A stretch of 32,040 nt of DNA from assembly GCA_021787845.1 (NCBI GenBank), contig JAJYLH010000061.1, forward strand, positions 1 to 32,040, in the 5' to 3' direction. This stretch comes from Myxococcales bacterium. GTDB lineage: Bacteria > Myxococcota > Myxococcia > Myxococcales > JAJYLH01. The notes beneath the pieces were generated by a model that saw only the letters and a program-made list of their open reading frames with translations, made no database searches and was not told where the DNA came from. How positions within the stretch are numbered: the stretch's first letter is position 1; the number at the start of each line of letters is the position of its first letter. The position numbers and the translations under genes are program-made. Below are positions 1 to 32,040 of the stretch, piece after piece.

Positions 1-277
1 TCCGGCGGCAGAAAGGCAATCGACTCCCGCCGCGCGGCCCCCACGCACCTCGTCGGTGAGGCTGCCCTGCACGTGCCGCCGTGCGGACACGACAGGCGCG
101 GGGAACGAAGGCCACGGCCCTTCCGTTTCCCGCGGCGGCAAGACGAGACTTCCGCGGACGGCGTGAGCGTTCCGCTGCTCGTTCCACGTGAGGGCTCCTG
201 AGGGGAGAAGAGCACTCGCGCGGGACGGGCAAGCCGCATGGGGCGGCTCCACGCTTCCCGGAAGCGGAGCTGAAGCC

Positions 278-910
278 ATGCACTCGAGCCTGTTCTCGGC
301 CCCCGACCGAGGGCCGTGGGGATCGTCCTCGTACCCCGGCAACTGTACCGGGCATCTGGTGCGCGAACTCGCCCTCCACTTCGGTGCCCGTTCGGTCGCC
401 GACCCGTGCGAAGGAGAAGACACCACGCGCGATGTGTGCCGAGAGCTCCGCCTCCGTTGCCACGGCCTCGACCTCGCGGCCGGGTTCGACCTGGAGCGCG
501 CTTGGCGGATGCGCTGCCGTCTCCCGTGGACCTCGTGTTCCTGCACCCGCCGTACTTCCGCATCGTGCGGTACTCGGGGAACGTGTGGGGAACGGGAGCC
601 CACCCCGCCGACCTCTCGCAGGAGGACGACTGGAGCCGATACCTCGTGCGGCTGCGCACGTGGGCCCTGCACGCGCTCTCCGGCGTCGCTTCTGGTGGGC
701 ACATGGCCGTTCTCGTAGGCGACGTGCGAGCGCAGGGCGCGTACTTCAGCGCTCAGGCCCACGTGCTGACGTGGTTTCCCCCCCGACCAGGTGGAGGCGG
801 TGATCATCAAGGCGCAGCACCACGTGCGGTCAGACACGCGCACGTACCGTCGGGGCCTCATCCGCATCCTGCACGAGACGTGCGTCGTGATCCGGGCACG
901 CGGCGGCTGA
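278..910 (+). pseudogene. DNA methyltransferase, broken by two frameshifts
   Basis: Three collinear pieces of one protein sit in alternating frames. From the ATG at 278 the first piece reads WGSSSYPGNCTG, then a degenerate motif I (VADPCEGEDTTRDVCREL) and GLDLAAGFDLE. Around 495-515 the homology moves back one frame and continues with VDLVFLHPPYFRIVRYSG, which contains the HPPY form of the amino-methyltransferase motif IV, then GGHMAVLVGDVRAQGAYF. After a run of seven C at 778-784 it returns to the first frame (VEAVIIKAQHHVRSDTR) and stops at 908-910. Joined, it would be about 210 residues, the size expected for the small N6-adenine/N4-cytosine methylases carried by mobile elements. The two shifts are opposite in sign. 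They could be real decay or, at the C-run, an assembly error. A Shine-Dalgarno-like GGAGC precedes the ATG. Confidence 0.65.
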
Positions 911-932
911 TGGACAGCTCCGCTTCCTGACA

Positions 933-961
933 GCGGAAGCCCTGGCGCTCGGGGCTTCCGC
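933..961 (+). terminator. Terminator-like hairpin after the methyltransferase remnant
   Basis: GCGGAAGCCC at 933-942 pairs perfectly with GGGCTTCCGC at 952-961 around a 9-nt loop. It lies 23 bases after the methyltransferase stop and is followed by a C/T-rich stretch instead of a clear T run, so termination is plausible but not certain. Confidence 0.4.
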
Positions 962-1096
962 CGCCCTTCTCCGCGTCAGGCAGATCCGAGGCGAAGGCTG
1001 TTCTCTCGCCGCCCGTGCCACTGATGCCATGCGTCTCGTCTTCCCCCCAGCAGGCGCGGCGGTGCCCCTCCTTCGAGGTCGGGCGCCGTCGGACCG

Positions 1097-1113
1097 GCTG
1101 GAACGGTTCCAGC
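1097..1113. promoter_or_regulatory. Palindrome in front of the sigma-54 activator gene
   Basis: GCTGGAAC and GTTCCAGC form a perfect 8-bp inverted repeat around a single G, ending 25 bases before the ATG at 1139. The position and symmetry fit an operator for a dimeric regulator, for example autoregulation by the Fis-type HTH of the downstream protein. No promoter boxes could be assigned with confidence. Confidence 0.35.
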
Positions 1114-1138
1114 TCGGGAAACCGGAAGGGGAAGCTCC

Positions 1139-2176
1139 ATGACTGAACGTGCCGCGAAGGTGAAGGACGTCCCGCTCGCCCTCGTGAAGGGCGGACGGGG
1201 AGAACGAGAGGCCGAAGAAACGCACGAGCTCGACGAGCCGGTGGCTGCCTCGCCGGCAATGCGCCGCGTGTTCGAGCTGGCCCGCAAGGTGGCGGACTCG
1301 ACCATCCCGGTGCTCATCCTCGGGGAGACGGGTACAGGGAAAGAGGTCGTGGCCCGGTTCCTCCACGCGAAGAGCCCGAGGCGCGGGCGGCCGTTCATCG
1401 CGGTGAACTGCGCGGCGTTGCCCGACGCGCTCGCCGACAGCGAGCTGTTCGGCCACGTGCGCGGCGCCTTCACCGGCGCCGACCGCGAGCACCGCGGCGT
1501 CTTCGAGCAAGCCGATGGCGGCACGTTGTTGCTCGACGAGATCGGGGACTTGCCGCTCCCGATACAGGCCAAGCTCCTGCGGACGCTGGACGATGGAGTC
1601 GTCCGCCGGGTCGGCGCTGACCGTCCGACCCGGGTGGACGCGCGCCACGTCTGCGCCACCAACCGCGACCTCGCCGCCGACGTGACCACCGGCCGGTTCC
1701 GCGCCGACCTGTTCCACCGCATCCGCGGCGTCACCATCGGCGTGCCGCCCTTGCGTGAACGGCCCGAGGACGTGGAGCCGCTCGCGCGGCGCTTCCTCGC
1801 CGATGCCAGCCGGGAGCGCTCTCGCCCGCCGCGTCTCACCGCCGAGACGATCGGGTGGCTCCGGCGCCAGCCGTGGCCCGGCAACGTCCGCGAGCTTCGC
1901 CAAGCGGTCCATCGGGCGGTGACCGTCGGCGGCGACGTGCTCGACCTGCCCGACTTCGCGCTCGACGCCGAGCCCATCGGGCCAGCGCTTTTGCCCGCGC
2001 TCGACGAATACCTGCCGGGCAAGACGTGGGCCGAGGTCGAGCGTGACGTGCTGGTCGCCGCGCTCCGCCGCCACGGCTCCGCCCGTGACGCCGCGTCAGC
2101 GCTCGGCCTCAGCAGGTCCACCGTCTTCCGCAAGATCGCGGCGTACGGGTTGAGAGCGGGAAGCGCGGACGAGTGA
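1139..2176 (+). CDS. Sigma-54-dependent transcriptional activator (AAA+, Fis HTH)
   Basis: This 345-residue protein has the layout of a bacterial enhancer-binding protein without a receiver or GAF sensor domain. A short N-terminal segment (about 1-35) leads into an AAA+ domain with Walker A GETGTGKE (62-69), the sigma-54 contact loop GAFTGA (109-114), Walker B TLLLDEIGD (129-137) and PWPGNVREL near the C-terminal end of the ATPase. A Fis-type HTH (SARDAASALGLSRSTVFRKI) ends the protein. The intact GAFTGA loop predicts real sigma-54 activation. With no sensor domain, activity is probably set by its level or by a partner. It is flanked upstream by a palindrome and downstream by a strong terminator, so it is likely monocistronic. 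Its targets are unknown, and no sigma-54 promoter (TGGC-N8-TGC type) was recognised nearby. Confidence 0.88.
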   Translation: MTERAAKVKDVPLALVKGGRGEREAEETHELDEPVAASPAMRRVFELARKVADSTIPVLILGETGTGKEVVARFLHAKSPRRGRPFIAVNCAALPDALADSELFGHVRGAFTGADREHRGVFEQADGGTLLLDEIGDLPLPIQAKLLRTLDDGVVRRVGADRPTRVDARHVCATNRDLAADVTTGRFRADLFHRIRGVTIGVPPLRERPEDVEPLARRFLADASRERSRPPRLTAETIGWLRRQPWPGNVRELRQAVHRAVTVGGDVLDLPDFALDAEPIGPALLPALDEYLPGKTWAEVERDVLVAALRRHGSARDAASALGLSRSTVFRKIAAYGLRAGSADE

Positions 2177-2233
2177 AGCTCAACGGGAGCACTAACGCTA
2201 TCCCGGAGGGCCGATGGTGGTTGCTGTCGCCCG

Positions 2234-2267
2234 GCCGCCTCGATCACCCAGTCGAGGCGGCGTTTTC
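2234..2267 (+). terminator. Rho-independent terminator of the sigma-54 activator gene
   Basis: GCCGCCTCGA (2234-2243) and TCGAGGCGGC (2252-2261) form a perfect 10-bp stem with an 8-nt loop, followed by GTTTTCT. It lies 57 bases after the stop codon. Confidence 0.85.
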
Positions 2268-2370
2268 TCAGCTCACGACCCCTCGCAGGGTCCTTGCATC
2301 CGCAGCGAGCTCCTGCTGGAATAGGAATATGCCCCCTTGCGACAGTTCCCTTGCCGCCCTCAACGACCTG

Positions 2371-2493
2371 CTAGTGTCCCGTCCGAGAAATTCGTTTCAT
2401 CAAACGACCGACCTCCATCGCCTGATCCTGGCCGAACATCAAGCCGAACACGGCATTGGACTTCTGCAACGAACTTCGAAGACCGGACACTAG
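2371..2493. mobile_element. MITE-like remnant with imperfect terminal inverted repeats
   Basis: CTAGTGTCCCGTC at 2371 and the reverse complement of GACCGGACACTAG ending at 2493 begin inverted repeats that stay similar for about 28 bp, with roughly 20 matches including AATTCGTT/AAGTTCGTT. The 123-bp unit has no room for a transposase. The outermost TA on both sides would fit a TA target duplication as in IS630/mariner-type elements, but this assignment is tentative. It sits where the sequence changes from high GC to the lower-GC cargo that follows. Confidence 0.5.
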
Positions 2494-2672
2494 AGGCCGC
2501 CGGCAATCCAACCCTCATGCCCACCGAACTCAAGCCACCCTCGCCAACCGGCAACTACCGCATCCTCATGAACCTTCGCCGACAACTGCTTTCTATCGAT
2601 ACTGAAAAGGACCTGCCGCACCTACTAGATGCGAAGCTCGACCAGTACACCTGACCTGCGTATCCACCGACT
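2494..2672. other. Gene-free stretch beside the cargo
   Basis: No gene or clear terminator was recognised. A 45-codon frame at 2517-2654 (MPTELKPPSP...LDQYT) has no ribosome binding site or recognisable motif and is not called. The base composition already resembles the low-GC NACHT gene, so this is probably the left edge of the acquired segment. Confidence 0.4.
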
Positions 2673-5273
2673 TCAGTGCACCATACCCTGAACATGCCAC
2701 TGACTAAGCCTCCGGTAGACATCTGAAAACGGGCGTGTCATGGCGCCATCACTTACGACAGCCAATGCACCCTGGCGGAACCGCTCTTCAACTTCCGGAA
2801 ACGGCTCTTCCTTAGATACCACACCGACATCACGAAGGAAATCAAGTGCTCGTTCCTCAGCCGCGCCCTCCGCAGCCCTAATTCCACCTCCGAAAGCAGT
2901 CTCGTTCCTGCGTTCCCCAGTAAAGTTCAACATTCGGTGAAGCACCCGTTGGAGCGCAACGAGCGAAAGCTTATTAGGAGTGATACTTCCAAACACAAAA
3001 TACCGCTGCGACTCGCTAATCGTCTCATCATCTATCTGCGACTCAAAAAAGGCATTCACAGCATCGCCTAAGCCCATGCAGTCTTCTCCGATCACGCAAC
3101 GTACAAGAACGCAAGCACGAAACGATGTGACTGAACTAAAACGACACGACGAGATCACTGTGTCGTGGACCTGACAGGACTCAAAGTTGACGCTTGACAG
3201 ATCCAAGTTCTTAAGTGTACCCGAATACTCAAACCCACGAGCGATGTACAATCCCCTGCTCATCTCAAGAAAATCAGGGGTCCTAAGTCCATCAGATTTC
3301 CTCACGGGCATAACGTCACACAGGATCCGAAATAGAGAGCCTATCGCACGAGGTGAACATTTTAGTGATGTGCGCCGGCTCCATACAACTTGCGCAACCT
3401 CGCGACTATTATCGAAAGCAGCGAGCGTGTGACCAGCAAGTTCACACACATCCCCAAAATTGTCCGCAAGGCGGAGCAGAAGCGGGCCGATCCGTCTAGT
3501 GATTTGGGAGAGCAACTCATCGCCCTCAGCAATACCCCTAAGCGCTGCCACGACCTCTTCGGACAACAGAGCATCTCTAAGCGTGTCGTTTCGCAGGGAC
3601 AGATGACCATCCTTCAGACTCACGAGTACGTGATGATTCGCAAAACGCTGCGCATCGGCCTCCGACAAACCCTCAACTTGCGCAAGCAGAATGAAGTCCT
3701 CAACCTGACACTCTTCGCCGAACTCAATCAGCGCGCTACAAATTAGCGCCAATTGCGCCTTCCCATCAATCGGGAGGTCATGCCTCTTCTTCTCTCGCTC
3801 GCACATCATGTAAGCAATGCTGGCGAGCGGATTCGCCCTGTTAATACCGTGCGCAAGGGCATCGAAACGACCATCCGAACGACGGTAATCAAGCGCAGCA
3901 TCACAAAGGTACCGAAGCACCAATGGTGTCAGCCACTCGTCGTTGCCGCCGACCTTGCGTATCACCGTTCTAACGCGATCCAACACAGCCGAGGTACTCC
4001 CAAGCCGCTTCGTCAGATACTCATCCCTCTGCGCCACATCAAAAGGAACGAGCGTGAACACGTCGCATTGCTGGCGTAAGTTAGGATCAACAAGTGCCCA
4101 AAAACTTGGTCTAGCACTAAGCATCACCCGAGTCTGACTTCTTTTCAGTCTTGTTAAGCCCAAGATCCTCTCTACCAAGGCATTAGGAGAGGTACTCGAG
4201 CCACGACTACACACTTCATCGAAACTATCAAAGAGCAGCCCAAGGACACCATTCGCCACAAGTGCGTCTAGATGACCAAGGTCGAGGTTTCCAAATCCCT
4301 GCCGCTTAAGCGCAGCCTTCAAAAGATTCTCCGGTGTCATCACGGCCCGTGATTTCTGCACTTCAAGCCAATCTTCGTCTCCAACGAGCAGAACAGACTT
4401 ACCACCTCCGCGGAGGATGCGGGACGCGGCCTCCGCAAGGAGCGTCGTCTTGCCTGCCCCGCCAGTACCCAGGAGGACAGTAAGGCGGCCGGCGGTCTTT
4501 GATGTTACAAACTCTTGGACGACTCTCGTGGCCTCTTCGACGGTCTTGCCCAAAGGATCTTTGAGACGCGGCTCGACAAAAAGATCCTTCTCTCGGCTAA
4601 TTTGTGGAGCTTGACGTCTCACCACGCGCTTCAAAGCAAACGCGCGGAGCTGCGCTTCTAGTAGCCAAGTGCAATCTAGCAACCCATGAAGTGAATTTCG
4701 TAAGCTTGTGTTGTCGACCGGCAGGAGAAGACCAAACGTTCGCGTAATAGTTCGGCCTGACATGCGAATGTTCTTTAAGGCGTCCGCTGCTGAAGCCGCT
4801 ACATCTTTGATGTTGGAAACAGGCTTGTCAGACCCAAGCAAGACAACAACTGCAACCGTAGCGTCATCCTCAACCAATGCCTGCGGCTCAGCCGCCGTCC
4901 AAACCTCCCAGCGGCTCGCGACGAAGTGTTCGCGGATCGGGTTCACGAGACCGTTCATCTCGAGAAGACGCGGGAACAGCGGGAGACCACTCTCTTCGGA
5001 TACATTTTCAACAAGGGGTGGTGCACTGGCTGCGATGCGCTTTTCATTGCGCGACGTCACTGACTCAGGCAGTCGGTCGAAAAGACTGGAGCGGCTGGCC
5101 TCTTCCTCGTACACATGGAGACGCTCCAACGTGACATCGAGGGACTCCATGGGCGGAACATAGGGGACGAATCCCCGGCGCCGAGCGTCAGCATGATTGG
5201 CCGCTTCCCGACGAAGAGCTTCGAGAAGCTGAGCGCGGGTCATCGATTGCAGGCACTTGCGTAACGTTGTCAT
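2673..5273 (-). CDS. NACHT-type STAND NTPase with a duplicated N-terminal domain; candidate anti-phage protein
   Basis: In this 866-residue protein, residues 1-70 form a small charged domain (LLEALRREAANHADA, GFVPYVPP) that is also encoded alone just upstream. Residues 75-240 match nothing I recognise. A NACHT-like P-loop NTPase follows, with Walker A GTGGAGKTT (269-277), Walker B LGLLFDSFDE (344-353, with the extra acidic residues typical of NACHT) and an SARP sensor near 386-389. A long helical part comes next, and residues 684-730 have pentapeptide-like spacing (LKNLDLSSVNFESCQVHD). In STAND proteins the NTPase oligomerises when the C-terminal sensor recognises a trigger and so activates the N-terminal effector; bacterial NACHT and Avs proteins do this against phage. 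No catalytic effector motif is visible in the N-terminal part. The start overlaps the upstream stop by 4 bases (ATGA). Base composition is clearly less GC-rich than in the neighbours, which indicates transfer. Confidence 0.8.
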   Translation of the reverse strand: MTTLRKCLQSMTRAQLLEALRREAANHADARRRGFVPYVPPMESLDVTLERLHVYEEEASRSSLFDRLPESVTSRNEKRIAASAPPLVENVSEESGLPLFPRLLEMNGLVNPIREHFVASRWEVWTAAEPQALVEDDATVAVVVLLGSDKPVSNIKDVAASAADALKNIRMSGRTITRTFGLLLPVDNTSLRNSLHGLLDCTWLLEAQLRAFALKRVVRRQAPQISREKDLFVEPRLKDPLGKTVEEATRVVQEFVTSKTAGRLTVLLGTGGAGKTTLLAEAASRILRGGGKSVLLVGDEDWLEVQKSRAVMTPENLLKAALKRQGFGNLDLGHLDALVANGVLGLLFDSFDEVCSRGSSTSPNALVERILGLTRLKRSQTRVMLSARPSFWALVDPNLRQQCDVFTLVPFDVAQRDEYLTKRLGSTSAVLDRVRTVIRKVGGNDEWLTPLVLRYLCDAALDYRRSDGRFDALAHGINRANPLASIAYMMCEREKKRHDLPIDGKAQLALICSALIEFGEECQVEDFILLAQVEGLSEADAQRFANHHVLVSLKDGHLSLRNDTLRDALLSEEVVAALRGIAEGDELLSQITRRIGPLLLRLADNFGDVCELAGHTLAAFDNSREVAQVVWSRRTSLKCSPRAIGSLFRILCDVMPVRKSDGLRTPDFLEMSRGLYIARGFEYSGTLKNLDLSSVNFESCQVHDTVISSCRFSSVTSFRACVLVRCVIGEDCMGLGDAVNAFFESQIDDETISESQRYFVFGSITPNKLSLVALQRVLHRMLNFTGERRNETAFGGGIRAAEGAAEERALDFLRDVGVVSKEEPFPEVEERFRQGALAVVSDGAMTRPFSDVYRRLSQWHVQGMVH
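5131..5230. repeat. 100-bp direct repeat, copy 1 (inside the NACHT gene)
   Basis: All 100 bases are identical to 6293-6392. Outside this block similarity falls to about 22 of 30 bases on the lower-coordinate side and ends soon after the block on the other. The segment encodes the core of the shared N-terminal domain. Perfect identity, even at synonymous sites, inside otherwise diverged homologues points to recent recombination or gene conversion. Confidence 0.95.
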
Positions 5274-6130
5274 GATCGATCTCCGCAGCCGAGAACAAGC
5301 TCTAAACCCGCTTCGACATTGTCAAACGAACGCGGCGTCACAGGACCATGAACTTCAAGGATCTTGTCGAGAGACCGCGTTCGAACGATCCCTGGTTGGC
5401 AATATGAGTATGCCTGAAGGCCCGGTTCACCAGCCAGAGGAACCAGCGGTGGTGTCGGTGGTGGAGTGTCAGTGTCAACAACGGGGGCGAGGTGAATAAG
5501 ATCGCGAACTAGGCCGCGAGTATCAGTCAGGACGAGTCTAGCGCTGTGCTGACGAATATACGAAAGGTGTTGAAGCCATAAAGAAGAGGAGACAACGATC
5601 CATTTGGACCTGTCATGAAGCGTTACCACGTCGCCTCGGGCAACCACGGGGGGAGACAAATCATAGCGATTGCGCGGATGAGAGGGAGGATCCAACAAAA
5701 TGATACGAAGTCGGCTCATAACCTCCTCGTTGGGAGCCACCTCACAAAAGGGCTTGCTTATATTGGTAATCGCGCCAAGTTCAGATGCTGTGCTTGCGTC
5801 CGGTTGGGTACACAGAAATAGTCCCGCCTTGTCCAGGGGGTAAATCTGTGGTGGGTCCTCGACCGAGAATAGTAACAGCTTCCTGCTGCCGTGGCTGGCA
5901 TGAAAGCTTTTCTGGTGGGCATACAAGCTTGTCCGAGGTACGTAGAAAAAGGCATCTAGGCAACAGGCAACCTCTTTATCACATACGAAGAGTGCCGGAT
6001 GGGATCCCTCGCTACTGTTGAGCTCAGCGCCGGTGCCACGGAAGTAGAGCCCACGCACCTCCCACTGTTTGGGTAAAGGAGCAGAAGTAGCAGTTGTTGG
6101 CGCGGTAGGAATCGGATTCGGTTCAGCCAT
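5270..6130 (-). CDS. Unknown protein coupled to the NACHT NTPase
   Basis: This is a 286-residue protein of no family I recognise. It starts at an ATG with AGGAGG seven bases upstream, and its stop overlaps the NACHT start (ATGA), so the two are almost certainly co-translated and functionally linked. The N-terminus is Pro/Thr/Ala-rich and disordered (1-20). The middle is mixed alpha/beta and ends in RGDVVTLHDRSKWIVVSSS (about 165-185), faintly like the first strands of a PemK/MazF-type barrel, too weak to assign. A TPPPTPP linker precedes the last 65 residues. There is no signal peptide or membrane segment. It could be a trigger sensor, an effector or a modulator for the NTPase. Base composition matches the low-GC cargo. 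Confidence 0.75.
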   Translation of the reverse strand: MAEPNPIPTAPTTATSAPLPKQWEVRGLYFRGTGAELNSSEGSHPALFVCDKEVACCLDAFFYVPRTSLYAHQKSFHASHGSRKLLLFSVEDPPQIYPLDKAGLFLCTQPDASTASELGAITNISKPFCEVAPNEEVMSRLRIILLDPPSHPRNRYDLSPPVVARGDVVTLHDRSKWIVVSSSLWLQHLSYIRQHSARLVLTDTRGLVRDLIHLAPVVDTDTPPPTPPLVPLAGEPGLQAYSYCQPGIVRTRSLDKILEVHGPVTPRSFDNVEAGLELVLGCGDRS

Positions 6131-6142
6131 CGCCGTCCTCCT

Positions 6143-6183
6143 GGAAAAGAAAACCCGAGCCCATGGTTACCTCACGGGCTCGG
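6143..6183 (-). terminator. Terminator between the 82-residue gene and the two-gene cargo
   Basis: Read on the minus strand, CCGAGCCC (6183-6176) pairs with GGGCTCGG (6162-6155) around a 13-nt loop and is followed by GTTTTCTTTTCC. This is a good intrinsic terminator. It sits only 22 bases after the stop of the small gene and 25 bases before the start of the 286-residue gene, leaving little room for a separate promoter, so cargo expression may depend on readthrough. Confidence 0.75.
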
Positions 6184-6204
6184 ATGAGAGCAACTGGCTT
6201 TAAG

Positions 6205-6453
6205 TTAGTCTCGGAATGTTGCTCCCTCGAGCAGGGAGTCGAAGGCTCCCGAGCGCTGGGCTTCTTCTTCGTACGCCGGGAGGCGGTCCCTCGTGACATC
6301 GAGGGACTCCATGGGCGGAACATAGGGGACGAATCCCCGGCGCCGAGCGTCAGCATGATTGGCCGCTTCCCGACGAAGAGCTTCGAGAAGCTCGGCGCGG
6401 TTGTCCGCCTGAAGATACTCGCGCAGCGAGCGTGGCTTGTTCGGGTTCCGCAT
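6205..6453 (-). CDS. Small stand-alone copy of the NACHT protein's N-terminal domain
   Basis: This 82-residue, highly charged soluble protein aligns end to end with the first ~70 residues of the NACHT NTPase. Both have LRxxLQ near the start, then an identical run from LLEALRREAANHADA through GFVPYVPP to MESLDVT, then RL..YEEEA.RS..FD. The family is unknown to me. The helical N-terminal half with Arg/Glu repeats and the short Pro-rich stretch suggest a protein-interaction domain. By analogy with STAND systems in which matching adaptor domains pair, it may bind the NTPase as a recruiter, inhibitor or activation partner; this is inference. I chose the second of two adjacent ATGs because AAAGGAG lies five bases before it; the other ATG is at 6456. 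A hairpin masks this ribosome binding site. Confidence 0.65.
   Translation of the reverse strand: MRNPNKPRSLREYLQADNRAELLEALRREAANHADARRRGFVPYVPPMESLDVTRDRLPAYEEEAQRSGAFDSLLEGATFRD
6293..6392. repeat. 100-bp direct repeat, copy 2 (inside the 82-residue gene)
   Basis: This is the second copy of the block at 5131-5230, in the same orientation and 1162 bases away. It is in frame within the small gene as it is in the NACHT gene. Recombination between the copies would delete the 286-residue gene and most of the intervening DNA and would fuse the small gene's start to the NACHT gene body. Confidence 0.95.
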
Positions 6454-6456
6454 CAT

Positions 6457-6509
6457 CTCTCCTTTGAGGGAGAGCGAGACGACCCACCCCATCCGGGGCG
6501 GGAGTCGTC
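6457..6509 (-). promoter_or_regulatory. Structured leader masking the ribosome binding site of the 82-residue gene
   Basis: Two hairpins lie directly before the start codon on the minus strand. The upstream one has GACGAC (6509-6504) pairing with GTCGTC (6483-6478), reinforced inside by CCCC/GGGG pairing. The downstream one has CTCTCC (6474-6469) pairing with GGAGAG (6462-6457) around CTCAAA, so the Shine-Dalgarno AAAGGAGAG is half buried in a stem. This fits translational control by an RNA-binding factor or by upstream translation. Confidence 0.5.
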
Positions 6510-6788
6510 CCGCACTCGGATGGAACTTGCTGAACGTGTTCTGCGCGGTCGACGTGAGGGATGAAGCTCCGCCACGGCCGCGCCGACCAGTCGGAAACGA
6601 TGACTGGCCGGCAACTCCACGGGTGGAGCCACTGGTCAAGCATCGTCGATGGCGGCAGATAGCTGTCCATGATCCCGCAGTCATCCTCGCACGTACACTA
6701 CCTGAACGTGCATCATGCAAGGTGAAGGGGCAGCCGGTCAAGAGGAATCGTCACTGGCGCTTTTCGCATTGCCGGAATGACGTTTACG

Positions 6789-6820
6789 CTACGTATATCA
6801 TATATGCGTAGGTCTGTCAA
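6789..6820 (-). promoter_or_regulatory. Sigma-70 promoter overlapping a palindromic operator, driving the cargo operon
   Basis: On the minus strand a perfect TTGACA (6820-6815), a 17-base spacer and TATACG (6797-6792) form a housekeeping-type promoter pointing at the 82-residue gene and the NACHT pair. A 23-bp interrupted palindrome (CTACG...CGTAG, 6789-6811), AT-rich inside, covers the spacer and -10 box, as a repressor site would. The predicted leader is about 330 nt. Confidence 0.6.
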
Positions 6821-7167
6821 TAGGGCTCGGTCGAGGCGCCGTGCGCCTAACGGCAGCGCTCACGCTAGCCATTCATGTCGTCCTGCGTTGAGCAAAGCAG
6901 CTACTGTGCCGCTGTGTAGGACCGCAGCCAGGTAACGGATCCGCTGCTAGAGTAGTAAGACGATAGCGGAAGTTCGTGCTGCCTGGTGCCGCACCTGTTG
7001 CCCTGTACCGCTGTCGCCGGGCATCAGGTTGCTCTTGTTCGCGGCCGTCTCGCTACGCGCCGAAGGGGAGAGCGTTGACACCGCGGGCACGCCGTGGCAT
7101 AGGGAAATCGAGTTGACCTCCGTGCGCTGCGATGACGCAGCCACTTCGGCTGCGGCGGAGGTCAGCG
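6821..7167. other. Intergenic region between cargo and transfer-like operon
   Basis: No gene was recognised in this 347-base stretch. On the plus strand TTGACA at 7075-7080, a 17-base spacer and CATAGG at 7098-7103 could be a promoter for the winged-helix gene at 7168. The -35 is perfect but the -10 is poor. Nothing else stands out. Confidence 0.35.
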
Positions 7168-7857
7168 ATGGCGGACCGGAAATCCGGGGTGCCGCGCGGT
7201 TCTGGTAGAGCAACGCCGAGCCAGAACACGGTCAGCACGTCGCAAGTCGAGCCTGCTTCCCCACAGCTTTCTCCAGATGCGCCGGTGTCGGCGCCTGCGG
7301 TGGCGTCCAGCCCGGCTGGTGCACCTCCTGCGGAGGCGTACGCCGCCGCGTTCCGTCTCGCGGCGGAAGTCGCGACGGTCATCGGCCGCGTTGAGCCCGC
7401 GCTCGCCGTGTTCCTGGACAGGCTTCGAGCTGCCGTTCCAGTCAGTTTGTTGCCCACGCTTCCGGTCCCGCTCAACAGGACCGCTGCACCTGGCACGTCC
7501 GTCGGTCCCGTCTTCGCGGCCGACGGGTACCGCTTCGACCCGCTCGCCAAGACCGCGTTCGACACCATCACCACGACGTACGTCGAGCTCCCGTCCAGCG
7601 CGTGGACGCTGGTCGTCCTCCTTTTCACCTCGCCCTGTCCGCTGGACGAGAACGGGTACCGCGTCGCACGTGGCATCGGCACGAAGGAGAAGACGGGCGC
7701 GCTCAAGGAAGCGGTGCGCCTTCTGCGCCGGCTCCTGCCGCGGCTGCGCATCCGCGCCCGCCGCGGCATCGGGTACGTGCTCGTGGAGCGCTGGCCGGAA
7801 CCGCCTTCGGTAAGCGGGTCCGTTACCGGTTCCTTACCGTCTTCTGCCTCGCGTTGA
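7168..7857 (+). CDS. Putative winged-helix DNA-binding protein
   Basis: This 229-residue protein starts at the ATG with GGAGGT five bases upstream; an in-frame ATG at 7132 lacks such a site. Residues 1-57 are Ser/Pro/Ala-rich and disordered, and 58-92 are helical. The C-terminal part (about 143-207) resembles the winged helix of OmpR-type regulators: WTLVVLLFTSP, a helix ALKEAVRLLRRLLP and the wing RIRARRGIGYVLVE, matching the typical RxxRGxGYxL ending. No receiver domain is present. It is the first gene of the plus-strand series running to the integrase and may regulate it. The fold call rests on the wing motif alone. Confidence 0.55.
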   Translation: MADRKSGVPRGSGRATPSQNTVSTSQVEPASPQLSPDAPVSAPAVASSPAGAPPAEAYAAAFRLAAEVATVIGRVEPALAVFLDRLRAAVPVSLLPTLPVPLNRTAAPGTSVGPVFAADGYRFDPLAKTAFDTITTTYVELPSSAWTLVVLLFTSPCPLDENGYRVARGIGTKEKTGALKEAVRLLRRLLPRLRIRARRGIGYVLVERWPEPPSVSGSVTGSLPSSASR

Positions 7858-7938
7858 AGCAGCCGCTCGTGGTTCACATCGTCGTGCGCGTCAGCTCCGG
7901 ACCTGGACCGGATGCCGCGCACGGAGAGGAGAACGGAA

Positions 7939-9207
7939 ATGGCCCGCCTCGACATCGACGCGACCGCAAAGAAGGTCGCGCTCATCGTGCCCCGCCCGCT
8001 CAAGGCGCTGGTACTGGCGAGCAGTAGCCTCGACGTTCTGCTGGGGGGCATTCGCTCCTTCCACGCGTCCATCCTCGCCATCCTGCTTCCCAAGCGGGTG
8101 ACCGTGCCGCCGTTCCTGCCCCCGGAAGACCGCGCCGCCTACGTCGGCGCCGTTCTGACGGGCGCGGAGAAGGACAGCAAGACGGCGTCGGTCACGGAGA
8201 CGTCGCCGGCGCTGGCGGAGAAATACAGCAAGCGCGCGAAAGCCGCGGCGGCCGAGTTGCCCTCCGTCATGGAGGCGAAGAAAGCGGTGCAGGAGGAGCT
8301 CGACCAGATGCGCGAGCGCCAGGACATGGCGCTTGCGAAGCACGAGAGCCCCAACAAGCTCGAGCGGGTCATCGACACCTGGCGATGGCGCATGGGCTTG
8401 GCGGGGGTCATCGAAACGGGAGTGACGCTCACCGCCGTGGCCGTCTACCACCAGCTCACGGCGTACGGCTCGCTCGCGGCGGTTCCGTTTCTCGTGTGGG
8501 TGTACATCGCCGCGTACACCGCCGGCGCGGTCTTCGGGGCCTGGGCGCTGGGCGCTGGCAACGCCGCCATCTTGTTGAAAGTCAAGACCGACCGGTTCGT
8601 TCCGCTGGCGGTCGGGCTGCTCGTCGTCAGCACCGTGATCTTCACCGGTGCCTTGGGCGCCCTGCGGCTCGTGGCCAGCCGCGTGAGCGCGACCGACACG
8701 CTCACAGCGACGACCAGCGACATCGGCGACCTCGCGCTGTTCATCATCAGCGTCGTCACGACCTTCGTATTCATCCTGGTGACGGCCGCGGGGCGGTACG
8801 AGAGCGCCACGACCCGCGGCAAGCTGCGCGAAATCGATGGCGTCCGTTCGAGCTATGCGGCCCCGATTGGCGCTCTCGAGTCCCGCCTCGCGGAGCTGGA
8901 AGGACGCTGCAAGCAGCAGGAGCGCGAGGTCGAGGACTGGAGTCGGTTGCAGGCCTCGTTCGAGACCGCGGTCCCGGAAATGCGTCGGGCGCGCGGCGAG
9001 ATCTGCGCCCGCCATGCGGCGGATGAAGCCCAGGCCGTCGCCGCCTGGGAAGCACTGTCGAAGCTCGGCGTGGTCGCGCGCGAGGCGGTCATCGACGAAC
9101 TCTACGTGCTCGTGCCCGACACCGACCCGCACGACCCTGACTACGTCGCCCCCCACAACCAGCCCGTCCCCACCAACACCGTGCCGACCGCCGCGGCGAA
9201 GCGGTGA
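7939..9207 (+). CDS. Coiled-coil inner-membrane protein of the element operon
   Basis: This is a 422-residue membrane protein of unrecognised family. Start: ATG preceded by GAGGAG. The N-terminal 150 residues are soluble, with a charged helical stretch (about 95-145). Four hydrophobic segments follow at about 153-171, 178-200, 219-242 and 262-285. The C-terminal 130 residues contain a likely coiled coil (ESRLAELEGRCKQQEREVED) and a Pro/Thr-rich tail. This topology fits a scaffold in an envelope-spanning complex. The stop overlaps a possible GTG start of the next gene, and the following genes are closely packed, so it belongs to the same transcription unit as the lipoproteins and the ATPase. 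Confidence 0.7.
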   Translation: MARLDIDATAKKVALIVPRPLKALVLASSSLDVLLGGIRSFHASILAILLPKRVTVPPFLPPEDRAAYVGAVLTGAEKDSKTASVTETSPALAEKYSKRAKAAAAELPSVMEAKKAVQEELDQMRERQDMALAKHESPNKLERVIDTWRWRMGLAGVIETGVTLTAVAVYHQLTAYGSLAAVPFLVWVYIAAYTAGAVFGAWALGAGNAAILLKVKTDRFVPLAVGLLVVSTVIFTGALGALRLVASRVSATDTLTATTSDIGDLALFIISVVTTFVFILVTAAGRYESATTRGKLREIDGVRSSYAAPIGALESRLAELEGRCKQQEREVEDWSRLQASFETAVPEMRRARGEICARHAADEAQAVAAWEALSKLGVVAREAVIDELYVLVPDTDPHDPDYVAPHNQPVPTNTVPTAAAKR

Positions 9208-9221
9208 AGACCGAGGTGACC

Positions 9222-10040
9222 ATGCGTCCGCACCTGCACGTCCAGTCCACCACGGCGCCCGCCCGCAAGTCGTGGGCGGGCCGCCGGCTGTTCGCGCTCG
9301 TCCTGCAGGCACTCTCCCTGCTCGTACCCGTCGCCGCCTGCACAGTGAGCCCGCCGACGCCGGTGTCGGTGGTCGTCGTCTGCGACGCGACCGGCACGAA
9401 CCCGTCGGCGGTCTGCACCAAGTCGCTGCTGCATCGCGCCGGGCGCGAGTGGGCGAGCGTCTCCTTCGACGCCCCCGGCAGCCGGCTGTCCGTCATCGAG
9501 CCGGGGGCCGACTTCGGCTCGGCCGAGGTCTACGGCCCGCTCGTGGTCACGAGCCATCCGAAAGGGAGCGGCCCGCTGGTGCAGCGCCAGACTTGGGAGC
9601 GCACGGTCGAGAAGTTCATCGACACCATCCCGGTCACCCCCGACGACGCCGGAAACCGCACCGACGTGCGCTCGGACCTCTTCGGCGCCTTCACGGTCGC
9701 CGTCGCTCTCGCATCGGAGGCGCCGAAGGGAGGCAAGGCGGTGCTCATGGTCGCGAGCGACGGGCTGGCCATCAACCAGAACGTGTCGGCCGATTTCGAG
9801 TGGCAGATCCCCTCCGAGAGCGACCTCGGGCCGGTCCTGAAGCGCGCCGGTCTCGCACCGTCCCTACGGGAGTTCGCGTCCATCACCTTCTGCGGCTTCG
9901 GCTCGACCAAGCTCACGCCGGAGCTGTTCGAGGCCCGCGCCGCTTTCTGGCGGGCGTACGCGCGTGCGGGAAGCGGACCGGAGCCCGCCTTTCTTTCGAC
10001 GTGCGCCGGCACGGTACCTCTTCTTTCGAGCACCCCGTGA
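9222..10040 (+). CDS. vWA-like lipoprotein 1
   Basis: This 272-residue lipoprotein precursor has an Arg-rich n-region, a hydrophobic stretch and the lipobox VAAC with the lipidated Cys at about 40. The mature part begins with a strand and Asp motif, VSVVVVCDATGTN, like the first strand and metal site of von Willebrand A domains. It later has TDVRSDLFGAFTVAVALA and the strand VLMVASDGL, like vWA strands that carry a second Asp. The chain ends SITFCGF...PAFLSTCAG. The next gene encodes a related protein with the same landmarks. I chose the ATG with GAGGTG three bases upstream; a GTG at 9204 overlapping the previous stop is possible. Likely site: periplasm or outer membrane, as part of the operon's envelope complex. 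The vWA call is fold-level inference. Confidence 0.65.
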   Translation: MRPHLHVQSTTAPARKSWAGRRLFALVLQALSLLVPVAACTVSPPTPVSVVVVCDATGTNPSAVCTKSLLHRAGREWASVSFDAPGSRLSVIEPGADFGSAEVYGPLVVTSHPKGSGPLVQRQTWERTVEKFIDTIPVTPDDAGNRTDVRSDLFGAFTVAVALASEAPKGGKAVLMVASDGLAINQNVSADFEWQIPSESDLGPVLKRAGLAPSLREFASITFCGFGSTKLTPELFEARAAFWRAYARAGSGPEPAFLSTCAGTVPLLSSTP

Positions 10041-10072
10041 GCGCTCCTGCCGCCCGTCACGGAGAAACGACT

Positions 10073-10996
10073 GTGACCACGCCCAACCACCAGGCCACCA
10101 GCGCCGAGGGCAGGATGACCAAGCACCCGCCGACCCGCGGCAGACCATCCACCCCGGCACGTCACGCCGCCATCCGGTGCCGCCTCCGGCTCGCCGGAGT
10201 CGCCGGTGCTCTCTTGCTCATCGCCTGCTCGTCGAAACGCGCCGTCTTCGTCGTCTGCGACGTCTCGGGCGCCACCCGCGCCTGCACGCCCTCCGTCGTC
10301 GGCAACATCTTCGACCACTTCCTCAACACGCCGTCGGTCCGTACGGGCTCCGTCTTCGCGGTCGTCGAGCCCTACGCCGACGGCGGACCGGCGCACGCGG
10401 ATTTGCCGGTCATCCTCCCCAGCTTTCGGACACCGCTTGATCCCGACGTGTACGAGGCGTGGAGGCGCCTGAGCCGCGAGCAGGTCGTCGGGAACATCAA
10501 GACCAAGGTGCATCGCAAGGGGCTTGACGACCTTGTTCCGGCCCTGGTCATGGCCTCCCACCTGAAGAAGGCGCTCGCTTTGCACGAGGACGGCGCGCTC
10601 ATCGTCGCCGCCGACGGGTTCGGGTTCGGCAGCGCCGTTCCCGCCAGCGCGATGCCTTCCGGGGTCGAGATCATCGAAGGTGCGCGGGCGCGCAAGCAGG
10701 TCCCCGACCTGTCGGTCTTCTCCCGCGTCACGTTCTGCGGGTTCGATCGCACGTCGATTTCCACCGACCTCGCCGACCGGCGCATGTTGGCCTGGTACTG
10801 CGTGGTGCAGTTCTGGGGCGGACCTGCTCCGCGCTTTCTCGCGTCCTGCGATGCGCTTGCGGACGACAACGGCGGCCACGATTCCCCGCACCCCGGCGTC
10901 GTCCTCGCGTCCGCCGCGCGCCTGCGCGTCGACCGGATGCAGATCCAATTCGAAGAGGGAGCGAGTCGTGCCCAACGCGCGAGGAGGGGCCGATGA
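10073..10996 (+). CDS. vWA-like lipoprotein 2 (paralogue of the preceding gene)
   Basis: This 307-residue lipoprotein precursor starts at GTG with GGAG eight bases upstream; ATG at 10115 is the alternative. The hydrophobic h-region ends in the lipobox LIAC with Cys at about 52. The mature part opens with VFVVCDVSGATR, close to the DxSxS metal site of vWA domains. It then has LVPALVMASHLKKALA and ALIVAADGFGFG and ends VTFCGFDRTS...PRFLASCDA. The same order of motifs in the previous gene shows that the two arose by tandem duplication and have since diverged strongly. The stop overlaps the next start (ATGA). The pair may form a heterodimer in the envelope. Confidence 0.65.
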   Translation: MTTPNHQATSAEGRMTKHPPTRGRPSTPARHAAIRCRLRLAGVAGALLLIACSSKRAVFVVCDVSGATRACTPSVVGNIFDHFLNTPSVRTGSVFAVVEPYADGGPAHADLPVILPSFRTPLDPDVYEAWRRLSREQVVGNIKTKVHRKGLDDLVPALVMASHLKKALALHEDGALIVAADGFGFGSAVPASAMPSGVEIIEGARARKQVPDLSVFSRVTFCGFDRTSISTDLADRRMLAWYCVVQFWGGPAPRFLASCDALADDNGGHDSPHPGVVLASAARLRVDRMQIQFEEGASRAQRARRGR

Positions 10997-11355
10997 ACAT
11001 CCTGGGATCGCTCGTGTTCCTGGCCTCGTGCGTCATCGCCTTCGGCGTGATGCTTGGACGTGAAAAGCCCGATGCCGGGATGCGCCGGATCGTCGCGGTC
11101 TTCGTCTTGGCCATCTTCGCCCCAATCACGTTGCGCTTCTTGCTCACACAAGTCCGGTGTTTCACCGCCTCCCTTCCATCGCTGCACCCGCTCGACGCTG
11201 ATGCCCGCTTCCTTTTCTACGCGCTCCTCTCGCTTTTCGCCCTCATCGTGCTCGTCGCCGGCTACGTGGCCTTCGTCAACCGCCACCGGCGTCTCAAGGC
11301 GTGGCGCGGGCAGCAGAAAACGGCCCGCAAGGTCCGGGTGGACCATGACGATTGA
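10993..11355 (+). CDS. Small three-helix membrane protein
   Basis: This 120-residue protein has hydrophobic segments at about 4-21, 33-51 and 74-95 and a basic cytoplasmic tail (NRHRRLKAWRGQQKTARK). No family was recognised. It overlaps the lipoprotein gene by 4 bases and the ATPase gene by 11, which argues for tight co-expression. Its size and position beside a DNA-translocase-type ATPase suggest a membrane anchor or channel component for that enzyme; this is inference from context. Confidence 0.7.
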   Translation: MNILGSLVFLASCVIAFGVMLGREKPDAGMRRIVAVFVLAIFAPITLRFLLTQVRCFTASLPSLHPLDADARFLFYALLSLFALIVLVAGYVAFVNRHRRLKAWRGQQKTARKVRVDHDD

Positions 11356-12850
11356 CGCGACCGGCTGGAGCTTGTGGCGCCGCGGCTCTCCACTGGCGCT
11401 GCCGCCTCCCGTGTCGGAGGGGTCGGTCATCGGCGTTGCGAACTCGGGCGAGCCGGTGGCGTGGCCCGTCCTGCACCCGGAGCGGGCCGGCCACCTGCTC
11501 CTGCTCGGCGGGAGCGGTACCGGGAAGACCACGATGATGGCCAGTGCCCTGGTCGATGAGATCGCCGCCGAGACCGACTGGTCGAAGGAGAAGCGCTCCG
11601 CCCACTTCGTGATCGAGCCGATGAAAGATGACCTGGGCTCGGCAATCCTGTCGGGCATCGCCGCACGCTGCCCCGAGCGCCTGTCGGACGTGATCGTGGC
11701 CGATCCGTTCAGACAACCGTTCCCGTGGAACCTCGTCCGACTGCGAACCAAGACTGAGCCCGAGATTCGAGCCTTCCAGCTCGCCAACCTCGCCGCCACG
11801 CTCTCCACGGCGAGCGGCAGCCAGGCACACCTCGGCATCGGCGCGCGCCAGGCCGACGTGATGATGCACGTCTGTCTCGGTGTCCTGACCGCCTCACATC
11901 CGGCGGCCAACCTCACCTGGTCGGTCGATGCCCTGATGGACCCGAAGGGCTTGACGTCCTTGGGCGCGGTCACGGCCTCGCCGCGCGTGCGCCAGTTCTG
12001 CGGCGGGTACCTGAGCGACGAGCTGAAGGCCTCCTGCGCTTCTCGACTCCGCCTCGCATTCGCCCTCACTCCGGCCGTCGAGCGGATGTTCGGCGCCAGT
12101 GCTTGCGTCCAGTTCGCCAAGTTGTTCGCGCCCGGCAAGATCGTGCTCCTGGCCCTCGGAAGCCCACCAGGAGGGCAGAAGGAACTCGCTGCGTTCTGGG
12201 CGAGTCTCTTCACGCGCCTCGCCGTCGATCACCTGCTGGAACGTCGAAGTCCTTGGACCGGCCACGCGGTACGCATCGTCATCGACGAAGCGCACCTGGT
12301 CGCGGGCGTGCTGGCCGACACGGCCGAGATGCTCTTGACCACCGGGCGTTCTCGCGGCATCGCGCTCGTGCTCGCCACGCAGACGCCGGTGCTGTTCAAC
12401 GAGGCGTCCACCAGCCTTCTGCGGGTGCTGCTCACGAACGCCCCGATGAAGACCACGGGCCGCCTGGCGGCCGCAGATGCCGAAGCATTCGTGAAGGAAC
12501 GGGCGCCCGCGCGTGGCGTCGAAGAGACCCTCACCGCCACCCGCTCGCGGGCCTTCGCCCGGCTCGTCAATCTCGAAGACCGCGAGTTCGTCGCGATCGA
12601 AGCGGGCCGGACGCGGGCCTTCCGCACCAAGGACGTGGACCTCGAGGGCTGGGCCAAGGCCGCCGAAGTCCACGCGGACGCCATCGAGGCGGCGCGCCAT
12701 CGTGCAGCCCTGCCGGAAGGGAGCCCTGCTCCGGTGCCGCTCTCGGTCGCCTCGCCGCCGCCTGAGCGTCGCGGACGCCGGCGGGAAGCGGTGAGCGCGT
12801 CGCCCTCCGTTTCCAACGCGCCGACTCGCGCGCGCTCACGGTGGGGCTGA
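11345..12850 (+). CDS. HerA/TraG-like ATPase (DNA translocase or coupling protein type)
   Basis: This 501-residue P-loop ATPase has Walker A GGSGTGKT (55-62), then FVIEPMKDDL and VIVADPFRQPFPWNLV. The latter correspond to the DPKGD and DP...NPL segments of TraG/VirD4 and HerA/DUF87 proteins. Walker B is IVIDEAH (311-317), followed by LVLATQTP (342-349), the usual sensor. The C-terminal 60 residues are Pro/Arg-rich and disordered. There is no membrane segment of its own, unlike VirD4, so the adjacent small membrane proteins may anchor it. Known relatives pump DNA during conjugation or repair. In this element a transfer role is most likely, but an antiviral translocase cannot be excluded. The start overlaps the previous gene. 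Confidence 0.8.
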   Translation: MTIDATGWSLWRRGSPLALPPPVSEGSVIGVANSGEPVAWPVLHPERAGHLLLLGGSGTGKTTMMASALVDEIAAETDWSKEKRSAHFVIEPMKDDLGSAILSGIAARCPERLSDVIVADPFRQPFPWNLVRLRTKTEPEIRAFQLANLAATLSTASGSQAHLGIGARQADVMMHVCLGVLTASHPAANLTWSVDALMDPKGLTSLGAVTASPRVRQFCGGYLSDELKASCASRLRLAFALTPAVERMFGASACVQFAKLFAPGKIVLLALGSPPGGQKELAAFWASLFTRLAVDHLLERRSPWTGHAVRIVIDEAHLVAGVLADTAEMLLTTGRSRGIALVLATQTPVLFNEASTSLLRVLLTNAPMKTTGRLAAADAEAFVKERAPARGVEETLTATRSRAFARLVNLEDREFVAIEAGRTRAFRTKDVDLEGWAKAAEVHADAIEAARHRAALPEGSPAPVPLSVASPPPERRGRRREAVSASPSVSNAPTRARSRWG

Positions 12851-12852
12851 CC

Positions 12853-13215
12853 ATGCGATTCCTTTCCACACTCTTGAAGTTCGCCCTCGGGATGGTGCGC
12901 CTGGCCTTCAAGGTCTGCGTGCTCTTGGTCGAGGGCGCCTTCTGGACGCGCCTCGTCGCCCGCGGGGCCAAGGACGTCCTGGTCGATGCCACCCGAGGGC
13001 TGCCGGCCTTAACCGGCGCGCCGCTCGAATGCCCCGAGGGCCACCTCTTCGATCCCGAAGGAGCCGTGTACCGCTGCGAGGCGTGCGGCTGGACGTACCG
13101 GGGCTCACCGTGGACGTGCCCGAACCCCGAGTGCTCGGCCTCGACCAGCCCGTACACGAATTGCCCTATCTGCGGCTTGAGCGTCCGCAACCCGGCAAGA
13201 TGGGGGCGGCCATGA
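12853..13215 (+). CDS. Membrane-anchored zinc-ribbon protein
   Basis: In this 120-residue protein the N-terminus (about 1-30) is an amphipathic or membrane helix. The C-terminal 60 residues hold three Cys clusters (CPEGH, YRCEACGW, then WTCPNPEC and NCPICG), enough for two zinc ribbons of the rubredoxin-like type. It lies between the ATPase gene, 2 bases downstream of it, and the replication-relaxation-like gene, overlapped by 4 bases. A GTG at 12841 overlapping the ATPase stop is another possible start. Zinc ribbons in this setting often bind DNA or partner proteins, so it may dock the ATPase or DNA at the membrane; function unproven. Confidence 0.65.
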   Translation: MRFLSTLLKFALGMVRLAFKVCVLLVEGAFWTRLVARGAKDVLVDATRGLPALTGAPLECPEGHLFDPEGAVYRCEACGWTYRGSPWTCPNPECSASTSPYTNCPICGLSVRNPARWGRP

Positions 13216-14090
13216 GCGGACGTGCGAGGAAGGTCCCCCGTACCCGCCGCGCGCGTGGTCGAACGGTCGAAGTGGGCGAGCGTGACTACGACCTCCTGGA
13301 GCTCTCCGGCCTCTCCAGCTACCTCACGGCCGACCACCTCGCCCGCTCGGGACTCTTCCCGAATCCCGACCGCGCCCGGCGGCGCGCACGCGCGCTCTTC
13401 GACGCGGAACTCCTGAACGTCACCCTGGTTGGCTCCGCGAGAGCGAGCCTGTACTCACTCTCGCGGAAGGGACTCGCCCTCCTTGCGCGTGAGCGGCCCG
13501 GGGTCGCTGCCTCCCTGCACCTGCCCGGTCCGGTGCGTCTCTCCGCCGTGCCCCACCGGCTGGCCATCGTGGACGCGCGGCTCTTTTGCTCCGCGTTGGG
13601 GCAGCTCCGCGGCTCGCCCCTCGCGCGGTACGCGTCCGGTGGTGGCGAGTGGGCGCGGTCGCTGGGGCTGCCTGACCTCGGGGTTGCCCCCGACGCCCTG
13701 GCGGAGTTCACGACCCCCGACGGACCGGTCGTGATCGCCATCGAGGTGGACTGCGGCACCGAGTCGCTGCCGGTCATCAAGGCCAAGATGACCCGGGTGG
13801 CACCCGCCGCGACCGACGGTCGGCTCGACGCCTTGTGGTACGTCGCGGACGCCGGGCCGGCGCGCGCCGCGGGCATCGAGCGGGTCGTCGCCGACGCCGG
13901 GCTCGACTTGTGGGCGCGGGTGCTGCCGCTCGCCTTCGTCAACGAGCGCCCGGTGCGCGACCTGCCCGAGCGCGCGGGCGGGGGCGGTTCTGGCCGAAGG
14001 CCAGAAAACGCTTCCCCAACCCGTGCACAGAATGGCCTGGAATCAAGTGAATCCGTGATCGAGACCCGCCCGCGATGGGGGCAGCGATAG
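13212..14090 (+). CDS. Replication-relaxation-like protein (Replic_Relax type)
   Basis: This 292-residue protein has a basic tail, then a winged-helix region at about 24-92 (DYDLLELSGLSSYLTADHL, RARRRARALFDAELLNV, LYSLSRKGLALL). It has a PHRLAIVDARL segment and then VVIAIEVDCGTESLPVIKAK, the conserved EvDxGTE...K block of replication-relaxation proteins. Members are found on conjugative and mobilizable elements next to TraG-like ATPases and act at the origin of transfer or replication. The E..D..K pattern also resembles a degenerate nuclease core. The last 40 residues are disordered. It overlaps the zinc-ribbon gene (ATGA). Family assignment by motif only. Confidence 0.6.
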   Translation: MSGRARKVPRTRRARGRTVEVGERDYDLLELSGLSSYLTADHLARSGLFPNPDRARRRARALFDAELLNVTLVGSARASLYSLSRKGLALLARERPGVAASLHLPGPVRLSAVPHRLAIVDARLFCSALGQLRGSPLARYASGGGEWARSLGLPDLGVAPDALAEFTTPDGPVVIAIEVDCGTESLPVIKAKMTRVAPAATDGRLDALWYVADAGPARAAGIERVVADAGLDLWARVLPLAFVNERPVRDLPERAGGGGSGRRPENASPTRAQNGLESSESVIETRPRWGQR

Positions 14091-14141
14091 GCGGGGGCGA
14101 TAGGTGAGGGATGGAAGGGCTCACGCGAAGTGGTGAGACGC

Positions 14142-14176
14142 TGGTGGTCGACCAGGCTGACCAACCTGACCACCAA
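14142..14176. repeat. Iteron-like tandem repeats before the HTH gene
   Basis: GACCAGGCT, GACCAACCT and GACCACCAA lie head to tail at 14150-14176 with a 9-base period, preceded by TGGTGGTC, the inverted form of the last unit. This could be a binding site for the HTH/excisionase-like protein encoded just downstream, or part of a transfer or replication origin. Confidence 0.45.
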
Positions 14177-14218
14177 GGCGATGGCGTAGGCGCCGGGAGC
14201 GAGAAGAAGGAGAGCGCG

Positions 14219-14440
14219 ATGATCGAGCCGACGAACGAGGACGGTCTGTGGACCGCCGACCAGGTGGCGGCGTACCTGCACGCCTCCAGGTCGTGGGTCT
14301 ACCAGCGAGCCGCCAGCGGAGAACTGCCCTGCGTCAAGATTATCGGGCTCTTGCGCTTCGAGCCGGAAACGATTCGGGCGTTCGCCCGCGGCGAGCGCGT
14401 CGCCGGCACGCAGCGGGCGGTGGCGGGGCCGCCGCGGTGA
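14219..14440 (+). CDS. Helix-turn-helix protein, excisionase-like
   Basis: This 73-residue protein matches the MerR-like HTH_17/excisionase pattern: LWTADQVAAYLHASRSWVYQ, then a short wing VKIIGLLRFEPETIRAF. Start chosen because AAGGAG lies six bases upstream. Proteins of this size beside an integrase usually act as recombination directionality factors (Xis) or as regulators of the integrase gene. It lies 90 bases before the integrase, separated by a hairpin, and 42 bases after a set of 9-bp repeats that it might bind. Confidence 0.75.
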   Translation: MIEPTNEDGLWTADQVAAYLHASRSWVYQRAASGELPCVKIIGLLRFEPETIRAFARGERVAGTQRAVAGPPR

Positions 14441-14484
14441 ACGGGCACCGGGAATCGGGCATGTCCGACCTGGTCGGTATCCTG

Positions 14485-14511
14485 AAGACGCGCGCTGTCG
14501 GCGCGCGTCTT
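14485..14511 (+). terminator. Hairpin between the HTH gene and the integrase gene
   Basis: AAGACGCGCGC (14485-14495) and GCGCGCGTCTT (14501-14511) form a perfect 11-bp stem with a 5-nt loop, without a T run after it. It may attenuate transcription into the integrase or mask its leader. Confidence 0.45.
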
Positions 14512-14530
14512 GTCGAAGGCGAGGGGCACG

Positions 14531-15937
14531 ATGGCATCGGTCTATGAGAAACGCGGCGTCTGGTACATCCGGTTCAAGGACGCGCTGGGCCGCTGGACCG
14601 CGGAAGCGTCGAGGGCCAAGACCAAGGGCGAGGCCAAGCACCTGGCCTTCGACCGTGAGAACGACGAGCTGCGCCTGCGCGACGTGCGCCTGACGCTGCC
14701 CCAGCTCGACCCGTCGATGTCGTTCGAGAAGCTCGTGAACTTCTGGTGGAAGGAGTACGGCTCGAGCCTGCGCTCCGTCACCGTCAAGGGCTCGCTCGAG
14801 AAGCACCTGCTCCCCGCGCTGGGCAACCTGACCCTCTCGCAGGTGACCGGCGCGCAGATTGAGGCGGTCCTGAAGTCGAAGGAGGGCGAGCTCGCCCCCG
14901 CGACCTTGAACCGGCTGCGCGGCGTCGTGCTGCGCATCTTCTCGGTCGCGATCCGGCGCGGGCTATGGAACGGCGCCAACCCGGTGCTGATGGTCCCGCC
15001 CTTCAAGGTGCCCAAGCGCCTCCCCGAATATCTGCGCGCCCACGAGGTGCCGCTCCTGCTCGACGCGCTCTTCCCGCCGTGGCGGCCGCTGTTTGCGACC
15101 GCCATCTTCACGGGCCTTCGCCAAGGCGAGCTGCTGGGGCTGCGCAAGACCGACGTGGACCGCGAGACGGGGGCCATCGCGGTGTGCCGCTCCTACGACG
15201 CCGACACCACCAAGGGCGGCCGGGCGGCCTTGGTCCCGATCGCTCCCGAGCTGGCCCCGTTCATCGACGAGGCGATCAAGTCCTCGCCTCCCGACTCCGA
15301 GCTGCTCTTCCCCGCCGCCGACGGCTCGATGCGGGCGCGCGACACGGCGCTCGACAAGGTGCTGCGCCGGGCGCTCGCCCGCGCCGGCCTCGTCCTGTAC
15401 GTCGAGCACCGCTGCCGCGCCCGTGGGTGCGGCCACAAGGAGCGGCACCCGGACGACAAGCTGCGCACCTGCCCGAAGTGCGAGAGCCGTAAGGGGCACC
15501 GCAAGCTCTGGCCGGTACCGGTCCCGAGGCACGTGCGCTTTCACGATTTGCGGCACACGACGGCGACGTTGCTCCTCAAGGCCGGCGTACCGCTCGCGAC
15601 GGTGCAGCGCATCCTGCGCCACTCGAACCCGACGATCACCTCCGAGATCTACGGCCACCTGGACCTGGAGGACCTGCGCCGCGGCGTCGAGAAGCTCTCC
15701 TTCGGCCTGCCGCAGAAGGATTCACCGCCAGTGAAGTCGGACTTCACCACGGAACGTCCCGCCGAGCCGGTTTTGGATCCCGTTTGTTACCCGTTTGCTA
15801 CCCGAGCCGGTTTCGAGGGGGGTACGGGGAGAAACGACACGCCCGAATCTCCAAGAGATTCGGGCGTTTGGGATGGTAGGCCCGATTGGTTTCGAACCAA
15901 CGACCTCTTCCGTGTCAAGGAAGCGCTCTACCACTGA
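14531..15937 (+). CDS. Tyrosine integrase with a zinc-ribbon insertion; 3' end inside tRNA-Val
   Basis: This 468-residue phage/ICE-type tyrosine recombinase has an N-terminal SAM-like DNA-binding domain at about 60-145. The catalytic residues are R197 (TGLRQGELLGL), H338-R341 (HDLRHT), H364 (LRHSN) and the nucleophile Y374 (IYGHL). Between the first Arg and HxxR there is a Cys/His cluster, CRARGCGHKE...CPKC (295-317), predicted to bind zinc. After the catalytic domain a 90-residue tail continues. Its last 21 codons are antisense to the tRNA-Val gene, and the stop lies inside that tRNA. The tail therefore depends on the attachment site, as described for the Mx8 integrase of Myxococcus. Start: ATG 14531, preceded by AGGGG. 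Confidence 0.92.
   Translation: MASVYEKRGVWYIRFKDALGRWTAEASRAKTKGEAKHLAFDRENDELRLRDVRLTLPQLDPSMSFEKLVNFWWKEYGSSLRSVTVKGSLEKHLLPALGNLTLSQVTGAQIEAVLKSKEGELAPATLNRLRGVVLRIFSVAIRRGLWNGANPVLMVPPFKVPKRLPEYLRAHEVPLLLDALFPPWRPLFATAIFTGLRQGELLGLRKTDVDRETGAIAVCRSYDADTTKGGRAALVPIAPELAPFIDEAIKSSPPDSELLFPAADGSMRARDTALDKVLRRALARAGLVLYVEHRCRARGCGHKERHPDDKLRTCPKCESRKGHRKLWPVPVPRHVRFHDLRHTTATLLLKAGVPLATVQRILRHSNPTITSEIYGHLDLEDLRRGVEKLSFGLPQKDSPPVKSDFTTERPAEPVLDPVCYPFATRAGFEGGTGRNDTPESPRDSGVWDGRPDWFRTNDLFRVKEALYH
15780..15801. repeat. Tandem 11-bp repeats near the attachment site
   Basis: CCGTTTGTTAC and CCGTTTGCTAC follow each other directly and differ in one base. They lie inside the integrase 3' end, about 75-95 bases from the tRNA, where arm-type integrase or Xis sites are expected. 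Confidence 0.4.
15840..15866 (-). terminator. Hairpin terminator downstream of tRNA-Val
   Basis: CGCCCGAATCT (15840-15850) and AGATTCGGGCG (15856-15866) form a perfect 11-bp stem with a 5-nt loop. It lies 8 bases beyond the tRNA 3' end on the minus strand, with TGTCGTTTCTC following. It sits on the element side of the junction and inside the integrase reading frame, so the element appears to supply a terminator for the tRNA. Confidence 0.65.
15874..15937. other. Putative attachment site (att junction)
   Basis: The 3' part of tRNA-Val is shared with the end of the integrase gene. Elements that insert in tRNA genes usually recombine in the anticodon-loop to 3' end segment and keep the tRNA functional by bringing an identical 3' end. 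The exact crossover cannot be seen because the other junction is outside the window. Confidence 0.6.
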
Positions 15938-15948
15938 GCTACGGGCCT
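15874..15948 (-). tRNA. tRNA-Val (anticodon GAC)
   Basis: The 75-nt cloverleaf reads in full. The acceptor stem AGGCCCG pairs with CGGGCCT, the D stem is GCTC/GAGC, the anticodon stem is CTTCC/GGAAG with loop TTGACAC (anticodon GAC at 15916-15914), the T stem is GTTGG/CCAAT with loop TTCGAAA, the discriminator base is A and the CCA is encoded. Its 3' half overlaps the integrase coding sequence on the opposite strand and is the probable integration site. Confidence 0.97.
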
Positions 15949-15994
15949 GCGTCGGTTGTGCGGACGCCTCGCTTGCCGGCCGTCCGCGGGGCGC

Positions 15995-16024
15995 CTTCTA
16001 GGCAGCGGGTGCGCTGGCTGTCAA
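15995..16024 (-). promoter_or_regulatory. Promoter of tRNA-Val
   Basis: On the minus strand TTGACA (16024-16019), an 18-base spacer and TAGAAG (16000-15995) lie about 47 bases before the tRNA 5' end. The -35 is perfect and the -10 matches four of six bases. Confidence 0.55.
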
Positions 16025-16139
16025 GCGCAAGTTCCGGCCGGCGCGTCGGCGTTGCGCGAAGCGCGCGTTTCGCCTAAGCACGCTCGTTCTTTTCCGCGCC
16101 CGACCGTTGGTGGAGGTCCGGCGCCCGTGGGAGAAACGC

Positions 16140-18143
16140 ATGAGCGAGACGGTTTCGGTCACCCTGCCCGACGGCTCTTCGAAAGCGGTGCCGAGAGGCA
16201 CGAGCATCGCGGAGTTCGTGCGCACCCAGATCGGCCCCGGGCTCGCCAAGGCGGCGCTCTTCGCCCAGCTCGACGGCGACCCGCTCGACCTCGCCCGCCC
16301 GATCGAGCGCGACGCGAAGCTGACGGTCTTCACCGCGAAGTCTCCAGAAGGGCTCCAGCTCCTCCGGCACGACGCGGCGCACGTCGTCGCCAGCGTCGTC
16401 CAGCGCCTCTTCCCCGGTACGCAGGTCACCATCGGTCCTGCTGTGGAGGAGGGCTTCTACTATGACTTCTACCGCGAGCAACCCTTCACGCCAGAAGACC
16501 TGGAGAAGATCGAAGCGGCGGCGAACGAGGAGGTGAAGAAGAACCAACCCTTCGTGCGCGAGGAGGTGTCGCTCGACGACGCGCTCGCCCTCTTCGGGGG
16601 GATGGGCGAGAAGTTCAAGCTGGAAATCATCCACGACATCGCCGCCAAGGGCGCGAAGACCCTGACGCTCTACCGCCACGGCGACTGGGTCGACTTCTGC
16701 CTGGGTCCCCACGCGCCCTCGACCGGCCACATCGGGGTCATCAAGATTCTGCACGTCGCGGGCGCCTACTGGCGGGGCGACTCGAACCGCGAGCAGCTCC
16801 AGCGCATCTACGGCATCTCCTTCCCCGACAAGAAGCAGCTCGCCGAGTACCTCTTGCGCATCGAGGAGGCGAAGAAGCGCGACCACCGCAAGCTCGGCCG
16901 CGAGCTGGGGCTCTTCACCTTCCTCCCCGTGTCCCCCGGCAGCGCTTTCTGGCTCCCGAAGGGCTCCACCCTCTTTCACACGCTCGCCGAGGCGATGCGT
17001 CGGCTCCTTCTCGACGAGGCCGGCTACGTCGAGATCCGCACGCCCTTGATTTATAACAAATCGCTCTGGGAGCAGAGCGGCCACTGGGGCAAGTACAAGG
17101 AGAACCTCTTCCTCATCCTGAACAAGGAGGTCCTCGAAGAAGGGTGGGACGACGAGCCGACTGAGGGGCAGGAGCCCAAGCAAGTGCCGGTACCGGCGCT
17201 GGACTCATCGCTGAAGCCGATGAACTGCCCGTCGCACCACCTGGTCTACGGTCTGGAGCGGCGCAGCTACCGAGAGCTACCGCTTCGGCTCCACACGCAG
17301 GACGCGCTGCACCGCAACGAAGTCTCGGGCAGCTTGGGCGGCTTGACCCGGGTGCGCCAGTTCCATCAGGACGACGCGCACATCTACCTGATGGAGGAGC
17401 AGATCTTCGACGAGGTTTCCCGGCTGTTCTCGCTGATCGATCGGATCTACTCCGGCCTCGGGCTGACCTACGAGGCGAAGTTCTCGACCCGGCCGGAGAA
17501 CTTCCTCGGCTCCATCGAGCGGTGGGATCGCGCCGAGGCGATGCTGGAGAGGGCGCTGAAGAACCTCGGCCGGCCGTACACGCTCAAGGAGAAGGACGGC
17601 GCGTTCTACGGACCGAAAATCGACTTCGACGTGACCGACGCGCTCGGTCGCAAGTGGCAGCTCGCGACGATTCAGCTCGACTACCTGGCGCCGGAGCGGT
17701 TCGACCTGAAGTACGTCGGCGCCGACAACCACGAGCACCAGCCGGTGGTCATCCACCGCGCCATCTACGGGTCGTTCGAGCGGTTCATCGCCATTCTCAT
17801 CGAGCACTTCGCGGGGGCGTTCCCGACGTGGCTCGCGCCGGTGCAGGCGCGGGTGGTCACGGTGAGCGAGCACCAGCTCGAGTACGCCCGGCAGGTGCGG
17901 GACGCGCTCAAGAAGGAGGGCTTCCGCGTCGAGCTGGACGAGTCGACGGCGGAGAAGATCGGCGCGCGCATCCGCCTCGCGGAGCTGGCGAAGGTGCCGT
18001 ACGCGCTGGTCATCGGCGACAAGGAGGTCGAGGCGAACGCGGTCAGCCCCCGCGGCCGCGGCGGGCGCGACCTGAAGGAGATGCCGCTTTCGCAGTTCAT
18101 CGCGCTCTTGCGCGAGGAAGCGAAGGTGCCCTGGTTGGCGTAG
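16140..18143 (+). CDS. thrS: Threonyl-tRNA synthetase
   Basis: This class II synthetase of 667 residues charges tRNA-Thr with threonine in the cytoplasm. An N-terminal TGS domain (1-65) is followed by the editing domain with HDAAH (77-81) and DFCLGPH (C187, H191). The catalytic core has the zinc Cys in MNCPSH (C363), motif 2 [25 protein letters not shown] (second zinc ligand H414) and VVIHRA (third zinc ligand), then the anticodon-binding domain ([14 protein letters not shown]). It is some 25 residues longer than the E. coli enzyme, mostly through an acidic insertion before MNCPSH (about 325-358). Start: ATG with GGGAG seven bases upstream. It is the first core gene beside the tRNA and is transcribed away from it. 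Confidence 0.97.
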
Positions 18144-18185
18144 GGCGCCGCGCTGGAGGTTCGACCGCTCAGCAGGTCCGCCGTC

Positions 18186-18253
18186 GACCGTCGCCTGATC
18201 CGACCGTCGCCTGATCCGACCGATCGGACCGATCCGACCGATCGGTCCGATCG
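18186..18253. repeat. CCGATCGG palindromic repeat, copy 1, with tandem 16-bp units
   Basis: Two direct copies of GACCGTCGCCTGATCC (18186-18201, 18202-18217) lead into a palindrome in which CGATCGGACCGATC (18221-18234) pairs with GATCGGTCCGATCG (18240-18253) around 5 bases. It lies between the convergent ends of thrS and the phosphoesterase gene and may terminate both. Three related copies lie within 8 kb. Confidence 0.9.
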
Positions 18254-18265
18254 TCGCGCGCGGCA

Positions 18266-19030
18266 TCACACCTCGACCACCGCGTAGCTCTGCGGCGGGT
18301 CCATCCGGCGCAAGAGCGGCAGCGCGCAGTTGTAGACCGGCACGTCGCGGTTGGTGCGGTCGAAGTAGGTGCCCCGATGCGCGTGGCCGTGGAAGACGGC
18401 GTGCGCGTGGTAGCGGTTGATCGGCTCCTGCAGTCGGCTCGTTCCGAGGAAGGCGTGAATCTCCGCGGGCTCTCCGAGAACGGTGCCGCGCAGCGGCGAG
18501 TAGTGGAGCACCGCCACCCGCCGCTCGGTCCTCAGCTTCGCGAGCGCGGTTTCCAGCTTCAGCGCCTCGTCCAGCGCCGCCGCCACGAACGCCTTGATCG
18601 TCTCCTCGCCCCAAGCCTGGAGCAGATGCTCTCCGAAACCGCCGGCGAACCCCTTGGTCCCGGCGAAGCCCAAGCCCTCGTCCAGGGTGAAGCTCTCCCC
18701 GTCGAGCACATGCATGCCCGCCTGGCGGAGGATCTGCCGCACCTCGCGCCCGTGGCCCGTCTCGTGGTCGTGGTTTCCCAAGACGCCCACCATCGGTACC
18801 CGCACGCCCGACAGCTCGTTCGCCAGCACCTCCGCCTCCTGTGGCGTGCCCCGGTCGGTCAGGTCGCCGCAGAGCAGCAGCACTTCAGCTTGCCGTTCGA
18901 CCTCGGCGAACCAGGGCCGGACCGCGCCGCGCATCTCCTCGGTGCAGTGGAGGTCGCCGACCGCCGCGAGGCGCCGCGCCGGTCCCGCCGGCGGAGGCGG
19001 TCGAGGACCATGGTCGGGCCCGCCGGCCAT
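18266..19030 (-). CDS. Calcineurin-like metallophosphoesterase
   Basis: This 254-residue protein has all the metal-binding blocks of the family: GDLHC (25-29), GDLTDRG (55-61), GNHDHE (85-90), HYSP (176-179) and GHAH (215-218). The substrate cannot be told from the sequence; relatives hydrolyse phosphodiesters such as cyclic nucleotides or dephosphorylate proteins. There is no signal peptide, so it is probably cytoplasmic. A Pro-rich 20-residue extension precedes the domain, and a later start is possible because no clear ribosome binding site is seen. It follows the nucleotidyltransferase gene with a 9-base gap, in one operon. Confidence 0.85.
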   Translation of the reverse strand: MAGGPDHGPRPPPPAGPARRLAAVGDLHCTEEMRGAVRPWFAEVERQAEVLLLCGDLTDRGTPQEAEVLANELSGVRVPMVGVLGNHDHETGHGREVRQILRQAGMHVLDGESFTLDEGLGFAGTKGFAGGFGEHLLQAWGEETIKAFVAAALDEALKLETALAKLRTERRVAVLHYSPLRGTVLGEPAEIHAFLGTSRLQEPINRYHAHAVFHGHAHRGTYFDRTNRDVPVYNCALPLLRRMDPPQSYAVVEV

Positions 19031-19039
19031 CGGCTTCGT

Positions 19040-19882
19040 TCAGAGGTCTTGGGCGACCGCGTCGGGCGCGGGGTCCGGGGCGTCGTCAGGGCTGGCCTGG
19101 CGGGCGAATTCGGGCGCGTCGAGGTCCGGTTCGGCGAAGGCGTAGCCCGGCACCTCGACCTCGCGGGCGTCGCGGTAGCCCCACAGCCCCAGGTCCGGCA
19201 GGTACTGGGTGCGGGACAGGAGCGTTCCCCGACAGAGCTTGCCCTCCCGCTCCTCTTCGGCCTCCAGCTTGCGCGCCCGGGCGAGCAGCAGCCGCCACAG
19301 CCACCGGGGAACGACGGCGCGGTCGTGTGGATAGGAAAACGAGAAGAGCACCAGGTGGGCGAGCAGTACGTGCCAGTGCGCCCCGAACCGGTCCAACAGC
19401 CGCTTCCAGTCGACGTTCGGGCCACAGGAGCGCACCAGGTGGGCTACGTCGGCGCCATCCCAGCGGTCGCGCTCCTGCACGAACGCCTTGGACCAGATCA
19501 TCTCTTCCGCGGGAACGATCCGCGAGCGCACCCCCAGCACGTCGCCTTCCGGTGCGTGCTCCAGCCAGCCTTCGTCCACCTCGGCGAGGCCGTTGCCGGA
19601 GGAATAGATGAGGTCGACCAGCGTGCCCCCCCAGAACGCTTTCGATAGCCATAAGCGGTCTTGCACCACGGTACGGAAGCCGGCCGCCGACAACAGCTCG
19701 CGGGCGCGCGCCTCGTCCCGGCGGCGGAGGAACACGTCCAGGTCCTTGGTGTAGCGGACGACGCCGGTGTAATGGAACATCGCGTAGGCGCCGCCGACCA
19801 CGAACGGCACCTCCCCGTGCGCGAGCACTTCCAGTGCCCGCACGTGCGCGCTCGACTCGGCCAGGCTGACGAAGGGATTCAT
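19040..19882 (-). CDS. Nucleotidyltransferase-fold protein (MNT/AbiEii-like)
   Basis: This 280-residue protein has a nucleotidyltransferase core near its N-terminus: FVVGGAYAMFHY (27-38) and RYTKDLDVFL (43-52), with the two Asp of the catalytic pattern at 47 and 49. WWGG-type helices and a helical C-terminal half with an acidic Pro-rich tail follow. Such proteins transfer nucleotides to antibiotics, proteins or tRNA, or serve as toxins, but there is no partner antitoxin here and no substrate hint. Start: ATG with GGGAGG five bases upstream. It is the first gene of a two-gene operon with the phosphoesterase. Confidence 0.75.
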   Translation of the reverse strand: MNPFVSLAESSAHVRALEVLAHGEVPFVVGGAYAMFHYTGVVRYTKDLDVFLRRRDEARARELLSAAGFRTVVQDRLWLSKAFWGGTLVDLIYSSGNGLAEVDEGWLEHAPEGDVLGVRSRIVPAEEMIWSKAFVQERDRWDGADVAHLVRSCGPNVDWKRLLDRFGAHWHVLLAHLVLFSFSYPHDRAVVPRWLWRLLLARARKLEAEEEREGKLCRGTLLSRTQYLPDLGLWGYRDAREVEVPGYAFAEPDLDAPEFARQASPDDAPDPAPDAVAQDL

Positions 19883-20200
19883 AAGCCCTCCCGCCCGCCA
19901 GGAGCGCACGGGCACTCTCACCTCCACGCCTCGAGGGCCGATCTCCGTCGTCGAGGAATCAGCCCGTAGATTGAAAGCTGCGCACCTCGCTGTCGTGTGC
20001 AAGACGCGACCGCCCGGCCGGCCGGTTCTGCTGGGTCACGCTCGGCTCCCGGCGCTGGGCCGCTCCCTTCGCTTGGCCCGGGTGCGCCGCCGGGGACCTC
20101 CCGTGGGAACTTCCGGCGACCCGCAGGGCGCCTGACGAGCCTCGCAAGACCGTCCAGGGCGGTGGGCACGGGCGATGCGTGGCATCGGCCCGGGGCTTCG
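19883..20200. other. Intergenic region, no gene recognised
   Basis: This GC-rich stretch lies between the divergent nucleotidyltransferase gene and a small plus-strand frame. It contains several short GC-rich inverted repeats, but I could not match it to SRP RNA, 6S RNA, tmRNA or RNase P RNA landmarks. The promoter of the minus-strand operon should lie near its left side; no boxes were clear. Confidence 0.3.
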
Positions 20201-20335
20201 ATGCGAGCGCTCAGCACGCGGGAATGGCTGTGGGTCGACCTGCTGACCATCCTGGCGCTAGCGCTCTCGCTCTACTTGGGCGCTCCTGGCCTGTCTACGC
20301 CGACCGGCGATCGCCCCGCCGCCGCCCAGCGCTGA
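20201..20335 (+). CDS. Possible small single-helix membrane protein
   Basis: This 44-residue frame has a charged start (MRALSTREW), one long hydrophobic segment (LWVDLLTILALALSLYLG) and a polar Pro-rich end. The composition is typical of a small inner-membrane protein, and GGGG lies six bases before the ATG. No family or partner is recognisable, so it is offered as a candidate only. Confidence 0.35.
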   Translation: MRALSTREWLWVDLLTILALALSLYLGAPGLSTPTGDRPAAAQR

Positions 20336-20366
20336 CGGCGAGCGAGGCACGGAAGCTGCCGCTTCC

Positions 20367-20406
20367 GAACAGACCGATCGGTCGGATCGGTCCGATCGGT
20401 CTGTTC
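20367..20406 (-). repeat. CCGATCGG palindromic repeat, copy 2
   Basis: GAACAGACCGATCGG (20367-20381) pairs perfectly with CCGATCGGTCTGTTC (20392-20406) around a 10-nt loop. It lies 26 bases past the stop of the minus-strand oxidoreductase gene, the position of a terminator, though no T run follows. Confidence 0.9.
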
Positions 20407-20432
20407 GGTCCGATCGCCCGCCGGCACGACGC

Positions 20433-21680
20433 CTAGCTGGACGGGTTCGTTCCGGTGGCCGGCTCGGCTCTTCCCGCCGCCCAGCCGACCGCGCGCAGCC
20501 AGGGGACGCTGGTGCGGCCCTCGGCGTCGGCCTTCACCACGAACCCGCCCGCGGCGGCGTCGAACCGGGTTTCCGCCCCGACCTCGGCCGCCAGCTCGTA
20601 GGCGGGCTGCAGCGGCGCGACGATCGCGACGAGGTCGCACGGCAGGTGGAGCTGCCGCCCATCGGGAGCGGCGACGTAGAGCGACGTGACGCTCGCGCGC
20701 CCGTGGGCGCGGGTGGGCGCGAAACCGCGCAGGATTTCCAGGTCCGAGGTTCGTTCGAGCTCGCCCGTCAAGTCGACGAGCGCCTCGACGGCAAGCCCCT
20801 CGGCCGAAAGCCCGCGGGCGACGACGAGCGCGTCGGGCGACGAGCCGACCACCACCACGCGCTTGTCGCGCCAGACGCGGTGCTCCCGCACCAGCCGCAA
20901 GAGGCCCCGGCCGCCGACCACGCCCGGCAGGTCGTTCGCCTCGAAGAGGAGGTTTCGCTCGACGCCGCCGGTCGCGACGACGACCTCGCCGCAGCGCACG
21001 CGCAGGAGCCGGCCGCGTTCGCGCGCGACGACGTATCGTGCGCCGCCCTCCTCGAAGACGCCGATCGCCCGCGTCGCGAGCCTGACGTGCACTCTTGCGT
21101 TCAACGCGGGCAGCACCGCCGGCGCGTACCCCTGGGTTCCCCTCCCGCCCAGCTCGCGACGCCCTTCGAGCAGCACCACTTCACCGCCAAGAGCGTTGGC
21201 CGCGCGGATGCCAGCCCGCCCACCGCCGACGACGACCGCGTCGGTCTCGCTCTCTTCCGCGGGGGTGACCGAGAGCGTTTTCGTGGGGCGTTCGCCGACT
21301 CCGGCGAGCCGGCGGGCGATGGCCTGGGTCGCGGCCGAGAGGGCGCGAAACCGGGTCATCAGATGGTGCGGGTCGAGCTTCTCCGGATAGAAGAAATCGA
21401 TCGCGCGGAGCAGGTCGTGATCGCCCGAGCCGAGGACGTTCTGCCGTTCGACGACCATCCCGGCGGCGGCGGGCGTCTGGCAGGTCGGCACGTTCGGCTC
21501 GCCGTCGACCCGCATGTGGCACTGGGCGCAGGTGCCAGCCAGGCAAAAGGGCCCGCGCGGGCGGTGGTACTTCGGTCCCCGAGAGAAAGTGGTCACGCCG
21601 GCCCGAAGGAGGGCGGCAGCGATGGTGTCCCCCGGCAGCGCTTCGACCGCCTCCCCCTCGAAGGTGAACGTCACGGTCAC
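20433..21680 (-). CDS. [2Fe-2S] ferredoxin-FAD oxidoreductase (sarcosine oxidase alpha / HcnAB-like)
   Basis: In this 415-residue protein the first 75 residues are a ferredoxin domain with Cys ligands C46, C51, C54 and C67 (FCLAGTCAQC...VPTC), preceded by the RGPKYHRPRG segment typical of sarcosine-oxidase alpha and opine/cyanide-synthase subunits. A FAD-binding pyridine-nucleotide-disulfide-type domain follows, with VVGGGRAGIRAA (151-161) and a second Rossmann motif VVVVGSSPDAL near 270. The aminomethyltransferase half of true SoxA is absent. The partner amine-oxidising flavoprotein is not adjacent. Likely role: oxidation of an amine or imino acid with electron transfer; substrate unknown. 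Start GTG, with GAGGAG about seven bases upstream. Confidence 0.75.
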   Translation of the reverse strand: MTVTFTFEGEAVEALPGDTIAAALLRAGVTTFSRGPKYHRPRGPFCLAGTCAQCHMRVDGEPNVPTCQTPAAAGMVVERQNVLGSGDHDLLRAIDFFYPEKLDPHHLMTRFRALSAATQAIARRLAGVGERPTKTLSVTPAEESETDAVVVGGGRAGIRAANALGGEVVLLEGRRELGGRGTQGYAPAVLPALNARVHVRLATRAIGVFEEGGARYVVARERGRLLRVRCGEVVVATGGVERNLLFEANDLPGVVGGRGLLRLVREHRVWRDKRVVVVGSSPDALVVARGLSAEGLAVEALVDLTGELERTSDLEILRGFAPTRAHGRASVTSLYVAAPDGRQLHLPCDLVAIVAPLQPAYELAAEVGAETRFDAAAGGFVVKADAEGRTSVPWLRAVGWAAGRAEPATGTNPSS

Positions 21681-21857
21681 CGGTGAGCTCCTCGCCCTCG
21701 CGTCCGCCGCCGAGCGCGGCGCTTTGCTCTAGCAGCGAGCATCAGGTTCCGGCAACCGCGCTCGATGCTGGTCCGGGAGGCGTTCGCGACTCGCACGCCG
21801 GTGCGCTCCCGGGTTGAGGAGAGAGCTCTTCGGTCGCGCGACGGGACCGATCCGACT

Positions 21858-21879
21858 GATCCGACCGATCGGTCGGATC
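21858..21879. repeat. CCGATCGG palindromic repeat, copy 3
   Basis: GATCCGACCGATCGGTCGGATC is split evenly as a perfect palindrome of 22 bp. It lies between the divergent starts of the oxidoreductase and DUF2795 genes, so this copy cannot be a simple terminator. Confidence 0.9.
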
Positions 21880-21976
21880 CGCGGCAGCGAGGGAAGCGTC
21901 TGCGCTCGGGTCCTGGAAGGGGGCGCGCGTGAACCGAACAGGCCCGGACACTACCTTTCTCGCAGACGGAGGATGC

Positions 21977-22288
21977 ATGCCGCATCGCGAGGTCGTCCCG
22001 GACGAGTACCTGAACCACCGGCAAGCCGAGCACGCCCACTTCCTCTTCGAAGGCGCCGAATACCCGGCGTCCAAACAAGACCTGGTCGACTTCGCGATCG
22101 ACGCGGCGGTCGACGCGGACACGGTCAACCTGGTCCGGTCGCTGCCCGACCGGTCGTTCGCCAGCCGCGACGACATCTGGCGCGCGTGGAGCGAGGCGAT
22201 GCGCGTGTTCGGCGGCGGCGGCGGCGCTCCCCGAGACAACATGGGCAAGCAAGCGACGCTTCCAGGCGGGCGCGCGACCGAGAGATAG
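21977..22288 (+). CDS. DUF2795 domain protein
   Basis: In this 103-residue protein, residues 18-72 match the DUF2795 pattern: LFEGAEYPASKQDLVDFA, then DADTVNLVRSLPDRSFASRDDI. The domain is small and helical and common in high-GC bacteria, with no established biochemical role. The C-terminal 30 residues are Gly-rich and disordered. Start: ATG with GGAGG four bases upstream; the overlapping ATG at 21973 is out of frame. It is followed 109 bases later by astA in the same direction. Confidence 0.7.
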   Translation: MPHREVVPDEYLNHRQAEHAHFLFEGAEYPASKQDLVDFAIDAAVDADTVNLVRSLPDRSFASRDDIWRAWSEAMRVFGGGGGAPRDNMGKQATLPGGRATER

Positions 22289-22397
22289 CGCACCGGCGAG
22301 CGACCTGCCGGACCGGGAAACGAGGCTCGCCCGCGACGGTGGCGTCGCTTAGAGTGCCGGCCCCCTCGGAGGGCGTACGACGGGGCTTTGGTGGCTC

Positions 22398-23420
22398 ATG
22401 TTCGTCCTGCGCGACGTGCAAAGAGCGGATCTCGAGGAGCTGGCGCGGCTCGCGACGGTGCTGGACACCGTCAACCTCCCGGCGGACAAAAGCGCTCTCG
22501 AGGAGCTCGTGGAAGCTTCGTGCCGGTCGTTCGCCGGCCGGGTGCGCGACCCCCTGGAGCGCGTCTACCTCTTCGTCCTCGAGGACGGGCGCACCGGTCG
22601 CCTCGCCGGCACCAGCCAGATCATCGCGATGCACGGCACCCGCGAGGCGCCCCACGTCTTCCTCGAGGTCTTCGAGCGCGAGCACTACTCGGCGACCCTC
22701 GACCGCCACCTCAAGCATCCGGTCCTTCAAATCGGCTACAACTACGAGGGGTTCACCGAAATCGGCGGGCTCGTCGTCCACCCGGACTTCCGCGGGCACG
22801 AGAAGCCCGGCAAGCAGCTCTCGTTCGTCCGCTTCCTCTACCTCGCGATGCACCGGGCGCGTTTTCTGGACCGCGTGCTCGCGGAGCTGATGCCGCCTCT
22901 GACGAGCGACGGCCGCAGCGTCCTGTGGGACGCCTTCGGGGCGCGGTTCACCGGCCTGTCGTACCCGGAGGCCGACAAGCTCTCGCGCCAGTCGAAGGAG
23001 TTCATCAAGGAGCTGTTCCCTCAAGGCGAAATCTACGTCGGGCTCCTGCCGCCGGCAGTGCAGAAGCTCATCGGCCGAGTAGGACCGGAAACGCAGGGCG
23101 TGAAGCGGATGCTGGAAGCGGCGGGCTTCAAGTACGACCACCGCATCGACCCGTTCGACGGCGGGCCGCACTACTCGGCGCCGACGGCGGACATCGTGCT
23201 GGTGCGGGAATACCGGCGGGCGAAAGTGATGCCGGAGGACCTGGAGCGCGCCTGGGACGAGCGGCTGGTCGGCGTCGAGCGGCCGAACGCGCGGCAGAAA
23301 TTCCGCGCCGTGCGCACGCCTTGCCGCATCGACGACGACAAGGCGTACCTGCCCGCGCCGGCGAAGGAGCTGTTGCACCTGGAGCCGGGCGACCGCATCC
23401 ACACGATTCCGTTCGCTTGA
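22398..23420 (+). CDS. astA: Arginine N-succinyltransferase
   Basis: This 340-residue enzyme catalyses the first step of the arginine succinyltransferase pathway: succinyl-CoA plus L-arginine gives N2-succinylarginine. The protein is full length for the family and shows its blocks: FVLRDVQRADLEEL at the N-terminus, GYNYEGFTEIGGLVVHPDFRG (GNAT-like core), LWDAFGARFTGLSYPEADKLS and KEFIKELFP. It is followed 29 bases later by the gene for the fourth pathway enzyme, AstD. AstB, AstC and AstE are not in this window, so the pathway must be split across the genome or incomplete. Confidence 0.92.
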   Translation: MFVLRDVQRADLEELARLATVLDTVNLPADKSALEELVEASCRSFAGRVRDPLERVYLFVLEDGRTGRLAGTSQIIAMHGTREAPHVFLEVFEREHYSATLDRHLKHPVLQIGYNYEGFTEIGGLVVHPDFRGHEKPGKQLSFVRFLYLAMHRARFLDRVLAELMPPLTSDGRSVLWDAFGARFTGLSYPEADKLSRQSKEFIKELFPQGEIYVGLLPPAVQKLIGRVGPETQGVKRMLEAAGFKYDHRIDPFDGGPHYSAPTADIVLVREYRRAKVMPEDLERAWDERLVGVERPNARQKFRAVRTPCRIDDDKAYLPAPAKELLHLEPGDRIHTIPFA

Positions 23421-23449
23421 GACGGCTTCCATTCGTGCGAGGCTTTTCG

Positions 23450-24952
23450 ATGGCATCGATTCGAGCGATGGGGGATTTCCTCGGCGGCCGGTTCGTCGTC
23501 CCGTCCGCGCCGACCGGCGTGATCGAGAAGACGAGCCCGGCCGACTTGGACGATCGGGTCGGCGCCTTTCCGGTGCAGCGCGATCACGTCGCGCAGGCGG
23601 TCGACGCGGCTCGGCGGGCGTTCGCCGGATGGAGGGCGACACCGCTTCAGGAGCGCGTCGCGGTCTTGAAGACGTTCGGACAGAAGCTGCTCGACCGGGA
23701 GGCGACCCTGGTCGAGGCGCTCGGCCGCGAGGTCGGGAAGCCCTCCTGGGAAGCGAAGACCGAGGTGCGCGCGCTGGCGGCGAAGATCGAGATCACGGTG
23801 AGCGAGGGGCTCGAGCTCGTGAAGGGCTTCTCGCTCGACGGTGGCAAGCTCGCCTGCCGCTTCGAGCCGCACGGCGTCCTGGCGGTTCTGGGGCCATTCA
23901 ACTTCCCGCTCCACCTCCCGAACGGGCACCTCGTCCCCGCGCTCGCGACCGGCAACACCGTCGTCTTCAAGCCGAGCGAGGTCGCGCCGTGGTGCGCCCA
24001 GCTCTACGCCGAGGCCGCGCGCGACGCGGGGTTCCCGCCGGGCGTCGTCAACGTGGTGCAAGGCGGGGGACCCGAAGGGGAGCTGCTCGCCGGCCACGAC
24101 GGCGTCGACGGCGTGCTCTTCACCGGCTCCTACGCGGTCGGCGTCCAGATTCTGCGGGCGAACGCCCACCGGCCGGGACGGATGCTCGCCCTCGAGCTCG
24201 GCGGGAAGAACACCGCCGTCGTCCTCGCCGACGCCCCGCTGGAGAAGACGCTCTACGACGTGCTCTTCAGCGCCATCGTCACCGCCGGCCAGCGGTGCAC
24301 GGCGGTGAGCCGGGTGGTGGTGGAGCGACCGATTCTCGACCGCGTGGTGGATGGGCTCGTCCAGCGCGCGGGCGATTTCGCGGTCGGCCCTCCGGCGAGC
24401 CCGGGGGCGTTCTACGGGCCGTTGTCGACCGCGGCGGGCTACGAGAAGTTCCACGCGGCGCAAGCCGAGGCGAGCCGCGGCGGTGCCGAAGTGCTGCTTC
24501 CCAGCCGGCCGGTAGAGGGGCTCCCGAAGGGCTACTACGTGCGGCCGTCGATCCACCGGGTCCTCCGGCCGGATGCCGCGAGCCGCTACCAGAACGAGGA
24601 GATCTTCGGCCCCGACCTCGCCGTCTACGCGGCGGAGGACCTCGAAGAGGCGTGCCAAATCGCGAACGGGACCCGCTACGGGCTCGCCGCGGGCGTCTTC
24701 ACCGCCGACCGCGCGAAGCTCGAGGCGTGCGCGTCGCGGCTGAAGACCGGCTGCCTCACCTGGAACGCGCCGACCGTCGGGTCGTCGAGCCGCCTGCCCT
24801 TCGGCGGGGTCAAGAACAGCGGGAACCATCGACCCGCGGCGCTCTTCTCGACCCGGTACTGCACCTATCCGGTGGCGCTGATGCAGGGCGATAGCGCTCT
24901 CGACCCCTCCGAGCTGCCGCCGGGGGTGCGCTGGACGCCGGGCCGAGTTTAG
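23450..24952 (+). CDS. astD: N-succinylglutamate 5-semialdehyde dehydrogenase
   Basis: This 500-residue NAD-dependent aldehyde dehydrogenase is adjacent to astA. Signature residues are in place: oxyanion Asn in GPFNFPLH (N151), cofactor Lys in FKPSE, general base Glu in LELGGKN (E249), nucleophile Cys in TAGQRCT (C283), and EEIFGPDL. The PFNFPLHLPNGH stretch is typical of AstD and distinguishes it from other aldehyde dehydrogenases. It oxidises N-succinylglutamate semialdehyde to N-succinylglutamate. Start: ATG with GAGG seven bases upstream; ATG 23468 is the alternative. The gene ends 13 bases from the convergent glycosyltransferase gene. Confidence 0.9.
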   Translation: MASIRAMGDFLGGRFVVPSAPTGVIEKTSPADLDDRVGAFPVQRDHVAQAVDAARRAFAGWRATPLQERVAVLKTFGQKLLDREATLVEALGREVGKPSWEAKTEVRALAAKIEITVSEGLELVKGFSLDGGKLACRFEPHGVLAVLGPFNFPLHLPNGHLVPALATGNTVVFKPSEVAPWCAQLYAEAARDAGFPPGVVNVVQGGGPEGELLAGHDGVDGVLFTGSYAVGVQILRANAHRPGRMLALELGGKNTAVVLADAPLEKTLYDVLFSAIVTAGQRCTAVSRVVVERPILDRVVDGLVQRAGDFAVGPPASPGAFYGPLSTAAGYEKFHAAQAEASRGGAEVLLPSRPVEGLPKGYYVRPSIHRVLRPDAASRYQNEEIFGPDLAVYAAEDLEEACQIANGTRYGLAAGVFTADRAKLEACASRLKTGCLTWNAPTVGSSSRLPFGGVKNSGNHRPAALFSTRYCTYPVALMQGDSALDPSELPPGVRWTPGRV

Positions 24953-24965
24953 GCTAGCAGCAGCG

Positions 24966-25982
24966 CTACAGGATTCCGCCCAGGTCGACGAGCCGCTTGC
25001 GCAAGGCTTCCGGCCGGCCCAACCGCTCGAAGCACAGCGCGAGGAACCGGCGCGGCATCGCGTCGTAGAAGTCGGGCAGGGCGACCTTCTCGGTGGCCGG
25101 CGGCTCGAGGCTGGCCGCGGCGACGAAGCAGGGCCAGGCCCGGTCCCACAAGGCTTGCTCGTAGAACAAGAAGCCCATCATGCAGTAGGCCTCGCCGCGA
25201 CGGCCGTCGAGCTGGATGGCCTCGGCGCACCAGCGGAGCCCTTCCTGGTAGCGCTCCTGGGCCTTGAGCGCGTCGGCGAGCTTCATCATCACCCAGTAGC
25301 GCTCGCCCACGTCCTCGGTGGGAGCGCGCCGCGCGAGGTACGACTCGAAGACCGCCGAGGCTTGCGCCGGCCGGCCGTGGTCGAGCAGCTCCGATCCGTA
25401 GAGATAGAGCAGCCGCAGGTCGGAGGCGCTCTCGTGCCAGCGCTCGAGGATCTTCAGGTTCCGATCCTTCTTTCGCAGGAGGTTGTCGGGATGGGCGGCG
25501 TGCTCGACGACCGGCTCGGATTGGACGACGAAGCGGCCGGCGGGCACCGTGATCACCTCGTGCACCGGCGCCGTCCAGCGAAACCCGGCGCTGCGGCGCA
25601 GGATGCGCTCGCGGCTCATCACGATTCGGCCCGCGCGATAGGGAAGGCAGACGGCGTCGATGTCCTTTCGGCAGAGCACCGTCTCCTTCAGGTCGCCCAG
25701 GCCCGTCCGGGCCGCCTCCGAAAGGGTGTCGTCGGCGTCCAGCCAGATGATCCAATCCTGGGTGCACTGCGCGAAGGCGAAGTTGCGCGCGGCGGAGAAG
25801 TCGTCGACCCAGGCGAAGTGGAAGACCCTCGCGCCGCAGCGCTGGGCGATGCCGACGGTGTCGTCCGTCGAGCCGGTGTCCACGACCACGAGCTCGTCGC
25901 AGAACGTCCGGGCGCTATCGAGGATGCGTTCGAGCGTCCGTGCTTCGTCCTTGACGATCATGGCCAGCGACAAGGTCTGCAT
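24966..25982 (-). CDS. Family 2 glycosyltransferase with TPR-like C-terminus
   Basis: In this 338-residue protein the N-terminal GT-A domain opens SLAMIVKDEARTLERIL, contains VVVDTGSTDDT (32-42), a nucleotide-sugar contact, and the metal motif WLDADDTL (80-87). FAWVDDFSAARNFAF between them is typical of SunS/TPR-linked glycosyltransferases. From about 200 on, repeated helices (LLYLYGSELLDHGRPAQA, YWVMMKLADALKAQERY, GEAYCMMGFLFYEQALW) look like three TPR units. The acceptor is unknown and could be protein or surface glycan. It is monocistronic, convergent with astD and divergent from the DUF47 gene. Confidence 0.82.
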   Translation of the reverse strand: MQTLSLAMIVKDEARTLERILDSARTFCDELVVVDTGSTDDTVGIAQRCGARVFHFAWVDDFSAARNFAFAQCTQDWIIWLDADDTLSEAARTGLGDLKETVLCRKDIDAVCLPYRAGRIVMSRERILRRSAGFRWTAPVHEVITVPAGRFVVQSEPVVEHAAHPDNLLRKKDRNLKILERWHESASDLRLLYLYGSELLDHGRPAQASAVFESYLARRAPTEDVGERYWVMMKLADALKAQERYQEGLRWCAEAIQLDGRRGEAYCMMGFLFYEQALWDRAWPCFVAAASLEPPATEKVALPDFYDAMPRRFLALCFERLGRPEALRKRLVDLGGIL

Positions 25983-26062
25983 GTGAGGCGCTCGAGCGGG
26001 GCGAAAGAGCTGCCCGTTGGGCCCATGCTAGACCGTTCCCCGTGCGCCTCTCGCCCGGACGT

Positions 26063-26088
26063 CCGATCCGACCGATCGGTCGGATCGG
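26063..26088. repeat. CCGATCGG palindromic repeat, copy 4
   Basis: The 26 bases from CCGATCCGACCG to its mirror half CGGTCGGATCGG form a perfect palindrome. It lies between the divergent starts of the glycosyltransferase and DUF47 genes. The core is the same as in copies 1-3. Confidence 0.9.
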
Positions 26089-26193
26089 TCCGATCGGACA
26101 TCGCCCCCCGCGGCCCGAAGAGCCGGGGCCGGCGCCTTGTGCTAGAAGCCTCGCGCCGCCGTGGATCCGGCGCATTCCAAGGAGGGAGCGAGG

Positions 26194-26811
26194 ATGTTCT
26201 TCAAGGCGACGACGACCCTCTTCGACACCCAGCTCGACCTGCTCGCGCAGAAAGTGGTGGCGGCGGCCGAAGGGGTGCGGGAGCTCATCGAGCATCCCGA
26301 GGCGGCGGCCGAGCACGCCAAGGCCGTGGGCGACCTCGAGCACGGCGCCGACCGGATCGTTCGGGACACGGTAGCGCTGCAGACCTCCAGCCTGGGTTCC
26401 GTCGAGCGCGCGGACCTGCTCACCCTCCTCGAGAAGGTGGACGACATCGTCGACGGCGCCGATTCCGCCGCCCAGCGCGCCTGGCTCCACCAGGTCGGCC
26501 AGGCGACCGAGGAGGCGCGCGCGATGGGCCAGGTCTTCGTCGACGCGGCCAAGGGCATCCAGCGGCTGATTTCGATGCTCCGCCGGATGCGCGAGTCGCA
26601 CGAGGTGCTGGACATCTGCCTGGAAATCGACCGCCTCGAACGGCGCGGCGACGAGCTCTACCGCGGCGCGATGCTGGCCTTGTTCTCCGGCCGCTACGAC
26701 GCGCTCCACATCGCCCGCTGGAAGGACGTCTACGAGCGGCTGGAAAGCGCGATCAACAAGTGCGAGGACGTGGCGAAGCTCGTCGAGAGCCTGGTCCAGG
26801 CCATCGCCTGA
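26194..26811 (+). CDS. DUF47 / PhoU-like protein
   Basis: This 205-residue all-helical protein is of the TIGR00153/DUF47 type. It starts MFFKATTTLFDTQLDLLAQKVVAAAEGV and has the acidic metal-binding repeats LEHGADRI (EHxAD) and IDRLERRGDELYR (ExxGDE) that mark PhoU-like proteins. Relatives sit beside PiT-type phosphate transporters and modulate them, but no transporter is adjacent here. Start: ATG with GGAGGGAGCGAGG directly upstream. The gap to the acyl-CoA dehydrogenase gene is 17 bases, so the two are probably co-transcribed. Confidence 0.85.
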   Translation: MFFKATTTLFDTQLDLLAQKVVAAAEGVRELIEHPEAAAEHAKAVGDLEHGADRIVRDTVALQTSSLGSVERADLLTLLEKVDDIVDGADSAAQRAWLHQVGQATEEARAMGQVFVDAAKGIQRLISMLRRMRESHEVLDICLEIDRLERRGDELYRGAMLALFSGRYDALHIARWKDVYERLESAINKCEDVAKLVESLVQAIA

Positions 26812-26828
26812 AGGGAGCGGCACCCCTC

Positions 26829-27995
26829 ATGCCGACCGACCTCTACGACCCGAGCGGGGAGCACGCGCTGCTGCGCAAGACCGTCCGCGATTTCGTCCGG
26901 CAAGAGGTGGAGCCGCAGGCGCTCGAGCACGACCGGACGGAGACCTTCAACCTTCCCCTCTTTCGCCGGCTGGGGGAGCTCGGCCTCCTGGGCATCACGG
27001 TGCCGGCGGAGGACGGCGGGGCCGGCCTCGACGCCGTCGCCGCGGTAATCGCCCACGAGGAGCTGTCCTACTCCGACCCGGGCTTCGCGCTCGCCTATCT
27101 GGCGCACGCGATGCTCTTCGTCAATAATTTCTATCAGAACAGCAACGCCGAGCAGCGCGCGCGCCTCCTCCCCAAGGTGCTGACCGGCGAGCACGTGGCC
27201 GGGATGGCGTTGAGCGAGCCCGGCGCCGGCACCGACGTCCTCGGGATGACCACCCGCGCGACCCGCGCCGGCGACGGCTACCTCCTCGACGGCCGCAAGA
27301 TGTGGATCACCAACGGCTGCGTGGACGAGCACACCCTGGGCGACGTCTTCCTGGTCTACGCGAAGACCGGCGAGAAGCAGGTCAGCTCGTTCGTCGTCGA
27401 GAAGGGGATGCCCGGGTTCTCGCTCGGCCAGAAGATCCGCGACAAGACCGGGATGCGCGCCTCGGGGACGGCAGAGCTCCTCTTCGACGGCTGCGCCGTC
27501 CCCCTGCGAAACCGCTTGGGCGAAGAGGGAGCGTCGCTCATCCACATGATGCGCAACCTGGAAATCGAGCGGGTGACCCTGGGCGCGATGAGCCTGGGCC
27601 TCGCCCGAAGGTGCGTCGACGTGATGGTCCGCTACGCCACCGAGCGCGCCGCGTTCGGCCAGCCCCTCGCGTCGTTCGGCCAGATTCAGCGGCACATCGG
27701 CGAGAGCTACGCCAAGCTCGCGGCCGCCCGGGCGCTGACCTACGACGTCGCCGGCCGGATGGCGCTCGACCGCCCCGGGCACCGCGCCGAGTCCGACGCG
27801 GTCAAGCTCTTCGCCTCCACGATGGGCAAGGAGGTCGCCGACGCCGCGATGCAGGTGCTGGGCGGCTACGGCTACGTCGGGGAGTACGTGGTCGAGCGCC
27901 TGTGGCGGGACGCGAAGCTGCTCGAAATCGGCGGCGGGACCGTGGAAGCGCACCAGAAGAACATCACCCGCGACCTGACCCGCGAGCTGGTGTAG
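26829..27995 (+). CDS. Acyl-CoA dehydrogenase (isovaleryl-CoA dehydrogenase-type active site)
   Basis: This 388-residue flavoenzyme oxidises an acyl-CoA to the 2-enoyl-CoA and passes electrons to ETF. It shows the FAD signatures ALSEPGAGTDVLGM, WITNG, the dimer/FAD block RAAFGQPLASFGQIQ and QVLGGYGY. At the usual catalytic Glu position (YEGT in medium-chain enzymes) it has IGGGT. Instead a Glu is present in LEIER (E247), where isovaleryl- and long-chain acyl-CoA dehydrogenases place their base. This suggests a branched or long substrate. No other leucine-degradation gene is adjacent. It is co-directional with the DUF47 gene. Confidence 0.9.
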   Translation: MPTDLYDPSGEHALLRKTVRDFVRQEVEPQALEHDRTETFNLPLFRRLGELGLLGITVPAEDGGAGLDAVAAVIAHEELSYSDPGFALAYLAHAMLFVNNFYQNSNAEQRARLLPKVLTGEHVAGMALSEPGAGTDVLGMTTRATRAGDGYLLDGRKMWITNGCVDEHTLGDVFLVYAKTGEKQVSSFVVEKGMPGFSLGQKIRDKTGMRASGTAELLFDGCAVPLRNRLGEEGASLIHMMRNLEIERVTLGAMSLGLARRCVDVMVRYATERAAFGQPLASFGQIQRHIGESYAKLAAARALTYDVAGRMALDRPGHRAESDAVKLFASTMGKEVADAAMQVLGGYGYVGEYVVERLWRDAKLLEIGGGTVEAHQKNITRDLTRELV

Positions 27996-28118
27996 GGCGG
28001 CGATGCGGCCGGGCGCCGATGCGCGGATGCGCCGGTTCTCATCGGCCACACCCTTGAGCGGCGCGCCGTCTGCCTGGCTACACCGCCTCAGCCGGGTCGG
28101 CGTAGAGTTGGCGCGATC

Positions 28119-30257
28119 ATGAGCTCCAAGCGTCTTGTCCCTCTCCTCCTGCTGGCGCTCGCCACCTGCGTGAGCGTCGTCGGGCCCGACCAGGTCAACG
28201 TCGAGGTCGTGGTGAAGTCGATTCCGAAAGGGACCGCCTCCGTCGACGTCGAGCTGACGAGCGGCGCCTCCATCATCGACAAGTACCCGGCGCTCTCGGC
28301 GGGCGACGTGGACGTCTTCTTCGCCAACGTCGCGCCCGGTCCCATCGACATCCTCACCCAGGCGTTCGACGCCGGCGGCACGGTGCTCGCGAGCGCGGAT
28401 CCCATCCACGCGACGGCGACCCGCTCCCGCCAGACCTTCGTCGAGGTGCTCCGGACGGGCCCGCCGCCGTGCTCCGGCTACGACAGCCAGGGCTTCTCCT
28501 GCCGCACGACGCTGACCACGCTCTCCTTCCCCGCGGCGCGCCTGGTGCCGCTGGGAACCACCCAGCACCCAGCGGTGCTCGTCGTGGCCTCCGGGAGCCC
28601 TGCCGCCGCCCGGCTGGCCATCGGGAGTGGGAATCCGCTGGCGGTCACCGGCAACGTCTTCTCCGCCGGGATCGTGGTCGCGCCCGACGCGATGAGCGCG
28701 CTCGTGCCCAGCGTGGTGGACCAGAAGGGCACGAGCGGCTTGAGCCTCGTGCGCATCAGCCAGAGCCCGCCGGTGGCGGCTCTTTCGGCGCGCGCCCGGC
28801 CGGGCGAATTCGGCTTCTTGAAAGACGGAACGGCGTGGATCGTCGACCGCTCGAAAGCGGATGGCACGACGCGGCTGGTGGTGGTCGCGCCGGACACGAT
28901 GTCGCCGCTCGACCTCGGGAACAACCCGCCGCCCAACCCCGGCGACGGGGGAACGGTGGCCGACGGCGGCTCCACCGATGGCGGCTCGATCGACGGAGGC
29001 ACGGGTGACGGCGGTTCGCCGAGCGACAGCGATGCCGGGCAGCCGGGCATCTCGGACGGCGGCATTCCTCCCGGCATCCCGCCCGGCGCTCCGCCTCTCG
29101 ACACCGACGGCGGCTCGGCGTCCGACGATGGCGGCTCGATCGCCGACGCCGGCGCTTCCGACGATGGCGGATCGATCGCCGACGCGGGCGTCACGCCGGA
29201 GGGCGACGGCGGCACCGGCGCCGACGGCGGAACCGCGGACGGCGGCGTGCCCAATCCGTTCCCCTGCGCCGGACCGATTCGCGGACCGATTGCCCTCGCG
29301 GCCGACTCGAGCGTCGCCGCCTTCGAGTCGGCCACCTCGCGCGTCATCTCCCTGGGCCTGCGGGGAAGCTGCACGGCGGCAGCGCTCCCGGATTCCATCA
29401 CCGGCGAAGCGGGGAGCTGGAGCGCGACGCCGGACCTCTCCTTCGTCGCGGTCGCGGCGACCTCCACCGACGGCACGCCGGACTCGGTGACGCGCTGGGC
29501 GGCCGACGGTCAGACGCCCACCACCTGGTCGTTGACCTCGCCGGTCGACGGAGCGACAGCGGTCCTGCCTGACGGCACCGTTTTCGCCTCCACCGGCGAC
29601 GGCATCTACGCGATGGACAAGCCCGCCGGGGCGCCGGCGAAGGTCGGCGTGCTTCCCGGCAATCAGGTGTCCGTGTTCGACGTGCGCCAGACCCTGGACG
29701 GCACCCCGGTGGTCTACGCGGCCAACCAGAGCGGCTCCGTCGGCATCAAGATCGCGCCGGCGAGCGCGTTCCTCGTTGCCGACAGCGCGATCGATTGGAA
29801 GAGCCGCCTCGTCGGTCCCGACGGTTCGATGCTGGCCTGGGAGACGGGACAGCCCGGCGTCTTCCCGGGCGCCTGGTTCTTCGACGCGACGCCGGGAACC
29901 GTCACCCGGCTGCGCACCGGCTCGGCGGGCGACGCGCGGGTCTGGCCCCGGGCGAGCGGCATCGACTACGTCTACGGGAGCAGCGGAGAGCTGTACGACG
30001 CACGCACCGGGAACGGGCTGGCCCAGGCGCTGACCGGTCTCTCCTGGGACGCCTGCGCGACCGGCCTCGCCTACATCGAGCCGAGCGGGGCTTCGGCTCC
30101 GTACCTGCTGACCGGAAGCTCTTCGGCAAGCCCCATCGCCTTGTCCGCCGCCGGCGCGACCGCCATCGCCTGCGACCCGAGCGACCCTGGTCAGTTCTGG
30201 GTCGCCTTCGAGGACGGCACGCTCGCCCGCATCGGCCTGCCCGAGGGAGCCCAGTGA
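28119..30257 (+). CDS. Secreted/lipoprotein-like protein with a DGG-rich linker
   Basis: This 712-residue protein has a signal peptide (MSSKRLVPLLLLALATC), possibly a lipobox with Cys 17, though Thr at -1 is unusual. Residues 20-110 form an all-beta domain (QVNVEVVVKSIPKGTASVDV), followed by PPCSGYDSQGFSC. Beta-propeller-like repeats are separated near 270-385 by a low-complexity linker rich in DGG, SDGG and GIPPG, a style common in myxobacterial cell-surface proteins. The C-terminal half again looks like WD/YVTN-type blades (GDGIYAMDKP, GSVGIKIAPAS). It is probably exposed on the cell surface or in the periplasm; function unknown. Its stop overlaps the next start by one base. Confidence 0.75.
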   Translation: MSSKRLVPLLLLALATCVSVVGPDQVNVEVVVKSIPKGTASVDVELTSGASIIDKYPALSAGDVDVFFANVAPGPIDILTQAFDAGGTVLASADPIHATATRSRQTFVEVLRTGPPPCSGYDSQGFSCRTTLTTLSFPAARLVPLGTTQHPAVLVVASGSPAAARLAIGSGNPLAVTGNVFSAGIVVAPDAMSALVPSVVDQKGTSGLSLVRISQSPPVAALSARARPGEFGFLKDGTAWIVDRSKADGTTRLVVVAPDTMSPLDLGNNPPPNPGDGGTVADGGSTDGGSIDGGTGDGGSPSDSDAGQPGISDGGIPPGIPPGAPPLDTDGGSASDDGGSIADAGASDDGGSIADAGVTPEGDGGTGADGGTADGGVPNPFPCAGPIRGPIALAADSSVAAFESATSRVISLGLRGSCTAAALPDSITGEAGSWSATPDLSFVAVAATSTDGTPDSVTRWAADGQTPTTWSLTSPVDGATAVLPDGTVFASTGDGIYAMDKPAGAPAKVGVLPGNQVSVFDVRQTLDGTPVVYAANQSGSVGIKIAPASAFLVADSAIDWKSRLVGPDGSMLAWETGQPGVFPGAWFFDATPGTVTRLRTGSAGDARVWPRASGIDYVYGSSGELYDARTGNGLAQALTGLSWDACATGLAYIEPSGASAPYLLTGSSSASPIALSAAGATAIACDPSDPGQFWVAFEDGTLARIGLPEGAQ
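29121..29192 (+). repeat. 36-bp tandem repeat in the DGG linker
   Basis: Two adjacent 36-bp units (29121-29156 and 29157-29192) differ at four positions and encode SDDGGSIADAGA and SDDGGSIADAGV. They show recent slippage growth of the linker. Confidence 0.85.
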
Positions 30258-31111
30258 TGGCCCGCGCCGCGCTCCTCGTCCTCTTGTTCCTGCCCGCGGC
30301 CGCCCTCGCGAAGGACACGACCCCGCCGGACATCTCGCTCGAGCCGGTGCAGGTGAAGCCGGGGGGAGCGGTGGTGGTTTCGGCGCGCATCGTCGACCCG
30401 TCGGGCGTCTTCTCGCCGACCGTCTACTGGCGCGGCGTCGGTCACACCGAATTCCAGAGCGTGCCGATGACCGCGCAAGGGAGCATTTTCAGCGCGCTGC
30501 TTCGTCCGGCCCCGGGCGCGAGCGCGGTCCAGTACTTCATCGAGGCCTACGACGACCAGGGCAACGGTCCGGCGCGCATCGGCCAGCCGACGCAGCCCAT
30601 CGTGCTCGATCTGACCGCCTTCGCCTCCCGCGCGTCGCCGGTCCCGCCGCCGAGCTCGGTGCCCGGCGCGACGCCCGTGCCGCCGGCCACCTCGGTGCCG
30701 CCCGCGACGACGGTCCCGCCGACGTCGGTGCCCGCGTCGACCCCGGTGCCACCCTCGACGAAGGCTCCGAACCCGACTGCGGTGCCGCCCGCGACCTCGG
30801 TTCCGGGCTCGACGCCGGGGCCGGCAGACTGGACGCACACGTTGAATCCGCCCGAGCCGCAGGCGTGGAAGCTGCCGACGGGCATCGGCGCGGCGGTGGT
30901 GGGGGTGGGCCTGGTGGTCGGCGGGCTCGTGCTGCTGATGCAGGCGCGCCAGGACGCGAGCACCTTCAACACCCAGTTCGCGAAGACGGGCAGCTACAGC
31001 GACAGCCGAAGCCAGTCGATTTCCACCCGGCAAGCGGCGGGGGTCGGGCTGACCGCGGGCGGCGTCGTGCTCGCCGGTGCCGGAGCCGGACTGCTGGCGG
31101 TGCGGTTCTGA
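30257..31111 (+). CDS. Secreted/membrane protein with an Ig-like domain and a Pro-rich linker
   Basis: This 284-residue protein has a signal peptide (MARAALLVLLFLPAAALA), then an Ig/FN3-like domain at about 20-120 (DISLEPVQVKPGGAVVVSA, FIEAYDDQGNGPARIG). A repetitive linker of VPPATSVPPATTVPP type spans about 128-195. Two hydrophobic segments follow (GIGAAVVGVGLVVGGLVLLM and VGLTAGGVVLAGAGAGLLAV), separated by a polar loop. The start codon overlaps the previous stop by one base and GGGAG lies upstream, so the two envelope genes are co-translated and probably work together. No known family was recognised. Confidence 0.75.
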   Translation: MARAALLVLLFLPAAALAKDTTPPDISLEPVQVKPGGAVVVSARIVDPSGVFSPTVYWRGVGHTEFQSVPMTAQGSIFSALLRPAPGASAVQYFIEAYDDQGNGPARIGQPTQPIVLDLTAFASRASPVPPPSSVPGATPVPPATSVPPATTVPPTSVPASTPVPPSTKAPNPTAVPPATSVPGSTPGPADWTHTLNPPEPQAWKLPTGIGAAVVGVGLVVGGLVLLMQARQDASTFNTQFAKTGSYSDSRSQSISTRQAAGVGLTAGGVVLAGAGAGLLAVRF

Positions 31112-31399
31112 CGCGAATGGCTTGCCGGTCGGCCTGACGAGGCCCGCGGACAACGCCGCTCCTCCTTCGACCGCGCCCGGCGCGGGGCGGAACGATCTCG
31201 GCCTGATGCTGGTCGGCTGGCCACTGCTGTCCAAGACGAATTCTCGCTGGCCATCTCCGCTCATCGAACGGTGGAGGTCTCCCGTGGAGACCGACGGACG
31301 GCTCCTCGTCGGCCGGACTCGAAGGACGAGGAGATGGCCCTTCCAGGCGCCCGTCGTTCGAGTCCGCTCGCGAGGAGCGCTCGCTCCGGCGGGACGAGC

Positions 31400-31420
31400 G
31401 GTTCGGTCAATGCGTTCCGG
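31400..31420 (+). repeat. 21-bp direct repeat, copy 1
   Basis: This 21-bp block (GGTTCGGTCAA then TGCGTTCCGG) recurs exactly at 31572-31592. It could be a trace of an insertion-sequence end or a duplicated target. Confidence 0.85.
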
Positions 31421-31571
31421 TTGGCGCACTTCCCCGGCGTCCGATCCGTGGCACAGGTGTCCTCGCCCGTGAAAGTCACGTTGGTTACACGGACGTCGAC
31501 GCGCGTGCCACGAGATTCCGATGCGGCGCAGACGCCTGCGGCCGAGGCAAATGTGTCGACCGGATAGGCAT

Positions 31572-31592
31572 GGTTCGGTCAATGCGTTCCGG
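31572..31592 (+). repeat. 21-bp direct repeat, copy 2
   Basis: Identical to 31400-31420 and spaced 172 bases from it. It ends 17 bases before the left arm of the large inverted repeat. Confidence 0.85.
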
Positions 31593-31609
31593 AATCTGTC
31601 TTGGAAAGG

Positions 31610-31833
31610 GGCTCTCCGACAGAATCTATGCGTGTTGCGGACGAGACGAGGAAGCCGGACACGTGAGTGTCCGGGTGCAGGCACGGCGTTCACCGATCGC
31701 CAGAACTGCACCTCGATATCTTCCGTCAGGCGGCAAGACGGTTAGAGAGCGGTGAACGGCACTGCCCAACCCGACACTCACGTGTCCGGCTCCAAGAGCG
31801 GCGCTTTCCACGCACAGATTCTGTTGGGGAGCC
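31610..31833. repeat. Large imperfect inverted repeat (~85-bp arms)
   Basis: Arms 31610-31695 and 31750-31833 are reverse complements in three blocks. GGCTCTCCGACAGAATCT and following bases (31610-31634) match the opposite arm in 22 of 25 positions. AGCCGGACACGTGAGTGTC (31653-31671) matches perfectly, and CGTTCACCG closes the inner end. About 18 bases between the first two blocks do not match. The 54-base centre has a small hairpin of its own. It may be a miniature transposable element or a structured RNA. Confidence 0.8.
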
Positions 31834-31913
31834 TGGAAAGGAGTGACGCTCGGGTCCGGATTCCTCTCGGCAGGCCGCGCCCTACCGCGTCAGCGACCGT
31901 GCGCGCAAGCCGC

Positions 31914-32040
31914 TGTAGACTCTCAAAACCTTTCCCCCCCTGAGCCGGGGATTTCTCAAAACTTTCCCCCCCGGACTTCCAAAACTTTCCCCCCTTGCGT
32001 GACGCCGGGAAGCTGGTCCACGGGAGCGGTCATGGAGACC
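31914..32040 (+). mobile_element. Probable left end of an IS21-family insertion sequence (cut by the window)
   Basis: Starting with TGTAGACTCTCAAAACC, three direct repeats of the type TCTCAAAACTTTCCCCCC occur at 31921, 31954 and 31977 (the last begins TTCC). Multiple transposase-binding repeats of about 20 bp behind a terminal TG are typical of IS21 ends. An ATG at 32032, preceded by GGGAG, opens a frame (MET...) that would be the start of istA. Only three codons are visible, so no protein evidence exists. Confidence 0.5.

Follow-up and report, generated by a model that had tools for sequence, protein, structure and literature searches.

What kind of system is encoded by a run of tightly packed genes that joins lipoproteins to a translocase-type ATPase in a Myxococcales genome? 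The window analysed here (32,040 nucleotides) is the entire contig C38 of a host genome of 6.24 Mb in 153 contigs. A first-pass annotation had described an overlapping seven-gene operon at 7168-14090 and left open whether it was a conjugation-like machine or a surface system. We found all seven genes open, in order and closely packed on the + strand from 7912 to 14090 (7912-9207, 9204-10040, 10037/10073-10996, 10993-11355, 11345-12850, 12853-13215 and 13212-14090), with overlaps of 4-11 bp at most of the boundaries. The operon is real, well beyond chance, because homologues stand in the same order at three other places in the host genome and in two further genomes. The proposed extent was correct for these seven genes, while its first part, 7168-7857, is a separate upstream gene (7285..7857, +, with a start at 7132, 7168 or 7285). 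Its product has no Pfam match of its own and is possibly an OmpR-type winged-helix regulator, as its C-terminal part resembles, in a single comparison (BLASTP E 7e-4), a Trans_reg_C protein at the equivalent place in a related locus (L026, described below).

The last of the seven genes (13212..14090, +) had been seen as replication-relaxation-like, with no complete relaxase recognised in the operon. This verdict has to be revised: the product falls in PF13814 (Replic_Relax; 34 bits against a cut-off of 25.3, E = 4e-8), its six relatives, with E-values down to 1e-18, are also above the cut-off, and the MOBC active-site signature is kept. PF13814 is the MOBC relaxase domain (Coluzzi et al. 2017, PMC5357655, Table 1), and MOBC is related to the PD-(D/E)XK endonuclease superfamily (2025 T4SS nomenclature review, PMC12857230). 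As the mobC frame of the CloDF13 record itself is fragmented, the yardstick was a pair of intact MobC proteins of the CloDF13 type, taken from plasmids that PLSDB assigns to MOBC. Profile comparison with these proteins gave an E of 4.5e-5, and the stretch PDALAE...A-[IF]-E-V-[DE] was common to the relaxase family and MobC. Within it, P160, D161, E178 and V179 were invariant in all six sequences aligned, MobC included, and D180 is replaced by E in MobC, so that residues resembling the PD-(D/E)XK active site are present in the sequence. An AF2 model built without an alignment (pLDDT 34) was too poor to confirm the fold. Since the product reached 10 bits against the 200 needed for the NCBIfam MobC subfamily model, it does not belong to the CloDF13 subfamily itself. 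On sequence grounds, its membership of the MOBC relaxase family is established, and nicking is its predicted activity; no oriT was recognised.

The functional unit does not stop at the relaxase gene, where the operon had been taken to end, but runs on to 15937. It continues with an excisionase-like HTH_17 protein (14111..14440, +; PF12728, 2.7e-8; phrog_66) and a tyrosine integrase (14531..15937, +; PF00589, 2e-21; phrog_1, 7e-66), whose gene runs at its 3′ end into a tRNA-Val(GAC) gene on the opposite strand (15874..15948, -; ARAGORN and Rfam). This tRNA gene, whose 3′ end faces the element, is the presumed integration target. The region is the end of an integrative element nearest the tRNA gene, and the element stretches to the left from there. 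A search of the window for a second att copy gave none, and the left end therefore probably lies beyond the contig. Because the excisionase, the integrase and the tRNA target adjoin the seven genes, these are part of an integrative element and not a free-standing surface system, whereas the suspected mobile-element membership and conjugation-like look are supported.

The ATPase (11345..12850, +) is of the TraG/HerA/FtsK type. It carries Walker A and B motifs and weakly matches TrwB/TraG coupling proteins and HerA/FtsK, mostly below curated cut-offs; for TrwB_AAD_bind, with its cut-off of 20.5 bits, the window protein scored 20.1 and the L026 protein, which passed, 22.2. Hydropathy revealed no TM segment in the ATPase, whereas type IV coupling proteins usually, though not universally, carry an N-terminal TM domain in the same chain. 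Ahead of the ATPase gene, and mostly overlapping it, every locus has a gene for a small membrane protein of one to three TM segments; in the window this protein has three TM segments by hydropathy and a basic tail (10993..11355, +). Mobilisation of CloDF13 requires the TM domain of MobB (PMC7431656). Here, we infer, the coupling protein is divided between genes, the small TM protein being a candidate for the detached anchor of the ATPase. A membrane-anchored zinc ribbon (12853..13215, +), with CxxC pairs conserved in all copies, is encoded between the ATPase and the relaxase.

ATPase, MOBC relaxase, excisionase and integrase follow one another as in a known mobilisation module, and we therefore read these genes as the DNA mobilisation/transfer module of a tRNA-integrating element, which belongs to a family with four divergent members in this host (probability about 0.74). 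Several observations support this reading: the coupling-type ATPase adjoins MOBC and is followed by the excisionase and the integrase, the relaxase has the MOBC signature and a profile match to MobC, the same order recurs beside four different tRNA genes in one genome and again in L020 and L026 of other genomes, one copy lies between att-like repeats, and coiled-coil and vWA proteins are fused in four loci. The weak family matches of the ATPase and the negative search for an origin of transfer speak against it. A MOBC-like protein and an ATPase could also serve replication, segregation, maintenance or defence, with the envelope genes acting in exclusion or surface sensing and no DNA moving between cells. 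Such a role would agree with the annotation of some PF13814 proteins as replication proteins (phrog_9381, "replication initiation by nicking") and with the occurrence of HerA-like ATPases in defence systems (weak PADLOC matches). However, the envelope genes matched no defence system, lipoproteins outside the cytoplasm would be unexpected for replication, and a coupling ATPase beside MOBC fits known mobilisation modules; we consider a role without transfer unlikely. A HerA-type defence system in particular was rejected, the HerA and mad8 matches being weak and none of the module genes matching a partner.

Searches of the host genome identified three further ATPase homologues (44-46% identity), giving four copies of the module in all. 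Each further copy adjoins a different tRNA gene, namely those for Asp (L006), Pro (L007, on C99) and Arg (L008, on C92), and the order is coiled-coil/vWA, small TM protein, ATPase, TM zinc ribbon, Replic_Relax, HTH and integrase. The C99 copy is a ~42-kb element bounded by an att-like repeat: 23 bp of the tRNA-Pro 3′ end occur again, without a mismatch, at a distance of 42.3 kb, and the sequences flanking the two sites are unrelated, the pattern that attL and attR should show. Integrase, excisionase and relaxase, the set that marks an IME, stand in one unit, and the att-like repeat was seen for the C99 copy, not for the window copy. The C99 element also carries a second coupling-type ATPase and a second, broken relaxase-like gene, and in the C92 copy the ATPase is spread over two reading frames, through either sequencing error or decay. 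These two lesions are what could be expected if the islands were decayed remnants whose genes no longer work. Against this, all module genes are open in the window, L006, L007 and two loci of other genomes (L020 and L026), catalytic residues are kept, and differences between copies are lowest at codon position 2 in the ATPase, relaxase and zinc ribbon genes; decay of the whole family is thus very improbable. A possible docking motif, R[ST]R[WF]G, is conserved at the ATPase C-terminus of all four host copies but was given no weight: it coincides in 3/4 copies with a Shine-Dalgarno-like GGTGGGG that precedes the following start codon and is absent in L020, L026 and a third outside locus, L019.

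Conservation of the gene order in other Myxococcota had been suggested as a check, and the order proved to be kept in distant genomes of the phylum. Among 99 genomes of the same order only the host itself matched, and 147 class-level genomes held no relative besides the host, whereas three of the 195 genomes searched at the phylum level carry relatives. L020 (genome G165) encodes a coiled-coil protein, a vWA lipoprotein, a small TM protein, the ATPase, the TM zinc ribbon, MOBC, an HTH protein and an integrase, with tRNA-Leu adjoining. The 5′ end of this tRNA points towards the integrase, unlike at the other loci, which makes it less certain as the target. In L026 (G183), a fused coiled-coil-vWA protein is followed by the small TM protein, ATPase, TM zinc ribbon, MOBC and an integrase at tRNA-Arg; searches for an att repeat gave none at L020 or at L026. 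L019 (G192) has a variant core, in which the small TM protein, ATPase, zinc ribbon and MOBC are kept, and a JAB-domain TM protein and an E2-like protein (a likeness judged by eye, with no Pfam match) replace the coiled-coil and vWA genes. Window queries in tblastn linked the first lipoprotein to L026 (1e-24) and L020 (2e-9), the coiled-coil protein to L026 (6e-6), the zinc ribbon to L020 (1e-6) and the relaxase to L019 (4e-17). The plasmids searched held no relatives of the module, and pattern scans of genome contigs with the ATPase and relaxase returned none; viral contigs yielded one distant ATPase, with a neighbour judged MOBC-like by eye. Literature searches in an open-access collection retrieved no description of such a module or of such Myxococcota elements.

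The remaining three genes of the operon encode envelope proteins: a coiled-coil protein with about four TM segments by hydropathy (7912..9207, +), with homologues in L006, L007 and L026, the lipoprotein LpA (9204..10040, +) and its paralogue LpB (10073..10996, +), for which GTG 10037, GTG 10073 and ATG 10115 are possible starts. LpB is 28% identical to LpA and has its closest relative in L008 (42% identical). The lipoproteins had been called vWA-like from their Asp motifs, and this agrees with our low-confidence AF2 model (pLDDT 50): the predicted order of strands and helices is that of vWA, and Foldseek matches were mostly vWA folds (TFIIH p34, vWF A1/A3, PitA and others). Eight vWA-like copies share four Cys, a hydrophobic stretch followed by a lipobox-like [AGS]-C and, with exceptions, D-x-[ST] and [SAT]-D-G motifs, and the MIDAS residues (DxSxS, T, D) are partly kept. 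The alpha/beta order and the positions of D-x-[ST] and [SAT]DG recall known vWA domain proteins; the four conserved Cys, the loss of the last DxSxS residue in most copies and the lack of a Pfam vWA match set them apart. In four loci (L006, L007, L008 and L026), the coiled-coil membrane protein and the vWA domain form a single chain, with the vWA domain at the C-terminal end and the lipobox kept at an internal position. The coiled-coil and vWA proteins are very likely partners that work together, because they are fused in these loci, and the fused protein may be cut by signal peptidase II. Gene order and fusion suggest a part in transfer for the envelope proteins, for which no characterised homologue was found.

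Two mobilisation systems come closest to the core. In MOBC1 plasmids of the CloDF13 type (MobB/MobC), a coupling-type ATPase gene likewise adjoins a PF13814 relaxase, and PDALAE...E-V-[DE] is shared; however, the ATPase here has no TM domain, a TM zinc-ribbon gene stands between ATPase and relaxase, the element integrates, and vWA and coiled-coil envelope genes are added. Streptococcal IMEs of class 8, with a VirD4 coupling protein, MOBC, excisionase and integrase (PMC5357655), have the same compact order, but the present elements differ in a tyrosine instead of a serine integrase, a tRNA target, the envelope genes, the proposed split of the coupling protein and the phylum. The best reading of what is new is a core of MOBC and a split coupling protein, combined with a novel vWA envelope complex in an integrative mobilizable-type element.

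In the proposed mechanism, excisionase and integrase would release the element as a circle, which the MOBC relaxase would nick at an origin of transfer. The soluble TraG/HerA-like ATPase, tethered to the inner membrane through the small TM protein, the TM zinc ribbon or both, would pump the DNA, so that ATPase and separate anchor genes would in effect make up a split coupling protein. The coiled-coil membrane protein would span the inner membrane and hold the vWA lipoproteins outside the cytoplasm. The lipoproteins, probably disulphide-bonded, could be an adaptor to a helper's mating pore or a minimal conduit or contact complex encoded by the element.

No VirB component was recognised in the module, as had been noted before; VirB4 and mating-pore genes are the mark of an ICE with a T4SS, and the left part of the window element lies beyond the contig. 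VirB4, the only T4SS marker searched, had no match in the host genome, G165 or G192 (the search was positive in 8/14 control genomes), and no resident helper was therefore recognised; G183 has two VirB4-like genes elsewhere in its genome. The absence of VirB4 from three genomes, the retention of envelope genes with the relaxase across the phylum and the persistence of four copies in one host would fit a self-sufficient module, a T4SS-independent exporter in a two-membrane bacterium in which the relaxase, the split ATPase and the vWA/coiled-coil complex move the element. Actinobacterial elements show a comparable logic: AICEs transfer by a single ATPase (TraB/FtsK) and, as here, manage with a minimal set in which one motor ATPase is combined with small membrane proteins and an integrase. 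The present elements differ in having a MOBC relaxase, a host with presumably two membranes and an ATPase whose weak matches place it nearer to TrwB/TraG/HerA than to TraB. Self-sufficiency is opposed by G183, by the use of VirB4 as the sole marker, by the possibility that a helper is transient, by the second coupling-type ATPase of the C99 element and by the lack of anything resembling an outer-membrane pore in the module. Taken over all readings, self-sufficient transfer is rather doubtful. If mobilisation is right, dependence on a helper is the likelier arrangement and self-sufficiency a less likely one that still deserves serious consideration.

If correct, the mobilisation reading names a family of tRNA-integrating elements in Myxococcota with a compact DNA-mobilisation module, in which a coupling protein divided between genes is linked to a vWA lipoprotein complex; should the module need no T4SS, DNA would cross two membranes here by a novel route. 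Further left in the window, a sigma-54 activator (1139..2176, +), 86% identical to an activator in the C92 copy, is probably part of the element. A NACHT/STAND-type NTPase gene and its partner gene (2673..6130, -), with weak NACHT/nSTAND matches and a weak Avs match, are probable cargo, with a GC content of 0.53-0.60 versus about 0.70.

Upstream of the module, the window carries a low-GC gene pair on the minus strand (2673-6130), encoding a NACHT/STAND-like NTPase of 866 aa and, in an overlapping gene, a partner of 286 aa. The element may carry the pair as anti-phage cargo, although the Avs match was only weak. The beginning of the NACHT-like gene is present again upstream of the partner gene, as a direct repeat of 203 bp (82%; 5064-5266 and 6226-6428); the arrangement looks like what the loss of a second copy would leave. 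The gap preceding the module contains an AT-rich near-palindrome, CTACGTATATCATATATGCGTAG (6784-6816), a possible operator or origin region.

Sigma-54 activators were found in two of four elements, at 1139-2176 of the window and at 15776-16807 (minus strand) of L008, the module copy beside tRNA-Arg in the same genome, with 86% identity between them. The activator upstream of the module in L006, the copy beside tRNA-Asp, differs from these two.

An additional Replic_Relax-like protein is encoded in three elements: at 18327-19217 (minus strand) of L008, at 17820-18809 of L026, a related locus in another genome, with 51% identity between these two, and at about 40116-40795 of contig C99, where the gene looks broken. 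At 31602-34856 (locus L016), the 42-kb C99 element also has one more coupling-type ATPase (TrwB, 3.9e-9), together with a gene that resembles CHC2 primases as judged by eye; a comparable order of ATPase, MOBC-like and CHC2-like genes, likewise judged by eye, was seen in the viral-contig locus L021.

At L019, in genome G192, the position otherwise occupied by the coiled-coil/vWA genes (here 7662-9094) is taken by an E2-like gene and a JAB-domain gene, adjoining the same ATPase-zinc ribbon-MOBC core. The JAB-domain protein (Prok-JAB, 4e-6) has a TM segment; with the E2 likeness judged by eye, the two are predicted to be a ubiquitin-like-processing pair.

Follow-up and report, generated by a model that had tools for sequence, protein, structure and literature searches.

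A putative bipartite integrase gene in Myxococcota whose reading frame appears to be cut at a tRNA core by integration

Background

Which protein does an integrative element encode while it is a free circle, and which one does it encode after integration, when the gene of its integrase ends inside the very tRNA gene that serves as its target? The question is raised by int, a tyrosine integrase gene located in a stretch of 32,040 nucleotides (hereafter the window) that makes up the entire contig C38 of a 153-contig assembly of a bacterium of the Myxococcales. Here we conducted a comparative analysis of this gene, of the two junctions of its element and of its relatives in the phylum Myxococcota, and we argue that the answer probably involves a second domain of the integrase, encoded beyond the attachment site.

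Results

The int gene and its tRNA target

The reading frame of int opens with an ATG and closes with a TGA (Table 1), and its product matches the Pfam family Phage_integrase (PF00589, 1.9e-21). Residues R197, H338, R341, H364 and Y374, which we take to be the catalytic residues, are invariant across 11 relatives, and all the catalytic columns lie upstream of the core, that is, of the tRNA half shared by both ends of the element. Reading-frame and ARAGORN predictions agreed with the earlier note on this DNA, which had claimed that the final 64 bases of int, including the stop, are antisense to tRNA-Val; no other full copy of this tRNA-Val(GAC) was found in the assembly. Coincidence at a single locus does not account for the overlap, because an antisense tRNA is present near the 3' end of int in 48 of the 67 int regions that we surveyed. 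The stop of int falls within the tRNA in 31 of those 48 regions, and 15 of these 31 genes share a TGA ending 11 nt from the 5' end of the tRNA.

Table 1. Coordinates of the features at the integrase end of the element (positions in the window)
Feature	Position	Strand	Evidence and remarks
int, tyrosine integrase	14531..15937	+	ORF and Pfam; 468 aa when integrated; Int-HTH read through the rebuilt attP, 588 aa
tRNA-Val(GAC), integration target	15874..15948	-	ARAGORN; restored intact at the window junction
int stop codon, integrated form	15935..15937	+	lies outside the core, in the chromosomal 5' half of the tRNA
Core, 47 nt	15874..15920	.	identical to C83:75605-75651, the displaced tRNA 3' half
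Tandem 11-bp repeat GTTTGYTACCC, putative arm-type site	15782..15803	+	in the int tail; matches the GTTTGCTACCC repeats on C83
Hairpin 3' of the tRNA, likely terminator	15839..15867	-	within the int frame; fold -23.5 kcal/mol, z -5.9
Separate HTH_17 gene directly upstream of int	14111..14440	+	Pfam 2.7e-8; likely excision factor (Xis/Uoi-like)

Several other features of the window were recorded as observations in their own right. The neighbourhood of tRNA-Val and thrS (15948-18143) is also found in several relatives, mostly on opposite query strands, so that the relative orientation there is unlike that of the window. Outside the element, palindromic GATCCGACCGATCGGTCGGATC-like repeats of one family, with a periodicity of 9 bp, occur at four places (18197-18270, 20351-20415, 21824-21897 and 26040-26104). 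The frame at 1139-2176 encodes a sigma-54 activator that matches the PADLOC profile RtcR_PspF2, of CARF-AAA-HTH architecture (4.1e-105), and its CARF part is missing because the match starts at profile position 159. A NACHT/STAND-like ATPase reading frame occupies 2673-5273, two copies of a 203-nt direct repeat (5064-5266 and 6226-6428) are 82% identical and 1162 bp apart, and a 25-nt inverted repeat (31653-31677 and 31767-31791) is 92% complementary with 89 nt between its arms.

The second junction and the rebuilt attP

A repeat search of the window alone did not turn up another copy of the tRNA end, the partner being on another contig. The second junction, which the earlier note had placed in a flanking contig, was located by searching the assembly with the junction of the window, whose only other strong match was on contig C83. 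There we found the exact 47-nt 3' half of the tRNA, from the CCA end to the anticodon loop, without the 5' half, the assembly holding one full and one half copy of tRNA-Val. To the left of this core the sequence of C83 differs from that of the window, and to its right the arm-type repeats listed in Table 1 are followed by a reading frame with a helix-turn-helix (HTH) domain. Joining the left side of C83, the core and the right side of the window produces an intact tRNA-Val according to ARAGORN, and therefore the attP consists of the left side of the window, the core and the right side of C83. This attP lies inside int rather than outside it, and the 3' half of the tRNA is the shared core, so that both observations agree with the earlier note.

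Across the rebuilt attP the frame of int meets no stop at the core and continues for 125 more residues, with the HTH at the end. Integration exchanges these last 125 residues for five (EALYH) and a stop taken from the antisense tRNA, and the proposal that the C-terminus of the protein would be set by the attachment site is thus well supported by the two reconstructed forms. The earlier note lacked the point on which the present work centres, namely that the 125-residue tail holds a conserved excisionase-type HTH and that this layout recurs in relatives. The HTH frame at the far end scores 42.8 bits against the excisionase family TIGR01764 (cut-off 28.8) and matches HTH_17 with 5e-13. The idea that this far-end HTH promotes excision is argued against by its being cut off from int in the integrated state.

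Two features of a genomic island with a tRNA-targeting tyrosine integrase are present, an integrase beside an intact tRNA and a displaced fragment of this tRNA at the far end of the element. C83 and C38 are unjoined in the assembly and their ends show no overlap, so that the island is not closed. It may moreover be composite, because C83 also carries a second, different tyrosine integrase 3 kb inside, together with an IS1595-type transposase and AbiEi. Within the island part of C83, the locus recorded as L009 (10467-15427) comprises the AbiEi-like protein (PADLOC 2.1e-53), a phosphorylase-family protein, the second integrase and the transposase. An empty-site search gave, for two other elements, matches in other species that start at the tRNA terminator and reach the far flank, the left flank being unshared.

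The reading frame of int among relatives in Myxococcota

Relatives of int (E <= 1e-40) occur in 69 of the 195 genomes of the phylum, and the stretches around 66 matches, which are a part of all matches, were analysed together with the window as 67 regions. The far-end HTH was searched for with a profile of our own in all three frames, matches with E < 1e-12 being regarded as strong. A strong far-end HTH, either with a copy of the core or contiguous with int, was identified in 31 of the 67 regions; in three of them (G037_C6, G051_C199 and G046_C124) int, core and HTH stand on one contig stretch, which leaves 28 split, two-ended elements, the window included. Left out of the counts were a second arm-repeat match, of 22 nt, in G106, a second HTH without core in G105, and three HTH matches with E above 1e-12 (G114, 1.5e-8; G048, 1.1e-9; G105b, 1.8e-4). 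The 36 regions without a strong far HTH include many that are cut by contig ends or by the limits of the 20-kb stretch. No far HTH was found in five other regions with a far core of 29-51 nt (G107, G048, G051_C266, G078 and G011), and the int frame stops before attP in G107 and G048; the other regions had no far core in the DNA examined, many because their contigs end.

The HTH is in the frame of int in 26 of the 28 split elements. Two elements depart from this: in G097 the linker leads into the HTH in the right frame, with an indel thereafter, and in G143 int is truncated, with a shift of frame ahead of the core. The stretch from core to HTH is free of stops in the int frame in 25 of the 28 elements, compared with 10 and 8 in the other two frames, and in 24 elements the HTH is in frame and the stretch is also open. 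A stop separates core and HTH in G088 and G086, and G084, counted here as in frame, has an early stop in the matched int segment. Of the contiguous cases, only G037_C6 keeps the frame; in G051_C199 and G046_C124 the HTH is out of frame. Targets vary between elements (15 isoacceptors in the 48 regions that have an antisense tRNA), and, depending on the element, int crosses the 3' end of the tRNA in any of the three phases. A tRNA was called in 25 of the split elements, and in 23 of these the phase of the HTH compensates for that of the tRNA (shuffle mean 10.0), a number reached by none of 200,000 shuffles. Common descent alone does not explain this sharing of the frame well, because linker lengths and tRNA phases vary; when the 28 elements are grouped at 80% int identity, 17 of the 18 resulting clusters are wholly in frame (binomial 9.6e-8). 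G000, the genome of the window itself, holds further integrases of the family, beside antisense tRNA-Arg(TCG) on contig C92, tRNA-Arg(CCG) on C56 and tRNA-Gly(CCC) on C153, the latter two belonging to two-ended elements with an in-frame HTH; a broken integrase of the same family is found on C99.

These counts bear on the alternative that survives best, namely that the HTH belongs to an ordinary, separate xis gene located by attP and translated from a start of its own whether the element is free or integrated, the common frame being a result of GC-rich DNA or of descent. Excisionase-type HTHs are usually separate genes, and those matched in phages are annotated as separate excise/HTH genes; in most elements there are in-frame ATG, GTG or TTG codons near the HTH, and the two contiguous junctions that are out of frame also fit a gene of its own. 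The preservation of the frame despite varying linker lengths, the compensation over three tRNA phases and the much rarer openness of the other two frames speak against it, as does phage Mx9, which has an unsplit Int-HTH protein. Moreover, no Shine-Dalgarno (SD) sequence supports the candidate starts near the HTH, whose match to the SD hexamer is at most 4 of 6 (mostly 5 for int starts); in G000_C153 and G008 the 25 codons that precede the HTH contain no start codon, and for the window element the sole start codon of the examined stretch falls within the HTH itself. The data on starts favour translation as a fusion, with internal starts elsewhere as a possibility, and we regard a separate gene as unlikely.

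Contiguous fusions, tandem arrays and viral relatives

Two contigs of G037 contain the fusion as one uninterrupted frame. On C6 an Int-HTH frame of 544 aa crosses the 3' half of tRNA-Gly, and on C52 an in-frame Int-HTH crosses that of tRNA-Asp, the latter joining the Int of one element with the HTH of the next one in a tandem pair. Neither contig is claimed as a circle, overlap of the contig ends being absent. At the tRNA-Asp site of this genome, C52 and C61 start with the same sequence, which is also found at the end of C128 after the int tail, and these contigs show either tandem elements or two coexisting states. As a separate observation, the loci L240 (C52), L246 (C61) and L249 (C128) present one int tail followed by either the HTH or the tRNA.

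The scan for close relatives gave one locus among genome contigs, in a MAG of Myxococcaceae, and none among viral contigs. This locus, the nearest relatives listed, which belong to the same order, and the matches to phages of M. xanthus together point to a myxobacterial host. An alignment-based viral scan, from which 80 loci were kept, had as closest relative L160, whose Int of 398 aa has no HTH tail, and the seven HTH matches in these 80 loci are short separate frames outside the int frame. Nothing was found in a viral scan with the Int of Mx9, and matches of int to plasmids are distant.

Selective constraints on the HTH

To compare constraints along the protein we used pN/pS, obtained for ten pairs by simple counting without correction. 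Values for the HTH were between 0 and 0.28 in nine of the ten pairs and 0.41 in the remaining one, those for the catalytic part were 0.04-0.25 in nine pairs and 0.55 in one, and the ranges were 0.28-1.38 for the linker and 0.20-1.94 for the tail. Because its pN/pS is low and similar to that of the catalytic part, the HTH looks like a working protein domain under purifying selection; linker and tail look loose and weakly constrained.

A second alternative accepts the fusion as real and holds that the tail has no effect on recombination, the change of C-terminus being harmless. The weak constraint on linker and tail would agree with this, as would the tail-less Int of the viral relative L160 and the catalytic part, which is complete in both forms. 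Purifying selection on the HTH and the keeping of the frame up to it point in the other direction, and in the account of a review the integrated form of the Mx8 integrase has altered specificity (PMC6070905). A tail without effect is in our view improbable.

Arm repeats and the pairing of the two contigs

Arm repeats of the int tail and of the linker share a longest stretch with a median of 14 nt within elements and 8 nt between elements. For the window int tail the C83 linker is the best of the 28 (14 nt, as against at most 11 nt in the 27 others), and because of this best match C83 and the window are tied to one element. That the C83 junction comes from another element in a tandem at the tRNA, its HTH not being the partner of the window int, is the least probable of the alternatives and quite unlikely: it would accord with the gap between C83 and C38, the second integrase and the occurrence of tandem elements in G037, and it is opposed by the single full and single half tRNA copies in the assembly, by the arm repeats and by the fit of frame and phase.

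Discussion

Proposed mechanism

Taking together the two junctions, the in-frame fusion here and in relatives, the selection on the HTH and the arm repeats on both sides of the core, all of them read from sequence, we think it likely that int is a bipartite integrase gene, expressed as Int-HTH from the free circle and cut at the core by integration, which would remove the HTH. On the circle, int would encode a protein in which Int is followed, at the C-terminus, by an excisionase-type HTH, and the attP (arm repeats, the tRNA 3' half as core, arm repeats) would sit in the linker between the two. After integration Int would keep its N-terminal and catalytic parts and would end in a few residues and a stop supplied by the 5' half of the antisense tRNA; the HTH segment would be left at the far end, behind chromosomal DNA, without the promoter and start of int. 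Because an arriving circle can make only Int-HTH, the fusion should be competent for integration, and Int without the HTH would presumably recombine differently, either less or with other partners.

The likelier excision factor is the separate HTH gene that precedes int, and its product would assist excision. This gene remains linked to int in both states and has relatives in 22 of the 27 other elements, its TIGR01764 score being below the cut-off.

A more far-reaching version of the bipartite gene is that it acts as a sensor of state, Int-HTH being made from the free circle only, so that integration would switch an establishing form into a form for maintenance or excision; the switch would persist over many tRNA targets through a single frame shared by Int, the antisense tRNA piece and the HTH. 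We put this forward tentatively, as a possibility slightly short of even chances. In this sensor reading the system would be a bacterial, non-lethal counterpart of the archaeal suicidal integrases, and in tandem arrays the Int of one element would be fused with the HTH of the adjacent one, a situation suggested by the C52 junction of G037.

The failure of elements to re-excise after integration is usually explained by the transcription of int and xis. In the mechanism proposed here the recombination event would edit the enzyme itself, and if the HTH tail alters activity, the direction of recombination would be set in part by protein architecture. A practical rule would also follow, that in these genomes the int genes of integrated elements carry tRNA-derived ends unlike those of the free form.

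Comparison with known systems

The two ends exchanged in IntP of phage Mx8 reportedly measure 112 and 13 residues. The earlier note had taken Mx8 of Myxococcus as its model, and part of that comparison stands: in Mx8 the attP also lies within int and integration supplies a new 3' end, which according to the account in a review leaves Int active with altered specificity (PMC6070905), and the int studied here would likewise have its attP in frame and its C-terminus changed by integration. The protein of Mx8, however, is distantly related to the window Int and its tail has no HTH match in a Pfam scan, for which reason we rejected Mx8 as a direct homologue. Judged by sequence layout, Mx9 is a closer parallel than Mx8, because its Int ends in an HTH and the Mx8 tail shows none. 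The Mx9 Int (AY247757, 548 aa) is a tyrosine integrase whose C-terminal domain matches TIGR01764/HTH_17, and the linker between its catalytic part and the HTH includes 44 nt antisense to tRNA-Gly(CCC), the same layout as in the window Int-HTH. It differs in being about 31% identical to the window int and in that the shared piece of tRNA is the 5' half and not the 3' half; the review, as far as its account goes, ascribes to Mx9 the same principle of integration as to Mx8 (PMC6070905).

In the archaeal suicidal integrases of SSV type the recombination site is inside the gene, which is divided on integration, and according to a review recombinases that disrupt their own gene occur in archaea only (PMC8371274). 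There the split inactivates the enzyme, whereas here the catalytic part stays whole, not being separated by integration, and the HTH alone is removed; the archaeal domain PF16795 (Phage_integr_3) had no match in the Pfam scan of the window. If the mechanism proposed is true, it would place a bacterial case beside the archaeal ones. Mycobacteriophage BPs, as described in part of one paper (PMC4557955), also has its attP inside a reading frame whose C-terminus is trimmed by integration, with a difference in behaviour, as would be the case for the window int, but the gene is there the repressor and the part lost carries a degradation tag in place of a DNA-binding domain.

Integrases reaching across attP are already known, those of Mx8 and SSV being named in the relevant part of the Islander paper (PMC4383910), and Mx8 and Mx9 are precedents. 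In the literature searched, most subscription papers being outside its scope, we found no description of an Int-HTH gene split by integration. What appears to be new is that the part removed is an excisionase-type domain, that the arrangement is spread over many tRNA targets, and that the frame is compensated across them.
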